A stretch of 64,000 nucleotides of DNA, from assembly GCF_005860795.2 (NCBI RefSeq), contig NZ_CP058350.1, positions 2,696,501 through 2,760,500 on the forward strand, read 5' to 3'. The notes below the pieces were generated by a model that was not told the DNA's origin, searched no databases, and was given only the letters and a program-made list of their open reading frames with translations. The translations under genes were made by a program, and so were the position numbers. Below are positions 1-64,000 of this stretch, one piece after another. How positions within the stretch are numbered: position 1 is the stretch's first letter; each line of letters opens with the position of its first letter. The DNA comes from Peteryoungia desertarenae. Its GTDB lineage: Bacteria > Pseudomonadota > Alphaproteobacteria > Rhizobiales > Rhizobiaceae.

Positions 1-1355
1 TCGCGCTGATCGTTCTCCTCGCGGCAATCTGGACTGCTATTGCAGTCGCGGACCGTATTGTCAGGCCCATCAGGCTGCTGATCGGTGCCGCAGACAGCAT
101 TGCATCGGGCAACCTGAACGTCGTCGTTCCTGTTCGCGCAGCTGATGGCGATGTCGGCAGTCTGTCTCGAACCTTCAACAAGATGATTACCCAGATCCGC
201 AGCCAGCGCGACGAGATCCTCGAGGCCAAGGATGAAGTAGACGACAGGCGCCGATTTATAGAGGCCGTCCTCTCGGGCGTTACCGCGGCCGTGATCGGTG
301 TGGAAGACGACGGCGTCGTTACGATCGTCAATCCTTCCGCAGAATTCCTCTTGGCACTCCCGTCCGACCGTTTACTCGGGCAGAAATTGTCGCTTGTTGC
401 GCCTGAGGTTGATCGGGTTCTTTCGGAGGCTGCGGTTCGTCACCGTGGTGAGTATCGTGAGCAGATCAACATGCTTCGCTCCGGCAAGGAGAGGACGCTG
501 AACGTTCAGGTGACCCGGGAGGAAACCCGAGGCTCAGCCGATTCCTACGTGATTACGCTTGATGACATTACCGATCTCGTCATTGCGCAACGTTCCACAG
601 CCTGGGCGGATGTCGCACGGCGTATTGCCCATGAGATCAAGAATCCGCTGACACCGATCCAGCTGTCTGCAGAGCGTCTGAAGCGCCGTTACGGCAAACA
701 GATCGCTGACGATGACAAGGCGGTTTTTGATCAGTGCACGGACACGATTGTCCGTCAGGTCGAAGACATCGGTCGGATGGTCGATGAGTTCTCGGCGTTC
801 GCGCGCATGCCGAAACCAGCGAAACAGAAGGCTGATCTGCGCGACATTTTGAAGGATGCCGTCTTCTTGCGGGAAATCGGGAGCAATGAAATCGAGTTCC
901 TGCGAGAATTCGGAGATGAACCGCTGGAAGGTGACTTTGATGCCCGAATGCTGGCTCAGGCGGTTGGGAACATTGTGAAGAATGCAGCCGAGTCGATCGA
1001 AGCCGTGCCAGTCCACGAATTGGGCGGTCGGGGCAAGATACTTGTCAGGTCTTCACATGACGCGGCGCTGGACCGCTATGTCGTTGATGTAATTGACAAC
1101 GGGCGCGGTCTGCCGGTGGAAAATCGTCACCGCATTCTTGAGCCTTACATGACGATGCGGGAAAAGGGCACAGGTCTTGGCCTCGCGATCGTCAAGAAAA
1201 TTATTGAAGAGCATGGTGGGCAGCTTGAACTCCATGACGCGCCGGCAGACTTCGACCGCGGTCGGGGTGCGATGATCCGCATTGTTTTGCCGCGTGTTGA
1301 AAGTGGTTCAACTGCCGAACCGGAAAGTAACAGGGAAAAGGCATATGGCCTCTGA
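1..1355 (+). CDS. ntrY: NtrY sensor histidine kinase, 3' part (5' end outside window)
   Basis: This is the C-terminal part of a membrane histidine kinase that phosphorylates NtrX in nitrogen/redox signalling. The frame is open from base 3: a hydrophobic segment ends at about base 50, followed by a HAMP-like stretch (DRIVRPIRLLIGAADS), a PAS region at about bases 250-560, and the kinase core. The H-box RRIAHEIKNPLTP has its phospho-acceptor His at codon 630-632. The N-box NIVKNAAES and G-box GTGLGLAIVKKIIEEHGG follow. The stop overlaps the ntrX start by 11 bp, so the two genes are translationally coupled. The N-terminal periplasmic sensor lies upstream of the window. NtrY is chosen over NtrB because of the membrane/HAMP part and the NtrX partner. 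Confidence 0.93.
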   Translation, partial: ALIVLLAAIWTAIAVADRIVRPIRLLIGAADSIASGNLNVVVPVRAADGDVGSLSRTFNKMITQIRSQRDEILEAKDEVDDRRRFIEAVLSGVTAAVIGVEDDGVVTIVNPSAEFLLALPSDRLLGQKLSLVAPEVDRVLSEAAVRHRGEYREQINMLRSGKERTLNVQVTREETRGSADSYVITLDDITDLVIAQRSTAWADVARRIAHEIKNPLTPIQLSAERLKRRYGKQIADDDKAVFDQCTDTIVRQVEDIGRMVDEFSAFARMPKPAKQKADLRDILKDAVFLREIGSNEIEFLREFGDEPLEGDFDARMLAQAVGNIVKNAAESIEAVPVHELGGRGKILVRSSHDAALDRYVVDVIDNGRGLPVENRHRILEPYMTMREKGTGLGLAIVKKIIEEHGGQLELHDAPADFDRGRGAMIRIVLPRVESGSTAEPESNREKAYGL

Positions 1356-2709
1356 CATTCTGGTCGTTGATGACGAAGAGGATATTCGCGAAATCGTGTC
1401 CGGTATTCTGAGCGATGAGGGGCATGAGACGCGAACGGCGCATGATGCAGACAGCGCGCTTGCAGCGATTTCTGATCGCATGCCGCGCCTTTTGTTCCTC
1501 GATATCTGGATGCAGGGGAGCCGTCTCGACGGTCTCGCGCTGCTGGACGAGATCAAGTCCCGTTATCCGGACCTGCCGGTTGTGATGATATCTGGCCATG
1601 GAAACATCGAAACGGCGGTCTCGGCGATCAAGCGTGGTGCTTTCGACTTCATCGAAAAACCATTCAAGGCAGACCGCCTGATCCTCATTGCTGAGCGGGC
1701 GCTTGAAAACTCAAAGCTGAAGCGCGAGGTTTCTGATCTGAAGCGTCGCACCGGTGATGCCATTGAGCTGATTGGGACGTCGGTCGCCGTGTCACAGCTT
1801 CGCCAGACCATCGAGAAGGTGGCGCCGACAAACAGCCGCATCATGATTTTCGGCCCCTCCGGGTCCGGCAAGGAACTCGTGGCGCGGATGATTCACAAGC
1901 GTTCCAGCAGATCTGCCGGTCCCTTCGTGTCCCTCAACGCCGCAGCGATCACGCCGGAGCGTATGGAACTGGCCTTGTTCGGCTCCGAAGGCTCTCCTGG
2001 GCAGCCGAGGCGCATCGGTGCGTTGGAAGAGGCCCATAGGGGGATTTTGTATCTCGACGAGATCGGCGAAATGCCGCGCGAAACGCAGAACAAGATCCTT
2101 CGGGTTCTGGTCGAACAACAGTTCGAGCGAGTAGGTGGAACAAAGCGGGTCAAGGTCGATGTCCGGATCATATCCTCTTCCGCCTATAACCTTGAAGGCC
2201 TTATTGCCGAAGGTCGCTTCCGCGAAGATCTGTTTCATCGCCTCGCTGTCGTTCCGATCAAGGTACCAGCGCTCGCGGAGCGGCGTGAGGACATTCCGTT
2301 CCTCGTCGATCTCTTCATGCGCCAGATCTCCGAACACGCCGGCATCCGCCAGCGAAAGATCGGTGACGACGCGATGGCGGTGCTGCAAGCCAATGACTGG
2401 CCCGGCAACATCCGGCAGCTCCGCAACAACATCGAGCGCCTGATGATTCTTGCTCAGGGCGACGGTCCCGATACCCCGATTACGGCGGAGATGCTTCCGC
2501 CTGACTTGTCGGACATGCTGCCGAAGGTGTCTGCGCGAAATGACAGTCACATCATGACCTTGCCTCTGCGTGAGGCTCGCGAAATGTTCGAGCGCGATTA
2601 CTTGATTGCCCAGATCAACCGATTCGGCGGCAATATCTCGCGCACGGCAGAATTCGTAGGGATGGAGAGGTCCGCCCTCCATCGCAAACTGAAGTCTCTT
2701 GGCGTATAA
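1345..2709 (+). CDS. ntrX: NtrX response regulator, AAA+ and Fis domains, lacking GAFTGA
   Basis: This 454-residue DNA-binding response regulator is the partner of NtrY. The receiver domain spans about residues 1-120, with Asp53 (LLFLDIWMQ) as the likely phosphorylation site. An AAA+ domain follows with Walker A GPSGSGKE (about 170-177) and Walker B LYLDEIGEMP (about 235-244). A Fis-type helix-turn-helix closes the protein (NISRTAEFVGMERSALHRKL). The start at 1345 (MASDILVVDD) is chosen over the in-frame ATG at 1282 because the receiver begins there. Where sigma-54 activators carry GAFTGA, this protein has GSEGSPGQPRRIGAL (about 213-227). It therefore probably does not act as a conventional sigma-54 activator; that is inference from the missing motif. 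Confidence 0.95.
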   Translation: MASDILVVDDEEDIREIVSGILSDEGHETRTAHDADSALAAISDRMPRLLFLDIWMQGSRLDGLALLDEIKSRYPDLPVVMISGHGNIETAVSAIKRGAFDFIEKPFKADRLILIAERALENSKLKREVSDLKRRTGDAIELIGTSVAVSQLRQTIEKVAPTNSRIMIFGPSGSGKELVARMIHKRSSRSAGPFVSLNAAAITPERMELALFGSEGSPGQPRRIGALEEAHRGILYLDEIGEMPRETQNKILRVLVEQQFERVGGTKRVKVDVRIISSSAYNLEGLIAEGRFREDLFHRLAVVPIKVPALAERREDIPFLVDLFMRQISEHAGIRQRKIGDDAMAVLQANDWPGNIRQLRNNIERLMILAQGDGPDTPITAEMLPPDLSDMLPKVSARNDSHIMTLPLREAREMFERDYLIAQINRFGGNISRTAEFVGMERSALHRKLKSLGV

Positions 2710-2766
2710 ACTGCTGATCGGTGCCCGAGGCGGATTCGCCTTGGGTTAGTCGCCTGGAGAGGCATC

Positions 2767-4143
2767 ATGAAAGTAATCATCTGCGGGGCGGGACAGGTCG
2801 GCTACGGCATCGCCGAACGGCTATCCCTTGAGGACAACGACGTATCGGTCATCGATACATCCGCGTCGCTCGTCGCCCATATTACAGAAACCCTGGACGT
2901 ACGCGGCTATGTCGGTCACGGCGCGCATCCGGATGTGCTGGCACGAGCCGGTGCAGATCAGGCAGACATGATCATTGCGGTCACGCTCTATGACGAGATC
3001 AACATGATCGCATGTCAGGTGGCGCACTCGCTGTTCAACGTGCCCACTCGTATTGCCCGTATCCGCTCTCAGAACTATCTGCGGCCGGAATACTCCGACT
3101 TGTTCAGTCGCGATAATCTGCCTATTGATGTGGCAATCTCGCCTGAGATCGAAGTCGGCAAGATGGTTTTGCGCAGGATTTCTTTCCCTGGTGCAACGGA
3201 TATAGTTCGGTTCGCTGACGATAATGTCGCCATGCTCGCAATCGAGTGCATGGAGGATTGCCCGGTGGTCGACACTCCGCTGCAGCAATTGAGCGAACTC
3301 TTCCCGGACTTGATGGCGACCGTGACGGCTGTTTACCGAAACGGAAAGCTGCGCATCGTCAATTCTCGGGATCAATTGTCCGTCGGCGACCTCGCCTATG
3401 TCATATGCCAGCGGGATCATGCCCGCAGAACACTCGGCCTGTTCGGGCATGAGGAGCAGGAAGCTGGGCGGATCGTCATCGCGGGTGGTGGCAATATTGG
3501 TTACTATGTTGCCCGCACCATAGAAGAGATGCAGCCAAAGACCCGGATCAAGATCATCGAAAGCGACCGAGAACGGGCCATTTCGGTGTCAGAACAGCTC
3601 CGTATGGGCATTGTCCTGCACGGTTCTGCACTGGACCAGAATATTCTGCAGCAGGCTGATATCGAGAATGCCGATTTGATCGTGACCCTCACGAACAATG
3701 ACCAGACAAACATCTTGAGCGCGGCTATGGCGAAACGACTCGGCTGCAAGTCCGGCATGGTATTGATCAATAATCCATCCTTTCATGATCTGGCGGGATC
3801 AATTGGGATTGATGCCTATATCAACCCAAGGGCTGTCACGATTTCCCGGGTGCTGCAGCATGCCCGCAAGGGGCGAATCCGTGCTGTCTATGCGGTTCAA
3901 AAAGGCATGGCGGAGGTCATCGAGGCCGAAGCGCTGGAAACATCGCCCCTGGTTGGCAGACCGTTTCGGGAGCTGGAACTGCCGGCCGGTCTGCGTATCG
4001 GCGCAATCTACCGCGACGGTACGGTGATCCGCCCGAACGGCGACACCAAGATCAAGGCGAAGGACCGCGTCGTCATCTTCGCTACCGCAGGTGCAGTCAA
4101 GGATGTGGAACAGATGTTCCGCGTGTCGATCCAATATTTCTGA
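2767..4143 (+). CDS. trkA: Trk potassium uptake regulatory protein TrkA
   Basis: This is the cytoplasmic NAD-binding gating subunit of a Trk/Ktr potassium uptake system, 458 residues long and full length for the family. It is a tandem duplication of RCK (TrkA-N/TrkA-C) units. The first Rossmann motif is MKVIICGAGQVGYGIAE at residue 1, and the second is RIVIAGGGNIGYYVAR near residue 236. The start follows a strong GGAGAGG ribosome site. It lies 57 bp after ntrX and 15 bp before the aminotransferase, so it may be part of the same transcription unit. The integral membrane partner TrkH is not in this window. Confidence 0.95.
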   Translation: MKVIICGAGQVGYGIAERLSLEDNDVSVIDTSASLVAHITETLDVRGYVGHGAHPDVLARAGADQADMIIAVTLYDEINMIACQVAHSLFNVPTRIARIRSQNYLRPEYSDLFSRDNLPIDVAISPEIEVGKMVLRRISFPGATDIVRFADDNVAMLAIECMEDCPVVDTPLQQLSELFPDLMATVTAVYRNGKLRIVNSRDQLSVGDLAYVICQRDHARRTLGLFGHEEQEAGRIVIAGGGNIGYYVARTIEEMQPKTRIKIIESDRERAISVSEQLRMGIVLHGSALDQNILQQADIENADLIVTLTNNDQTNILSAAMAKRLGCKSGMVLINNPSFHDLAGSIGIDAYINPRAVTISRVLQHARKGRIRAVYAVQKGMAEVIEAEALETSPLVGRPFRELELPAGLRIGAIYRDGTVIRPNGDTKIKAKDRVVIFATAGAVKDVEQMFRVSIQYF

Positions 4144-4158
4144 AAGACCAAAACACAG

Positions 4159-5022
4159 ATGCCGAGAATAGCTTACGTCAATGGACGCTATCTTCCCCAC
4201 AAGGACGCCTCCGTCCATATCGAGGATCGAGGTTATCAATTCGCTGATGGCGTTTACGAGGTTTGTGAAGTCCGGCATGGCGTGATCGTTGATCTGACCC
4301 GCCATCTTGATCGTCTGGACCGATCGCTTTCGGAACTGCGTATCCACCATCCGATGTCACGGGCGGCTTTGACACATGTGATCCGCGAGGTGCTGCGTCG
4401 CAATCGGGTACGCAACGGTCTTTTCTATCTTCAGGTGACGCGTGGTGTTGCGCGACGCGATCACGTTTTCCCCGGTCCCGATGTCAAGCCGTCGCTCGTG
4501 ATTACGGCAAAGAGCACTGATCCAAAGGTTATTGCTCTGAAAAACGCGAATGGCATCAAGGCGATCACCCTTGCCGATAACCGCTGGTCCCGTGTCGACA
4601 TCAAGAGTGTGGGTCTTTTGCCAAACGCCATGGCGCGACAGCAGGCAAAGGAAACAGGTGCGCAGGAGGCGATTTACGTCGATTCCGAAGGCATGGTGAC
4701 GGAAGGTGCGGCAACGAATGTCTGGATCGTGGATGCCGCTGGTCGGCTTGTTACTCGACCGGCGGAGCAGGGCATCCTGCGTGGCATTACGCGAACGACA
4801 CTCATCGATGTCTCCAGGCATCTCGGCATGGAAATTGAGGAGCGACGCTTCTCCCGCGATGAGATGCTGAAAGCGCGTGAGGTCTTCATCACCGCCGCAA
4901 CAAGCATCTGTTTTCCGGTCGTTGAGATCGATGGCGTGGTGATCGGAAATGGTCACCCCGGTACCGTTGCGGACAAAATTCGCTCGACTTTTTTCGACAT
5001 TGCGGAAAAGACAGCGATTTGA
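4159..5022 (+). CDS. Class IV aminotransferase, D-amino-acid aminotransferase type
   Basis: This is a PLP-dependent fold-type IV aminotransferase of 287 residues. The likely reaction is transfer of an amino group between D-amino acids and 2-oxoacids. Family hallmarks are the N-terminal AYVNGRYLPHKDASVHIEDRGYQFADGVYE, read in pieces, and the PLP lysine in DIKSVGLLPN (near residue 153). The EGAATNVWIVD segment and TTLIDV region also fit. Branched-chain aminotransferases and aminodeoxychorismate lyases share the fold, so substrate specificity cannot be fixed from sequence alone. The D-amino-acid assignment rests on overall resemblance and on the position between trkA and hfq, where rhizobia usually carry this gene. 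Confidence 0.85.
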   Translation: MPRIAYVNGRYLPHKDASVHIEDRGYQFADGVYEVCEVRHGVIVDLTRHLDRLDRSLSELRIHHPMSRAALTHVIREVLRRNRVRNGLFYLQVTRGVARRDHVFPGPDVKPSLVITAKSTDPKVIALKNANGIKAITLADNRWSRVDIKSVGLLPNAMARQQAKETGAQEAIYVDSEGMVTEGAATNVWIVDAAGRLVTRPAEQGILRGITRTTLIDVSRHLGMEIEERRFSRDEMLKAREVFITAATSICFPVVEIDGVVIGNGHPGTVADKIRSTFFDIAEKTAI

Positions 5023-5131
5023 TACCAACTTTGCGGTGAAGGGGCGGGGGGACATAAATGCCCGACACACCTGACCAGTTCTAAGAATAATGACACCGGC
5101 AATGACCGGCAAAAACGAAAGAAGCGGCGCG

Positions 5132-5383
5132 ATGGCGGAACGTTCTCAGAATCTGCAGGATCTATTTCTCAACACAGTACGCAAACAGAAGATTTCACTG
5201 ACCATCTTTTTGATCAATGGCGTGAAACTGACCGGTGTTGTAACGTCATTCGACAATTTCTGCGTTCTTTTGCGGCGCGACGGGCATTCCCAGCTGGTCT
5301 ACAAACACGCGATCTCCACCATCATGCCCGGTCAGCCGATGCAGATGTTCGAGAGCGAAGACACGCAATCCGGACAGGACTGA
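5132..5383 (+). CDS. hfq: RNA chaperone Hfq
   Basis: Hfq is a hexameric Sm-like RNA chaperone that pairs small RNAs with mRNAs; here it is 83 residues. The Sm1 region reads [14 protein letters not shown] followed by [17 protein letters not shown] residues, and the Sm2 signature [10 protein letters not shown] is present. The start at 5132 ([10 protein letters not shown]) is preferred to an upstream in-frame ATG at 5090 because Hfq begins with this AERSQNLQD sequence, and GAAAGAAG provides a ribosome site. hflX follows 67 bp downstream, the classical hfq-hflX pairing. Confidence 0.97.
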
Positions 5384-5450
5384 TATCATCACCAGCCGCG
5401 ACATAACAAACGAATCGATCATCCCGGAGGACGAAAAGCGCCGGGATGAT

Positions 5451-6785
5451 ATGCGGGCGCTCGTGCTTGTACCTGTCTTGAAACAGGCGAAGCCCCAGCC
5501 GCTGCCCGAAGGTGCGCCACCGGTTCCTAGCCGCTCGAACGAAGCGCGCCTCGAAGAGGCGGTCGGCCTTGCCCGCGCCATCGATCTCGCCATCGTTCAG
5601 GGTTTGATCGTCACGGTCAGCCAGCCGCGCCCGGCGACACTCATGGGTTCCGGCAAGATTGCTGAGGTCAAGGCGCTGCTCGACGAGCATGACGCCGGCC
5701 TCATTATCGTCGATCATCCCCTGACACCGGTGCAACAGCGCAATCTGGAGAAGGAATGGGGCGCCAAGGTCATCGACCGGACCGGCCTCATCCTCGAAAT
5801 CTTCGGCCGCCGTGCCTCCACCAAGGAAGGCACGCTGCAGGTCGAGCTTGCGCATCTCAACTACCAGAAGGGCCGTCTGGTCCGTTCCTGGACCCACCTT
5901 GAACGCCAGCGCGGCGGCGCGGGCTTCATGGGCGGTCCGGGTGAAACCCAGATCGAAGCCGACCGCCGACTGCTTCAAGACAAGATCGTCAAACTGGAGC
6001 GCGAACTCGAACAGGTGGTGCGCACCCGCCAGCTTCATCGCGCGAAGCGCCGCAAGGTGCCGCATCCGATCGTGGCACTCGTTGGCTACACCAATGCCGG
6101 CAAGTCGACGCTGTTCAACCGGATCACCGGTGCGGGTGTGCTGGCTGAAGACATGCTGTTTGCGACGCTGGACCCGACGCTGCGCCGCATGAAGCTGCCG
6201 CATGGTCGCACCGTGATCATGTCGGACACCGTCGGCTTCATCTCCGACCTGCCCACCCACCTCGTCGCCGCCTTCCGCGCGACGCTGGAAGAGGTGCTCG
6301 AAGCCGATCTCATCCTCCATGTCCGCGACATGTCGGATCCTGATAACGGTGCCCAATCGGCAGATGTCCTGCGCATCCTCGATGATCTCGGCATTGACGA
6401 GAAAGAGCGTTCCGAGCGCATCATTGAGGTATGGAACAAGATCGATCGTCTTGCCACAGAGAATCATGACGGTTTGTTGCAAAAGGCGGCGGGGCGCCCA
6501 AATGTTCTGCCCGTTTCGGCTATCTCGGGCGAAGGCGTGGAAACGCTATTGGCCGTAATCGCCGAACGCCTATCGGGCGTTTTAACGGAAGCGGCCATCA
6601 CTGTCCCGGCTGACAAGCACGCGGTTGTATCCTGGCTCTATGAGAACGCAATCGTCGATGAACGCCGAGACCAGGATGATGGCTCTGTGGAACTCGATGT
6701 TCGCCTCACTGATCGGCAGGCAAACGAGCTTGAACGCAAGCTTGGAGCCCCAGCTCCCCGTGCAAAGGAAGATTGGGAGCGGTAG
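5451..6785 (+). CDS. hflX: Ribosome-associated GTPase HflX
   Basis: HflX is a GTPase that binds 50S/70S ribosomes and can split stalled ribosomes. The 444 residues contain the N-terminal HflX domain with LMGSGKIAEV, a linker with GGAGFMGGPGETQIEADRR read in part, and the G domain. G1 is GYTNAGKST, G3 is DTVGFISDLP and G4 is NKID. The start is uncertain: the frame is open upstream to the end of hfq (for example RDITNESIIPEDEKRRDD), but no ATG, GTG or TTG codon occurs in the stretch I read back to about 5330. The ATG at 5451 is therefore used. Its ribosome site is weak, consistent with coupling to hfq. Confidence 0.93.
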   Translation: MRALVLVPVLKQAKPQPLPEGAPPVPSRSNEARLEEAVGLARAIDLAIVQGLIVTVSQPRPATLMGSGKIAEVKALLDEHDAGLIIVDHPLTPVQQRNLEKEWGAKVIDRTGLILEIFGRRASTKEGTLQVELAHLNYQKGRLVRSWTHLERQRGGAGFMGGPGETQIEADRRLLQDKIVKLERELEQVVRTRQLHRAKRRKVPHPIVALVGYTNAGKSTLFNRITGAGVLAEDMLFATLDPTLRRMKLPHGRTVIMSDTVGFISDLPTHLVAAFRATLEEVLEADLILHVRDMSDPDNGAQSADVLRILDDLGIDEKERSERIIEVWNKIDRLATENHDGLLQKAAGRPNVLPVSAISGEGVETLLAVIAERLSGVLTEAAITVPADKHAVVSWLYENAIVDERRDQDDGSVELDVRLTDRQANELERKLGAPAPRAKEDWER

Positions 6786-6820
6786 CAGCTCCCGGGTCGG
6801 GATTGCACTTTCTCCACGCT

Positions 6821-6834
6821 TTGATCCACGTCAA
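6821..6834 (+). promoter_or_regulatory. FixK/FNR-type box upstream of bchE
   Basis: The sequence TTGATCCACGTCAA matches TTGA-N6-TCAA, the core recognised by FNR/FixK proteins, with four of five outer bases matching the TTGAT/ATCAA consensus on each side. Its centre (6827.5) lies 60 bp before the bchE start codon. If the site acts at the usual -41.5 position, transcription would begin near 6869. This would place bchE, encoding an oxygen-independent enzyme, under low-oxygen activation. The match is seen; the function is inferred. Confidence 0.65.
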
Positions 6835-6845
6835 GTGATCGCATT

Positions 6846-6879
6846 CCTCAGTGTGTCAACTTTTGTTTACACACTGAGG
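6846..6879 (+). promoter_or_regulatory. Perfect palindrome with PpsR/CrtJ-type box before bchE
   Basis: The core TGTCAACTTTTGTTTACA (6854-6871) is an exact TGT-N12-ACA, the recognition pattern of the photosynthesis repressor PpsR/CrtJ. It sits inside a larger perfect inverted repeat: CCTCAGTGTGT (6846-6856) pairs with ACACACTGAGG (6869-6879) around a 12-base spacer. The core overlaps the predicted -10 region of a promoter driven from the FixK-type box, a good place for a repressor. The right arm also shares GAGG with the bchE Shine-Dalgarno sequence GAGGAGG (6876-6882), so a transcript starting further upstream could hide the ribosome site in a hairpin. Confidence 0.7.
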
Positions 6880-6887
6880 AGGTGGTC

Positions 6888-8513
6888 ATGCGCATCGTCT
6901 TTATCCATCCGAACTATCACTCCGGCGGCGCCGAGATTGCCGGTAACTGGCCGCCTGCCTGGGTCGCCTATCTCGGCGGCGCGCTGAAGTCCGCAGGCTT
7001 TACCGACATCCACTTCCTCGATGCCATGACCAATGACATGACCGAGGACCGGCTGCGTGAGGAATTGCGCCGCCTGCAGCCGGACTTGATCGGCTGCACC
7101 GCGATCACCCCGTCGATCTACATGGCCGAGCGCTGCCTCGAAATTGCCAGGGAAGTCTGCCCTCAGGCACTCCGGGTCCTCGGCGGCATCCATGCCACCT
7201 TCATGTACCAGCAGGTCTTGACCGAGGCGCCCTATATCGACGTCATTGTCCGTGGCGAAGGCGAGGAGATCATCGTCGAACTCGCCCGCGCTTATGCCGC
7301 CGGCAACTGGAAAGAGACGAGAGCGGGCATCAAGGGCCTCGCCTATATCACCGACGACGGCAAGATCATCGCGACGCCTGCCGCACCCACCGTCAAGAAC
7401 TTCGATGCCGTCGAGCCGGATTGGACCCTGCTCGAATGGGAGAAATACATCTATGTGCCGCTTGGCGTCAGGGTCGCGATCCCCAACATGGCGCGGGGCT
7501 GCCCCTTCACCTGCTCGTTCTGTTCTCAGTGGAAGTTCTGGCGAGATTATCGCATCCGTGATCCGAAGAAGGTGGTCGACGAGATCGAGAAACTGGTCAA
7601 CGACCATCAGGTCGGCTTCTTCATCCTCGCCGACGAGGAACCGACCATCAACCGCAAGAAGTTCATCGCCTTTTGCGAGGAGCTGATCGCCCGCGGCCTG
7701 CCGGACAAGGTCAAATGGGGCATCAACACCCGTGTCACCGACATTATCAGAGACGAGGAATATCTGGCCCTCTATCGCAAGGCCGGCCTCGTGCATGTCT
7801 CGCTCGGCACGGAAGCCGCCGCCCAGCTGAAGCTCGACCGCTTCAACAAGGAAACCAAGGTCGCCGAGAACAAGAAGGCGATCCGCCTGCTCCGTGAGGC
7901 TGATATCTTCACCGAAGCGCAGTTCATCGTTGGTCTTGAGAATGAGACGGCGGAGACGCTGGAGGAAACCTATCGCATGGCGCGCGACTGGAACCCGGAT
8001 CTCGCCAACTGGGCCATGTATACGCCCTGGCCGTTCTCGCCGCTCTTCCAGGAACTCGGCGACAAGGTCGAGATCTTCGACTTCTCGAAATACAATTTCG
8101 TGACACCGATCATGAAGCCGGATGCCATGGATCGTGCCGAGCTGCTCGACCGTGTGATGAACAATTACCGCCGCTTCTACATGATCAAGGCGCTCTTCCA
8201 TTATCCATGGCGCGGCAAGGGTTTTCGCCGCCGCTATCTGCTCGGCTGCCTCAAGGCCTTTCTCAAGGCTGGCTTCGAGCGCAAGTTCTATGATCTCGGC
8301 AAGCACAATTACTGGGGCCCGCAATCGAAGGAGAAGGTTGATTTCGGCTTCGATATGAGCCGCAAGATCGCACCAGCCCAGATGGCCGACTGGCAGGCGG
8401 CGTCCGACCGCGCAAGTCAGCTGCGTGCCCGCAAGGCAGGCGAGGCGGAAGAGGCACGAACGCCCGTCATGGCCTGCGGCGGAGGGCCGGAGAGCCACGA
8501 TGCCCACGTCTGA
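6888..8513 (+). CDS. bchE: BchE, anaerobic Mg-protoporphyrin IX monomethyl ester oxidative cyclase
   Basis: This 541-residue B12-dependent radical SAM enzyme forms the fifth ring of bacteriochlorophyll without oxygen. The N-terminus ([20 protein letters not shown]) and following cobalamin-binding-type domain (to about residue 150) are typical of BchE. The radical SAM cluster motif is GCPFTCSFC with Cys205, Cys209 and Cys212 (CxxxCxxC). The ATG at 6888 follows SD GAGGAGG with 5-nt spacing and is preferred over an in-frame GTG at 6882. It overlaps bchJ by 14 bp. FixK-type and PpsR-type sites lie upstream. Other B12-radical SAM enzymes share the fold, but the partner bchJ and the regulatory sites support BchE. 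Confidence 0.92.
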
Positions 8514-9159
8514 CAACGGACTGGCAAGGCTTTTCGCCGATGCCGAGCGACCGGAAACGCCTCCCGCTCGTCCGCCAGCCCGCATCGGTCCGAACGCGAT
8601 CATCCAGACAGGTGAGGCCCTTTCCGCCCTCGACGGGCCTGGTGCCGCACGCCTGATTTTCGAGGCAGCCGGGTTAGGGCGATACATCGGTGTTGTGCCG
8701 ACGACGATGATAGACGAGCGCGAACCCGTGGCGCTCTTTGCCGCCGTCCAGGCGACGCTCCCGCCCGCAGAGGCCGACCGCGTCTTGGCCGATGCCGGAC
8801 ATCGGACGGGACATTACATTCTGGAAAATCGCATCCCGCCGATTGCGCGGCAAATCCTGCCGAAGCTGCCGCCCGGGCTGTCCTCGCGTCTGCTCGTATC
8901 CGCCATTGCCCGCCACGCCTGGACCTTTGCCGGCAGTGGGAGCTTTGAGGGCAGGGTTACCGGATGGACACGTCCGGTGGTGACCCTGGCCATCGCCGCA
9001 AACCCGCTCGCCACGGCCGGATGCCCTTGGCATGGTGCGGTCTTCCAGCGGCTGTTTGCGAGCCTGTGCGGGAATGTGGGATCGGTCCGGCACAGTCAGT
9101 GCTGCGCCCGTGGGGACGGCTTTTGCGTCACCCAGCTCAGTCTGGCTCCGATACCTTGA
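8500..9159 (+). CDS. bchJ: BchJ, V4R-domain bacteriochlorophyll synthesis protein
   Basis: This 219-residue protein has a C-terminal V4R (4-vinyl reductase) domain. BchJ accompanies BchE in purple bacteria and was first proposed as the 8-vinyl reductase; later work gives that reaction to BciA/BciB, so BchJ may instead carry or present the porphyrin substrate. Visible features include [14 protein letters not shown], a central [12 protein letters not shown] segment, and the V4R cysteine region [19 protein letters not shown] followed by [12 protein letters not shown]. The ATG at 8500 follows GGAGGG and lies inside the end of bchE, so the genes are probably translated together. The coding frame ends at 9159, with no further bch gene after it. 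Confidence 0.86.
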
Positions 9160-9317
9160 TGGTGGTCGCGACCGCTTCAAATGCCTTTCTGCAAAGAACT
9201 GGATCACGAGAAACGGCTGTGTCTGTTCAGCCAAACTGACCCCGATGGCCAAAAACCATTCATTCCCAGGCGGGTCACGGGAAGGGAAAAATCCGACGGA
9301 ACCGGTAGACCGTATCT

Positions 9318-9331
9318 ACGACAATAGTCGT
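9318..9331 (+). repeat. Short inverted repeat upstream of the DedA gene
   Basis: ACGAC-AATA-GTCGT is a perfect 5-bp inverted repeat with a 4-base centre, 30 bp before the DedA-family start codon. The surrounding 9160-9361 interval has no credible gene. It could be a small operator or chance. Confidence 0.3.
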
Positions 9332-9361
9332 TTGATGCGTTGAGTTATGTGGTGAAGTGAC

Positions 9362-9970
9362 ATGGACGGTTTGTCTGAGCTGATAAGAGCGTACGGGACA
9401 TGGATCTACATCCTGCTCTTTGCATACTGTATGTTGAAAAGCGGCAGTCTCCCCTTGTTCGCGGGCTATGCAGCTCATGCACAAGCTTTGGATTTGCCCC
9501 TTGTTTTGGTCGTGACCTTTGCGGGTGGCTACCTGGGTGACGAAGCACGGTTCTTCATTGCCAGACGATACGGAGACGCCTGGTTGAAGAGGTGGCGGTT
9601 CGCCGAGAGGACATATTCAGGAGCGAGAGCCCTGATTGCAAACTACGGCAGTGCCTACATCTTTATCTACAGATATCCCAAGGGCATGCGGACCATAGGG
9701 GCGCTCCCGGTCGGACTCGGAACCATGTCGTGGGGCAGGTTTACGGTCTTGAACGCAGCGTCGGCCATGCTTTGGACGGCCTTGCTGGTCTCCGTGGGTT
9801 TCGTTTTCGGCTCACAGGTGGAGGAGGCTGTGGAAGCAGGGTGGGGCTTTGCAAGTGTTGTTTTGCTTGCCGCTATGGTCTTTCTCATAGCTTTCGCGTG
9901 GTGGCGGATAAACAAGATTGGTACGCACAGCCCGAACATTCAGGAGGATCTCGTTCGCAGTCATCAATAG
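9362..9970 (+). CDS. DedA-family (VTT domain) membrane protein
   Basis: This is an inner-membrane protein of 202 residues. The DedA family is tied to lipid carrier/flippase functions and membrane homeostasis. Hydrophobic segments occur at about 12-30, 43-60, 130-150 and 160-182. The signature GGYLGDEARFFIARRYGD and the loop RYPKGMRTIGALPVGLG with TVLNAASAMLWT match the VTT/SNARE-associated core. The family's charged residues are present. It stands alone between bchJ and the minus-strand mazG. The ATG at 9362 is the only good start before the VTT domain. The substrate is unknown. Confidence 0.8.
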   Translation: MDGLSELIRAYGTWIYILLFAYCMLKSGSLPLFAGYAAHAQALDLPLVLVVTFAGGYLGDEARFFIARRYGDAWLKRWRFAERTYSGARALIANYGSAYIFIYRYPKGMRTIGALPVGLGTMSWGRFTVLNAASAMLWTALLVSVGFVFGSQVEEAVEAGWGFASVVLLAAMVFLIAFAWWRINKIGTHSPNIQEDLVRSHQ

Positions 9971-10007
9971 CGCTGCGGCTGACTGCGGCACGCCGTTTGC
10001 CCGCCGT

Positions 10008-10826
10008 CTATCTGGTCTTCGCCGCCTGCCAGAGCTCTTCCATGCGTTCCAGAGAGGCGCCGTCCAATGTTTCACCTGATGCTTGAAGAGATGTCTCTAT
10101 ATAACTGAATCGATTTCGGAACTTTGTGTTTGTTCCGCGCAGGGCCTGCTCCGGTTCCGCCCCCACATGCCGGCCAATATTGACCAGTGCAAAGATCAGA
10201 TCGCCGAGTTCGTCCTTGACCTTGTCCGGTCTGTTTTCGGCAAGCGCCTCGCGCAATTCGCCGATCTCCTCCTCGATCTTGTCGAGGATGGGGGCAGCCT
10301 CCGACCAGTCGAAGCCGACCTTGGCCGCACGTTCCTGCAGCTTCAGGGCTTCGGTGAGGGCCGGAAATGACCGCTGCACCGATCCGAGATAGCCGGTGTC
10401 GGGATCAGCCGCCGAGCCACGGGCTGCGCGGCGTGCGAGACGTTCGGCCTTTTCCTGCTGCTTGATCTTGTCCCACTGCGCCTTGACCGCCTCCGGCGTA
10501 TCGGTATCAGAGCGGGCAAAGACATGCGGGTGGCGGCGGATCATCTTATTCGTGATCGCCTCCACCACGTCGCCGAAGGAGAACAGGCCTTCCTCCTCGG
10601 CGATACGGGCATGGAAGACCACCTGCAGCAACAGATCCCCCAGTTCCTCGCAGAGATCATCCGGGTCCTTGCGCTCGATGGCGTCGGCCACCTCATAGGC
10701 CTCCTCGATCGTATAGGGTTTGATCGTCTCGAATGTCTGGACGATGTCCCAGGGGCAGCCGGTCTCAGGCTGGCGCAGTGCCGCCATGATCTCGAGCAGG
10801 CGATTGATGTCCTTGGAGGCTTCCAT
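10008..10826 (-). CDS. mazG: Nucleoside triphosphate pyrophosphohydrolase MazG
   Basis: MazG hydrolyses (d)NTPs to monophosphates and clears non-canonical nucleotides. The 272 residues contain two MazG domains. The first has GCPWDIVQTFETIKPYTIEEAYEV with the metal-binding EEAYE and ELGDLLLQVVFHARIAEE; the second has EEIGELREAL and DELGDLIFALVN. The start at 10826 (MEASKDINRLLEIM) is preferred to a longer reading from 10907 because the family begins just before this helix. It is 19 bp downstream of the deaminase gene on the same strand, so the two probably form an operon with a nucleotide hygiene theme. Confidence 0.95.
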   Translation of the reverse strand: MEASKDINRLLEIMAALRQPETGCPWDIVQTFETIKPYTIEEAYEVADAIERKDPDDLCEELGDLLLQVVFHARIAEEEGLFSFGDVVEAITNKMIRRHPHVFARSDTDTPEAVKAQWDKIKQQEKAERLARRAARGSAADPDTGYLGSVQRSFPALTEALKLQERAAKVGFDWSEAAPILDKIEEEIGELREALAENRPDKVKDELGDLIFALVNIGRHVGAEPEQALRGTNTKFRNRFSYIETSLQASGETLDGASLERMEELWQAAKTR

Positions 10827-10845
10827 GATGGTCCTGTCTGATCGC

Positions 10846-11433
10846 TCAGTTGAGGGGAATGTCGTTTTCGCCCTTGGACGACTGGTATGCGTCCGACAGG
10901 CGGTCATATTCCGCCTTGATCCGGCTGACCTGCTCGAAAAGTACGGGGCGTTCGGCGTCGTCGGCGGAGGCCACCATTTCGATCATCGCATGGCTGAGCC
11001 AGAAGGCGTTCTGCCGCCGATAGCCACCGGGTTCAAGGCCAAAGACCTCCTTGAGGATCTTCAGGTCATGCGGGATGGCAAAGGCGTCGCGGCTGTCTTC
11101 GTGGCTGAAGAAATAGTAGAAATTGTCGAAACCGGCCCAGGTGATCGCCGACATGCACATGGTGCAGGGTTCGTGCGTCGACAGAAAGATCAGATCCTTC
11201 GTATTGGGGCGCTCGCCCCGCTCGTAGAAGCGTTTCAGCGTATGGACCTCGCCATGCCAGAGCGGGTTTTCCAGCTCGTTGTTGGTTTCGGCGAGAACGA
11301 GCGACAGGTCCGACTTGCGAAGGATCGCGGCTCCGAAAACCTTGTTGCCCGCCGCAACGCCTTTGGCCGTCAGCGGCAGAATGTCGTGTTCGATCACGTC
11401 GAGCAGTCGACGGGTCAAATCGGGTGAGGTCAT
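10846..11433 (-). CDS. Zinc-dependent nucleoside/cytidine deaminase-family protein
   Basis: This 195-residue protein belongs to the cytidine/deoxycytidylate deaminase fold. The zinc site is HGE (residues 60-62, with His60 as ligand and Glu62 as proton shuttle) and PCTMC (Cys90 and Cys93). The start at 11433 (MTSPDLTRRLLDVIEHD) has a GGAGCGG ribosome site; an upstream extension to 11577 has no family resemblance. The exact substrate (guanine, cytosine, a tRNA base or another amine) cannot be read from the sequence. Position directly before mazG suggests nucleotide salvage or sanitation. Confidence 0.82.
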   Translation of the reverse strand: MTSPDLTRRLLDVIEHDILPLTAKGVAAGNKVFGAAILRKSDLSLVLAETNNELENPLWHGEVHTLKRFYERGERPNTKDLIFLSTHEPCTMCMSAITWAGFDNFYYFFSHEDSRDAFAIPHDLKILKEVFGLEPGGYRRQNAFWLSHAMIEMVASADDAERPVLFEQVSRIKAEYDRLSDAYQSSKGENDIPLN

Positions 11434-11699
11434 CTGGTGCCGCTCCGCTGTTGTGCAATGCGATACTATCGCTTGCCAAGCGACCTTCGAAAGGGAAATG
11501 ATAGGAGGTAAGCGGTTTTTCCCCTGTCGGGACCGTTGTCGCCAAGTCAGGGTAGGTCTTTGACGTCTGCGGTGCAATTTGCTCGCATCGGCAAGGGGAC
11601 TAGGACAGAAATACGCAAGCGGCAGGGCGAAGGAATTTCTGTTTCTTCAATTTCTAAGACCGGGACGCGATAGTGTCGTCCACTGGCATCGGATGATTC

Positions 11700-13142
11700 A
11701 TGGCACAGCAGGACAAACAGCTTTCTGTCTTTCCGGCCTTCTTCAAGGTCGAGAACGAGGTCGCCGCCGTTTTTGGAAACGGTGACGAGGCCTATGCAAA
11801 GGCACGCCTGTTGAAGAATACAGAAGCCCGCATCGTCGCCTATGCCGATGCTCCGGAAGCCGATTACGCCGCCTTCCTCGCTGCGAACGCCATCGAGCAG
11901 ATGTCCGAGCCTTTCGATCCTTCGCAAGTTCAGGGCGCGCGCCTGGTCTTTGCCGCAACGGGTGAGGGCGCTCTCGACCGCGAGATCGTCGCTGCCGCCC
12001 GCGCGGCCCGGATCCCGGCCAATGCGGTGGATCAGCCGGATTATTGCGATTTCTACACGCCGGCGCTCGTCAACCGTGCACCGATCGCTGTGGCCATCGG
12101 AACTGAAGGCGTGGGCCCGGTGCTCGCCCAGATGATCCGCGCCGACATCGACCGTCTGCTGCCACGCTCGCTCGGCAAGCTCGGGCGTCTCGCCAATTCT
12201 TACCGCCGCGCGGTTGATCGTCTCGTGCCCCGTGGTGCGCCGCGCCGCCTGTTCTGGCGCGATTTCTTCAAGGGCAAGGTCGCTGATCACGTCGAGGCCG
12301 ACGAGATCAGCCTGGCCCGCCGTGAAGCCACCCGTCTCCTGAAGGGCGTTGCTGCCGATCGGGTCGAAGGCCGCGTTTTCCTCGTCGGTGCCGGCCCGGG
12401 TGCCGAAGACCTGCTGACGCTGCGCGCCCATCGCCTGATGATGGAATGCGACGTCATCGTCTATGACGCGCTGGTGCCGCGCGAAGTGGTCGATATGGGC
12501 CGCCGTGACGCCGAGCGCATTCCCGTCGGCAAGCGCAAGGGCTGTCATTCGAAGTCGCAGAGCGAAATCAATGCGCTGCTCGTCGAGCTTGGTCATGCGG
12601 GCAAGCGTGTCGTCCGTCTGAAGTCGGGTGATCCGCTGGTCTTCGGTCGTGCCGGCGAAGAGATGGCAGCGTTGCGCGATGCGGGCATTGCCTACGAGAT
12701 TGTGCCCGGCGTAACCTCGGCACTCGCCGCCGCCGCAGACTTCGAACTGCCGCTGACGCTGCGCGGCGTTTCCTCGTCGCTGGTCTTCACGACCGGCCAC
12801 GATTTGCAGGGTAATGTGTTGCCGGATTGGGCGCGGCTTGCGCTGTCGGGCGCAACCGTTGCCGTCTATATGGGCCGCACGGTCGCGGCCTCCGTCGCCG
12901 AGCGTCTGATGCAGGGCGGCCTCGCCGAGGATACGACGGTTGCCGTTGTCGAGAATGCCGGGCGCCGCGACAGCCGTCTGCTGCATGGCACGCTCAAGGA
13001 ATTGCCGGGGCTCGAGGCTCGTACCGAGTTGACCGGCCCGGTCATGGTCATTATCGGCGACGCTGTCGCCGGCGCCGATTTCAGCCGCTCCGAACCGCTC
13101 GGTGCGCGTGTCACGGCTGAACTGGAAACTGCAAGGATTTGA
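11700..13142 (+). CDS. cysG: Siroheme synthase CysG (trifunctional)
   Basis: CysG makes siroheme, the cofactor of sulfite reductase, from uroporphyrinogen III. Its activities are methylation (SUMT), NAD-dependent dehydrogenation and ferrochelation. The 480 residues have the N-terminal Met8p/CysG dehydrogenase-chelatase part (to about 215; NAD motif GNGDEAYAKARLL rather than GGG) and the C-terminal methyltransferase. The latter shows VFLVGAGPGAEDLLTLRA, VRLKSGDPLVFGRAGEE and VPGVTSALAAAA. The ATG follows GGATGATTC. It heads the operon with DUF2849, cysI and DUF934, which fits production of siroheme for the reductase encoded downstream. Confidence 0.95.
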   Translation: MAQQDKQLSVFPAFFKVENEVAAVFGNGDEAYAKARLLKNTEARIVAYADAPEADYAAFLAANAIEQMSEPFDPSQVQGARLVFAATGEGALDREIVAAARAARIPANAVDQPDYCDFYTPALVNRAPIAVAIGTEGVGPVLAQMIRADIDRLLPRSLGKLGRLANSYRRAVDRLVPRGAPRRLFWRDFFKGKVADHVEADEISLARREATRLLKGVAADRVEGRVFLVGAGPGAEDLLTLRAHRLMMECDVIVYDALVPREVVDMGRRDAERIPVGKRKGCHSKSQSEINALLVELGHAGKRVVRLKSGDPLVFGRAGEEMAALRDAGIAYEIVPGVTSALAAAADFELPLTLRGVSSSLVFTTGHDLQGNVLPDWARLALSGATVAVYMGRTVAASVAERLMQGGLAEDTTVAVVENAGRRDSRLLHGTLKELPGLEARTELTGPVMVIIGDAVAGADFSRSEPLGARVTAELETARI

Positions 13143-13144
13143 CG

Positions 13145-13459
13145 ATGGTAGATAAGGTTCTCACAGCAAACCGCCTGACCGACGGCATCGCCGTCTGGCT
13201 CGATGCCAATGGCCAGTGGACCGAGCGTCTGCAGGAAGCCTTTGTCGCGCGCCATGCCGAGGCCGTCGAAGCCCTGGAAGCCGCCGGCAAGCAGGCCTTC
13301 GCCAGCAATCTCGTGGTCGACCTCAATGTCATCGAAATCGAGGAAAAGGACGGTATCCTGCGCCCCCTTCGCCTGCGCGAACGTATCCGGGCGGAAGGCC
13401 CGACCATTGCATATGCCGAGGGTCACGGTTATGCCGACCCGGCATTCATCGCCGCTTGA
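13145..13459 (+). CDS. DUF2849 protein of the sulfite reductase operon
   Basis: This small protein of 104 residues belongs to DUF2849, which commonly sits between cysG and cysI in alphaproteobacteria. The visible pattern is TANRLTDGIAVWLDANGQW, a basic/acidic middle, and a C-terminal YAEGHGYADPAFIAA. The ATG at 13145 follows AAGGA at the end of cysG, with only 2 bp between the genes. Its biochemical role is not established; the conserved placement points to a helper function in assimilatory sulfite or nitrite reduction. No membrane segment or signal peptide is seen. Confidence 0.85.
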   Translation: MVDKVLTANRLTDGIAVWLDANGQWTERLQEAFVARHAEAVEALEAAGKQAFASNLVVDLNVIEIEEKDGILRPLRLRERIRAEGPTIAYAEGHGYADPAFIAA

Positions 13460-13474
13460 GGCTGAGGTTTAGAC

Positions 13475-15148
<1,674 letters not shown>

Positions 15149-15161
15149 GACTGGAAGAATT

Positions 15162-15674
15162 ATGACCAAGATCTGGAAAGAAACCGGTTTCGTCGATGGC
15201 GACATCTGGGTAACCGAAACGGAAGAGCGCAAGGCAGGCGAGGGCGAAAAGGCCATTCTCCCGCTGGACTCTTTCCTGGAAACCGTTGGTGAGACCAACG
15301 ATGTCGGCCTCGGCGTGCTGATTGCACCGGCAGACGACGTGAAGAAGCTTGAGCCTTATCTCGACCGTATCGCACTGATCGCGGTCGCGTTTCCGGCCTT
15401 CAACGATGGCCGTGGTTTCAGCCATGCGTCGCTGCTGCGCGAGCGTCTGCGCTATTCCGGCGAGTTGCGCGCCGTTGGCGACGTCCTGATCGACCAGGTG
15501 CCGCTGATGCTGCGCACCGGCTTCGACAGCTTCGCCGTCACCAATCCCGTCGCCCAGCGGCGGCTTGCTGATAACTGTCTCACCGGCGTCGCCCAGCGTT
15601 ACCAGCCGACGGCTCGAGGATCCGAAGCGGTTGGCGGTTTCAGCTGGCGTCGCCTCGGCTCCACTGGTGCCTGA
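15162..15674 (+). CDS. DUF934 protein of the sulfite reductase operon
   Basis: This 170-residue protein belongs to DUF934, which in alpha- and betaproteobacteria follows cysI. The conserved segments include FPAFNDGRGFSHASLLRERL, YSGELRAVGDVLIDQVPLM and GFDSFAV. The start at 15162 (MTKIWKETGFVDGD) has GGAAGA in front and lies 13 bp after cysI. An upstream in-frame start at 15027 lies inside cysI and is rejected. Annotators often call it an oxidoreductase probably involved in sulfite reduction, but its activity is not established. A hairpin follows 24 bp after the stop. Confidence 0.87.
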   Translation: MTKIWKETGFVDGDIWVTETEERKAGEGEKAILPLDSFLETVGETNDVGLGVLIAPADDVKKLEPYLDRIALIAVAFPAFNDGRGFSHASLLRERLRYSGELRAVGDVLIDQVPLMLRTGFDSFAVTNPVAQRRLADNCLTGVAQRYQPTARGSEAVGGFSWRRLGSTGA

Positions 15675-15698
15675 GACATAGAAATATCGCTATCACAG

Positions 15699-15731
15699 GG
15701 CGGCAAATTGACCTCGGTCAAGGTTGCCGCC
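15699..15731 (+). terminator. Hairpin at the end of the cys operon
   Basis: GGCGGCAA (15699-15706) pairs with TTGCCGCC (15724-15731), and inside it TTGACC pairs with GGTCAA around a 2-base loop. The stem is long and G+C rich but the following bases (TTCGCTTTA) make only a weak U tract. The inner part also reads as TTGA-N6-TCAA, which would match an FNR-type site 124 bp before fpr; the hairpin explanation is simpler. Confidence 0.5.
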
Positions 15732-15844
15732 TTCGCTTTAACGGATATCTCGGCTGCGAAATGCGCATGCCGGCTGAATTGTGGAATGGGACGGTCTGGA
15801 TTATAGGCTCTTCCCAATCGACTGAACGATAGGACCGACAGCCT

Positions 15845-16657
15845 ATGAATGCTCCTGTGAAGACCGACAACGCCGAACTGATCGTGCCCGAAGGCGTTTA
15901 TGCCGAAACGGTGCTAAGCGTGACGCACTATACCGACCGCCTGTTCCGCTTCCGCATGACCCGCCCCGCCGGCTTCCGCTTCCGCTCGGGCGAGTTTGCG
16001 ATGATTGGCCTGATGGTCGAGAGCAAGCCGATCTACCGCGCCTATTCCATCGCAAGTCCATCCTGGGACGAGGAACTCGAATTCTTCTCGATCAAGGTTC
16101 CTGACGGCCCGCTGACCCAGCATCTGCAGAAGATTAAGCCGGGCGACAAGGTGCTGATGCGCAAGAAGCCGACCGGCACGCTGGTGCTGGATGCGCTCAC
16201 CCCCGGCAAGCGCCTCTACATGTTCTCGACCGGCACCGGTATTGCGCCCTTTGCCAGCCTGATCCGCGATCCCGAGACCTATGAAAAGTTCGAGGAAGTC
16301 ATCCTCACCCATACCTGTCGCGACGTGGCGGAGCTGAAATACGGCTTCGATCTGGTTGAGGAAATCAAGAACCATGAATTCCTGGCCGAACTGGTCGGCG
16401 ACAAGCTGAAGCATTACGCAACGGTGACCCGCGAAGACTATCCATTCAAGGGGCGCATCACTGATCTGATGGAAAGCGGGAAACTCTTCGCGGACCTGGG
16501 TGTACCACCGCTGGACCCTTCGACTGACCGTGGGATGATCTGCGGCTCGACGGCCATGCTGAAGGATACGAAGACGATCCTTGAGCAGGCAGGCCTCACC
16601 GAAGGCGCCAACAACAAGCCGGCCGAATTCGTCATCGAACGCGCCTTCGTTGGCTGA
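15845..16657 (+). CDS. fpr: Ferredoxin/flavodoxin-NADP+ reductase
   Basis: This FAD enzyme moves electrons between NADPH and ferredoxin or flavodoxin. The 270 residues show the FAD-binding RAYSIASPSW motif, the FSTGTGIAPFASLIRDP nucleotide-binding loop, and a C-terminal CGSTAMLKDTK segment ending in ERAFVG. The bacterial subclass-II reductase length of about 260 residues fits. The ATG at 15845 has AGGA upstream. It is separated from the cys operon by a hairpin and has its own 170-bp leader, so it probably has its own promoter, but it may feed the reductase at 13475. Confidence 0.93.
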   Translation: MNAPVKTDNAELIVPEGVYAETVLSVTHYTDRLFRFRMTRPAGFRFRSGEFAMIGLMVESKPIYRAYSIASPSWDEELEFFSIKVPDGPLTQHLQKIKPGDKVLMRKKPTGTLVLDALTPGKRLYMFSTGTGIAPFASLIRDPETYEKFEEVILTHTCRDVAELKYGFDLVEEIKNHEFLAELVGDKLKHYATVTREDYPFKGRITDLMESGKLFADLGVPPLDPSTDRGMICGSTAMLKDTKTILEQAGLTEGANNKPAEFVIERAFVG

Positions 16658-16678
16658 TTGAATCGAGGTCATGATTGT

Positions 16679-16703
16679 ACGCCCGGTCTGCTGCGCCGGG
16701 CGT
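16679..16703 (+). terminator. Hairpin between fpr and the FG-GAP gene
   Basis: ACGCCCGG (16679-16686) pairs with CCGGGCGT (16696-16703) around a 9-base loop. It lies between two genes pointing at each other, so it could terminate both. The T tract after it is short. Confidence 0.55.
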
Positions 16704-16710
16704 CATTCGT

Positions 16711-17520
16711 TTAAAGCGCTACTGTCAGGTTCTGCCCGTTGCGCAATTCCATCTGAATCTTGCCGCCGCTGATCACTCCCAAGCGTTCAATCGGCGAGGG
16801 CACATCCCATTGTTTTTCGATTGTGGTGTGGCCTTGTTCAAACGAAATTGCCAGGAGGCGTGTCCGTTCCAATGACGGCAAGACGATCTCAGCGCTTCCG
16901 TCGCCATCCAGATCTGCAATGCGCGACAGGTCGAGATCCCGGCTGCCATTGATGTGATTTGTCACACCGTCGATGCCGCCGAGGTTCACAAGGCGCTTGC
17001 CTTCAATACGGAAGAAGCGGAGCGATCCCGTCAGATGTGGCGTCACGACCGCCGCGATCAGGGGCTCGCCCGATCCAGAGAAATCGGCAATGCCGACCGG
17101 ATTGAGCCAGCGGTTTCGTCGCCCGATGGCCTCGTTTTCAGCCATCAACTCGATTGTGCCGTCCCTGATGGTGTAGAGCGCAAGCGATGCACCCAGCGCA
17201 AGATTCGCCCGGACGATCAGGGCCTCCGGGCTACCATCTCCATCGATGTCAGTCAGTCTGACGCGCCGATCCTCATAAACTTGATCTGCCGGAAGTCGGA
17301 ATGAGTATTGCGTTCCATTCCGTTCAATAACGAAGCCTTCCGCTTCGATTGAATCACCCAGGGCTGCATGGCCATAGATGGCGGTAGGGCCGACAAGCCA
17401 GGCCGAATAGTCTTTGTATTTCGTAGTCTCGCCATCCGGCAGCTTGTTCATGTCTTGCGCGGCCACAAGACTTGTCGCGAAGGTTAAGGCGAGAGCCGTC
17501 GACAATCTTGCTTTGAACAC
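16711..17520 (-). CDS. Secreted FG-GAP/VCBS repeat protein, function unknown
   Basis: This 269-residue exported protein has a signal peptide (MFKARLSTALALTFATSLVA, likely cut before QDMNK). It contains two calcium-binding-like FG-GAP motifs, TDIDGDGSPEALIV and ADLDGDGSAEIVLP, separated by about 100 residues. Such repeats build beta-propeller blades, but too few are seen for a full integrin-type propeller. The start is GTG at 17520, supported by GAGGAG 8 bp upstream. No enzyme motif is seen. It may bind a ligand or partner in the periplasm; this is unproven. Confidence 0.75.
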   Translation of the reverse strand: MFKARLSTALALTFATSLVAAQDMNKLPDGETTKYKDYSAWLVGPTAIYGHAALGDSIEAEGFVIERNGTQYSFRLPADQVYEDRRVRLTDIDGDGSPEALIVRANLALGASLALYTIRDGTIELMAENEAIGRRNRWLNPVGIADFSGSGEPLIAAVVTPHLTGSLRFFRIEGKRLVNLGGIDGVTNHINGSRDLDLSRIADLDGDGSAEIVLPSLERTRLLAISFEQGHTTIEKQWDVPSPIERLGVISGGKIQMELRNGQNLTVAL

Positions 17521-17604
17521 TGAGCGGTCTCCTCGACAAACAAACTTGGCGCGACGAAGTCGTCGAACGAGACCACTGTGTCCGACAGTCGATTGAGTGA
17601 CACG

Positions 17605-18228
17605 TCACGTTTCAGTGAGATCGGAAATCAGTCTCTCCATCATCTGTCGCGCTTGGTCTGCGTCCTGTTGCTGAATTGCGCGAATGACCGCGACATGCAG
17701 AGAGACAGAACGGTCCATTTTCTCCGGGCTGCGAGCTGCAAACCACAGCCTGCGTGAATGGGTCTGCAGGGGAGCCAGAGCAGCAATGAGAAACGGATTG
17801 GGGCAGGAAGCCTCAAGTATCTCGTCAAACTGCTTGTCAGCAGTCAGAAACCCGCCGTAATCGCCGGTCGCAGCGGCTGATGTCATCGCACGTGCACAAT
17901 CCATCAAGCCCTCCCTTTGCTCAGGTGTTGCGTTCGACGCGGCCAGGCCGGCCGCCATTGGTTCCAGCTTGTGTCGCACCTCCATGATCTGGCGATGATC
18001 CTGCGGACGGATTTCTGCCACCTGCAGTCCGACCCTTGGTCGGACAACAATGAGCCCCTGCCATTCCAGCTTCTGAATAGCCTCGCGAACAGGGGTTCGC
18101 CCGTGACCGGAGCGGGCAATGAGCTGCTTCTCCGTGACCAATGCACCTGGTGCAAGCTCAAGGGTCACAAGCGCATTTTCCAGCGCCAGATAAGCGAGGT
18201 GACTCAAAGGGCTTCCGGACTCAGTCAT
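17605..18228 (-). CDS. GntR-family (FCD/FadR-type) transcriptional regulator
   Basis: This 207-residue regulator has an N-terminal winged helix (VTEKQLIARSGHGRTPVREAIQ, about residues 35-60) and a C-terminal all-helical FCD ligand-binding domain. The FCD metal-site type residues appear in DKQFDEIL and SLHVAVIRAI. The start at 18228 (MTESGSPLSHLAY) has AGGAG upstream; the longer start at 18261 would run through the operator. It is transcribed away from the DapA-family gene at 18313. Two copies of TGATATATCA lie between them, so it probably represses both itself and that gene. The inducer is unknown; related regulators control hydroxyproline or sugar-acid breakdown. Confidence 0.88.
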   Translation of the reverse strand: MTESGSPLSHLAYLALENALVTLELAPGALVTEKQLIARSGHGRTPVREAIQKLEWQGLIVVRPRVGLQVAEIRPQDHRQIMEVRHKLEPMAAGLAASNATPEQREGLMDCARAMTSAAATGDYGGFLTADKQFDEILEASCPNPFLIAALAPLQTHSRRLWFAARSPEKMDRSVSLHVAVIRAIQQQDADQARQMMERLISDLTET

Positions 18229-18240
18229 GCCAATCTCCTG

Positions 18241-18250
18241 TGATATATCA
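18241..18250. promoter_or_regulatory. Palindrome TGATATATCA, operator copy 1
   Basis: A perfect 10-bp palindrome lies 12 bp upstream of the GntR start codon, next to its ribosome site. An identical copy occurs 47 bp away, in front of the divergent DapA-family gene. The pairing in a regulator/target intergenic region is typical of GntR operators. Confidence 0.65.
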
Positions 18251-18287
18251 GAGATTGACACACCGCACCCAAGCTGGCAAGCTGCCG

Positions 18288-18297
18288 TGATATATCA
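18288..18297. promoter_or_regulatory. Palindrome TGATATATCA, operator copy 2
   Basis: This second copy of the 10-bp palindrome is extended to GTGATATATCAC (18287-18298). It ends 15 bp before the DapA-family start at 18313. Binding here would block that gene's transcription or early elongation. Confidence 0.65.
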
Positions 18298-18312
18298 CAG
18301 ATGGAGAGTGCG

Positions 18313-19206
18313 ATGTGGAAAGGTGTTTATCCGGCCGTAACGACGAAGTTCACGACCGACGGGGGGCTTGATCTGGCAGAAATGGAACGCTGCTTTGCGC
18401 TTCAGTTTGAAGCTGGCGTTGATGGCATGATCGTCTGCGGGTCGCTGGGCGAAAACATGGCGCTCGAACCGGATGAGAAACTGGAGATTCTTCGGGTCGC
18501 GAAATCGGTTTCCAACGGGAAGCCCGTCCTGATGACGATATGCGAGAGTGCGACCCGCAGAGCTGCCGCGGCGGCGGCAGCAGCCGCCAAGGCAGGTGCC
18601 GATGGTTTCATGATCCTGCCCGGGGTTCCTTACAAATCTTCACCGCGCGAGACCCTAAACCACATCTCCTCTGTTGCTTCGGCAGGCTCGCTGCCGGTGA
18701 TGGTCTACAACAACCCGGTGTCCTACGGCGTGGATGTCTCCATTGCGATGTTCGAGGAACTGGCCAAAAACGACCTGATCGTTGCCATGAAGGAATCGAC
18801 CGACGACGTGCGTCGGGTTACTGACGTAATCAACGCCTTCGGCTCGCGTTTCGATGTCTTTACGGGTGTCGACAATCTGGCTCTGGAAAGCCTTGTTGTT
18901 GGGGCGGATGGATGGGTCGCAGGCCTCGTCGTCGCCTTTCCGAAGGAGACGGTTGCGATCTATCGACTGGTGAAGGCCGGACGTATCGAGGAAGCGCTTG
19001 CGGTCTATCGATGGTTCCGTCCGCTGCTTGATCTCGACGTCTCTACATTCCTTGTCCAGCAGATCAAGCTCTCGGAAGTGCTTGCAATCGGCTCCAATGA
19101 CCGGGTCCGCGAACCACGCCTGCCACTGGAAGGAGAACATAGGGCGCGCGTCGTGGCAGTGATCGAAAGAGCCCTTGCGACACGTCCGACACTGCCGGCA
19201 TTTTGA
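18313..19206 (+). CDS. DapA-family aldolase/deaminase (possibly hydroxyproline pathway)
   Basis: This class I aldolase-fold enzyme of 297 residues forms a Schiff base with its substrate. The Schiff-base lysine is in IVAMKESTDD and the catalytic tyrosine in MVYNNPVSYGVD; the glycine-rich CGSLGENMALEPDEK region replaces the GTTGE motif of true DHDPS. This departure suggests a catabolic member such as 4-hydroxy-1-pyrroline-2-carboxylate deaminase or a sugar-acid aldolase, not lysine synthesis. The start at 18313 (MWKGVYPAVTTKF) has GGAG 6 bp upstream; the in-frame ATG at 18301 is less likely. A divergent GntR gene and shared operators suggest substrate induction. Confidence 0.82.
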   Translation: MWKGVYPAVTTKFTTDGGLDLAEMERCFALQFEAGVDGMIVCGSLGENMALEPDEKLEILRVAKSVSNGKPVLMTICESATRRAAAAAAAAAKAGADGFMILPGVPYKSSPRETLNHISSVASAGSLPVMVYNNPVSYGVDVSIAMFEELAKNDLIVAMKESTDDVRRVTDVINAFGSRFDVFTGVDNLALESLVVGADGWVAGLVVAFPKETVAIYRLVKAGRIEEALAVYRWFRPLLDLDVSTFLVQQIKLSEVLAIGSNDRVREPRLPLEGEHRARVVAVIERALATRPTLPAF

Positions 19207-19226
19207 TTATCGTCCAACGAGAAGCC

Positions 19227-19252
19227 AGGCGGGTTCGAGGTTGAATCCGCCT
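19227..19252 (+). terminator. Terminator after the DapA-family gene
   Basis: AGGCGGGTTC (19227-19236) pairs with GAATCCGCCT (19243-19252), with one G-U pair and a 6-base loop. TGTTTC follows. It sits between the DapA-family gene and the convergent MacB-like gene. Confidence 0.6.
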
Positions 19253-19290
19253 TGTTTCATCAAGGCTGGGGGGCCGGGGCTTTACGAAAT

Positions 19291-20496
19291 CTATTCGTGC
19301 CGCAAGGCTTCGATGGGATTCATTTGTGCGGCTCTTCGCGCCGGGAAGTAACCAAAGATCATGCCGATGGCTGCCGAAAACGCGAAAGCCAGGAAAACAA
19401 TCAGCGGGCTGACGACGAACGGCACACCCATCAACTGGACCCCCCCATAGGCAATGGAGAGCCCGAGCAGGATCCCAACCACGCCGCCGAACACCGAAAG
19501 CGTGACAGCTTCTATCAGGAACTGCGTCAGGACCTGTTTTTCAAGCGCCCCAATGGCAAGTCGAATGCCGATCTCGCGTGTGCGCTCGGTCACTGACACC
19601 AACATGATGTTCATGATGCCGATGCCTCCGACGAGCAGCGAAACAGCAGCGACGGCACCCAGAAGTCCCGTCAGAAGCGTTGTCGTCCCCGTCAGCGTCG
19701 CGGCCATTTGTGTCATGTCGTTGACGGTGAAATCGTCCTCACGACCACCACTGATTTTTCGGCGTTCTCGCAGCAGCAGTTCGACACTGCCCTGGATTTT
19801 TGCGGTTGATACGCCGTCTTCTGCCGAGAGCATCAGGCTTGAAACATCGGGAGACCCGCTAATCCGCCGTTGGAAGACCTTGAGCGGCATGATGACGACA
19901 TCGTCCTGATCACTGCCCATGCCGCTCTGACCTTTGCGGATCAGGGTACCAATCACTTTGCAGGAAATGCTGCCAACGCGGATGGATTGATCAATTGCAG
20001 GGGTCGAGCCAAAAAGCGCAGATCGAACGGTTTCGCCGATGATGCAGACCGATTGTCCGCCGCGCTCCTCAGATGGAAGGAAATTGCGGCCATGATCTAG
20101 TTCCCAATTCTGGGCAATCAGGTAACCGGCACCGGACCCGACAATGCTGGTCGCCCGGCTTTCTCCACCATAGACAACGGTCTGACTGGACTGATTGACC
20201 CCCGCAACGGCGCGCAGCCCCGGGATCTGTTCCTTGATTGCCTCAATATCCCGGACCGTAAAACGTTTGGCGTCCAGACCCGCGCGACCGGGTCCATATT
20301 GTCCAGGGCGGACAAAAAGGAGATTGGTGCCCAGCTTGGATATTTCGGCCGTTACCTGGGCAGTCGTGCCATTGCCGATTGTCACCATCGCAATCACTGC
20401 CGCAACGCCGATCACAACACCAAGCACGGTCAGGAATGACCGCAACAGGTTGCGGCTGATCGCCCTGAAAGCGAGCTTGATGGCTTCAAACAGCAT
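19291..20496 (-). CDS. MacB-type ABC transporter permease
   Basis: This inner-membrane subunit of a MacAB-type tripartite exporter has 401 residues. One N-terminal transmembrane helix (LLRSFLTVLGVVIGVAAVIAM) is followed by a large periplasmic domain, about 50-270. Three C-terminal helices follow, with GGIGIMNIMLVSVTERTREIGIRLAIGA, the FtsX/MacB coupling signature. Unlike E. coli MacB, the ATPase is a separate protein. The start at 20496 (MLFEAIKLAF) follows GGGAGAG and overlaps the ATPase gene by 11 bp. Substrates in this family include macrolides, lipopeptides and heme precursors; none can be assigned here. Confidence 0.88.
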   Translation of the reverse strand: MLFEAIKLAFRAISRNLLRSFLTVLGVVIGVAAVIAMVTIGNGTTAQVTAEISKLGTNLLFVRPGQYGPGRAGLDAKRFTVRDIEAIKEQIPGLRAVAGVNQSSQTVVYGGESRATSIVGSGAGYLIAQNWELDHGRNFLPSEERGGQSVCIIGETVRSALFGSTPAIDQSIRVGSISCKVIGTLIRKGQSGMGSDQDDVVIMPLKVFQRRISGSPDVSSLMLSAEDGVSTAKIQGSVELLLRERRKISGGREDDFTVNDMTQMAATLTGTTTLLTGLLGAVAAVSLLVGGIGIMNIMLVSVTERTREIGIRLAIGALEKQVLTQFLIEAVTLSVFGGVVGILLGLSIAYGGVQLMGVPFVVSPLIVFLAFAFSAAIGMIFGYFPARRAAQMNPIEALRHE

Positions 20497-21217
20497 GGCT
20501 GCTCTCCCCGCCCGTGGCGATACTATCGGACTGAAGATGTCCGTCGACAAAACGCAGAACGCGCTTCGCATAAGCGGCAATGTCGTCCTCATGGGTAACC
20601 ATGATGACGGTAATGCCTTTGTCGTGGTTGAGGGCCGTGATCAGGTCCATGATCTCGCGGCTCGTCTTCGTATCGAGATTACCGGTCGGTTCGTCCGCCA
20701 GCAATATGGCGGGATTGGTAACGATCGCGCGTGCGATCGCGACGCGCTGCTGCTGCCCGCCAGACAGCTCTTGCGTGGTATGGTTCTCCCGACCCGCGAG
20801 CCCCACCTGTTCCAAAGCTTGCATTGCCAGGGCGCGACGACCACGGCTGTCCATGTCCCTGTAGATCAAAGGCAATTCGACATTCTCCACGGCGGACGTG
20901 CGGGCCAGCAGATTGAATCCCTGGAACACGAATCCCAGCATATGGCGCCGCAACAATGTGTATTGGGAGCGGTCGAAGCCTGTCGTATCAAGCCCTTGAA
21001 ACAGATAGGTGCCAGACGTCGGCACATCGAGACAGCCAAGGATGTTCATCGCCGTCGATTTGCCTGATCCCGATGGCCCCATGATTGCAACGAATTCGCC
21101 TCGGTTGATCGTAAGATCAAGGCCGTCGAGCGCACGGATCGTCGCCTCTCCCCGACCATAGGTTTTCGAAATCTGTCTGAACTCGATCAGGGGAGGAGAT
21201 GGCGTTACATCCTGCAT
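20486..21217 (-). CDS. MacB/LolD-type ABC transporter ATP-binding protein
   Basis: This 243-residue ATPase powers the exporter. Walker A is GPSGSGKST, the Q-loop is in FVFQGFNLL, the ABC signature is LSGGQQQRVAIARA, Walker B is ILLADEPTGNLD and the H-loop is VTHEDD. The LLAR stretch and TGNLDT are typical of the MacB/LolD/FtsE branch. The ATG overlaps the stop of the adaptor gene by one base (ATGA) and its own end overlaps the permease start, so the three genes form a tight operon on the minus strand. Confidence 0.92.
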   Translation of the reverse strand: MQDVTPSPPLIEFRQISKTYGRGEATIRALDGLDLTINRGEFVAIMGPSGSGKSTAMNILGCLDVPTSGTYLFQGLDTTGFDRSQYTLLRRHMLGFVFQGFNLLARTSAVENVELPLIYRDMDSRGRRALAMQALEQVGLAGRENHTTQELSGGQQQRVAIARAIVTNPAILLADEPTGNLDTKTSREIMDLITALNHDKGITVIMVTHEDDIAAYAKRVLRFVDGHLQSDSIATGGESSHAV

Positions 21218-22491
21218 CAGCGACCTGTCTCGGACGAATCCGTGATCAGCAGATCGCCCTCCTGGATATTGCCGCTGACAACGACTGTATTCTGACCGTC
21301 GCTCGCGCCGATCTCAATATTGATGGCCACGGGCATATCGTTGCGCAGCAGCCAGACGGTACGTTCGGTTCCGACAGGTTCCGGAGGTGCTATCGAACGG
21401 GTTCGGGGAGGGCCGAACAGACTGAAGCCACTGCTTTCTTCCTCGATCTCCAGGGTGGGCGGTGTATAGCGAAGCGCCGCGTTGGGAATAAGGATCGCAT
21501 CCGTGATCGACTGGACGATGATGTCTGCCGTAGCCGTCATCCCCTGGCGGAGCAAAAGATCATCATTACGGACGGCCAGTATGCCCTTATAGGTCACGAC
21601 GTCATTTACAGTTTCCGAGACGTATCGAATGGCGGTGATCTTGGCGGGAAATTGCTGGTCGGGGAAGGCGTCAACTGTGAATTCTGCTTTCTGTCCGACC
21701 TGCACTTGACCCACATCCGCTTCGTCAATCGAGACCTGCAACTCCATCTCGCGCAGATCGCCGGCAATCGTAAACAGCGTCGGGGCTTCAAGCGATGCTG
21801 CAACCGTTGCCCCCGGATCCACATTCCGCGACAGGATAACTCCGTCGATCGGCGAGACGATCACGGTCTTGGAGAGGTTGAGTTTTGCCTGCTCCAGCGT
21901 CGCTTGTGCCGAGAGCACGCTTGCCTCGGCTGCCGCCTTGCTGGCCTGGGCAGCCTGGTAGGTGAACCGCGCCGAATCGAGTTCCTGCTCACTGGACACA
22001 CGATTGGTGACCAGCCCCTGCAGCCGTTCAAACCGAGCCTTCGCCGCCAACATGTCGGCGTCCGCCTTGGTGACATTGGCTCTTGCCGTCAGTAAAGCAG
22101 CTTCCGCGCCCTTCAGATCCGCTTCGAATCTTGCATTGTCGAGACGCGCGACGATATCGCCTTTGCCGACGCGTGAATTGAAATCGACCAGGACCTCACG
22201 CACAGTTCCGGACTGTTCACTGGACACGTCCACCCGCACGGTTGGCTCGACCGAACCGGTCGCGGTGACAGAGACCGTCAGATCGCCACGTTTTGCGGCT
22301 TCGCTTCGGTACACATGGGTCGTATCCTGGCCGAGATACAGATATGTCGCTCCTGCCGCAGCAACCAGACATACCCCTAAGAAGAACCGTATCCACTTAA
22401 AACGCCTGGCACGCGGGGCGCCGATCAGTGCCTTCAAGTCTTCGGTGCTCGTGAGGGGATCATGTTTTTCTTGGTCGGCTTGCAAAATCAA
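21217..22491 (-). CDS. MacA-type periplasmic adaptor (HlyD family)
   Basis: This periplasmic adaptor joins the exporter to an outer-membrane channel. Of 424 residues, the N-terminal anchor is about 34-55 (WIRFFLGVCLVAAAGATYLYL). The biotinyl-lipoyl half motifs are GTVREVLVDFNSRVGKGDIVARLD and VSPIDGVILSRNVDPGATV, with a long alpha-helical hairpin between about 120 and 195. The start is uncertain: no in-frame ATG precedes the anchor, so TTG at 22491 is used, and other TTG codons follow it. It leads the operon with the ATPase and permease; no TolC-like gene is in the window. Confidence 0.87.
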   Translation of the reverse strand: MILQADQEKHDPLTSTEDLKALIGAPRARRFKWIRFFLGVCLVAAAGATYLYLGQDTTHVYRSEAAKRGDLTVSVTATGSVEPTVRVDVSSEQSGTVREVLVDFNSRVGKGDIVARLDNARFEADLKGAEAALLTARANVTKADADMLAAKARFERLQGLVTNRVSSEQELDSARFTYQAAQASKAAAEASVLSAQATLEQAKLNLSKTVIVSPIDGVILSRNVDPGATVAASLEAPTLFTIAGDLREMELQVSIDEADVGQVQVGQKAEFTVDAFPDQQFPAKITAIRYVSETVNDVVTYKGILAVRNDDLLLRQGMTATADIIVQSITDAILIPNAALRYTPPTLEIEEESSGFSLFGPPRTRSIAPPEPVGTERTVWLLRNDMPVAINIEIGASDGQNTVVVSGNIQEGDLLITDSSETGR

Positions 22492-22817
22492 TCACCATGG
22501 CTGTTCAAGCGGTGGGACCAAAATGCCTGACCTCGTCTTGATCCGGCTTGATCAGCATCAAGCGCCCCCATTTCTCCTCTGATGCCCTTGTCACAGTTCC
22601 TGCAAGGACCGAAGTGAATGTTTGGTAAGGTTTTGATTGGGACGCCTCAATTGCGGCGCGTTTGTGGACGTGTCAGTCTCGACGCGCATTGTCTCGAAGC
22701 ACCAATCCGAGCACATCCGTCACAGGTCGAGTGACATTTCATGCAAAGTTCGCGGTTCGCCGGAAAGTCCGATCAACGAAAGCGGACTTTGTAAATAATT
22801 GAAAATATAAAGTTTAG
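22492..22817. other. Intergenic region, 326 bp, no gene seen
   Basis: This stretch lies between the MacA-like gene and tRNA-Lys, both on the minus strand. It should hold the promoter of the exporter operon and the tRNA 3' trailer. The last 40 bases before the tRNA are AT-rich. I see no convincing reading frame, hairpin or repeat. Confidence 0.5.
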
Positions 22818-22893
22818 TGGTGAGAGCGCAGGGATTCGAACCCTGGACCTACTGATTAAAAGTCAGTTGCTCTACCGGCTGAGCTACGCTCTC
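22818..22893 (-). tRNA. tRNA-Lys (anticodon UUU)
   Basis: The minus strand folds as a complete tRNA. The acceptor stem is GAGAGCG/CGCTCTC with discriminator A and an encoded CCA (22818-22820). The D arm is AGCTCAGCCGGTAGAGC. The anticodon arm is CTGACTTTTAATCAG with anticodon TTT, and the T arm is CAGGGTTCGAACCCTG. The length is 76 bases with CCA. No intron and no insertion element is seen at its 3' end. Confidence 0.97.
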
Positions 22894-23080
22894 CCGCGCG
22901 GAATGTTGACCCGCCTTTGGAAGTGCGCGGAACATAGGCAGGAGCCATGGGTCGGTCAACCAAAAAATCACGCCTATTCACGCGAAAATCTGTTCAATTG
23001 TCGCAACGAACAGAAAGGTGATTGGCAAGGGTGCGGCGACAGGGCTAGGAAAGCGGCGGAATTCACAGACGGAGCAACCC

Positions 23081-23827
23081 TTGTCGATAGCAGACATTTC
23101 CCTCTTTACGGCCTTGCTAGCTGGCGCTCTGTCATTCCTGTCGCCTTGCGTTTTGCCGCTGGTGCCACCTTACCTTTGCTACATGGCGGGTATATCGGTC
23201 GACCAGTTTCGTGACGGAACCGCCGCCGTCAACCGCGATGCAAGGCGCACCGTGTTCATAACATCGCTTGTCTTCACTCTCGGTTTTGCAACTGTTTTCG
23301 TTGCGCTGGGGGCAGGGGCTTCCACGATCGGCATGCTGCTGCGGCAGCATATGGATATTCTGGCCAAGATCGGCGGGCTGATCATCATCATCATGGGGCT
23401 CAACTTCCTCGGCGTGTTCCGTCTTGCCTTCCTCTCCTCCGAGATGCGCTTTGCAAGCGGTGGCAAGCCGGCGACCATTTCGGGTGCCTATGTGATGGGC
23501 TTGGCCTTTGCCTTTGGCTGGACACCCTGCATCGGTCCGGTGCTTGGCGCGATCCTGGGCGTCGCCGCCGCCCGCGAAACCGTGGGAGATGGCGCCATGC
23601 TGCTTGCCATTTATTCCCTGGGACTTGCCGTTCCATTCTGGATCGCCGCCGGCTTTTCCGGCGCCTTCATGCGTTTCCTCACGCGTTTCCGCCGCCATCT
23701 CGGACTGGTGGAAAAGGCGATGGGTGGTCTCCTGGTGGTCACCGGGCTTGCATTCATGATGGGCTATATCTCGGATCTCGCAATCTGGTTTCAGCAGACC
23801 TTTCCAATCCTGTCGCAAATCGGCTAA
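23081..23827 (+). CDS. ccdA: Cytochrome c biogenesis protein CcdA
   Basis: CcdA is a six-helix inner-membrane protein that passes reducing equivalents from cytoplasmic thioredoxin to periplasmic apocytochromes. It is 248 residues from the chosen start. The paired redox cysteines are in SFLSPCVLPLVPPY and GWTPCIGPVLG. The start is taken as TTG at 23081 (MSIADISLF) because GGAG lies 6 bp before it and the family begins there. The in-frame ATG at 23018 would add 21 polar residues. No other ccm gene is adjacent. Confidence 0.9.
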   Translation: MSIADISLFTALLAGALSFLSPCVLPLVPPYLCYMAGISVDQFRDGTAAVNRDARRTVFITSLVFTLGFATVFVALGAGASTIGMLLRQHMDILAKIGGLIIIIMGLNFLGVFRLAFLSSEMRFASGGKPATISGAYVMGLAFAFGWTPCIGPVLGAILGVAAARETVGDGAMLLAIYSLGLAVPFWIAAGFSGAFMRFLTRFRRHLGLVEKAMGGLLVVTGLAFMMGYISDLAIWFQQTFPILSQIG

Positions 23828-23868
23828 GTCGGCCTGCGCATTGATGCGTGGGAGTTGAGGAGACGCCG

Positions 23869-24831
23869 ATGGCTGACATCGTTGCGCTGGTTATGCCGTT
23901 CTTCGGCATGATTCTTTTGGGATATGTGTCGGGACGTTTGGGCAAGCTCTCAGCCGATGCATTGGGTTGGCTGAATTTCCTGATTATCTACATCGCCTTG
24001 CCGGCTCTCTTCTTCAAGCTCGTGTCCCGTACACCGATCGAACAGCTCACCCGTATTGATTTCATTGCCGCCGCCCTTGCCGCGACCTATTCGATCTTTG
24101 TCTTCGTTTTTCTGATTGGTCGTTTCATCAGAGGTTCGAACATACCCGAATCGACGTTGCAGTCTCTCGCTGCATGTTACGGCAATATCGGTTACATGGG
24201 GCCTGGTCTGGCGCTTCTGGCCTTTGGCGAAGAAGCTGCTGTGCCCGTCGCCCTCGTATTCTGTTTCGAAAATGCCATGCACTTTATCGCCGCCCCTGCC
24301 TTGATGGCCTTTGCCGGCGGTGACAAGCGACCACCGCTGATTCTGGCTTGGGATGTGATCCGCAAGATCATCACCCATCCGTTCATCATCGCGACAGCGG
24401 TCGGCTTTGCCGCAGCAGCTATCGAGTTCCAGCCGCCTCTGGCTCTGCAAAGGCTTATCGACAATTTCGCCCAGGCGGCGGCGCCCTGCGCACTCTTTGC
24501 CATGGGCGTCACGCTCGCATTGCGGCCATTGAAACGGATTCCGGTCGAGATCAGCTACATCGTGCCGATCAAGCTCGTCCTGCACCCGATTCTCGTCTAT
24601 GTCGTGTTGAGCTTTGTCGGAGATTTCGATCCGCTTTGGGTCTATGTCGCTGTTTTGCTGGCGTCCTTGCCCACGGCAACAAACGTCTTCGTCATCGGCC
24701 AGCAATATGGTGTTTGGCAGGAACGCGCCTCCGCCACCATCATGATCACCACAGTCCTTTCGGTCCTGTCCGTGTCGCTCGTGCTATATGCGATCAAGAG
24801 CGGCCTGCTACCGCCGGACCTTTTTCCGTAG
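23869..24831 (+). CDS. AEC-family (auxin efflux carrier-like) transporter
   Basis: This inner-membrane carrier has 320 residues and about ten hydrophobic segments arranged as two five-helix halves. The N-terminal MPFFGMILLGYVSGRLGKLS and YIALPALFFKLVSRTP motifs are typical of the AEC family. Members export or import organic acids such as malonate or malate; plant auxin carriers are distant relatives. The start at 23869 has GAGGAG 6 bp upstream, so the longer GTG start at 23848 is rejected. Its last 24 bp overlap the 3' end of the convergent hydroxylase gene. Confidence 0.87.
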   Translation: MADIVALVMPFFGMILLGYVSGRLGKLSADALGWLNFLIIYIALPALFFKLVSRTPIEQLTRIDFIAAALAATYSIFVFVFLIGRFIRGSNIPESTLQSLAACYGNIGYMGPGLALLAFGEEAAVPVALVFCFENAMHFIAAPALMAFAGGDKRPPLILAWDVIRKIITHPFIIATAVGFAAAAIEFQPPLALQRLIDNFAQAAAPCALFAMGVTLALRPLKRIPVEISYIVPIKLVLHPILVYVVLSFVGDFDPLWVYVAVLLASLPTATNVFVIGQQYGVWQERASATIMITTVLSVLSVSLVLYAIKSGLLPPDLFP

Positions 24832-26010
24832 CATGTCCGGAAACCGGCGGAAGCCCCGGCCGGGCGCCACGCCCTCCTGCATCACGAAATTCCTGAGGGG
24901 TGCAAAGGAGGCCAGCAGTTGAAGGCCGCTGGCGCGCAACATCTGGACTGGCAGGAATGGCGACAGAAGCGAGCGGTTGAGAAGATCGACGCTTGCCGTC
25001 CGGCTGGCGATATCGAGGCGGCGTCGGCGGTCGAAGCTTTCCCCGGCCTTGGCGTCAATCGGTACGCCGCTGCGATCGATGAGCACCTCCTCGAGTGCTG
25101 CCACGTCGCGCAGACTGAGATTGAGACCCTGGGCGCCGATTGGCGGGAAGGCATGCCCGGCCTCGCCGATGAAGGCTGACCGGCCCTTGCCATACTGCCG
25201 CGCGGTCATGCCCGAAAGTGGCCATGCCTGAGCGCCATCCTCCACGTCGACTTTGCCCAGCATGGACTGCATGCGCTTTTCGATGGCGAGCGAGAGTTTG
25301 TCTCGATCAAGTGCAAGCAGATCTGCCGCCTCCTGTGGCGTCACCACCCAGACAAGGCTGGATCGCATACCCGGCAAGGGGACCTGCGTGAACGGGCCGG
25401 TTTCTGTATGAAACTCGGTTGAGACATTCTGGTGCGAAACGCTGTGCGAAAAATTCAGCACAACAGCCGTTTGCGGATAGGACCACGAATGCGTCCCAAC
25501 GCCCGCGCTCTCCCTTGTCATCGAGCGCTTGCCATCCGCGCCGACCACGAAAGCGGCTTGAACCGCTTGACCGGTCGAAAGCTCAATGAAGACGCCTTCA
25601 TCATCGATGTCGATCCGCGAAGCGTCCGCCGACAAACGGATGATGTTGGGTTCCCGTTCGATGGCCGCCTGCAGGACCTTCAAAAGCTCTGCATTCGGTA
25701 TGTTGTGGCCGAAAGCCGGCAGATCGATTTCGGCGCTTCGAAACGCGACCGTGGGGGCACGCAACAAGCGTTTCGTACCATCTATAATCTGCATGGTGGT
25801 CAGCGGCGCAGTTGCGGGGCGAAGCGCATCCCAAAGCCCGAGACGCTGCAGCATTTCCAGGGACGGATACATCAGTGCCGTTGTGCGTTTGTCCGCTACG
25901 CTGTTGTCCGGTCCGATGAGAGCGATCTTCCGACCACCCCGTGCCAGCGCAATCGCAGCAATGGAGCCCGCAGGCCCGGCACCAACAACAGCGATATCGA
26001 TCTCCGACAT
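24808..26010 (-). CDS. UbiH/UbiF/COQ6-family FAD monooxygenase
   Basis: This flavin hydroxylase of 400 residues probably acts in ubiquinone ring hydroxylation. It contains the FAD GxGxxG motif IAVVGAGPAGSIAAIALA at residue 6, the second FAD region VVGADGKRSMTRE (DG motif), and GEAGHAFPPIGAQGLNLSLRD, the UbiH-type GD-equivalent with Glu-Ala in place of Gly-Asp. The start at 26010 (MSEIDIAVVG) is preferred to an extension to 26037. Which ring position it modifies cannot be told; rhizobia often have one broad-specificity enzyme. Confidence 0.88.
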   Translation of the reverse strand: MSEIDIAVVGAGPAGSIAAIALARGGRKIALIGPDNSVADKRTTALMYPSLEMLQRLGLWDALRPATAPLTTMQIIDGTKRLLRAPTVAFRSAEIDLPAFGHNIPNAELLKVLQAAIEREPNIIRLSADASRIDIDDEGVFIELSTGQAVQAAFVVGADGKRSMTRESAGVGTHSWSYPQTAVVLNFSHSVSHQNVSTEFHTETGPFTQVPLPGMRSSLVWVVTPQEAADLLALDRDKLSLAIEKRMQSMLGKVDVEDGAQAWPLSGMTARQYGKGRSAFIGEAGHAFPPIGAQGLNLSLRDVAALEEVLIDRSGVPIDAKAGESFDRRRRLDIASRTASVDLLNRSLLSPFLPVQMLRASGLQLLASFAPLRNFVMQEGVAPGRGFRRFPDMLRKKVRR

Positions 26011-26201
26011 GAACAAACCCCTGTTTCCCAATGGCATCTATCTAGAGCCTGCCTTGGGGGAAATCCATGGGTTCATTTGGCGCAGGCCCGGTTGACAGTG
26101 ATCGCATCGGGAAAACGGTCGGGCAGAGGTGGCGCGAGGTTGCAAATGTCCCGTTTTCGTCGGATACCCGATCTGCTGGGATGGATTAGCGTGGAGCGCG
26201 G

Positions 26202-26933
26202 ATGAAAATCTTCAACTATCGGCGGGTGCCCTATGCGGAAATACGGGCCTTTTCGGTTCATATCCTAACGGCATCCGGCTCATTCCTGGCCTTTCTTGGC
26301 GTGGTCGCCGCAGCAGAAAAGCAGTTCGTTGACATGTTCTGGTGGTTGGGGCTGGCACTCTTGGTAGATGGCATAGACGGTCCAATTGCACGCAAGGTGC
26401 GGGTAAAAGAGGTTCTACCGAACTGGTCCGGCGATACTCTCGATAACATTATCGACTATGTAACATATGTCCTGCTTCCGGCCTTTGCTCTCTATCAAAG
26501 CGGCATGATCGGGGAAGGGTGGTCTTTCGTCGCTGCAGGTCTGATTGTGGTATCCAGTGCCATTTACTATGCAGATATGGGCATGAAGACGGATGAGTAT
26601 TTCTTCTCGGGCTTTCCGGTTGTCTGGAATATGCTCGTTTTCACGCTTTTTGTTATTGATGCCAGTGAAGTGACGGCCTTTGTTGTCGTGCTAGTGTCAG
26701 TGGTATTCACTTTCCTTCCGATAAACTTCCTACACCCGGTCCGCGTTAAGCGACTACGAAAACTCAATCTCGGTATTTTCCTCGTGTGGTGTGCACTGGG
26801 CGGCTATGCACTTTTGCTGCATTTCGAGACGCCATCCTGGGTGGTCGTGGGCATGATCCTTTCTTCGATATACCTCTATGCCATCGGTGCGGTCATGCAA
26901 CTCTTCCCCAAGCTTGGACAGAAGGCAGTTTGA
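26202..26933 (+). CDS. pcs: Phosphatidylcholine synthase Pcs
   Basis: Pcs condenses choline with CDP-diacylglycerol to make phosphatidylcholine in one step, a pathway typical of rhizobia, agrobacteria and brucellae. The 243-residue membrane protein has the CDP-alcohol phosphotransferase signature DGIDGPIARKV then GDTLDNIIDY, with its aspartates spaced as needed. About eight hydrophobic segments are seen. The ATG at 26202 is 191 bp from the divergent hydroxylase gene, and that space holds no other gene. Presence of Pcs supports the Rhizobiales assignment. Confidence 0.95.
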   Translation: MKIFNYRRVPYAEIRAFSVHILTASGSFLAFLGVVAAAEKQFVDMFWWLGLALLVDGIDGPIARKVRVKEVLPNWSGDTLDNIIDYVTYVLLPAFALYQSGMIGEGWSFVAAGLIVVSSAIYYADMGMKTDEYFFSGFPVVWNMLVFTLFVIDASEVTAFVVVLVSVVFTFLPINFLHPVRVKRLRKLNLGIFLVWCALGGYALLLHFETPSWVVVGMILSSIYLYAIGAVMQLFPKLGQKAV

Positions 26934-27100
26934 CCGATTGCAATTTGGCGATGTCGGAAATTGCTGTCAGATTAGGCGCCAGAAGAAGTAGCGGATAACT
27001 AAAAAAAGCGCTGCCTATATATTGTGCGACGCGGCAAAGTGGTTATGAATTATGCGCGTGCCTGCCATGTAGGTCTGTTGATGAGTTAAAGGGGGATTGC

Positions 27101-28663
27101 GTGACACCAGACAGTTCAGTTGGCGGTTTGCCACTGTTGTCCGTGCACGGTTTGAGTAAGGTGTTTGGTTCGTTCACGGCCTGTGATCGAATCGACCTCG
27201 ACATAGCGCAAGGTGAAATTCACGCGCTTCTTGGCGAAAACGGTGCTGGCAAGTCGACACTTGTCAAAATGTTGTTTGGCATCCTCGCGCCCTCCGAGGG
27301 TTCTATAGCTTGGCTGGCCAACACGGTATCGATTGCAAATCCCGCAGCCGCGCGCTCGCTTGGCATCGGTATGGTCTTCCAGCATTTCTCTTTGTTTGAT
27401 GCGCTGACGGTCGCGGAAAACATTGCCCTGTCCCTCGACGAAAAAATTTCCATGGCCGATCTCGCCGAGAAAGCGGCAGAACTCTCGCGCGCCTATGGCT
27501 TGCCGCTTGATCCTTATGCGCACGTGGCAGATCTCTCCGTCGGCGAGCGACAGCGGATTGAGATCGTCCGTGCCCTGCTGCAAAATCCCAAGCTGATTAT
27601 TTTGGATGAGCCGACATCCGTTTTGACCCCGCAGGAAGCGGACAGGCTTTTCGAGACGCTGTTCAAGCTGAAGGAGGAGGGGCGTTCTGTCCTCTATATC
27701 AGTCATCGGCTTGAAGAAGTTCAGAGGATATGTGATCGCGCAACGGTTCTGCGGCACGGAAAGGTGACGGGCTCCTGCGACCCTCGCCATGAAACGCCCG
27801 CTTCACTGGCCCGCATGATGGTCGGGGCTGAAGTGGACAGTGTAAAACGTCCTCCGCCTTCGCAAGAGAGCGTGGTCCAGCTTGAAGTGACCGGGTTATC
27901 GGTCAGCCCACGCTCACCTTTCGCCATGGCGCTGAAGGATGTTTCCCTCTCGGTCAAGGCCGGGGAGGTTCTCGCGATCGCCGGCGTGGCGGGCAACGGT
28001 CAAAGCGAACTTTTTGATACCCTGTCCGGAGAATATCCGGTTGAAGATAATGAGAAAATTCGCATCCGCGGTCAGGCGGTGGGCCGTCTCGGGATCAATG
28101 GAAGACGACTGCTCGGTGCCGGCTTCGTCCCAGAAGAACGCCACGGACATGGTGCTGTCACCACTCTGACACTCTCGGAAAATCTTTTTCTGTCGCGCAA
28201 CACCTCCGATCGCAGCGCCTATGTCACGGGCGGCAAGCTGGGCGTAATTCGCCACAGCCTGGTTCGAAAGGCGGCAAGACGAATTGCCGAATTGATGGAC
28301 GTTCGAAAAAGCGGTGAGGATCCTCCGGCAGGATCGCTTTCCGGCGGCAATCTGCAGAAGTTCATTGTCGGTCGTGAACTGGACCGCCAGCCAACAGTGC
28401 TGGTCGTCAATCAACCGACATGGGGCGTCGACGCCGGTGCTGCCAGCCGCATTCGACAGGCGCTCGTTGACCTTGCCAGCGCGGGGTCGGCCGTGGTCGT
28501 GATCAGTCAGGATCTGGATGAGATCTTCGAGATTGCGACGCGCATCGCAGCGATTTCAGAAGGTCGGCTTTCTGAAGCATATCCCGCCGAAACCATGACC
28601 CGCGAGCGTCTGGGCATTCTCATGGGTGGCCTGCATGGCTTGGAGACCGCTCATGCGCATTGA
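27101..28663 (+). CDS. Nucleoside-type ABC importer ATP-binding protein (two ABC domains)
   Basis: This 520-residue ATPase carries two ABC domains, as in sugar (CUT2) and BMP-linked nucleoside importers. Domain one has Walker A GENGAGKST, signature LSVGERQRIEIVRAL and Walker B LIILDEPTS. Domain two has a degenerate Walker A (GVAGNGQSEL) and signature LSGGNLQKFIVGREL followed by VLVVNQPTWGVD, where Asn-Gln replaces Asp-Glu, so only the first site is likely fully active. The start is GTG at 27101 with SD AAAGGGGG. It overlaps the next permease gene by 11 bp and opens the four-gene importer operon. Confidence 0.93.
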   Translation: MTPDSSVGGLPLLSVHGLSKVFGSFTACDRIDLDIAQGEIHALLGENGAGKSTLVKMLFGILAPSEGSIAWLANTVSIANPAAARSLGIGMVFQHFSLFDALTVAENIALSLDEKISMADLAEKAAELSRAYGLPLDPYAHVADLSVGERQRIEIVRALLQNPKLIILDEPTSVLTPQEADRLFETLFKLKEEGRSVLYISHRLEEVQRICDRATVLRHGKVTGSCDPRHETPASLARMMVGAEVDSVKRPPPSQESVVQLEVTGLSVSPRSPFAMALKDVSLSVKAGEVLAIAGVAGNGQSELFDTLSGEYPVEDNEKIRIRGQAVGRLGINGRRLLGAGFVPEERHGHGAVTTLTLSENLFLSRNTSDRSAYVTGGKLGVIRHSLVRKAARRIAELMDVRKSGEDPPAGSLSGGNLQKFIVGRELDRQPTVLVVNQPTWGVDAGAASRIRQALVDLASAGSAVVVISQDLDEIFEIATRIAAISEGRLSEAYPAETMTRERLGILMGGLHGLETAHAH

Positions 28664-29747
28664 ACTGGAACGTCGTGCTCAGACTTCAGGCCTGTTTTCA
28701 ATCGTGTCGCCGCTTCTTGCTCTGGCGCTTACCCTGCTCTTTGGCGGGATCATGTTCATGTTCCTCGGCAAGGACCCGATTTCAGCGCTCTACAGCTTTT
28801 TCATAGAGCCTCTTCTGGAAGTATGGTCCCTGCATGAACTGGCGATCAAAGCGGCGCCCCTCATCTTGATCGCTGTTGGCCTTTCGGTCTGCTATCGATC
28901 AAACAACTGGAACATTGGTGCAGAAGGTCAGTTTGTAGTCGGTGCCATTGTTGGCTCCATCCTGCCGATTACGTTCTATGAATGGAACTCGCCACTCCTT
29001 CTGCCGCTCATGATGATCATGGGAGCCTTGGGAGGAGCTGCCTATGCGGCAATCCCGGCCCTCTTGAAAACGCGCTTCAATACAAATGAAATCCTGACCA
29101 GTTTGATGCTGGTCTACATCGCACAACTGTTCCTCGACTGGTTGACGCGCGGTATCTGGCGTGATCCGGGCGGCTTCAATTTTCCTCAGTCGCGCTCTTT
29201 TGTGCCTGAAGCCGTGCTACCGGAAGTGCTGGAATCCGGTCGGGCTCATCTCGGCATCGTGTTTGCAATTGTTGCCGCCATCGCCGTCTGGTTCATGATG
29301 CGATACACCGTGAAGGGTTTCCAGGTGACCGTGCTTGGTCAATCGGAGCGGGCCGGGCGCTTTGCCGGCTTCTCATCCCGCAAGATGGTGTGGTTTTCGC
29401 TGATGTTCTCCGGCGCCCTTGCTGGTCTGGCCGGGATATCGGAAGTATCGGGTTCGATCGGCCATCTGCAGCCATCCATTTCTCCGGGTTACGGCTTCAC
29501 CGCCATTATCGTAGCCTTCCTCGGACGTTTGAATCCTCTTGGCATCATCGCAGCTGGTTTCGTGCTGGCCCTGACTTACCTTGGGGGAGAGGCGGCGCAA
29601 TTGTCGATCGGCGTTTCGGACAAGGTCACGCGTGTCTTCCAGGGTTTGCTGCTGTTTTTCGTCCTCTCCTGTGACACGCTGATCCATTACAGGATACGGA
29701 TCATCCGCGAGCAGATTGGCAACGCGACGGGGAGGGGTACGCCATGA
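28653..29747 (+). CDS. Nucleoside-type ABC importer permease 1
   Basis: This inner-membrane permease of the BMP-linked ABC importer has 364 residues and about eight to ten hydrophobic segments. The signature GLSVCYRSNNWNIGAEGQFVVGAI marks the branched-chain/nucleoside permease family, with the coupling region VLGQSERAGRFAGFS. The start at 28653 (MRIELERRAQ) overlaps the ATPase stop by 11 bp; an upstream in-frame start at 28626 is less likely. It overlaps the second permease by 4 bp. Confidence 0.92.
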   Translation: MRIELERRAQTSGLFSIVSPLLALALTLLFGGIMFMFLGKDPISALYSFFIEPLLEVWSLHELAIKAAPLILIAVGLSVCYRSNNWNIGAEGQFVVGAIVGSILPITFYEWNSPLLLPLMMIMGALGGAAYAAIPALLKTRFNTNEILTSLMLVYIAQLFLDWLTRGIWRDPGGFNFPQSRSFVPEAVLPEVLESGRAHLGIVFAIVAAIAVWFMMRYTVKGFQVTVLGQSERAGRFAGFSSRKMVWFSLMFSGALAGLAGISEVSGSIGHLQPSISPGYGFTAIIVAFLGRLNPLGIIAAGFVLALTYLGGEAAQLSIGVSDKVTRVFQGLLLFFVLSCDTLIHYRIRIIREQIGNATGRGTP

Positions 29748-30661
29748 TCGTTGAGGCCATCCTCCTGACAGTCATTACCGCCTCTACCCCGCTTGTCATC
29801 GCGGCCGTCGGTGAACTCGTCAGCGAGCGCGCCGGCGTGCTGAACCTTGGCGTGGAAGGAATGATGATTATCGGTGCCGTCTGCGCCTTCATCGCGACGC
29901 AATGGACTGGAACCCCCTATCTCGGACTTCTGGTTGGCGTTGCAACTGGTGCATTGTTCTCGTTGCTTTTCGGCTTTCTGACCCTCTCGCTGGTGGCCAA
30001 TCAGGTCGCTACCGGCCTTGCCTTGACAATTCTCGGCCTCGGTGTGTCGGGGATGTTGGGGGAAAGCTTTGTCGGTGTTCCCGGCGTCAAGATGCAACCG
30101 ATCGCGATACCGCTCCTGTCCGAAATTCCATTCCTTGGACCTCTTCTCTTCAATCAGGACATCTTCTTCTATCTGTCGATTGCCCTGGTCGTTGGAGTGA
30201 ACTGGTTCCTGTTCAGGAGCAGGGCAGGACTGAGGTTGAGAGCCATTGGCGACAATCACGGCTCGGCCCATACGTTGGGCATCCCGGTCTTGCGCACGCG
30301 CTATCTGGCTGTGATGTTTGGCGGAGCCTGTGCCGGTCTGGCTGGCGCACAGCTTTCGCTTGTCTACACCCCCCAATGGGTGGAAAACATGTCCGGTGGA
30401 CGGGGATGGATTGCCCTTGCGCTGGTCGTCTTCGCGGCTTGGCGCCCGTGGCGTCTGCTCGCAGGGGGCTATCTTTTCGGCGCAGTCACGATTGGCCAGT
30501 TGCATGCGCAGGCGCTGGGAATTGGCCTGCCCTCACAATTCCTTTCCGCACTTCCCTACGCGGCGACCATTGTCGTGCTGATCATCATCTCGCACAATCG
30601 CCGTACCACCTTGATCAATACTCCGGCATGCCTGGGCAAACCATTCGTGCCGGATCGATAA
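29744..30661 (+). CDS. Nucleoside-type ABC importer permease 2
   Basis: This is the second, shorter permease (305 residues) of the same importer. The conserved ERAGVLNLGVEGMMIIGAV motif sits at about residue 28, and the cytoplasmic loop RLRAIGDNHGSAHTLGIPV contacts the ATPase. Its ATG overlaps the preceding stop by 4 bp (ATGA), so the pair is translationally coupled and probably made in a 1:1 ratio. The binding-protein gene follows 43 bp later. Confidence 0.92.
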   Translation: MIVEAILLTVITASTPLVIAAVGELVSERAGVLNLGVEGMMIIGAVCAFIATQWTGTPYLGLLVGVATGALFSLLFGFLTLSLVANQVATGLALTILGLGVSGMLGESFVGVPGVKMQPIAIPLLSEIPFLGPLLFNQDIFFYLSIALVVGVNWFLFRSRAGLRLRAIGDNHGSAHTLGIPVLRTRYLAVMFGGACAGLAGAQLSLVYTPQWVENMSGGRGWIALALVVFAAWRPWRLLAGGYLFGAVTIGQLHAQALGIGLPSQFLSALPYAATIVVLIIISHNRRTTLINTPACLGKPFVPDR

Positions 30662-30704
30662 AAACACAACATCAGGCTTCAACCTAACCAGACAGGGGTA
30701 TCCA

Positions 30705-31778
30705 ATGAAGAACTTCCTCCTTGTACTTGCGGCCTCCGCCGCAGCCATGATCGGTGTCGCCGCACCGGCCATGGCCCAGGACCCAACCAAAATCTGCTTT
30801 GTCTATGTCGGCTCGAAGACGGACGGCGGCTGGACACAGGCACATGACATCGCCCGGCAGGAACTCCAGGCTCATTTCGGCAATAAGATCGAGACGCCAT
30901 TCCTTGAGAATGTGCCGGAAGGTCCTGACGCCGAGCGCGCCATCGAGCGCATGGCTCGTTCCGGCTGCGCAATGGTGTTCACCACCTCATTCGGCTTCAT
31001 GGACGCCACGCTGAAGGTCGCCGAAAAGTTTCCGGATGTGAAGTTCGAACACGCAACGGGCTATAAGACTGCGGCGAACGTCGCAACCTACAACTCGCGC
31101 TTCTACGAAGGCCGGTTCATCAATGGCCAGATCGCCGGCAAGGTGTCGGATAAGGGCGTTGCCGGTTACATTGCCTCCTTCCCGATTCCGGAAGTGGTTG
31201 CTGGCATCAATGCCTTCTTGCATGGTGCTCGAACGGTCAACCCGGACTTCCAGCTGAAGGTCATCTGGGTCAATACCTGGTTCGATCCCGGCAAGGAAGC
31301 CGATGCCGCAAAGGCTCTGATCGATCAGGGCGTTGACATTCTGACCCAGCACACCGATACGACCGCGCCGATGCAGGTTGCAGAAGAGCGTGGCATCAAG
31401 GCCTTCGGCCAGGCATCTGACATGATCGCCGCAGGACCGACGTCGCAATTGAGCTCCATTCTGGACACCTGGGCTCCGTATTACATCAAGCGCGTTCAGG
31501 CGATGATGGACGGCACCTGGACATCGCAGCAAACATTTGATGGTCTTGTTGACGGCATTCTCTCGATGGCCCCCTACACGAACATGCCGGATGACGTTAA
31601 GGCCATGGCCATGGAAACCGAAGCCAAAATCAAGTCCGGCGAGTTGAAGCCCTTTACCGGCCCGATCAACAAACAGGATGGCACTGTTTGGCTCGCAGCC
31701 GGCGAATCCGCTGACGACGGCACTATCCTTGGCATGAACTTCTATATTGAAGGCGTGGACGACAAGCTCCCGCAATAA
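30705..31778 (+). CDS. BMP-family substrate-binding protein of the ABC importer
   Basis: This periplasmic binding protein has 357 residues. A clear signal peptide (about residues 1-24, ending PAMA before QDPTK) lacks a lipobox cysteine, so it is a soluble periplasmic protein rather than a lipoprotein. The BMP/PnrA-type core includes GSKTDGGWTQAHD, FTTSFGFMDATLKVAEKFPDVKFEHATGY read in parts, and TDTTAPMQVAEERGIKAFGQ. Characterised relatives bind purine nucleosides. It is the last gene of the operon and ends before a strong terminator. Confidence 0.92.
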   Translation: MKNFLLVLAASAAAMIGVAAPAMAQDPTKICFVYVGSKTDGGWTQAHDIARQELQAHFGNKIETPFLENVPEGPDAERAIERMARSGCAMVFTTSFGFMDATLKVAEKFPDVKFEHATGYKTAANVATYNSRFYEGRFINGQIAGKVSDKGVAGYIASFPIPEVVAGINAFLHGARTVNPDFQLKVIWVNTWFDPGKEADAAKALIDQGVDILTQHTDTTAPMQVAEERGIKAFGQASDMIAAGPTSQLSSILDTWAPYYIKRVQAMMDGTWTSQQTFDGLVDGILSMAPYTNMPDDVKAMAMETEAKIKSGELKPFTGPINKQDGTVWLAAGESADDGTILGMNFYIEGVDDKLPQ

Positions 31779-31808
31779 ATCTGGATTTCCAGCCCAGTCA
31801 TTGACAAG

Positions 31809-31835
31809 AAAAAGGGGGGCTCAGCTCCCCTTTTT
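31809..31835 (+). terminator. Strong rho-independent terminator of the importer operon
   Basis: AAAAAGGGG (31809-31817) pairs with CCCCTTTTT (31827-31835), extended inward by G-U, G-C and C-G pairs to a 3-base loop. The T tract is part of the stem. It lies 30 bp after the BMP-protein stop. Confidence 0.88.
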
Positions 31836-31943
31836 CGATGCGGGCGATCATTCGAAAATATGCATGTTCTCACTTCCCGACGGCTATCCGCGCATATAAT
31901 TAGTGTTCGTGTGGCGAGTCGTTATGCCGGCAGGGGGAACTGC

Positions 31944-32687
31944 ATGAAGGATGCGCAAGCGAAGCTGGAGGAACGGGCTGTCAAGTTACGCACCAGCCAT
32001 TCCAAGGTCGTGGAGCAAATCGGTTCTGCGATCGTATCAGGCCGCTTTCCCACCGGTGAGGCTTTGCCCGGCGACGCCGAACTGGAATATCGCTATGGCG
32101 TGTCTCGATCGGTCCTGCGTGAGGTGATGAAGACACTCGCGGCAAAGCGGATGATCGTACCGAAATCGCGCATTGGTACAAAGGTTACACCGCGTAAGAG
32201 CTGGAACATGCTGGATGCCGATGTGTTGCGCTGGCACTTCATGGCAGGTGTCTCCCCGGAATTCATCCACCATCTCTATGATGGCCGCCTCGTCCTCGAA
32301 CCGGCTGGTGCAGAATTTGCCGCCCGGAAGGCAACCGACGAACAGCGCGTGGAACTTCGACGCCTGGCCGAAGCCCTCGGCGATCCCCAGTTCGACCTCG
32401 CGTCCCATGTCCAGGCCGATTTGCGATTTCATCTCCAGCTACTGATCATGTCGGGCAATATTTTCATTCGCAGCATGTCAGATTTCGTCGTGGTTGCGCT
32501 TGAGGGTGCGTTCCAGGTTACCTCTACTCTCAACAGCCCGGGTCGTTATGAATTGGTCCGCGACGCCCATATGCTGATCGTTGACGCTATTGACGCACGC
32601 GACCCAGCAGGCGCAAGAGAAGCCACCCACCGGGTCATCGAGATGGGACGAGAGCGCGCGCTGCTGGCCTTGGAAGCCCGCACTTGA
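31944..32687 (+). CDS. GntR-family (FadR-type) transcriptional regulator
   Basis: This 247-residue regulator has an N-terminal winged helix (GEALPGDAELEYRYGVSRSVLREVMKTL, read in parts; about residues 35-65) and an FCD ligand domain with FAARKAT and DAHMLIVDAI. The start at 31944 (MKDAQAKLEERAV) has GGGGGA 6 bp upstream; a longer frame from 31860 has no family match. It follows the importer terminator and may control that operon, or a gluconate-like pathway as other FadR members with the WHF..G-type core do. The ligand is unknown. Confidence 0.87.
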   Translation: MKDAQAKLEERAVKLRTSHSKVVEQIGSAIVSGRFPTGEALPGDAELEYRYGVSRSVLREVMKTLAAKRMIVPKSRIGTKVTPRKSWNMLDADVLRWHFMAGVSPEFIHHLYDGRLVLEPAGAEFAARKATDEQRVELRRLAEALGDPQFDLASHVQADLRFHLQLLIMSGNIFIRSMSDFVVVALEGAFQVTSTLNSPGRYELVRDAHMLIVDAIDARDPAGAREATHRVIEMGRERALLALEART

Positions 32688-32782
32688 GCACAGTCTTGCT
32701 GCCATTCTTGTGAGCGCGGGGCCTTGCGTCGTTGCGTCTGCCTCGCTAGGCAAGCTCCACATCTTGCACCGAGGGAGCCTCT

Positions 32783-34144
32783 ATGGAACCGACATGTCTC
32801 GCCGTCATCCTTGCTGCTGGCGATAGCACCAGAATGAAGTCTTCCATGTCGAAGGTCCTTCATCCTGTAGCCGGACGTCCGATGATTGCCCATGTAATGG
32901 CGTCCATCGCTGCGTCCGGCATTTCTGACGTGGCCCTGGTGTTGGGTCGTGATGCCGAGAAGGTTGAAGCGGCGGCGCGACGCCCTGACTTGTCCGTGAC
33001 CGGCGTCATGCAGAAGGAACGTTTGGGTACAGGCCATGCCGTCCTGATGGCCAAGGACATCATCGCCCGCGGCTTTGATCAGATCCTTGTCGCCTATGGG
33101 GATGTACCGCTGATCACGTCAGCACCGTTGATCGCCGCCAGAGACGCACTTGCCGAAGGTGCTGACGTTGCGGTGATTGGTTTTCAAACCGCAAGGCCGA
33201 CTGGATATGGTCGCCTTCTCGTGGAAAACGGCGAGCTTGTTGCCATCCGGGAAGAAAAGGACGCCACCGACCTCGAGCGTGCAGTCACGTGGTGCAACAG
33301 CGGGCTAATGGCAATCAACGGACGCAAGGCGCTTGATCTTCTGGGTCGCATCGAAAACAAGAATGCCAAGGGTGAGTATTATCTCACGGATCTTGTCGAG
33401 ATCGCCCGTTCGCTTGGCGGTCGCGCGGTCGCAGTCGACGCGCCCGAAAGCGAATTGACGGGGTGCAACAACCGCGCTGAACTCGCCCAGATCGAAGAGC
33501 TCTGGCAAAAGCGGCGACGCCACGAACTGATGCTGTCGGGCGTGACCATGATTGCCCCGGAAACTGTCTTCCTGAGTCATGATACGGAAATCGGACAGGA
33601 CGCCTTGATCGAGCCGAATGTCGTATTCGGTCCCGGTGTGAAAATAGAAGGAGGGGCGGTCGTCCACGCTTTCTCGCATATCGAGGGTGCACATGTTGCA
33701 GCCGGAGCAACAGTTGGACCGTTTGCCCGTTTGCGCCCGGGAGCCAATCTCGCTGAAGGCGCCAAGGTCGGGAATTTCTGTGAGGTCAAGAAGGCTGAGA
33801 TTGGCAAGGGTGCGAAGGTCAACCATCTGACTTACATCGGCGATGCGACCATCGGTGCCGAGACCAATATCGGGGCAGGAACGATCACCTGCAACTATGA
33901 TGGCTACAATAAGCACGAGACCCATATCGGCAAAGGTGCTTTCATCGGTTCGAATTCGTCTCTGGTGGCGCCAGTCTCAATCGGCGATGGCGCCTTGATC
34001 GCCTCGGGCAGCGTCATCACGACCGATGTTCCTGCCGATGCCGCCGCCTTTGGACGTGCGCGTCAGGAGTTGAAGCCGGGAAGGGCGAAGGTTGTCCGCG
34101 AGCGAAATCAGGCCATCAAGGCCGCAAAAGGTTCAAAGTCCTGA
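32783..34144 (+). CDS. glmU: Bifunctional GlmU (UDP-GlcNAc synthesis)
   Basis: GlmU acetylates glucosamine-1-phosphate and then forms UDP-N-acetylglucosamine for peptidoglycan and lipid A. The 453 residues comprise the uridylyltransferase domain ([20 protein letters not shown]; here Ser replaces the usual Gly in Gx[21 protein letters not shown]) and a C-terminal left-handed beta-helix acetyltransferase with hexapeptide repeats from about 250. The acetyltransferase site residues appear in [19 protein letters not shown] and [15 protein letters not shown]. glmS follows 134 bp later, so two steps of one pathway are encoded together. Confidence 0.96.
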
Positions 34145-34177
34145 TCTCGTCACTCTAGCGTCTTTTGCATTGCGGCA

Positions 34178-34200
34178 TTGCGTTACGAAACGAAACGCAA
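34178..34200. repeat. Inverted repeat between glmU and glmS
   Basis: TTGCGTT (34178-34184) pairs perfectly with AACGCAA (34194-34200) around 9 bases. There is no T tract after it, so it looks more like an operator or mRNA hairpin than a terminator. It lies 78 bp before glmS. Confidence 0.35.
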
Positions 34201-34278
34201 ATTGACCATGCATGTGATTGCGCTTGTCCGCAGAAACGCTAGGACTGTCGCCAACTTGGACTTGGAACGGAGAATCTC

Positions 34279-36105
34279 ATGTGCGGTATTGTCGGCATCG
34301 TCGGTAACAAGCCGGTGGCGGAGCGCCTTGTCGAGGCACTGAAGCGGCTCGAATACCGCGGCTATGATTCAGCTGGCGTTGCAACGATCCACGACAGTCA
34401 CCTTGACCGCCGCCGCGCGGAGGGGAAGCTCTTCAATCTGGAGACAAGACTGGCGGCTGAGCCTTTGCCAGGTGATATCGGGATTGCGCATACCCGTTGG
34501 GCAACGCATGGCGTGCCGAATGAAACCAATGCGCACCCGCATTTTGTTGATGGCGTTGCCGTTGTCCATAATGGCATCATCGAGAACTTTGCCGAGATCA
34601 AGGAAGCTCTCATCGCCGAAGGCGCGAACTTCATCACCCAGACCGATACCGAGGTGGTGGCACAGCTTCTGGCAAAGTATCGGCGGGAGGGGCATGGTCG
34701 CCGCGAAGCGATGCACAAGATGCTTCAATCTGTGACCGGTGCCTATGCCCTTGCCGTTATCTTCAACGACGACCCGTCAACGATCATGGCCGCACGCTCG
34801 GGCCCGCCATTGGCTATAGGCTATGGTGACGGAGAGATGTTCCTCGGTTCGGACGCCATAGCGCTTTCACCTTTCACGAACCGGATTACCTATCTGCACG
34901 ACGGTGATTGGGCCGTGATCGGGAAGGCTGGTGCCCATATCTTTGATCTCGCCGGAAATCCGGTTGAACGCCCGGTCCAGATCTCTTCGGCCACGGCCTA
35001 TATGATCGACAAGGGCAATCATCGCCATTTCATGGAAAAGGAGATTTACGAGCAGCCGGAGGTCATCAGCCACGCGCTGTCGCATTACATCGACTTCGCC
35101 AATCACGCGGTGAAGCCAGTGGTTGACGATCTCGATTTCTCCAAACTCAGGGGATTGGCGATTTCTGCCTGCGGGACGGCCTATCTGGCCGGTCTCGTTG
35201 GCAAATACTGGTTCGAGCGCTATGCCCGCCTGCCGGTCGAGATCGACGTAGCGTCCGAGTTTCGCTATCGCGAGATGCCGCTCTCGCCGGACCAGGCAGC
35301 ACTCTTTATCTCGCAATCCGGAGAAACCGCGGACACTCTCGCTTCGCTGCGCTACTGCCGCGACAACGGTCTGAAGATCGGCGCGGTCGTCAACGTGAAG
35401 GAATCGACAATTGCCCGCGAAGCGGATGCAGTCTTCCCGATCCTTGCCGGTCCTGAGATTGGCGTCGCATCGACCAAGGCCTTCACCTGCCAGCTTGCAG
35501 TTCTGGCATCTCTTGCAATTGCCGCTGGTCGAGCGCGAGGCACACTGACCGAGGCGGATGAAAGGCAACTCGTCCGCCATCTTGCGGAAATGCCGCGTAT
35601 TATGAGCCAGGTTCTGAATGCGGTGCAGCCGCAGATCGAAGCGCTGTCGCGTGAACTGTCCAAATTCAAGGATGTCCTATATCTGGGGCGTGGTACCAGT
35701 TATCCTTTGGCGCTCGAAGGCGCGCTGAAACTCAAGGAAATCTCTTATATTCACGCAGAGGGCTATGCAGCCGGCGAACTGAAGCATGGGCCAATCGCTC
35801 TCATTGATGAGAACATGCCGGTGATCGTCATTGCACCGCATGACCGCTTCTTCGAGAAGACTGTTTCGAACATGCAGGAGGTCGCGGCCCGCGGAGGCCG
35901 GATCATCTTCATCACCGACGACAAAGGGGCAGCCGCGTCGAAGTTGGAAACTATGGCAACCATAGTTCTGCCAGAGGTTGCGGAGCTGATCTCGCCGATG
36001 GTGTTCTCAATCCCGATCCAGCTTTTGGCCTATCATACGGCGGTCTTCATGGGTACGGATGTCGATCAGCCGCGCAACCTCGCAAAATCCGTCACTGTGG
36101 AATAG
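34279..36105 (+). CDS. glmS: Glutamine-fructose-6-phosphate aminotransferase GlmS
   Basis: GlmS makes glucosamine-6-phosphate from fructose-6-phosphate and glutamine, the first step to UDP-GlcNAc. The 608 residues begin with the glutaminase domain, with Cys2 as nucleophile (MCGIVGIVGN) and RWATHGVPNETNAHPH. Two SIS isomerase domains follow (SACGTAYLAGLVGKYWFE; SQSGETADTLASLRY; GRGTSYPLALEGALKLKEISY in parts), ending DVDQPRNLAKSVTVE. The length and both domains are complete. The ATG has GGAG 8 bp upstream. No glmS ribozyme-like leader is seen, as expected outside Firmicutes. Confidence 0.97.
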   Translation: MCGIVGIVGNKPVAERLVEALKRLEYRGYDSAGVATIHDSHLDRRRAEGKLFNLETRLAAEPLPGDIGIAHTRWATHGVPNETNAHPHFVDGVAVVHNGIIENFAEIKEALIAEGANFITQTDTEVVAQLLAKYRREGHGRREAMHKMLQSVTGAYALAVIFNDDPSTIMAARSGPPLAIGYGDGEMFLGSDAIALSPFTNRITYLHDGDWAVIGKAGAHIFDLAGNPVERPVQISSATAYMIDKGNHRHFMEKEIYEQPEVISHALSHYIDFANHAVKPVVDDLDFSKLRGLAISACGTAYLAGLVGKYWFERYARLPVEIDVASEFRYREMPLSPDQAALFISQSGETADTLASLRYCRDNGLKIGAVVNVKESTIAREADAVFPILAGPEIGVASTKAFTCQLAVLASLAIAAGRARGTLTEADERQLVRHLAEMPRIMSQVLNAVQPQIEALSRELSKFKDVLYLGRGTSYPLALEGALKLKEISYIHAEGYAAGELKHGPIALIDENMPVIVIAPHDRFFEKTVSNMQEVAARGGRIIFITDDKGAAASKLETMATIVLPEVAELISPMVFSIPIQLLAYHTAVFMGTDVDQPRNLAKSVTVE

Positions 36106-36213
36106 GTTTCATCGTCCTGGGCCAATTGCCGGAAAGTGGGGATTGCGTAGTGTGGCCAGCTTGGGCATTGTCCAAGAAGAGGAATCTTTTGCACTGCACA
36201 CACGTGGCGGCTT

Positions 36214-36942
36214 ATGACGGAAAACACGGATCGGATATCGATCGCGGCGCGGCTCAGGAACAATTTTCTGACCGGACTGATCATCTGCGCGCCGCTGGCC
36301 ATCACGATCTGGCTCACATGGAGTTTTATCCGCTGGGCAGATAGCTGGGTAAAGCCATATATTCCGACCCGCTACAATCCGGAAAACTATCTGCAGTTCG
36401 CCATACCGGGAACGGGCTTGCTGATAGCCCTGATTGTCATCACGATGGTCGGCTTTCTCGGGAAGAACCTCATCGGGCGCTCGATCGTCTCCTATGGCGA
36501 ATCGGTCTTGCATCGCATGCCGCTCGTGCGGACGGTCTACAAGAGCACCAAGCAGATCTTTGAAACGGTGCTGAAAGAGCAGTCATCCTCCTTCAAGAAA
36601 GTCGGCCTGATCGAATTTCCCCATCCGGGAACCTGGGCGATGGTCTTTGTGTCGACTGACGCGAAGGGTGAGATTGCTGCAAAGCTCAACGAAGCCGGTG
36701 AGGAAATGGTTGCGGTTTTCCTGGCCCCAACCCCTGTTCCGACAGCGGGCTTCCTGATGTTCGTGGCCCGCAGCAAACTGAAGCTCCTCGACATGTCGCC
36801 CGAAGAAGGCGTGAAACTGCTGATCTCAGCCGGGCTGGTGACCCCCGAATACAAGCCGAGCCCCGAGGGCGCCATGGCGGCCTTCAAGGACTTGCCACTC
36901 AGCGACACGGTTGAACCACAAAGAGCCGCAGTGAAACGATAA
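36214..36942 (+). CDS. DUF502 membrane protein
   Basis: This 242-residue inner-membrane protein belongs to DUF502. Two N-terminal hydrophobic segments, about 16-36 (FLTGLIICAPLAITIWLTWSF) and about 62-85, precede a conserved soluble part with GRSIVSYGESVLHRMPLVRTVY, KSTKQIFETVL and FPHPGTWAMVFVSTD. Function is not established; in plants a distant relative acts in leaf or root wax/patterning pathways. It is convergent with recG, whose stop lies 8 bp away. Confidence 0.87.
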   Translation: MTENTDRISIAARLRNNFLTGLIICAPLAITIWLTWSFIRWADSWVKPYIPTRYNPENYLQFAIPGTGLLIALIVITMVGFLGKNLIGRSIVSYGESVLHRMPLVRTVYKSTKQIFETVLKEQSSSFKKVGLIEFPHPGTWAMVFVSTDAKGEIAAKLNEAGEEMVAVFLAPTPVPTAGFLMFVARSKLKLLDMSPEEGVKLLISAGLVTPEYKPSPEGAMAAFKDLPLSDTVEPQRAAVKR

Positions 36943-36949
36943 TCCTCGC

Positions 36950-39054
36950 CTAACCTGCGTGCAGGAAACGGATCGCCTCATCTCTCCGATGAAGATAGAG
37001 CAAAGTGCGGACGGCTTCGCCGCGTTCACTCTTCAGGTCTGGATCGCGCTCCAGAAGATAGGCAGCGTCCTTGCGCGCGATTTCCAGGAGGTCGCCGTGG
37101 TGTTCCAGGCTGGCAACCTTGAAGCCTGGTGTGCCGGACTGGCGGGTGCCGAGAAGCTCGCCTTCGCCGCGCAGCTTCAGATCCTCTTCGGCGATCAGGA
37201 AACCGTCCTCCGAATCGCGCAGGATCGACAGCCGCGCCTTGCCGGTCTCGCCAAGCGGTCCCTTGTAGAGCAGGATGCAGCTTGAGGCCTCGTCGCCACG
37301 ACCGACGCGCCCGCGCAACTGGTGCAACTGCGCAAGACCGAATCGTTCGGCATGTTCGATCACCATGATCGTCGCATCGGGCACATCGACGCCGACTTCG
37401 ACTACGGTGGTGGCGACCAGTAGCCGCGTCTCGCCACTCTTGAAAGCGAGCATGGCGGCATCCTTCTCCGGCCCCGCCATACGCCCATGCACGAGCCCGA
37501 TCGGCGCCTTGATGAACTGCGCCAGAACCGCCTGCCGCTCCTCGGCCGACATCAGCTCGCTTTCTTCGGTTTCCTCGACCAACGGGCAGATCCAGTAGGC
37601 TTTCTTGCCCTCCGCGATCGCGGCCCTCAGCCGCTCGATGACATCGGGCACGCGCTCGGTCGGCACGGTTACCGTCTGGATCGGCTTGCGGCCTGCAGGC
37701 TTCTCGGTGAGCTTGGAGACATCCATGTCGCCGAAGGCGGCCAGCACCAGCGTGCGCGGGATCGGCGTTGCTGTCATGACCAACATATGCGGCGAGATGC
37801 CCTTGAGGTGAGCCGGAGACGCTGGTGCACGCCGAAGCGATGCTGTTCGTCGACCACGGCGAGCGTCAGGTTCCTGTAGTTGACGGCATCCTGGAAGAGG
37901 GCATGCGTGCCGATGACGATCTGCGCTTCGCCAGACGCAATGCGCTCCAGGATCGCCTCGCGCTCCTTGCCTTTGGTTCGTCCGGTCAGCACGTCGATCT
38001 TAAGGCCTGCCGGAGCCCCAAGCTTGGCAAGCGTTGCATGATGCTGCCGCGCCAGGATTTCCGTCGGCGCCATCAGCACGGCCTGTCCGCCCGCCTCGAC
38101 GGCAGCCGCCATGGCAAACAGCGCTACCAGCGTCTTGCCGGCACCGACATCGCCTTGGACCAGCCGCAGCATGCGCTGATCAGACGCCATGTCCTTGAGG
38201 ATATCGTCGATCGCCGCCAGTTGGCTATCTGTAGGCGTGAAGGGCAGGGTGACGCGGATCTTGCTGCTGATCTCGCCGGTCGGTTTGACCGGAACACCCG
38301 GTACCCGTCTCAGCTTCTGACGAACCAGCGCAAGCGACACCTGGCCGGCCAGAAACTCATCGTAGGCGAGCCGGCGTCTTGCCGGAGCCTGTGGATCGAT
38401 ATCCTTCTCGTCGCGCGGATGGTGAAGCGCCTCGATACTGGCGCGGACAGAGGCAAAGCCTTGACGCTGAACCAGCGTAGAATCCGCCCATTCGCTCAGC
38501 GACGGTACGCGGGCGATGGCAGATTCGATGCACTTGCGCAGCAGTTTTGGCGAGAGTCCCGCCGTCAGCGGATAGACCGGCTCGACAAGCGGCAGGTTCT
38601 CCGCCTCGCTTGCCTTCACCATCAAGTCCGGATGCACCATCGAGGCGCGTCCGTTGAACCAGTCTACCTTGCCTGAAACCATGACGGTTTCATCGACAGG
38701 CAGTGCCTTTTCCAGCCAGTTGCCCTTGACGCGGAAGAAGGTGAGCGCCAGTTCCCCCGTCTCGTCATGCAGGAAGACACGGTAAGGCTGGCTGTTATTG
38801 CCTTTCGGCGGTGGCTGATGCCGGTCGACCCGGCCCGTCACCGTCACGAGGGCTCCTTGCGGGGCCAGTGCAATGCCCGGCTGGTGTCGACGGTCAATCA
38901 GGCGATGGGGCGCGAGAAACAGAAGATCCACGACACGGGCATCCTCTGCGTCCTCTCGCCCAAGCAGCGTGGCCAGCAACTGGGCAAGCTTGGGGCCGAC
39001 CCCGGAAAGGGAAGAGACAGATGCAAAGAGGGGATCAAGCAGGGCAGGGCGCAT
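36950..39054 (-). pseudogene. recG: recG, ATP-dependent DNA helicase, single-base frameshift
   Basis: RecG remodels stalled replication forks and Holliday junctions. The gene reads in one frame from 39054 (MRPALLDPLFASVSSL) through the wedge domain and GDVGAGKT to VVDEQHRFGVHQRLRLT, then stops early at about 37774. The missing second half continues in another frame from KGISPHMLVMTATPIPRTL to 36950. Restoring one base near 37803-37810 gives 701 residues, the usual RecG length. All helicase motifs are otherwise intact (DEQH, TATPIP, GRVGRG). It may be a true loss of function or a sequencing error; the lack of a long homopolymer at the site leaves both open. Confidence 0.88.
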
Positions 39055-39151
39055 GGTAGTGGCAAAATGCCTTGCAAAATGCAGCCTTGGCAAGCTGACA
39101 TTTCACCGACTTAGTTCTATAGAGGCCCATCAACAGCAAAGGATGGCTTGA

Positions 39152-39466
39152 ATGACCGGATTGACCCGCACCAGCGCCGACCTTGATCCGCGCCGGCGTC
39201 GTATTCTTTTTCGCTGCTGGCATCGCGGAATTCGGGAGATGGATTTGATGCTCGGGCAGTTCTGCGAGGCGGAGATTGCGGATCTGAGCGATGAGCAGTT
39301 GGCTGAACTCGAACTGATTATGGCAGAAGAGGACAATGATCTGGTCAAGTGGGTTACCGGCGCCGCGCCGATCCCAGAACGGTTCAACACGCCCCTGTTT
39401 CTGAAGATCGCGGGCCATCGCCCCGATTTCTCACCGGTCACTCCTGAGAGCCTGACGAAGTCCTGA
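39152..39466 (+). CDS. sdhE: SdhE, succinate dehydrogenase FAD-assembly factor
   Basis: This 104-residue protein of the SdhE/YgfY/Sdh5 family helps attach FAD covalently to SdhA. The signature RGIREMDLMLGQF contains the RGxxE motif needed for flavinylation, followed by acidic helices (LSDEQLAELELIMAEEDNDL). The ATG at 39152 has AAAGGA upstream. It sits divergently from recG and 4 bp before mfd, the arrangement usual in rhizobia (recG, sdhE, mfd). Confidence 0.93.
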   Translation: MTGLTRTSADLDPRRRRILFRCWHRGIREMDLMLGQFCEAEIADLSDEQLAELELIMAEEDNDLVKWVTGAAPIPERFNTPLFLKIAGHRPDFSPVTPESLTKS

Positions 39467-39470
39467 TCCC

Positions 39471-42400
39471 ATGCCTCTGATCGATGTGAAGCGCATTGTC
39501 GGCGCACAATCGGCCCTGACGCTCTCCCATGTGCCCGACGGCATGGATGCCTTCATCCTCGCCGAACTTGCTCGCGAGGGCAAACCCGTTGCCTATGTCG
39601 TGTCGGACGGCCAGCGGCTGCAGAACATCGAACAGACGCTGGGCTTTGCTGCGCCCGACATTCCGGTCCTGACTCTGCCGGCCTGGGACTGTTTGCCGTA
39701 TGACCGTGTTTCGCCCTCTGCCGATGTTTCGGCCCGGCGATTGGCGGCACTGTCTGGTTTAATTGCGCTATACCTAAATCCGCATCCGGCGATCGTCCTG
39801 GTGACCGTCAACGCCATGCTGCAGAAGGTAGCACCGGCAGATGTGATCGACAGCCTCGGATTCTCTGCAAAACCGGGCAATCAGGTGCGCATGGACGACA
39901 TTGCCGCGCGGCTGGAGCGTAACGGTTTTGACCGGGTTGCCACTGTGCGCGAGGTCGGTGAATTTGCCGTCCGCGGCGGCATCCTCGATGTTTTCGTGCC
40001 CGGATCGGAAGAACCCGTTCGCCTCGATTTCTTCGGCGATACGCTCGAAAGCATCCGCTCCTTCGATCCGGCAAGTCAGCGCACCATCGGTCAGGTGCGT
40101 TCGCTCGACCTCAATCCAATGAGCGAGGTGACACTGACGCCGGAGACCATCAGCCGGTTTCGCAAGAACTATCTCTCGCTCTTTGGTGCCGCAACGCGGG
40201 ACGATGCGCTTTATGCTGCGGTTTCCGAAGGACGTCGCTATGCCGGGATGGAGCATTGGCTCCCGATGTTCTACGACAAGCTGGAGACGACGTTCGACTA
40301 TCTGCGTGGCTTCCGTATGGTCACCGACCATACCGTGCGTGAGGCAGCGGAAGAACGCGCCAAGCTGATCCGCGACTATTACGAGGCACGCCTCAACTCG
40401 GCGACACCGGGCAAGGGGCATCTCGCCCAGGGCACGCCCTACAAGCCGGTGCCGCCGGAGCGCCTCTATCTTGGTGCTGCCGAGTTTGGGCGGGCGCTCG
40501 ATGCCTTTGATCCTGTGCGTATCACCCCCTTTGCCGAGCATGGCGGGGAAAGCCGTCTTGTCATCGAAGTCGATGCGCGTCCCACCCCGCGCTGGGCAAA
40601 GACCGCCAACGATGCTAGCGAGGCCGACGCGCGCATCAATGTGTTCGAGCAGGCGGTCAAATACGTCGCCGACAAGCGCGCGATGGGCTCGAAGGTCATT
40701 GTCTCCGGCTGGTCGGAAGGCTCGCTCGACCGACTGTTGCAGGTTCTGAACGAGCATGGCCTGGAGCGGCTCGTGCCGGTTGGGTCTCTCAAGGACGTCG
40801 ATAAGCTGAAGATTGGCGAGGCGGGCACCGCTGTCCTCAGCCTCGAAGGCGGCTTCGAGGCGGGGAAACTGGTCATTGTCGGCGAGCAGGACATTCTCGG
40901 CGATCGCATGGTGCGCCGGTCGAAGCGCCGCAAGCGCGCCTCCGATTTCATCTCGGAGGTCGCCAGCATCGATGAGGGCTCCGTTGTCGTGCATGCCGAG
41001 CACGGCATCGGGCGCTTCATCGGGCTGAGGACCATCGAAGCCGCAGGCGCGCCGCATGCCTGCCTTGAACTGCAATATGCCGACGACGCGAAGCTCTTCC
41101 TGCCGGTCGAAAACATCGATCTCCTCTCCCGCTACGGCGGCGAGGCGACAGAAGTACAGCTCGACAAGCTGGGCGGCGGCGCATGGCAGATGCGCAAGGC
41201 CAAGCTCAAGAAGCGCCTGCTCGACATGGCCGGCGCGCTGATCAAGATCGCTGCCGAGCGCATGACCCGGTCGGCCCCGGTGCTGACCACCCAGGAAGGC
41301 CTTTACGACGAGTTTGCCGCCCGTTTCCCCTATGACGAGACGGAAGATCAGGAAAACGCCATCGAGGCCGTCCGCTCCGACCTCGGCCAGGGCCGCCCGA
41401 TGGACCGCCTGATCTGCGGCGATGTTGGTTTCGGCAAGACGGAAGTGGCGCTGCGCGCCGCCTTCATCGCGGCGATGAACGGCATTCAGGTCGCCGTCGT
41501 CGTGCCGACCACGCTGCTCGCCCGCCAGCACTACAAGACCTTTTCCGAACGCTTCCGGGGGCTTCCGATCCGCGTCCAGCAGGCGTCACGCCTTGTCGGC
41601 ACCAAGGAACTGAACCTCGTCAAGAAGGAAGTCGCCGACGGCAAGACCGATATCGTCGTCGGGACGCATGCGCTGCTCGGCTCGGGCGTCAATTTCGCCA
41701 ATCTCGGCTTGCTGATCATTGATGAAGAGCAGCATTTCGGTGTCAAACACAAGGAACGCCTGAAGGAGCTGAAGTCGGACGTGCACGTCCTGACGCTGTC
41801 GGCGACGCCCATCCCGCGCACCCTGCAGCTCGCCATGACCGGCGTGCGCGAACTCTCGCTGATCACCACGCCGCCCGTCGACCGCATGGCGGTGCGCACC
41901 TTCATCTCGCCCTTTGATCCGCTGGTGATCCGCGAAACCCTGATGCGCGAGCATTATCGCGGTGGCCAGAGTTTCTATGTCTGCCCGCGCCTTGCCGATC
42001 TTGCCGACATCAAGGCGTTCCTCGACGAGAACGTGCCGGAACTGAAGGTCGCCGTCGCCCATGGCCAGATGGCGGCGGGCGAGCTTGAGGACATCATGAA
42101 CGCCTTCTACGAAGGCCGCTACGATGTGCTGCTCTCGACCACCATCGTCGAATCCGGCCTTGATGTGCCGACGGCCAATACGCTGATCGTCCACCGCGCC
42201 GACATGTTTGGTCTCGCCCAGCTCTACCAAATCCGTGGCCGTGTTGGTCGCTCCAAGGTCCGCGCCTTTGCGCTGCTCACGCTGCCGGTCAACAAGGTGC
42301 TGACGGCGGGCGCTGAACGGCGTCTCAAGGTGCTGCAGTCGCTCGACACGCTGGGCGCCGGCTTCCAGCTTGCGAGCCACGATCTGGATATCCGTGGCGC

Positions 42401-42977
42401 CGGCAACCTGCTCGGCGAGGAACAGTCCGGCCATATCAAGGAAGTCGGCTTCGAGCTCTACCAGCAGATGCTGGAAGAGGCGGTCGCCGAGGTGAAGGGT
42501 ATCGATGAAGTCATCGACACCGGCTGGTCGCCGCAGATCCAGGTGGGGACGTCGGTGATGATCCCGGAAAACTATGTGCCGGATTTGCATCTGCGCATGG
42601 CGCTCTATCGCCGCCTCGGCGAACTCGACGATCTCCGCGAGATTGACGGCTTCGGCGCCGAACTGATCGACCGCTTCGGTCCTCTGCCGATCGAGGTCCA
42701 GCATCTCCTGAAGGTTGTCTATATCAAGGCGCTCTGCCGCACGGCCAATGTCGAGAAGCTGGAAGCGGGCCCCAAGGGCGTCGTCGTCCAGTTTCGCGGC
42801 AAGCAGTTCCCGAACCCGGCAGCGCTTGTCGGCTACATCGCCAAGCAAGGCACGATGGCCAAGATCCGGCCGGATCACTCGGTGTTCCTGACCCGCGACC
42901 TGCCAACGCCGGAGAAGCGGCTGGCAGGGGCGGCGGTGGTGATGACGCAGCTGGCGGAACTGGCAAAGGCGAGTTGA
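39471..42977 (+). CDS. mfd: Transcription-repair coupling factor Mfd
   Basis: Mfd removes RNA polymerase stalled at DNA lesions and recruits UvrA. The 1168 residues run from the UvrB-like N-terminal module (ELAREGKPVAYVVSDGQRLQ; VAFEVGEFAVRGGILDVF-type core) through the RNA polymerase interaction domain (SEVASIDEGSVVVHAEHGIGRF). The RecG-like translocase follows with Walker A GDVGFGKTE and DEEQHFGV, SATPIPRTLQ and GRVGRSKVRAF. The length is normal and the frame intact. UvrA, its partner, is encoded at 59603-62524. Confidence 0.97.
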   Translation: MPLIDVKRIVGAQSALTLSHVPDGMDAFILAELAREGKPVAYVVSDGQRLQNIEQTLGFAAPDIPVLTLPAWDCLPYDRVSPSADVSARRLAALSGLIALYLNPHPAIVLVTVNAMLQKVAPADVIDSLGFSAKPGNQVRMDDIAARLERNGFDRVATVREVGEFAVRGGILDVFVPGSEEPVRLDFFGDTLESIRSFDPASQRTIGQVRSLDLNPMSEVTLTPETISRFRKNYLSLFGAATRDDALYAAVSEGRRYAGMEHWLPMFYDKLETTFDYLRGFRMVTDHTVREAAEERAKLIRDYYEARLNSATPGKGHLAQGTPYKPVPPERLYLGAAEFGRALDAFDPVRITPFAEHGGESRLVIEVDARPTPRWAKTANDASEADARINVFEQAVKYVADKRAMGSKVIVSGWSEGSLDRLLQVLNEHGLERLVPVGSLKDVDKLKIGEAGTAVLSLEGGFEAGKLVIVGEQDILGDRMVRRSKRRKRASDFISEVASIDEGSVVVHAEHGIGRFIGLRTIEAAGAPHACLELQYADDAKLFLPVENIDLLSRYGGEATEVQLDKLGGGAWQMRKAKLKKRLLDMAGALIKIAAERMTRSAPVLTTQEGLYDEFAARFPYDETEDQENAIEAVRSDLGQGRPMDRLICGDVGFGKTEVALRAAFIAAMNGIQVAVVVPTTLLARQHYKTFSERFRGLPIRVQQASRLVGTKELNLVKKEVADGKTDIVVGTHALLGSGVNFANLGLLIIDEEQHFGVKHKERLKELKSDVHVLTLSATPIPRTLQLAMTGVRELSLITTPPVDRMAVRTFISPFDPLVIRETLMREHYRGGQSFYVCPRLADLADIKAFLDENVPELKVAVAHGQMAAGELEDIMNAFYEGRYDVLLSTTIVESGLDVPTANTLIVHRADMFGLAQLYQIRGRVGRSKVRAFALLTLPVNKVLTAGAERRLKVLQSLDTLGAGFQLASHDLDIRGAGNLLGEEQSGHIKEVGFELYQQMLEEAVAEVKGIDEVIDTGWSPQIQVGTSVMIPENYVPDLHLRMALYRRLGELDDLREIDGFGAELIDRFGPLPIEVQHLLKVVYIKALCRTANVEKLEAGPKGVVVQFRGKQFPNPAALVGYIAKQGTMAKIRPDHSVFLTRDLPTPEKRLAGAAVVMTQLAELAKAS

Positions 42978-42995
42978 GTGGAGGCTGCAAAGTGA

Positions 42996-43931
42996 TCAGG
43001 CGGTCGGCTCTTCCGGCTTGATCGCCAGCGCCGCATCCGTCTTGCCGGCCACCGGCGGCGGAAGCGGCGTACCGCGCTTGCGCTCGCGGATCAGCGTCAA
43101 CAGCCCCGAGCCGACGATCAGCGCAATCCCGATGCCCATCGGCCAGTCGACCTTGTCGCCGAAGACGAAATAGCCGAGCAGGATCGCCCAGAGCATCTGG
43201 CTGTATTGGATCGGCCCGACGATGGCCGCCGGGGCGTAGAAGGAGGCGAGCATCATGAAGATGTTGCCGACCGCGGCCAGGATGCCGAAGGCCGCGAGCA
43301 GGGCCATGTCGTAGGCCGATGGCATGTGGAAGTCGGGAAGCGACAGCGCACCGCAAAGGATGACATTGCCGAGAAGCCCCGCTCCATAGAGTGAGATGTT
43401 TTTCTCCTGTGGCCCGATCGCCCGGTAGATCACGATCGAAATGCCGCCGGCGAAGCCCGAAATCAGGGCCGCAAGATGCCCGATCTCCAGTTCGCGGAAT
43501 CCTGGCCTCAACACGACCAGGACGCCAAGAAAGCCAATGACCACGGCGGCCCAGCGCTTCATGCCGACCTGTTCCTTGAGGAAGATTACCGACATGATCG
43601 TGGCAAAGGAGGGCAGCAGGAAGATCAGGCAGAAGGCTTCTGCCATCGACAGCCGGGTAAAGGCGATGATGCTGCCGACGGTGCCGACCGTGGCACAGAC
43701 GAAGCGCAGCCACCAGAGCGGCCAATTGGTGCTGCGCACCAGATCCGTGTAGCGGTCGCCGCGCTTCATCAGAAAGGGAATGGCGAGAAAACCAAAGAGG
43801 CTGCCGATGAACCCGGCCTCGAAAGCCGGCACGCGACCCTCGACGAGCTTTACCGCAGCATCGCTGAACGAATAGGCGGCAAAGCAGATGAAGGCGAGGA
43901 GGATGCCTTTGAAGGTGGTGTCAGCTGACAA
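42996..43931 (-). CDS. EamA-family (DMT superfamily) transporter
   Basis: This inner-membrane exporter-type protein has 311 residues, two EamA repeats and about ten hydrophobic segments. The first repeat begins at residue 8 (GILLAFICFAAYSFSDAAVKL) and the second near residue 148. A proline- and acid-rich tail (about residues 285-311) lies in the cytoplasm. It is convergent with mfd, whose stop is 18 bp away. The substrate is unknown; relatives export amino acids or other metabolites. Confidence 0.87.
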   Translation of the reverse strand: MSADTTFKGILLAFICFAAYSFSDAAVKLVEGRVPAFEAGFIGSLFGFLAIPFLMKRGDRYTDLVRSTNWPLWWLRFVCATVGTVGSIIAFTRLSMAEAFCLIFLLPSFATIMSVIFLKEQVGMKRWAAVVIGFLGVLVVLRPGFRELEIGHLAALISGFAGGISIVIYRAIGPQEKNISLYGAGLLGNVILCGALSLPDFHMPSAYDMALLAAFGILAAVGNIFMMLASFYAPAAIVGPIQYSQMLWAILLGYFVFGDKVDWPMGIGIALIVGSGLLTLIRERKRGTPLPPPVAGKTDAALAIKPEEPTA

Positions 43932-43937
43932 GGTGAA

Positions 43938-43971
43938 GTATCCCGGGGAGAAGGTGACCTCACCGGGATAC
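43938..43971 (-). terminator. Hairpin between the DsbA-like gene and the EamA gene
   Basis: GTATCCCGG (43938-43946) pairs with CCGGGATAC (43963-43971), with more pairing possible inside the loop. It lies 18 bp after the DsbA-like stop on the minus strand. There is no T tract, so termination may be partial. Confidence 0.4.
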
Positions 43972-43989
43972 GGGTGTTCGCGAAGGCCG

Positions 43990-44661
43990 TCAATTCAGAT
44001 TACGGAGCGCTTCTGCCTTCGCTTTGGCAATTTCGCGCAGCGCATTGGCAAGCTCTGCCGGCGGCTGGGCGCCGCTGACGGCATATTGCTGGTCGAAGAT
44101 GAAAAAGGGAACGCCGTTGACGCCCATCTGCTTGGCCGCATCGACTTCTGACAGAACATGATTCACATCGGCATCGCCTGCGAGCAGCGATTCGATCACC
44201 GGGCGCGAGAGACCGGCCCCAGTTGCAATGTAGAGCAGCACTGCAGGATCGCCTATATTGCGGCCCTCTTCGAAATTGGCCTTGAACAAAGCGTCCACAA
44301 CGCGGGACTGCATCTCGCGGCTCTCCTGGCCGGCCCAGTGAATAAGGCGATGAGCGTCAAGCGTGTTCGGCCCCAACTTGATCGCTTCGAAGTCGAAGGC
44401 AATGCCGACCTCGGCTCCGAGCGCCTTCAGATGCGCATGTGCACGATCCATATTGTCCTTGCCGCCGAGTTTCTTGGCGAGTTCAACCTGGTGGTCGACT
44501 CCTTCCGGCGGATAGTCGGGATTGAGTTGGTAGGGGCGCCAGTTGATGTCGACGCTCACTGCGTCCTGAACCTCTGCGATGGCAAGCTCCAGCCGGGCCT
44601 TGCCGAGGTAGCACCAGGGGCAGACCACGTCTGATACGAGGTCAATGGTGATGCGATCCAT
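43990..44661 (-). CDS. DsbA-family oxidoreductase (FrnE-like)
   Basis: This 223-residue thioredoxin-fold protein of the DsbA/2-hydroxychromene isomerase group has the redox motif CPWC at residues 14-17 (VSDVVCPWCYLGK) and the conserved cis-proline region GVNGVPFFIFDQQYAVSGAQPP. There is no signal peptide, so it is cytoplasmic, as for FrnE-type proteins linked to oxidative stress. The start at 44661 is the only ATG before the CPWC motif. The substrate cannot be inferred. Confidence 0.88.
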   Translation of the reverse strand: MDRITIDLVSDVVCPWCYLGKARLELAIAEVQDAVSVDINWRPYQLNPDYPPEGVDHQVELAKKLGGKDNMDRAHAHLKALGAEVGIAFDFEAIKLGPNTLDAHRLIHWAGQESREMQSRVVDALFKANFEEGRNIGDPAVLLYIATGAGLSRPVIESLLAGDADVNHVLSEVDAAKQMGVNGVPFFIFDQQYAVSGAQPPAELANALREIAKAKAEALRNLN

Positions 44662-44728
44662 AGTGTTGTCCTTTTCTGGCAGAAGACTGATGGTTCCGTT
44701 TGAAAATGAAGGGCTCTAAAGCAATGAA

Positions 44729-44749
44729 GGCCGGAGACAAGCTCCGGCC
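44729..44749 (-). terminator. Terminator after the solute-binding protein gene
   Basis: GGCCGGAG (44729-44736) pairs with CTCCGGCC (44742-44749) around a 5-base loop. It is 27 bp after the stop of the minus-strand solute-binding protein gene; TTCATTGC follows on the transcribed strand. Confidence 0.55.
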
Positions 44750-44775
44750 CGAAAACACAGCGTCAAATTTTTGGT

Positions 44776-46581
44776 TCACTGAACGCGCGCATCCCACCAT
44801 GTCGGGCGCTGATAGCCATAGAGCGGCGTACCCTCGGGTCTGCCGATGTAAGCCCAGCGAGCAACCCATTGCTCCCCGATATGATACAGCGGTACGACAT
44901 AGTGACCCGCAACCAGCAATCGGTCGAGCGCCCGGACGGCGGATTGAAAATCTTCCCGGCTGCGCGCATTGACCAGTGCATCGATCATTCGGTCGATATC
45001 GGGGTCCGCCGCACCAGCAAAATTGAAGCTCCCCTCCGCATCGCGGGACGTTGAGCCCCAGCGAAAGATCTGCTCCGCGCCTGGTGAAAGGGAAGAGGTA
45101 TAGGCCTTGATGATCATGTCGTAGTCAAAACTGTTCGAGCGGGCCTGATACTGCGCGTCATCGACCGTGCGTATCGTCATGTCCACTCCGATGAGTTGAA
45201 GAGCGCGCTGGTAGGCAAGTGCCATCTTCTCCTGGTCCGCGTTCTGGGTCATGACTTCAAAAGCCAATGGATTGCCATCCGGGCCGGTCATCTTGCCATC
45301 CTTGATGGAGTAACCCGCCTCACCGAACAATCGCACCGCCTCACGCAACACCGCGCGATCACCGCCCGATCCGTCGGTCACGGGAAGCGTGTAAGTCCCA
45401 TCCAGAATGGCGGCTGGAATTCGATCCTTGGCAGGACCAAGAAGCGCCAGTTCCTTTTCATCCGCCGGGTTACCAAAGGCACCGAGATCGGAATTCTGCC
45501 AGAAGCTCTGGGTCCTTTTGAAAGCATTGTCATAGAGCGTCTTGTTCAACCATTCGAAATCGAATGCCATGCTCATTGCTTCCCGCAGCTTAGGATCGGC
45601 AAAGATCGGTCGGCGTGTATTGAAGACGAAGCCCAGCATGCCGGACGGCAGTCCTGGATTGAAAACATCCTTCACCACGTCGCCATTGGTGGCGGCGGGG
45701 AAGTTGTAAGCGCGTTGCCAGTGGGCCGCATTACCATCAGGATAAATATCGATGTCGCCCTTCTTAAAGGCCTCGAACAGCGTTGAGTCCTGCAGGAAGT
45801 AGGTCACGCTGATCTCGTCATAATTGTCCAGACCGACCTTCGTTGGCAAATCCTTGCCCCAATAGTCAGGATCACGTGCCCAGGTGATCTTTTCACCCGG
45901 CCTCATTTCCCTGATTCGATAGGGGCCCGACCCGACCGGTATTTCAAGGCCTGCCTGATCGAAGGTTTCCGGGTTGATTGCGTGCTTAGGCAGGATCGGC
46001 GTACCCAGCGCAAAGATCAGCGGGGTTTCGCGGTTTGCCTTGTCATTGAATGTGAACTTGACGCTCCGGTCCCCAACCTTTTCCATTTTCTCGACCGAGT
46101 TCATTCGTGAGCTGAATGGTGGCCGGCCCTTGTCGCGCAAGAGTTCGAAGGTGAACATCACATCTTCCGGCGTAACGGGTTGTCCGTCATGCCATCGGGC
46201 CTTTGGATTGATGTTGAACTGGATGTAGCTGCGGGCATCATCCCATTCGACCGTTTCCGCAAGAAGCCCGTAAAGTGTGAACGGCTCGTCGCTTGATCGC
46301 GCCATCAGTGGTTCATACAGAAGATTGCCGAATTCCGGGTCCCAGACGCCCCGAGCAGTGGTGCGCATTCCCTTGAGAACAAAGGGATTGAGAGCGTCGA
46401 ACGTGCCCACGACGCCATAATTTACCCGGCCACCCTTCTTCACATCCGGATTGACATAGGGAAAATGTGTGAAATTCGCGTCGAGCGCCGGCTGACCGTG
46501 CATGGCTATGCCATGCAGCGGTTCGGCCTGTGCGATGGACATGACCGGAACAAAAAGCAAGCTGATGAGCAATCGGCGCAA
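44776..46581 (-). CDS. Periplasmic solute-binding protein, family 5 (oligopeptide/microcin C type)
   Basis: This 601-residue extracellular solute-binding protein is of the DppA/OppA/YejA type. A signal peptide (LLISLLFVPVMSIAQA) precedes EPLHGIAMHGQPALD. The SBP family 5 core shows LYEPLMARSSDEPFTLYGLLAETVEWD read in parts, INPKARWHDGQPVTPEDVMFTF in parts, and IPVGSGPYRI. The start is TTG at 46581, chosen because GGGAGG lies 8 bp before it and the signal peptide begins there; no ATG serves. It resembles YejA, which binds peptides, but no permease or ATPase gene is adjacent, so partners must lie elsewhere. Confidence 0.87.
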   Translation of the reverse strand: MRRLLISLLFVPVMSIAQAEPLHGIAMHGQPALDANFTHFPYVNPDVKKGGRVNYGVVGTFDALNPFVLKGMRTTARGVWDPEFGNLLYEPLMARSSDEPFTLYGLLAETVEWDDARSYIQFNINPKARWHDGQPVTPEDVMFTFELLRDKGRPPFSSRMNSVEKMEKVGDRSVKFTFNDKANRETPLIFALGTPILPKHAINPETFDQAGLEIPVGSGPYRIREMRPGEKITWARDPDYWGKDLPTKVGLDNYDEISVTYFLQDSTLFEAFKKGDIDIYPDGNAAHWQRAYNFPAATNGDVVKDVFNPGLPSGMLGFVFNTRRPIFADPKLREAMSMAFDFEWLNKTLYDNAFKRTQSFWQNSDLGAFGNPADEKELALLGPAKDRIPAAILDGTYTLPVTDGSGGDRAVLREAVRLFGEAGYSIKDGKMTGPDGNPLAFEVMTQNADQEKMALAYQRALQLIGVDMTIRTVDDAQYQARSNSFDYDMIIKAYTSSLSPGAEQIFRWGSTSRDAEGSFNFAGAADPDIDRMIDALVNARSREDFQSAVRALDRLLVAGHYVVPLYHIGEQWVARWAYIGRPEGTPLYGYQRPTWWDARVQ

Positions 46582-46845
46582 GACGAAGGCCTCCCTGAGG
46601 ACGTGGTGGAATCGTCGCAAGCTAGCACACCGACCACAAAACCAACAAATAGCGATGCCACGAGGGCAAGACTGGTCGGCTTCGAAAGAAGGGCTGGAAA
46701 TTCCGCACGCTGCAATGTAACAGGTGTGCCGGAACGCAGGAGTCATGCATTTGCCTCATTTGATCGACAGTGACGCACAGCATGACCGGTGAATGACGCG
46801 ATGAACACATCGCGCGACAGGGGTTTTCAGGAGACAAAAGACGTT

Positions 46846-47478
46846 ATGATGTCCAAGATGAACAAGACAACGCGGACTGCTCTGTCTGCTCTCGCTCTGG
46901 TCGTTGGCTCGGCCGCCATGCCAGCCATCGCGCAGGCGCAGGAGGCCGGTGCGGCGGCTCCATCTCGTTGGTTCAAGACCTGCTCGAAGCAGGAGGAGTC
47001 GGACGTTTGTATCGTCCAGAACCAACAGCTCGCCCAGAACGGCCAATTGCTAACCGCTGTCGGCCTCATCACCGTGGAAGGCAAGGTGAACCGCAAGCTT
47101 CTGCAGGTGACTGTTCCGACAGCACGTTTGATTCCGCCGGGCGTCATGATGCAGATCGACGGCGGCGAGGGGACCAAGCTCGATTACGCAGTCTGCCTGC
47201 CGGATCGCTGCACGGCCGAAATCCCCCTCACGGATGCGATCGTGAACAGCATGAAGCGTGGCAATGAAGTCGTTTTCACTTCGATCAACTTCCGCCGCGC
47301 ACCAAACCCCATCAGGATCCCGCTTGATGGCTTCACCGGAGCTTTTGACGGCGAAGCTATCACACAGTCTCAGGCGGAAGAGCGCCAGCGGCTGCTGCAG
47401 GAAGCAATGCAGAAGCGTCAGGAAGAGCGCACGCAAGCCATCAAGGAAGCACAGGACGCTGCCAAGCAAGGCAACTGA
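46846..47478 (+). CDS. Invasion-associated locus B (IalB) family protein
   Basis: This 210-residue exported protein has a signal peptide ending AIAQAQ (about residue 31). The IalB-type domain includes WFKTCSKQEESDVCIVQNQQL, VPTARLIPPGVMMQIDGG, CLPDRCTAEIPL and paired cysteines for disulfides. The C-terminus is a charged helix (about 180-210). In Bartonella IalB affects host-cell entry; in free-living rhizobia the role is not known. The ATG at 46846 lies 12 bp after GGAG, with further ATGs at 46849 and 46858, so the start is uncertain by a few residues. A strong terminator follows. Confidence 0.87.
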   Translation: MMSKMNKTTRTALSALALVVGSAAMPAIAQAQEAGAAAPSRWFKTCSKQEESDVCIVQNQQLAQNGQLLTAVGLITVEGKVNRKLLQVTVPTARLIPPGVMMQIDGGEGTKLDYAVCLPDRCTAEIPLTDAIVNSMKRGNEVVFTSINFRRAPNPIRIPLDGFTGAFDGEAITQSQAEERQRLLQEAMQKRQEERTQAIKEAQDAAKQGN

Positions 47479-47503
47479 TCCGATCTTCGAAAGTGCGACC
47501 AAT

Positions 47504-47531
47504 GAAAAAGCCCGCTTCCGCGGGCTTTTTC
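47504..47531 (+). terminator. Strong rho-independent terminator
   Basis: GAAAAAGCCCGC (47504-47515) pairs perfectly with GCGGGCTTTTTC (47520-47531) around TTCC. A five-T tract is part of the stem, so it can work in both directions, serving the IalB gene and the convergent hspQ. Confidence 0.92.
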
Positions 47532-47546
47532 ATGCCTTACCGCATC

Positions 47547-47876
47547 TCAATGGGCAAAATTGACCTTTGGCTTGTAGCGGCCCATCTGCTCCATCTCGAA
47601 AATCTGCTGGATCTGTGGGTTGCGCAATGGCAGAGCACTGTGATCATGCTCGAGGTTCTGTTCGGAAACATAGGCGACATATTCCGTCTCCGCATTTTCA
47701 GCCAGCAGATGATAGAAGGGCTGATCCTTGCTCGGTCGGACTTCGGCCGGAATTGCATTCCACCATTCTTCGGAATTGGCAAACTCCGGATCAACATCGA
47801 AGATCACGCCGCGGAACGGGAACACCTTGTGTCTGACGACGTCTCCGATACCAAATTTAGCGTTTCGTTGTTTCAT
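47547..47876 (-). CDS. hspQ: Heat shock protein HspQ
   Basis: This 109-residue protein is related to E. coli HspQ (YccV), a hemimethylated-DNA-binding protein that modulates Lon. The conserved core is FGIGDVVRHKVFPFRGVIFDVDP, followed by PFYHLLAENAETEYVAYVSEQNL. The ATG at 47876 has AAAGGA in front; a GTG in frame at 47894 is less likely. It ends 15 bp from the bidirectional terminator. Regulation by heat-shock factor sigma-32 is common for the family, but I did not identify a clear promoter. Confidence 0.88.
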   Translation of the reverse strand: MKQRNAKFGIGDVVRHKVFPFRGVIFDVDPEFANSEEWWNAIPAEVRPSKDQPFYHLLAENAETEYVAYVSEQNLEHDHSALPLRNPQIQQIFEMEQMGRYKPKVNFAH

Positions 47877-47957
47877 GGCTTCACGTCCTTTCACCCTCTT
47901 ATTTGGGAGGATGAAGGGTGAAGATCAAGGGTCTGTGCTGCACTCACGCAGAGTTGG

Positions 47958-48899
47958 TCACTGCTTGCCTTGCGCCGTTCGACGACGGTCATTCTTAGGT
48001 GCGGTGGCGAGGAGCAGCCCTCCCATGACCAGCACCACGCCGCCAACGTGGTAAAACTCGATGGTTTCATCGAGAAACAGGACAGCCAAGATGATCGACA
48101 TTGGCGGCATTAGATAGAGCGTCGTGCCGGCCAAAGTCGCGCCCAAGGCATGAACGGTGTGGTGGTAGCAGTAGAAAGCGGCGAGCGATGCAAAGACAAC
48201 CATGCCAGCGAGCATAACCCAGTCATCCGGTGCATCAGGTAGCGGCGCCCCGGAATAAATCTCGTAAGTCGCAGGTGGAACAAGCACAACCGCACCCGAC
48301 ACCGCCAGGATGCCGAACACGGTCATCGGCTTCAGCTGGGACGGGGCAGGGCCCCGCAGGGCAAGCGAATAGATTGCGAATGCAATCGCGGCGACCAGAA
48401 TGCCCAGATCTCCGAAATTGAATTCGAAGCTGGCGAGGGCCGCAATCTGGCCCTTGAACACGATGACACCGACACCAGCGAAGGCAAGAGCCATGCCCAG
48501 GAACTCCCGGGCTGCGATTGCTCTTCCGTGCCGAAGCCATTGCAGAACGAGAATGAACAGCGGAGACGTCGTATAGATCAAGGTCGCATTGGTGGCCGTC
48601 GTGTATATGAGAGCCCAGTAGACCACACCCCCACATATCCCCATCCCGAGTATACCAAGCCAAAGCCAGAGCGCTGGCTGGCTGCGGACAAAGCCAATAG
48701 CAGCACGGCGATCAGCGTAGAGGAAGGGCGCCACCAGGATTGCAGCGCCTAACCAGCGGAGAAAAGCGGTCGTGAAAGGAGCGCTTTCCCCGGCCAGACC
48801 CCGACCGAAGATAATATTGCTTGAGAAGAATAACGGGGTCAGCACATAGATGAACCAGTCGAGATATCCTGGTTGCTGCTGTTGCGAAGAATGGTCCAT
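47958..48899 (-). CDS. EamA-family (DMT superfamily) transporter
   Basis: This second EamA transporter has 313 residues, about ten hydrophobic segments and two EamA repeats. The first begins at about residue 13 (WFIYVLTPLFFSSNIIFGRGLAG); the second near residue 165 ends with GTTLYLMPPMSIILAVLFLDETIEFYHVGG read in parts, the RhaT/YdcZ-like C-terminal signature. It is unlike the EamA protein at 42996 in sequence. Substrate unknown. Confidence 0.87.
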   Translation of the reverse strand: MDHSSQQQQPGYLDWFIYVLTPLFFSSNIIFGRGLAGESAPFTTAFLRWLGAAILVAPFLYADRRAAIGFVRSQPALWLWLGILGMGICGGVVYWALIYTTATNATLIYTTSPLFILVLQWLRHGRAIAAREFLGMALAFAGVGVIVFKGQIAALASFEFNFGDLGILVAAIAFAIYSLALRGPAPSQLKPMTVFGILAVSGAVVLVPPATYEIYSGAPLPDAPDDWVMLAGMVVFASLAAFYCYHHTVHALGATLAGTTLYLMPPMSIILAVLFLDETIEFYHVGGVVLVMGGLLLATAPKNDRRRTAQGKQ

Positions 48900-49343
48900 G
48901 CCAGCTCAATTTCGACGATCATGCCACGGCAACACCGTGCCGCCTTGCTCCCAGCTTTGGCATGCATTCCGACTGGATGAAAGCGGAAACATCACGCCCA
49001 AGACGGGTGCGCGGCGCCGGCGCGGCGCACATCGGATGTTCTAAAGTATAAAACGCTAACAAAATAACGCCGAATGTATATCAGCGACCTTCTTGAGCCA
49101 TTTTGCCACAATTTCGTCAAATTACCTCGATTTTCTCCAAAAATATTCGATTTATTCAACAAAAACAGTGAAATTTTCGCTCCCCGTACGCCGCATAAAT
49201 TCGCCTCATTCCTGACCATATTCTTTCGGTACGCCACCGTTGTTAACCTTGCCTTAATAACTTTGTACTGGTCCCATACATTCTACCTTGTGTGTCTAAA
49301 AACACCTGACTAAGAATGCCGCCATTAACAAGGGGTAAAGTAG
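48900..49343. other. AT-rich intergenic region with promoter elements, 444 bp
   Basis: This gap separates the divergent EamA gene and the coiled-coil protein gene. It is clearly richer in A+T than its surroundings between about 49025 and 49300, with runs such as ATTTTCTCCAAAAATATTCG. No credible protein is encoded. It contains the CtrA-type site listed separately and must hold promoters for both flanking genes. Confidence 0.6.
49243..49257 (+). promoter_or_regulatory. CtrA-type site TTAA-N7-TTAA
   Basis: TTAACCTTGCCTTAA is an exact TTAA-N7-TTAA, the full binding pattern of the alphaproteobacterial cell-cycle regulator CtrA. It lies 86 bp before the TTG start at 49344; TACATT at 49277-49282 could be the -10 element about 20 bp after it. 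The match is seen, the function is inferred. Confidence 0.55.
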
Positions 49344-50225
49344 TTGCGTACTCGTTGGGAAGAAGAAACGGCTGGTTCTCGCAGCCAAGAACGTAGGTTT
49401 AGCATTTTGCCATGGGCTTTGGGGATGGCTATCCCCGTCGCCTTCATAACTGGTGCTGCAGTCAATAGCTTTTACGGAATGTCTACTTCAGTGGCAGCGC
49501 TAACATCTTCCGGTGGGAGTTCTGTTGGCGGCGCAAATGCGATGGATGGCGGACGATTGTGGACAGCTGAAGAGCAAAGTCGGCGAGAATTCGATATCCA
49601 GAATGCAAGAACCGACGCGAAGATGTTGCGGCAGCAGGTCGAAGACCTGCAGTCGCGGGTGATCGTGGCCATGCGTGAAAAGGAAGAAGCGGATCGTCTT
49701 GCGCAAGCGGTCTTGCAGCAGAAGGCTGATCTGGAGCAGAAGCTGCAAAGCCAGGCACGTGCCGTTTCGCAGCCTATGACGGAAACTGCGACAACGGTCT
49801 CCCAGACCGATCTCGAAGCGCGCTTCGCCCCGGCGGAAGAACCGCCGGTTTCCGTGCAGAGTCTGTCGATCGTTGAACAGCAAGCAGCGCCGTCGGCGTC
49901 GATCGCAAGCGATCAGCCCTTGCCGCTTTCACCGCAGGTGACGGCACCGGCCAACACATCATCAGCGGACATGACTGCCGCTGTCGATCGCGGCAGCGAG
50001 TTGACTGCCGTTCCCGAACTGGTTCCTCGACAGCTTTCTGAGGTTCAAGAAGCTCTTCGGAAGGCAAATGGTCTGAACACTCTGTCGGGTGACGCCCGGC
50101 GTGACCTGGAGGCCAGGCTTGTGCGGGGTGAATGCGTGTCGAGCAGCCTCGCTACCGCCTTTGGGAGCACGGTACCAGTTGTGCCGTTGAGGGACCTGAT
50201 CCGCGGCCTCGATAGCGATTGCTGA
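49344..50225 (+). CDS. Membrane-anchored coiled-coil protein, function unknown
   Basis: I do not recognise a family. The 293 residues have one N-terminal membrane segment (about 21-45, FSILPWALGMAIPVAFITGA), a long charged heptad-like helix (about 72-140, rich in Q, E, K, R and L), a low-complexity Ser/Ala/Pro region (about 145-220), and a compact tail with two cysteines (GECVSSS and DSDC). The start is TTG with AGGGG 8 bp upstream. A CtrA-type site lies 86 bp upstream. The gene ends 19 bp before a TAXI-family receptor gene, so they are probably co-transcribed. It may organise the receptors in the periplasm; that is a guess. Confidence 0.65.
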   Translation: MRTRWEEETAGSRSQERRFSILPWALGMAIPVAFITGAAVNSFYGMSTSVAALTSSGGSSVGGANAMDGGRLWTAEEQSRREFDIQNARTDAKMLRQQVEDLQSRVIVAMREKEEADRLAQAVLQQKADLEQKLQSQARAVSQPMTETATTVSQTDLEARFAPAEEPPVSVQSLSIVEQQAAPSASIASDQPLPLSPQVTAPANTSSADMTAAVDRGSELTAVPELVPRQLSEVQEALRKANGLNTLSGDARRDLEARLVRGECVSSSLATAFGSTVPVVPLRDLIRGLDSDC

Positions 50226-50244
50226 ACCTGTTTGGGGGATTACT

Positions 50245-51279
50245 GTGAAAAATAGATTTGATTTGGTTCTTGCAGGGGCGCTTCTGGCTTTACCTTTGTT
50301 GGCTGCCAGCGCCAATGCCCAGCAAATTGAGCAAAACATCATGGGTGCGTTCAAGGGCGCCACGCAATATGCGGTGGCGGAAGATATCGCGCGCATCAGC
50401 GGGAACTGCGGCATTCCGATCAATGTTGTCGAAAGCGAAGGATCGCTCGCGAACTTCTTTGGTGTGCGCGATCGTCCCAACACGCAGTTCGGTCTCGTTC
50501 CCAGTGATATTCTCGACTACATCAAGGCGCACGAAACGCAGAGCCGCGAGGCCAGGCTCGCAGCCCAAGGGATGCGGATCATGCTGCCCCTTTATAACGC
50601 CGAAGTCCAGGTCATTGCACCAAAGAGCATCCGTTCGCTCCAGGATCTCAATGGTCGGCGGGTCGGTGTCGGCAATGTGAACGCCGGCACAAACTTAACC
50701 TCGAAATTGATTTTCGACATCCTCGACATCAAGGTGGCTGAACGCGTAAATCGTCCGCTTGACGAGATGATCGAACTCCTGCGTCAGGGAGAAATCGATG
50801 CGCTGATGCATGTGGCGGGCGCCCCAAACCCGGCCATTGCCGACGGTCGTCTTGATGACCGTTTTCACATCGTGCCGATCACGGATGCGGTTTTGAAGGC
50901 AAGCTACAAGCCGACGGTCATCCCGGGCGGGACCTACTCGTTCCAGCCGAACGATGTTGAGATTGTTTCCAACAAGACCTTGCTGATGACCTACGAGTTT
51001 GGTTCGCGGAAAAACAGTTACTATCAGAACGCCTGCAATGCCATTGCGAATCTGACGAACCTGATCGTGAACAATCTGGACGAGTTGCGCAGCACCGGGC
51101 ATCCGGTGTGGAAGAGCGTCGACCTGACAGAGATCCCGCCAAGCTGGGAAATCGGCACCTGCGTTAAACAGGGTCTTCAACCTGATTTCAAGCCGCAATG
51201 CGCCGCCCAGCCGACAGCCTCCGTGAGCGATGCAAACCAGGACTATCTCGATCTGATCAAGCGCCAGTTGGAAAACTGA
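50245..51279 (+). CDS. TAXI-family TRAP transporter solute receptor (copy 1)
   Basis: This 344-residue periplasmic receptor has a signal peptide (about residues 1-25, ending ANA before QQIEQN). The TAXI core shows GCGIPINVVESEGSLANFF-like residues, GLVPSDILDYI and RVGVGNVNAGTNLTSKLIFDI, where the glycine/threonine loop grips acidic ligands. The C-terminal part adds two conserved cysteines (IGTCVKQGLQPDFKPQC). The start is GTG at 50245 with GGGGGA upstream. A paralogue follows at 51534. TAXI proteins normally feed a fused TRAP permease, but none is in the window. Ligands in the family include glutamate and glutamine. Confidence 0.85.
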   Translation: MKNRFDLVLAGALLALPLLAASANAQQIEQNIMGAFKGATQYAVAEDIARISGNCGIPINVVESEGSLANFFGVRDRPNTQFGLVPSDILDYIKAHETQSREARLAAQGMRIMLPLYNAEVQVIAPKSIRSLQDLNGRRVGVGNVNAGTNLTSKLIFDILDIKVAERVNRPLDEMIELLRQGEIDALMHVAGAPNPAIADGRLDDRFHIVPITDAVLKASYKPTVIPGGTYSFQPNDVEIVSNKTLLMTYEFGSRKNSYYQNACNAIANLTNLIVNNLDELRSTGHPVWKSVDLTEIPPSWEIGTCVKQGLQPDFKPQCAAQPTASVSDANQDYLDLIKRQLEN

Positions 51280-51955
51280 TCGTCGGAGATGTCGCAAGAG
51301 AAACGGGGGGGCAAAGATGCGGCTCTCGCACCTGGTTGCCCGAATGAGAATTGGGAACTGGCGCCGAGGCTGCCATAAGGACAACACCGTTGTCCTGACC
51401 ATCCAGATAACCAGATCCACGCTGCAATCAAGCGTTTGACTTCAAACGACTTGGTCATGCGGGAGGGGTCCTATAGCGGGTTGAGCGGGTAATCACTGGC
51501 AACAGTTTTGCCATGCGAACCAAGGGGAAATTCATGTTTTCAAAGTTGTGGCGTGCTGCGTCGGTCATGTGCATCGGTTTAACCCCCGTCACTGTCACCG
51601 CCAGTGATTTCGAAAGAAACATTATGACAGGGGGACCGAGCGGAACCTACATCCAGATCGGTCGCGATATTGCATCGCTCGGACAGGCATGTGGCCTGCC
51701 TTTGAATGTTGTCGAGAGTGTGGGATCTCTTGAGAATTTTGCGGCTGTTCGCAATCGCCGTGCAACCCAGTTCGGGATCGTGCAGAGTGATGTGCTCGAA
51801 TACCTGAAAACCTATGAAGTGAATGATGCGGAGATCCAGCAGGCCATCCGTGGCATGCGCATCATGTATCCCCTATACAACGAGGAGGTTCATGTTCTGG
51901 CGCGCCGCGACATCAACAGTTTAAAGGATCTGTCGGGCAAGCGTGTTGCCATTGG

Positions 51956-51960
51956 CAAGG
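51956..51960 (+). repeat. Target-site duplication, left copy (CAAGG)
   Basis: CAAGG directly precedes the left end of the IS and recurs at 53276-53280 after its right end. Five bases is the usual duplication length of the IS2 group. Confidence 0.9.
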
Positions 51961-52033
51961 TGAACTGCCCCCCATTTCGACCGGACAGTCGGCATAAGCA
52001 GAAAGGCTCAAGCACGGGCTTGAGGACAGGCTT

Positions 52034-52419
52034 ATGTCTAACGAGTATCGACATGTTGAATTGCTGACGGGTGATGTCCGCCGCAGGCGCTGGACAACCG
52101 AGCAGAAGCTGACAATCATCGAGCAGAGTTTCGAACCAGGCGAGACGGTGTCTTCGGCCGCTCGCCGCCATGGCGTCGCGCCCAATCTGCTTTACCGGTG
52201 GCGCAGGCTTTTGAGTGAGGGAGGTGCTGCAGCCGTGGATCGGACGAGCCGGTTGTCGGCAATTCGGAAGTGAAGAAGCTGGAGGATCGTGTCCGCGAGC
52301 TGGAGCGCATGCTCGGTCGCAAGACGATGGAGGTCGAAATTCTCCGCGAAGCCTTGTCCAAAGCAGACTCAAAAACGGATATCGCTACGATCTTGTTGCC
52401 GAAGGACGGTTCCCGATGA
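52034..52419 (+). pseudogene. IS transposase OrfA, single-base frameshift
   Basis: OrfA is the DNA-binding subunit of the IS3-family transposase. The frame begins MSNEYRHVELLTGDVRRRRW with the HTH (WTTEQKLTIIEQSFEPGET, SSAARRHGVAPNLLYRW). After AAVDR it goes out of frame and stops at 52273. One extra base near 52240 restores SDEPVVGNSEVKKLEDRVREL, the leucine-zipper part, and runs to TGA at 52417-52419 for 128 residues, normal for the group. So a T is probably missing at GGATCGG. The stop overlaps the orfB ATG. Confidence 0.82.
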
Positions 52420-53243
52420 AATCAGTCGCCGACACGCTTGGCGTATCCTGTTCCAACCTGATCGAGCGGCTGAAAGGCAGATCGAAGCCGCGTCGCTCCT
52501 ATCACAAGGCCGAGGATGCAGACCTCTTGCCCATCATCCGCAGGCTGGTGGATCAAAGGCCAACCTATGGCTATCGGCGGATCACCGCGCTCCTCAATCG
52601 CGAGAGGCGAGCCGCCGATAAGCCTGTCGTCAACGCCAAACGGGTTCATCGCATCATGGGCAACCACGCCATGCTGCTGGAGAAGCACACCGCCGTTCGC
52701 AAGGGCCGCCTCCATGACGGCAAGGTGATGGTCATGCGCTCGAACCTGCGCTGGTGCTCGGACGGGTTGGAGTTCACCTGCTGGAATGGCGAGGTCATTC
52801 GTCTTGCCTTCATCATCGACGCCTTCGACCGCGAGATCATCGCCTGGACGGCGGTCGCCAACGGCGGCATCTCCGGCTCTGACGTGCGCGACATGATGCT
52901 GGAGGCGGTCGAGAAGCGCTTCGCAGCAACGAGAGCCCCGCACGCAATAGAGCATCTCTCGGACAATGGCTCGGCTTACACCGCGAGGGACACGAGACTG
53001 TTTGCCCAGGCGCTCAATCTGACGCCTTGCTTCACGCCGGTGGCCAGTCCGCAGTCGAACGGCATGTCGGAGGCCTTCGTCAAAACCTTGAAGCGGGACT
53101 ATATCCGCATCTCAGCTCTACCGGACGCCGAAACAGCGCTCCGGCTCATCGACGGATGGATCGAGGACTATAACGAAATCCATCCCCATTCCGCGCTCAA
53201 GATGGCTTCTCCACGGCAGTTCATCAGGGCTAAATCAAACTAG
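52416..53243 (+). CDS. IS transposase OrfB, DDE integrase
   Basis: OrfB is the catalytic part of the IS3-family transposase, 275 residues from the ATG at 52416. It shows YGYRRITALLNRE, the first catalytic Asp in RWCSDGLEFTC, the second in HLSDNGSAYTARD, and the Glu in SNGMSEAFVKTLKRDY, i.e. a DDE triad. The ATG overlaps the restored OrfA stop by 4 bp. Alternatively the OrfAB fusion is made by -1 slippage at the five-A run near 52371. The frame is open upstream of 52416, which fits slippage. The stop overlaps the right inverted repeat. Confidence 0.9.
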   Translation: MKSVADTLGVSCSNLIERLKGRSKPRRSYHKAEDADLLPIIRRLVDQRPTYGYRRITALLNRERRAADKPVVNAKRVHRIMGNHAMLLEKHTAVRKGRLHDGKVMVMRSNLRWCSDGLEFTCWNGEVIRLAFIIDAFDREIIAWTAVANGGISGSDVRDMMLEAVEKRFAATRAPHAIEHLSDNGSAYTARDTRLFAQALNLTPCFTPVASPQSNGMSEAFVKTLKRDYIRISALPDAETALRLIDGWIEDYNEIHPHSALKMASPRQFIRAKSN

Positions 53244-53275
53244 CCGACATGTCCGGTGAAACGGGGTGCACTCCA

Positions 53276-53280
53276 CAAGG
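53276..53280 (+). repeat. Target-site duplication, right copy (CAAGG)
   Basis: This is the right partner of 51956-51960. After it the TAXI copy 2 frame continues with CCAACAGCGGCACG. Confidence 0.9.
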
Positions 53281-53962
53281 CCAACAGCGGCACGAGCCTC
53301 ACATCGACCTTGATGCTGGACATTCTCGGCGTGGACGATGCTCAGAGGCTACCGCTCAATCCTGACGAAGCCCTTCCCCTTCTGGAGCAGGGACAGATTG
53401 ATGCCTTCTTCTATGTTGCCGGTGCGCCGGCGTCCCTGTTCGCAAACAACCAGATCGATGGCTCCCGCTTCCACCTGGTCCCCATCAAGGACGCACCGCT
53501 TCTGGCCACGTACACGCCGGCGAAAATCGCTGCTGGAACCTACACCTTTCAGCAGCAAGAGGTGAGTATTGTTGCCGTTAAGGCTGTATTGATGACCTTC
53601 GATTATCAGGCGCGGGGCAACGCCTATCAGCAAGAGAGCTGCAAGACTGTCTCTGACTTCGCCCGACTGATCCTGGATGGCCGAGATAGACTACAGGCTT
53701 CCGGTCATCCCAAATGGAAGCAGGTCGATCTCACCGCGTTACCCCCGGGCTGGGAAGTGAGTGCCTGCGTCAAGGCTGGCCTCGCACAAGATTATAAGCC
53801 GAATTGCACGGTCGCGAGCGCACAGACGTCACCGGCCAATAACGAGTATCTTGATCTGTTGCGGCAACATCTGAAGCCCTGATCGGGGAAATGGTTTGGC
53901 AACGGCCGTGCGACGCCCCACACGGCCATGTCTCATGTGCAGGCCAACAGCCCCAATGAACA

Positions 53963-53992
53963 AGGCCGGTTAAACACATGTTTCACCGGCCT
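53963..53992. terminator. Bidirectional terminator between TAXI copy 2 and glnA
   Basis: AGGCCGGT (53963-53970) pairs with ACCGGCCT (53985-53992), and inside, after one mismatch, AAACA pairs with TGTTT around CA. It lies between convergent genes, 81 bp after one stop and 34 bp from the other. Confidence 0.7.
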
Positions 53993-54025
53993 CTTCGGTT
54001 CAAATCTACGTGGCGGATGCCAACA

Positions 54026-55435
54026 TCAGGTCGAGTAATACATGTCGAATTCGACGGGATGCGGGGTCATTTCGAAGCGCATGACTTCCTGCATCTTCAA
54101 TTCGATGAAGGCATCGATCTGATCGTCGTCGAACACACCGCCGGCGGTCAGGAACTTGCGATCCTTGTCTAGGCTTTCGAGAGCCTCGCGAAGCGAACCG
54201 CAGACGGTCGGGATCTTCTTCAGCTCCTTTGGTGGCAGGTCGTAGAGATCCTTGTCCATGGCCTTGCCCGGATGGATCTTGTTCTTGATGCCGTCGAGGC
54301 CGGCCATCAGCATGGCGGCAAAGGCCAGGTAGGGGTTCGCCATCGGATCCGGGAAGCGAACTTCGATACGCTTGGCTTTGGGATTGGATCCGAACGGAAT
54401 GCGGCAGGATGCCGAACGGTTGCGAGCCGAATAGGCCAGCAGGACCGGAGCTTCATAACCCGGAACCAGACGCTTGTAGGAGTTGGTCGACGGGTTGGTG
54501 AAGGCGTTGAGTGCCTTTGCGTGCTTGATGATGCCGCCAATATAATAGAGGCAGGTTTCGGAAAGACCGGCATATTCGTCACCCGCGAATGTCGGCTTGC
54601 CATCTTTCCAGATGGACTGGTGAACGTGCATGCCAGAGCCGTTGTCGCCGAAGATCGGCTTCGGCATGAAGGTTGCGGTCTTGCCATAGGCATTGGCAAC
54701 CTGATGGACGACATACTTGTAGATCTGCATCTTGTCGGCATTGCGCACCAGCGTGTCGAACTTAATGCCGAGCTCGTGCTGCGCTGCTGCCACTTCGTGG
54801 TGATGCTTTTCGACAACCACGCCCATTTCGGCCAGCACAGTCAGCATTTCGGAACGCATGTCCTGAAGGCTGTCGATCGGCGGAACGGGGAAATAGCCGC
54901 CCTTGACGCGCGGACGGTGACCGAGATTGCCGGTCTCATAGTCGGTATCGTCGTTCGACGGAAGCTCCGATGAGTCAAGCTTGAAACCTGTGTTATACGG
55001 ATCAGCCTTGTACTTCACGTCGTCAAAGACGAAAAACTCGGCTTCCGGTCCAACAAAGACGGTGTCGCCGATGCCGGACGCCTTGAGATAGGCTTCGGCC
55101 TTCTTGGCTGTGCCGCGCGGGTCGCGGTTATAGGCTTCGCCTGAGACCGGATCGAGAATGTCGCACATGATGACCATGGTCGACTGCGCGAAGAAGGGGT
55201 CCATATGAACCGTGTCCGTGTCCGGCATAAGAACCATGTCGGATTCGTTGATGGCCTTCCAGCCGGCGATGGACGAACCATCGAACATGACGCCATCGGC
55301 GAACATGTCTTCATCGACGCAGACCACATCCATGGTCACATGCTGCAGCTTGCCCTTCGGGTCGGTAAAGCGCAGGTCGACAAACTTGACGTCGTTGTCC
55401 TTGATTTGCTTCAGAATATCACTTGCGGTCGTCAT
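54026..55435 (-). CDS. glnA: Glutamine synthetase type I
   Basis: GlnA makes glutamine from glutamate, ammonia and ATP and is the main ammonia-assimilating enzyme. The 469 residues have the GSI beta-grasp and catalytic domains: [19 protein letters not shown], the ATP region [10 protein letters not shown] (here [14 protein letters not shown]), and [11 protein letters not shown]. The adenylylation tyrosine is in [10 protein letters not shown], so activity is probably controlled by GlnE. The ATG at 55435 has AAGGA upstream. glnB lies 57 bp upstream in the same direction, and the pair is probably transcribed from the sigma-54 promoter at 55893. Confidence 0.97.
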
Positions 55436-55492
55436 ATATCGAATTCCTTGATTTTGATGACGATAGATCTCCCCCCGCGACTGCAGGGAAAC

Positions 55493-55885
<393 letters not shown>

Positions 55886-55892
55886 TCAGAAT

Positions 55893-55907
55893 GCACGCAA
55901 CGTGCCA
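55893..55907 (-). promoter_or_regulatory. Sigma-54 promoter of glnB-glnA
   Basis: On the minus strand TGGCACGTTGCGTGC has the invariant GG and GC elements spaced by 10 bases (GG-N10-GC) and the full TGGCAC -24 block. The -12 block (GTGC) differs by one base from TTGC. Transcription would start near 55881, about 50 bases before the glnB start codon. This agrees with NtrC/sigma-54 control of glnBA in rhizobia. Confidence 0.8.
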
Positions 55908-56125
55908 ATTTCATGGAAAATCTGCTGTGAAATTCCAGTTTCAGCATCCGGCGCGGCAAATCTCCCCCAAAACTCAGGCAAAAGCCAGTCCTTAGTGACG
56001 AATTCATGTGATTTTGTTCCGAATTTTATTTTCAGCTTCCATGCGCTAACATCATGGTGCTACTCGATTTTTTCCTTCCATGAGATGAAATATTAAGCAA
56101 ATGAGTAATCCGTGGGCAATTCCAC

Positions 56126-56143
56126 CTGCCTCATATGAGGCAG
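56126..56143. promoter_or_regulatory. 18-bp perfect palindrome upstream of nnrD
   Basis: CTGCCTCATATGAGGCAG is its own reverse complement over all 18 bases. It lies 24 bp before the preferred nnrD start (GTG 56168). It looks like an operator for an unidentified dimeric regulator. Confidence 0.5.
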
Positions 56144-56167
56144 ATGCCAAAGACGCAGGAGTTCGTG

Positions 56168-57679
56168 GTGCAGACAGCCGGTGAGATTTGGACGACGGAT
56201 GTTGTCTTGGCACCCAAGGCCATGGCGGAGGTCGACGCGGCTGCGATTGCTTCAGGGATACCAGGCTATGATCTTATGGAGCGCGCCGGACAAGCGGTCG
56301 CGGCAACCGCCCTTCGGTCATTTCCCGAAGCGAACCGTTACATTGTCTTGTGCGGGCCCGGAAACAATGGAGGTGACGGTTACGTTGCAGCCCGCGAACT
56401 TGCGGCCTGCGGCGCATCCGCCGAACTCTATCATGTTGAGGAGCTGGACAGGCTTTCCGGCGATGCCCGAACGGCGTTCGAACGCTGTCATCTCCCTGCG
56501 AATCCTCTGCCGACCTACCAGATGCAGCCCGGTGATGTGATCATCGACGCGATTTTCGGTGCAGGCCTGTCTCGCGATCTTCCACCGGAATTGGCAGAGC
56601 GCATAAACGCAATCACGGCTGCCGGTCTTCCTGTACTCGCAGTGGATTTGCCAAGCGGCATCGACGGAGCGACCGGCGAGATGCGTGGCGCGGCCTTCAC
56701 CGCCTCGAAGACCGTCACCTTCATGGCACAAAAACCGGGACATTTGTTGCTGCCTGGTCGGGACCACTGCGGAAGCGTCGAGATCGTCGACATCGGGATA
56801 CCCCGAAGGATGGTGGAAGCTGCGCGCGGGGCTCTGAAACGCAACCATCCCGGCTTGTGGCAGGCCGATCTGCCGCGGGCAAACCTGGCAGATCACAAAT
56901 ACCGTCGAGGGCATGTGAGCGTATTCTCCGGTCCATTTAATGGAACCGGAGCCTGCCGTCTCTCTGCAGCGGCTGCAGCAAGATCAGGGGCCGGCATCGT
57001 CGCTGTCGCGGCGCGCAGATCGGCAGTGGCGGCGCTTGTTCCGCACCTGACGTCCATTATGCTGCACAGCGTCGATAACGAACTGGACCTCGCCCATTAT
57101 CTTGACGACCCTCGCCATCAGACATTTGTGTTGGGGCCGGGTTTTGGTGACTTTGCCCAGGCCCGCAGTTTCGCACTGGCCATTGGACACGCACAGCGGA
57201 CACTTGTTCTGGACGCTGATGGCATCACCGCCTTCAAGGGCAAGGTGGATGAACTGAGAGACGCATTTGCCGATGTGACACCACGTCTGGTGCTTACGCC
57301 CCATGAAGGCGAATTCCACCGACTTTTCCCGGAGATTGCCGCCGAAAACGCCAAGGGCAAGGTCGAAAAGACACGTGACGCAGCAGGCCTTCTGGGAGCC
57401 ATCGTTGTCTACAAGGGAGCGGATACCGTGATCGCTGCGCCGGACGGAAGTGCCGCGATCAATGATAATGCGCCGCCTTGGCTCGCAACTGCCGGCTCGG
57501 GTGATGTCCTGGCCGGGATGATTGCTGGATTGATTGCCCAGCGCGTTCCACCATTCGCCGCATCCTGTGCCGCCGTCTATCTGCATGGGGAAGCCGCGAA
57601 ACTGGCGGGTTCCCCCATGACTGCGGAGGATCTTTTAGAGGCCATCACAGCGGCAATGGCCTCAATCACTCAAGATTAG
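56168..57679 (+). CDS. nnrD: Bifunctional NAD(P)H-hydrate repair enzyme Nnr
   Basis: Nnr repairs damaged NADH and NADPH: the N-terminal YjeF domain epimerises the hydrates and the C-terminal domain dehydrates the S form using ADP. From the chosen start it has 503 residues. The epimerase part shows GYDLMERAGQAVAATAL, CGPGNNGGDGYVAAREL and VDLPSGIDGATGE. The dehydratase part shows GHVSVFSGPFNGTGACRLSA, VLGPGFGD, LTPHEGEFHRLFP and TAGSGDVLAGMIAGLIAQ. The GTG at 56168 has AGGAG with 6-bp spacing; an upstream ATG at 56135 sits inside a palindrome. The stop overlaps the convergent transporter by 4 bp. Confidence 0.92.
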   Translation: MQTAGEIWTTDVVLAPKAMAEVDAAAIASGIPGYDLMERAGQAVAATALRSFPEANRYIVLCGPGNNGGDGYVAARELAACGASAELYHVEELDRLSGDARTAFERCHLPANPLPTYQMQPGDVIIDAIFGAGLSRDLPPELAERINAITAAGLPVLAVDLPSGIDGATGEMRGAAFTASKTVTFMAQKPGHLLLPGRDHCGSVEIVDIGIPRRMVEAARGALKRNHPGLWQADLPRANLADHKYRRGHVSVFSGPFNGTGACRLSAAAAARSGAGIVAVAARRSAVAALVPHLTSIMLHSVDNELDLAHYLDDPRHQTFVLGPGFGDFAQARSFALAIGHAQRTLVLDADGITAFKGKVDELRDAFADVTPRLVLTPHEGEFHRLFPEIAAENAKGKVEKTRDAAGLLGAIVVYKGADTVIAAPDGSAAINDNAPPWLATAGSGDVLAGMIAGLIAQRVPPFAASCAAVYLHGEAAKLAGSPMTAEDLLEAITAAMASITQD

Positions 57680-59322
57680 AGGAGCCGGCTTCGGCGCAGC
57701 AGTCCTTCGTCTTCCAGTAGCGGATAGGCAATCGATACGAGAAGTGAATTGATTTCCTTCAGATCCCGCATGGTGTCGATATGCAATGAACTGGATTCGA
57801 AACTGGCTGCATTGCCCTGCCGCAGCCGTTGCATATGCTGTTCCTCGCTGTCACGCGCCAGATTGCGGACAACCTCCTTTCGGCTCACCAATTGCCGGGC
57901 ATGTTCGAGGTCTCGGTTGACCAGCAGATTGAAGGCGAGATGGGCATTCTGCAGGACCTCCCTGTGCATGGCGCAGAGCTCCGACCAGCCTTCGGCCGAA
58001 AAACCCGTTCCCCGTTCATGCTTCTTGCGGGCCCGGTTGAGCATATTCTGGGAGATGATGTCAGCGGCCTGTTCGATTTTGATCGTAGCGCCCAGCAAAT
58101 TCTGTGACTGCGTTGCAGCCGCTTGATCGAGTGCTGTGGCGGATATCCGTGCCAAGTAGAACTTGATCTCCCGGTGCAGGACATCGATCTCGTCGTCGAG
58201 CATTTCAATCCGCTGAGTCTTCTTCGGATCCCAACGCTCGAAAAGATCGAGAATGCCGTTCAGCATGATTTCCGTCTTGTCGCAGACGGCAAGCACCTCA
58301 CGCGTCGCGTTGCCAATCGCCTGTTGCGGCGTCGCAAGATCGGCAGGGTTCAGAGCCGAAAGCCGGGTAGGGACTTCAGCTCCTTCGGTTTTTTGCGCCA
58401 GCAACTTTTCGAGCAGACGAGCAACGACGCCAGCCAGAGGAAGGCCAACGATCAAGACAGCAGTATTGATGGCAAGATGCACCATGACCACGGCGTCGCC
58501 CGGATGCGCTGAAAAGGCCGAGGGTTCAAGGTTGAAAATGAACTGGAATCCGAGGGCAATCACCGTGATCATCCCGCGGATTGCAACATTCCCGAGCGGG
58601 ACAATACGCCCTGCCGGCTCGGCATTTTTGGTCAGAATGGCACCGATGATCGCCGCACCGAAATTGATGCCGAGAACCAGCGGAATGATGAGGGCGTCCG
58701 GCAGCAGGCCCTTGTCCGCCAGTGATGCAACCAGCAGAACGGATGCCACGCTCGAATGGAACGCCCAGGCGAGCAGCGCCGCCAGCATGAAGGCGCTAAT
58801 CCAGTCGGACGCAAGGTAATTGAAGATGATCGGCAGGATCTTGCTGTTGCGCAACGGGTCGGATGCCTCACCAATCAGCCGTAGAGACAGGAGAAGCAGG
58901 CCGAGACCGAATAAGATGCGCCCCAACTGCCGCCATGTCCGTGATTCCGAGGCACGGAAACTGATCGTTCCGAGGAGCAGGAGCACCGGGATCAAAATGG
59001 AAAGGTCGTAACGCAGGATCCGCGTGACAAACGCTGAGCCGAGATCCGCTCCCAGAAGCGTCGCGATCCCGATTGCGGATGACACATATTGTGCAGCCAC
59101 GAAGGACGACACGATAAGGGCCACAGCTGTTGCACTTTGAAGCGCGACGGCAAACAGAAAGCCAGCAAATGCTGCAGAAAACCGGTTGCCGACCGCATGC
59201 CGCAGCTTGTCCTTCAGAATGCTTCCATAAGCACGCTCAATCCCTGTCCTGACCATGCGTGTGGCCCAGAGCAGGAGCGCGACGGCACCTGCAAGATTGA
59301 TGAAGATAACAATACCTGACAT
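57676..59322 (-). CDS. Na+/phosphate cotransporter family protein with PhoU-like domain
   Basis: This 548-residue inner-membrane protein belongs to the Na/Pi cotransporter (NptA/YjbB-type) family. The N-terminal half has about eight to nine hydrophobic segments with the repeat motif LQSATAVALIVSSFVA, the QSS-type signature in which Ala replaces Ser, and a second copy at AFHSSVASVLLVASL. The C-terminal half (about 330-548) is helical and PhoU-like. The start at 59322 (MSGIVIFINLAGAV) is used; a TTG at 59340 is also in frame. YjbB exports phosphate; the direction here cannot be told from sequence. Confidence 0.87.
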   Translation of the reverse strand: MSGIVIFINLAGAVALLLWATRMVRTGIERAYGSILKDKLRHAVGNRFSAAFAGFLFAVALQSATAVALIVSSFVAAQYVSSAIGIATLLGADLGSAFVTRILRYDLSILIPVLLLLGTISFRASESRTWRQLGRILFGLGLLLLSLRLIGEASDPLRNSKILPIIFNYLASDWISAFMLAALLAWAFHSSVASVLLVASLADKGLLPDALIIPLVLGINFGAAIIGAILTKNAEPAGRIVPLGNVAIRGMITVIALGFQFIFNLEPSAFSAHPGDAVVMVHLAINTAVLIVGLPLAGVVARLLEKLLAQKTEGAEVPTRLSALNPADLATPQQAIGNATREVLAVCDKTEIMLNGILDLFERWDPKKTQRIEMLDDEIDVLHREIKFYLARISATALDQAAATQSQNLLGATIKIEQAADIISQNMLNRARKKHERGTGFSAEGWSELCAMHREVLQNAHLAFNLLVNRDLEHARQLVSRKEVVRNLARDSEEQHMQRLRQGNAASFESSSLHIDTMRDLKEINSLLVSIAYPLLEDEGLLRRSRLL

Positions 59323-59602
59323 GAAATATGCGCCTTGCAACTCTGGAGAACGGGCGAAAATCGGGGAGGGACATGAAATACGAAGTGACCAACGACGGCT
59401 GAGGAGACGCCCGCCGGTAAAAGCCCGAATCCGCGGACATCCCTGATCCGGGCTGCCGTTGTCACAAATCTGTCATAAAATGTCGAGCCCTTGTCTCGGA
59501 GCTCGCTTTCGCGGCGCTGCTGAGCAAGAAGCAAAGGCGCCCGAAGCACTGATCACCGGCAAGCAGGATCTGGCTCCCATCCGGCAAAGGCACGAAAACG
59601 TG

Positions 59603-62524
59603 CTATTCCGCCGCCTCGACCTTACGGAACGGCCGCCGCTCCAGCAGTTCCCTAAGAAACTGACCGGTATAGGAAGTCTCGACCTTCACCACCTCTTCCG
59701 GCGTGCCCTGGGCGACGATCTGCCCGCCACCATCGCCCCCTTCGGGACCGAAGTCGAGAATGTGGTCTGCCGTCTTGATCACTTCGAGATTGTGCTCGAT
59801 GACCACGACCGAATTGCCCTGATTGACCAGTTCCTGAAGCATTTCCAGAAGCTTGGCCACATCATGGAAATGCAGGCCTGTCGTCGGCTCGTCGAGGATG
59901 TACAGCGTGCGCCCTGTCGAGCGTTTGGAGAGTTCCTTGGCAAGCTTCACGCGCTGCGCCTCGCCACCCGAAAGCGTATTGGCCTGCTGGCCGACCTTGA
60001 TATAGCCGAGGCCGACATCAAACAGCGCCTGCAGCTTGTCGCGCACGGCCGGCACCGCCTGGAAGAATTCGACGCCTTCCTCGACCGTCATGTCGAGAAC
60101 ATCGGCGATCGACTGGCCCTTGAAGGTCACATCCAGCGTTTCCCGATTGTAGCGCTTGCCGTGGCAGACGTCGCAGGTGACATAGACATCCGGCAGGAAG
60201 TGCATTTCGATCTTGATGACACCATCGCCCTGGCAGGCCTCGCAGCGACCACCCTTCACGTTGAAGGAGAAGCGGCCCGGCTGGTAACCGCGCGCCTTGG
60301 CCTCCGGCAATCCGGCGAACCAGTCGCGGATCGGTGTGAAGGCACCGGTATAGGTGGCCGGGTTTGACCGCGGCGTACGACCGATCGGTGACTGGTCGAT
60401 ATCGATCACCTTGTCGATGAATTCGAACCCGTCGATGCGCTCGTGCTCCGCCGGGTTCTCGCGCGCGCCCATGATGCGGCGCGCGGCGGCCTTGTAGAGC
60501 GTTTCGATCAGGAAGGTCGACTTGCCGCCGCCCGACACGCCGGTTACGGCGGTAAATACACCGAGCGGGATCGAAGCGGTGACGTTTTTCAGATTGTTGC
60601 CCTTGGCACCGATAACCTTGATCTGCTGGCCCTTTTTCGGCTTGCGCCTCTGTGCGGGAACTTTGACCCCCATCTCGCCCGTGAGGTATTTGCCGGTCAG
60701 CGATTTCGGATGCGCCATGATGTCCTGTGGCGAACCCTGCGCCACGACCTGGCCACCATGAATACCCGCTGCGGGTCCGATATCGACCACATAATCAGCC
60801 GTCAGGATGGCATCCTCGTCATGTTCGACAACAATGACCGTATTGCCGATGTCGCGCAGGTGCTTGAGCGTATCCAGCAGACGCGCATTGTCCCGCTGGT
60901 GCAGACCGATTGATGGTTCGTCAAGAACGTAAAGCACGCCGGTAAGGCCCGAACCGATCTGCGAGGCCAGCCGGATGCGTTGGCTCTCGCCACCCGACAG
61001 CGTCCCGGAATTGCGCGACATCGAGAGATAGTCGAGCCCCACATCGTTCAAGAAACGCAGGCGCTCGCGGATCTCCTTCAGAATGCGGACGGCAATTTCG
61101 TTCTGCTTGTCCGTCAGCTTGGCCGGCAATTCCTCAAACCAGGAACCTGCATTCCGGATCGCCATGTCGGTCACCTGGCCGATATGCAGCCCGTTGATCT
61201 TCACGGCGAGCGCCTCCGGCTTCAGGCGAAAACCACCGCAGGCAGGGCAGGGGGCAGCAGACATGTAGCGCTCGATCTCCTCGCGCGCCCAGGCGCTGTC
61301 GGTTTCTTTCCAGCGCCTCTCGAGATTGGGGACGATGCCCTCGAATGTCTTGGTTGTTGTATAGGCGCGCGCGCCGTCCACGTAATGAAATTCGATTGCC
61401 TGTTCCGTGCCATGCAGGATGGCGTTTTGTGCAGCCTCGTTCAGCTCCGACCACTTGTTCGAAAGCTTGAAACCGAAGGCTTTACCGAGAGCCTCAAGCG
61501 TCTGATTGTAGTAGGGCGATGAGGATTTGGCCCAGGGCGCAATAGCCCCATCGCTAAGACGACGGTTCACCTCCGGAACGATGAGCGCCTCGTCGATCTT
61601 CTGTTGTGAGCCAAGACCGTCACAGGTCGGGCAGGCGCCAAAGGGATTGTTGAACGAGAAGAGCCGCGGCTCGATCTCCGGAATGGTGAAGCCGGAGACG
61701 GGGCAGGCGAATTTTTCCGAAAACAGAACGCGCTCATGCGTCTCGTTCAGCGACTTGTTGGCCGACCCACCTGCCGCTGTCTCTTCTGGCGGTAGCGGCT
61801 TGTCGGCAAATTCGGCAACCGCCAGCCCATCGGCAAGCCGCAGGCAGGTTTCCAGACTGTCCGCCAGACGGCTTGCAATGTCCGGACGGACGACCACACG
61901 GTCAACCACCACGTCGATGTCGTGCTTGTATTTCTTGTCGAGTGTCGGTGCGTCCGCAATTTCGTAGAACTGCCCGTCTATCTTGACGCGCTGGAACCCC
62001 TTCTTCATCAGCTCGGCGAGTTCCTTCTTGTACTCGCCCTTGCGGCCACGGATCATCGGCGCAAGGATGTAAAGCCGCGTGCCTTCCTCCAGCGCCAGGA
62101 TCCGGTCGACCATCTGGCTCACCGTCTGGCTCTCGATCGGCAGACCCGTCGCCGGCGAATAGGGCACGCCGACCCGGGCGAAGAGCAGGCGCATATAGTC
62201 GTAGATTTCAGTGACGGTGCCGACCGTCGAGCGCGGATTGCGCGAGGTCGTCTTCTGCTCGATCGAGATGGCAGGCGACAGCCCTTCGATCTGATCGACA
62301 TCCGGCTTCTGCATCATCTCAAGAAACTGGCGGGCATAGGCCGACAGACTTTCGACATAGCGCCGCTGGCCCTCTGCATAGATCGTGTCGAAAGCAAGCG
62401 ACGACTTGCCCGAGCCCGAAAGCCCGGTCATCACGATCAGGCTGTTGCGCGGCAGATCGAGGTCAATGCCTTTAAGATTGTGCTCGCGCGCACCACGGAT
62501 GGAGATGGTTTTCAGTTCAGACAT
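59603..62524 (-). CDS. uvrA: Excinuclease ABC subunit A
   Basis: UvrA recognises bulky DNA lesions and loads UvrB; it also partners with Mfd, encoded at 39471. The 973 residues are full length. Two ABC ATPase modules are seen: Walker [16 protein letters not shown] (about 33) and [16 protein letters not shown] (about 655), with signatures [12 protein letters not shown] and [12 protein letters not shown]. Zinc-finger cysteines occur in [14 protein letters not shown] to CPTCDGLG and in CEACQGDG to CDVCHG. The LexA box at 62684 lies 160 bp upstream, shared with divergent ssb. Confidence 0.97.
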
Positions 62525-62683
62525 GGCAATCGGCTCGGCTCGGGCATGAGACCGCCTTTGTGCTAAGGCGGGTCCTGGAAGGATGACGGTCCTTATGTAG
62601 TCTAACGATGGCAGCTGTCGAGGACTTGGGGCAACCGTTCTGCGCTAAATCGATTCTGTTGACACCAAACTAGCAAAAGACTA

Positions 62684-62698
62684 GAACAAATAAAGAAC
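62684..62698. promoter_or_regulatory. LexA (SOS) box GAAC-N7-GAAC
   Basis: GAACAAATAAAGAAC is an exact match to the alphaproteobacterial LexA-binding pattern GAAC-N7-GAAC. It lies between divergent uvrA (160 bp away) and ssb (118 bp away), both typical SOS genes, so it probably controls one or both. It differs from the E. coli CTG-N10-CAG box, again fitting Alphaproteobacteria. Confidence 0.9.
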
Positions 62699-62815
62699 AT
62701 TTTTCGTTGTGGATTAAACAGCAGTCAAAGCCAACCATCCGGCAGAATGGGCTAGGATACGCACAATTCTTCGTATTTTCGAACGTCGCGATCATGCGGC
62801 AGTAAGGTGAGTGTC

Positions 62816-63346
62816 ATGGCTGGAAGCGTCAACAAGGTCATTTTGATCGGCAATCTCGGAGCTGATCCCGAAATTCGCCGGACTCAAGACGGGCGCCCGA
62901 TTGCTAACCTGCGCATTGCGACCTCTGAAAGCTGGCGTGACCGGAACAGCGGCGAGCGCAAGGAGAAGACCGAATGGCACACCGTGGTCATCTTCAATGA
63001 GGGCCTTTGCAAGGTCGCAGAACAGTATCTGAAGAAGGGTTCGACAGTCTATATCGAAGGCCAGCTGCAGACCCGCAAGTGGCAGGATCAGAACGGCAAT
63101 GATCGCTACTCGACGGAGGTGGTTCTGCAAGGCTTCAACTCGACGCTGACGATGCTGGGTGGACGTGGTGACAGTGGCGGTTCGCGCAGCAATGACTTCG
63201 GCGGTGGTGATTATGGTGGGGGCTATGACGGCGGCTATGACGCGCCGGCTCCATCCCGTGGTGGTTCATCTGGTGGCGGGAACCGTGGCGGCAGCGCCCC
63301 GTCAGGCGGCTTCTCACGCGATCTCGACGACGATATCCCGTTCTGA
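62816..63346 (+). CDS. ssb: Single-stranded DNA-binding protein
   Basis: SSB coats single-stranded DNA in replication, repair and recombination. The 176 residues comprise an OB-fold domain ([21 protein letters not shown], to about 110), a Gly/Ser-rich linker (about 113-165) and the acidic tip DLDDDIPF that recruits partners. The ATG at 62816 is preferred to an upstream GTG at 62807. Expression is probably SOS-linked through the LexA box 118 bp upstream. A terminator follows 27 bp after the stop. Confidence 0.97.
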
Positions 63347-63372
63347 GCGCTCTGGATACTGATTGAAACATG

Positions 63373-63397
63373 GGGAGGGATTGATGCCCTCCCTTTT
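63373..63397. terminator. Terminator between ssb and marC
   Basis: GGGAGGG (63373-63379) pairs perfectly with CCCTCCC (63387-63393) around a 7-base loop, followed by TTTT. It is placed between convergent genes. Confidence 0.82.
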
Positions 63398-63408
63398 CCG
63401 TTCGTGAA

Positions 63409-64000
63409 TCAGCCGGCAAATGCCGACTTGACACCATCGACAACGAACTGGACGGAAAGAGCCGCAAGCAGGACGCCGAGAAGACGGGTCAGCAGAGCCC
63501 TGCCGGTAACCCCTAGGAACTTGTTCAGCCGTTCGGCCAGGTAGAGCGATACAAAAACCAGCGCCAGGACCACGGCAATGACACCGATGAGTTGCGCCTT
63601 GCCAGCCCAGCCGTCGAGCGTTCCCGAGATCAGAACAGTTGCCGATATCGCACCGGGCCCCGCAATCAGCGGAATGGCCAGCGGGAAGACAGCCAGGTTG
63701 TGAATGTGATCCTTGGTGATCGCATCGCCCGTTGTCTTCTCCTTTCGCTCGTTGCGCTTTTCGAAGATCATTTCGAAGGCGATGGCAAACAGCATGAGAC
63801 CACCGGCAATCCGGAATGCTCCCATGGAAATGCCGAGCGCACCAAGAATGGTCGCACCGAACAGCGCGAAGACCGTGAGAATGGCAAAGCCCATCACCGA
63901 TCCGCGAATGGCCACCTGGCGACGTTGCGCCGCCGTCATGCCCTGGGTCAAACCGAGGAAAAGAGGTGCGAGGCCGGGCGGATCGACTGTGACTAGCAGC
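63409..64000 (-). CDS. MarC-family membrane protein, 5' end outside window
   Basis: This is an incomplete inner-membrane protein of the MarC/UPF0056 family. The frame is open to the window edge, where it reads LLVTVDPPGLAPLFLGLTQGM, the conserved DPxGxxPxF start region. Hydrophobic segments follow, including FAILTVFALFGATILGALGIS, FPLAIPLIAGPGAISATVL and TRLLGVLLAALSVQFVVDG. About 197 residues are seen, so only the extreme N-terminus is missing. MarC is not itself an antibiotic pump despite its name; its function is unknown. Confidence 0.9.
   Translation of the reverse strand, partial: LLVTVDPPGLAPLFLGLTQGMTAAQRRQVAIRGSVMGFAILTVFALFGATILGALGISMGAFRIAGGLMLFAIAFEMIFEKRNERKEKTTGDAITKDHIHNLAVFPLAIPLIAGPGAISATVLISGTLDGWAGKAQLIGVIAVVLALVFVSLYLAERLNKFLGVTGRALLTRLLGVLLAALSVQFVVDGVKSAFAG

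Follow-up and report, generated by a model that had tools for sequence, protein, structure and literature searches.

Peteryoungia desertarenae carries two bacteriochlorophyll genes, bchE and bchJ, within a block of rhizobial housekeeping genes, and this location raises the question of what they are doing there. Either the organism is an anoxygenic phototroph in which a cyclase gene stands apart from the main photosynthesis cluster, or, as the initial annotation also allowed, the pair was acquired or retained without phototrophy. According to the relevant part of PMC7242693, the BchE reaction is B12-dependent and draws the keto oxygen from water, whereas the other cyclase uses O2.

The gene pair and its neighbours

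Both genes lie on the + strand of the window, i.e., the whole 64,000-nucleotide stretch analysed here (contig NZ_CP058350.1, positions 2,696,501 to 2,760,500). With the start codons that we chose, bchE (6888..8513, 541 aa) begins at ATG 6888 and bchJ (8500..9159, 219 aa) at ATG 8500, which gives an overlap of 14 nt; the open frames themselves begin at GTG 6882 and GTG 8425. The identities first assigned to the two products have held, as both equivalog models are matched far above their cut-offs: TIGR02026 by BchE over the whole profile (1-497 of 497; 845.4 bits vs. 481.35) and TIGR02019 by BchJ (148.9 bits vs. 74.3). BchE has B12-binding (PF02310) and Radical_SAM (PF04055) domains, both above the Pfam cut-off, and its radical-SAM cysteines are indeed intact (Cys205, Cys209, and Cys212 in the CxxxCxxC motif CPFTCSFC at 205-212). 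The V4R cysteines ascribed to BchJ stand only in part. The V4R match (PF02830, residues 175-211) reaches 17.9 bits against a gathering cut-off of 31 and is thus a likeness rather than membership; Cys175 is the sole cysteine conserved in at least 90% of 41 aligned BchJ sequences, which also made up the structure alignment. In a tree of the window gene and 47 of the 80 fetched loci, restricted to BchE-like sequences to the exclusion of other B12-radical SAM families, the gene falls inside the BchE clade and does not group away from it; the genus clade (starred at 99) adjoins loci from a Phyllobacteriaceae MAG (L080) and a Hyphomicrobiales MAG (L081). The bchE gene is under purifying selection (median dN/dS 0.043), an estimate based on the 16 carriers that have hflX, pufL, and pufM in full; bchJ was complete enough in 11 of these. 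An Rfam scan of window positions 1-16000 gave no match.

The two genes are a real pair with an operon-like overlap, placed between hflX (5451..6785, +) and mazG (10008..10907, -), which is convergent with hflX. The window reading frames confirm this insertion, although a gene for a small DedA-like (VTT domain) membrane protein, recognised by HMM (9362..9970, +), also occupies the gap between bchJ and mazG; among ten bchE-positive loci compared, it is present only here and in G037. HMM checks of the neighbours covered only this gene, the class IV aminotransferase, the deaminase, DUF2849, and the flavin oxidoreductase. The remaining neighbours we take to be ntrX, trkA, hfq, hflX, cysG, cysI, and mazG, under names that come from the initial annotation (as for hflX and mazG) or from ourselves.

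The order hflX-bchE-bchJ is found in all 17 carriers within the genus, and 12 of them have mazG beyond the pair; in the other five (G008, G010, G024, G028, and G062), the fetched DNA is too short. The comparison of the hflX-mazG interval across relatives that had been proposed at the outset revealed that, where bchE is absent, the gap can be as short as 29 bp (G001, RC+, with reaction-centre genes) or 31 bp (G003, RC-, lacking them). Across the 42 bchE-less genomes, it varies in length and elsewhere has other contents, and in seven of them mazG is not within 4 kb. At locus L074, a gene of the FAD-binding-3 family sits between bchJ and mazG; a similar reading frame (likeness judged by eye) lies in the gap of G016 and G022, which have no bchEJ. 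An hflX tree built from 59 genomes requires at least three changes for bchE presence and at least five for RC, but because hflX is mosaic in P. desertarenae itself, this tree is only a guide.

Phototrophy of the host

The organism is an anoxygenic phototroph. The genome search for photosynthesis genes suggested by the initial annotation was carried out and found pufL, pufM, BchX, and AcsF above cut-off on the same 3.59-Mb contig as bchEJ, together with HMM matches above cut-off to BchN, BchF, PpsR (283 bits vs. a cut-off of 275.4), BchG, BchP, BchO, CrtD, PufC, HemA, and PuhA. The best matches to bchD and crtB fall below their cut-offs, and the labels bchC, bchY, bchZ, bchL, bchH, bchB, bchM, lhaA, crtF, and others were given from position and size. 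This cluster lies 2.2 Mb along the contig from bchEJ (1.4 Mb the other way if the contig is circular), and the genome's sole over-cut-off BchE match and sole BchJ match are both in the window, outside the cluster. Thus, the expectation of a phototroph with a cyclase gene apart from its main cluster has been borne out. We reject retention without phototrophy in view of the RC and cluster genes found; moreover, every one of the 17 BchE-positive genomes among the 63 of the genus has an RC match. Since the organism is a phototroph that also possesses AcsF, bchEJ represents a second, oxygen-independent cyclase and not a relic.

Distribution of BchE and AcsF, and known detached operons

In the genus (63 genomes), RC is present in 26, AcsF in 26 (25 above cut-off), BchE in 17, and BchJ in 17. 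All BchE carriers are RC+ (in G038, the RC match is a fragment at a contig end); in an eighteenth genome, G036, the contig breaks off after BchE residue 60. Eight of the 26 phototrophs are RC+ without BchE (G001, G016, G022, G035, G039, G041, G043, and G045), G039 being 86% complete. A class sample limited to genomes at least 95% complete contains 26 RC+ genomes out of 389 (our own included), of which all 26 have AcsF, seven have BchE above cut-off, and six have BchJ. The seventh BchE match, in G271 (520 bits), has only 32% identity to the window BchE and was set aside as a divergent paralogue. On plasmid records, the best BchE identity is 74%.

The oxygen-independent route had been called unusual for the mostly aerobic relatives. 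It is true that many phototrophs manage without it, but the statement goes too far, as BchE occurs in 17 of the 26 genus phototrophs and bchEJ outside the photosynthesis cluster has already been described in Roseobacter-type aerobic phototrophs (PMC12654162, PMC6052148, in the sections concerned). To that extent, the observation made here is right but mostly ordinary. Roseobacter litoralis (chromosomal bchEJ) and Dinoroseobacter shibae (Dshi_2636/2637) likewise have a two-gene bchEJ apart from the cluster, and the cluster list of D. shibae includes acsF, as here (PMC12654162, PMC6052148, and PMC10890935, as far as their lists go). In contrast to these cases, the present pair belongs to a rhizobial genus, follows hflX in every carrier, and comes with evidence for exchange within the genus. 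Standalone bchE-bchJ pairs are also found in other Proteobacteria (L080-L152), where the flanks fetched for 43 of the 71 non-genus loci contain none of a set of 18 cluster genes; these loci differ in that neither hflX nor mazG appears in the DNA fetched for any of them, although some are short contigs. In Chloroflexus aurantiacus, bchE and bchJ are adjacent, judging by the locus numbers Caur_3676 and 3677 given in PMC3150298.

All the phototrophs surveyed, 26 each in the genus and the class sample, have AcsF, which implies that BchE is dispensable in many of them. Together with the eight genus phototrophs devoid of BchE, this would be expected if the pair were a non-functional leftover, or if it served a pathway other than bacteriochlorophyll synthesis. 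Such an explanation is nevertheless very improbable, given the intact frames and motifs, the low dN/dS, and the conserved promoter boxes described below, as well as the confinement of BchE to RC+ genomes among the 63. Mutants described in PMC10890935 are informative here: in the entries for D. shibae, acsF::Tn is yellow and has MPE, with no mention of BChl, bchE::Tn is pink with BChl plus MPE, and bchJ::Tn is pink with BChl. That the bchE mutant keeps BChl but shows MPE indicates that BchE contributes even there.

The role of BchJ

The 17 genus genomes with BchJ are exactly those with BchE, and the six BchJ genomes of the class sample are the six with BchE of at least 780 bits; related genomes are not independent in these counts, and because the genes share an operon, their co-loss is partly linkage. 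More widely, bchJ lies close to bchE in 77 of the best 80 loci by similarity, out of at least 582 confirmed; the exceptions are L096 and L144, whose sequence stops within ~120 bp, and L133, which shows no bchJ. It is most likely that BchJ serves the BchE route, perhaps as a substrate/product carrier or chaperone, rather than acting as an 8-vinyl reductase.

In favour of a reductase are the NCBIfam name and earlier mutant studies in R. capsulatus to which PMC3931815 refers, and a general chaperone of the pathway might be suspected from the title of a reference in the same paper, which reports that BchJ and BchM bind BchH. If either were correct, the presence of bchJ in the bchE operon would be due to chance. 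However, BchJ is missing from AcsF-only phototrophs, both in the genus (8/8, one of them 86% complete) and in the class sample (19/19). Published results, as presented in the passages on BchJ, appear to speak against reductase activity in particular: R. sphaeroides BchJ expressed in E. coli gave no vinyl reduction (PMC3931815), and in a Chlorobaculum tepidum bchJ mutant, vinyl reduction persists while divinyl-protochlorophyllide, the product of the cyclase, is excreted (PMC7242693). The AlphaFold model of BchJ (pLDDT 90.9) is helical up to residue 144, except for two two-residue bridges, and has strands from 148 on; without a strand of at least three residues before residue 148, the predicted fold would seem to be unlike that of a Rossmann reductase. 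A single-protein sequence search of BchJ against solved structures gave no match, and the alignment gave one (E 0.47), which was judged non-credible. Overall, a reductase or general chaperone placed beside bchE by chance appears unlikely. Given the strict pairing with BchE and the excretion of the cyclase product without a loss of vinyl reduction, our preferred reading is that BchJ may be a dedicated carrier for the BchE route, to which we give about even odds.

Promoter and oxygen control

Upstream of bchE are two predicted sites that resemble what we take to be the FNR/FixK-type and PpsR/CrtJ-type consensus motifs, namely TTGATCCACGTCAA (6821..6834, +; -67 to -54 from the bchE ATG) and TGTCAACTTTTGTTTACA (6854..6871, +; starting at -34). 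The interval delimited in the initial annotation starts at 6821, the first base of the FNR-type box. Both types of box are conserved within the genus, at near-constant positions, and also outside it. The FNR-type box is found at -67/-68 in 17/17 genus loci and the PpsR-type box at -34/-35 in 16/17 (L020 has none), and within 300 bp of the 71 non-genus loci, there are 56 with an FNR-type box, 60 with a PpsR-type box, and 52 with both, compared with 2.1%, 6.8%, and 1.5%, respectively, of random 300-bp stretches from the same loci (n = 2840). Throughout the window, TTGATNNNNRTCAA has three matches against an expected 0.33, two of which are one palindromic site at 22548, whereas TGTN12ACA occurs at chance level (7 found vs. 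7.64 expected). The 60 kb around the organism's own cluster contain six strict PpsR-type boxes and no FNR-type box.

The arrangement recalls the bchEJGP operons of R. sphaeroides and R. capsulatus, which have the same bchE-bchJ order; unlike in those operons, bchG and bchP are here located in the cluster. The FNR-type site of the R. sphaeroides operon has been tested: FnrL and CrpK act on bchE via the T of TCAA at -57, and changing this T lowered FnrL-driven bchE expression by ~90% (PMC4263372, in its bchE experiments). The corresponding T lies at -57 from the ATG in P. desertarenae as well. In R. capsulatus, bchEJGP is under CrtJ control (as stated in PMC6199135), and a PpsR/CrtJ-type box is present here. 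Nonetheless, an R. sphaeroides fnrL mutant had elevated levels of bchEJGP transcripts, an effect that the authors put down to other regulators (PMC4263372). Judging from these sites, bchEJ is probably oxygen-switched: at low O2, an FNR-type activator at the -67 box would induce the operon, and under oxic conditions, PpsR at the -34 box would keep it off.

A putative recombination tract

The pair lies at the left end of a putative recombination tract of ~9.5 kb (6886..16400, no strand assigned, ends approximate), recognised by identity, pS, and GC3, which comprises bchE, bchJ, dedA, mazG, the deaminase gene, cysG, DUF2849, cysI, and the start of the flavin oxidoreductase gene. Identity to G030/G037 is mostly 88-97% across 6.9-16.4 kb, with dips at 11.4 kb and, in G037, around bchJ; the DedA stretch is missing from G030. 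Outside, it is 72-78% at 3.9-5.1 kb and ~65% at 16.5 kb, beyond which the sequences are hardly alignable. Directly upstream of the tract is a second, shorter low-divergence stretch from hfq to mid-hflX (84-93% over 5.1-6.3 kb, then 73% at the end of hflX), so the left end is untidy. In sliding comparisons, hflX proves to be mosaic: its synonymous divergence is low up to around codon 300 and at native level thereafter. The right end is marked by a jump in divergence within the flavin oxidoreductase gene, at around codon 180.

The same contrast is evident gene by gene. For bchE, mazG, the deaminase gene, cysG, and cysI, pS relative to G030/G037 is 0.18-0.32, and their GC3 is near that of G030/G037, whereas the upstream genes ntrX, trkA, and dat are unaffected and have pS values of 0.59-0.73 against relatives, near synonymous saturation. 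Thus, own-G030 pS for bchE (0.26) is close to that between G030 and G037 (0.23), while for ntrX, trkA, and dat it is 0.62-0.67 compared with 0.25-0.38. As a same-gene control, own-G037 pS was divided by G037-G025 pS, leaving out hflX, overlapping frames, and frames with pS less than twice pN in both comparisons. The six tract genes have a median pS of 0.27 to G037 and a median ratio of 0.74; in 52 other genes, the corresponding medians are 0.57 and 1.34 (p = 5.6e-6, which overstates the case because the tract was picked after the data had been seen and the genes are not independent).

It could be argued that bchEJ is simply the vertically inherited copy of the genus and that the low divergence of the tract results from constraint or codon bias. 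All 17 genus copies follow hflX, bchE combines a low dN/dS with high GC3, and some genes elsewhere also have pS values of 0.3-0.45. The ratio of bchE itself (1.04) is unremarkable, as is that of the flavin gene (0.95), since 7 of the 52 outside genes do not exceed 1.05. What speaks for import of bchE is its flanks, GC3, and the comparison with native genes. Against this reading are the range of ratios in the tract (0.59-1.04 vs. the median of 1.34 outside), the fact that mazG, the deaminase gene, cysG, and cysI are affected and have GC3 like that of their counterparts in G030/G037 while ntrX, trkA, and dat are spared, and a jump in divergence within one gene. Purely vertical descent is therefore rather improbable.

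The low divergence of the tract relative to its native neighbours suggests import by recombination, and the simplest reading is that ~9.5 kb came from a G030/G037-like relative, together with the second short hfq-hflX piece. The divergence pattern is a computed result, from which we infer the import and its direction; the tract may either have introduced bchEJ or overwritten an older copy. An interim reading, in which the cluster was foreign and bchEJ native, was abandoned. Divergence of the cluster from G025 (median pS 0.67 over 28 genes) equals that of ordinary neighbours (ntrX and trkA, 0.59-0.67), which leaves the bchEJ tract as the anomaly. The left flank of the cluster differs from that in G025, AU tests of pufLM vs. 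bchE did not reject shared histories (p = 0.119 and 0.072), and in plasmid records the central 20 kb of the cluster has no close counterpart (best coverage 10%).

Conclusions

It is quite likely that these elements belong together, i.e., a detached bchEJ operon, a low-oxygen cyclase, an FNR/PpsR switch, a BchJ partner, and an exchanged tract. The host presumably meets low oxygen. When O2 is scarce, closure of the fifth bacteriochlorophyll ring would fall to BchE, which works through B12 and radical SAM chemistry with oxygen taken from water, and AcsF, encoded in the photosynthesis cluster, would perform the same ring closure when O2 is present; BchJ would be made together with BchE. The operon may have arrived, or been overwritten, by homologous recombination through the flanking housekeeping genes. 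More tentatively, and at slightly less than an even chance, bchE-bchJ might form a stand-alone cassette for the anaerobic cyclase, exchanged among rhizobial phototrophs by homologous recombination via these flanks and independently of the cluster, with BchJ as a dedicated partner dispensed with in AcsF-only phototrophs. Among the matches listed on rhizobial bchE with acsF and on aerobic anoxygenic phototrophs, in the text they display, no earlier description of this locus was found; to what is known of detached bchEJ operons, the present analysis adds a common site in the rhizobial carriers, a composite promoter, a putative recombination tract, and the pairing of BchE with BchJ. This pairing makes the role of BchJ directly testable by comparing AcsF-only and BchE-only backgrounds. 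If the overall explanation is true, a rhizobial genus would pass on the low-oxygen branch of bacteriochlorophyll synthesis as a unit of its own that can be exchanged, and shifts in the oxygen range of phototrophy could leave the photosynthesis cluster untouched.

Divergence of the bchEJ operon and its surroundings

The two operon partners differ in their rate of change: within the genus, BchJ evolves far faster than BchE, with a median dN of 0.34 for bchJ (8500-9159; 11 genomes) vs. 0.025 for bchE (6888-8513; 16 genomes). The P. desertarenae BchJ shares 94% identity with that of G030 and 85% with that of G037, both relatives in the genus, and 53-66% with the products of the remaining genus loci. 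The convergent hflX-mazG gap (L153-L195) is variable among genus members: its length lies between 20 bp and several kb, and its contents differ.

Low divergence ratios (P. desertarenae-G037 over G037-G025 for the same gene) were found in two more genes, one at 42996-43931 and the other approximately 13 kb upstream of the window (0.70 and 0.75); because of these values, there may be additional imported pieces beyond the bchEJ tract. A second FNR-type site in the window, the palindromic TTGATCAGCATCAA (22548-22561), is predicted by sequence match near a tRNA-Lys (22818-22893).

The photosynthesis cluster and other BchE-family proteins

The photosynthesis cluster of P. desertarenae (G000:C1:471573-519231; L069-L071) is very divergent, and for its BchD, no other relative exceeded 57% identity among the 120 matches listed. 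The cluster nevertheless has the same gene order as that of G025. A 9.3-kb bchC-bchXYZ-puf block (G000:C1:482678-491945) is closer to G025 (81% identity) than the remainder (67-75%), which suggests that the cluster is a mosaic.

In the class-sample phototroph G271, a BchE-family protein (L207, G271:C1:4010177-4011616) scored 520 bits, above the NCBIfam cut-off, and is 32% identical to the window BchE; the class-sample search for BchJ did not find it in this genome. In the BchE tree, Hoeflea BchE (L084, L100) is placed far from the Rhizobium-type BchE of the genus clade, and its gene is adjoined by bchG-bchP. Judged by this placement and gene neighbourhood, BchE has more than one history within Rhizobiaceae.
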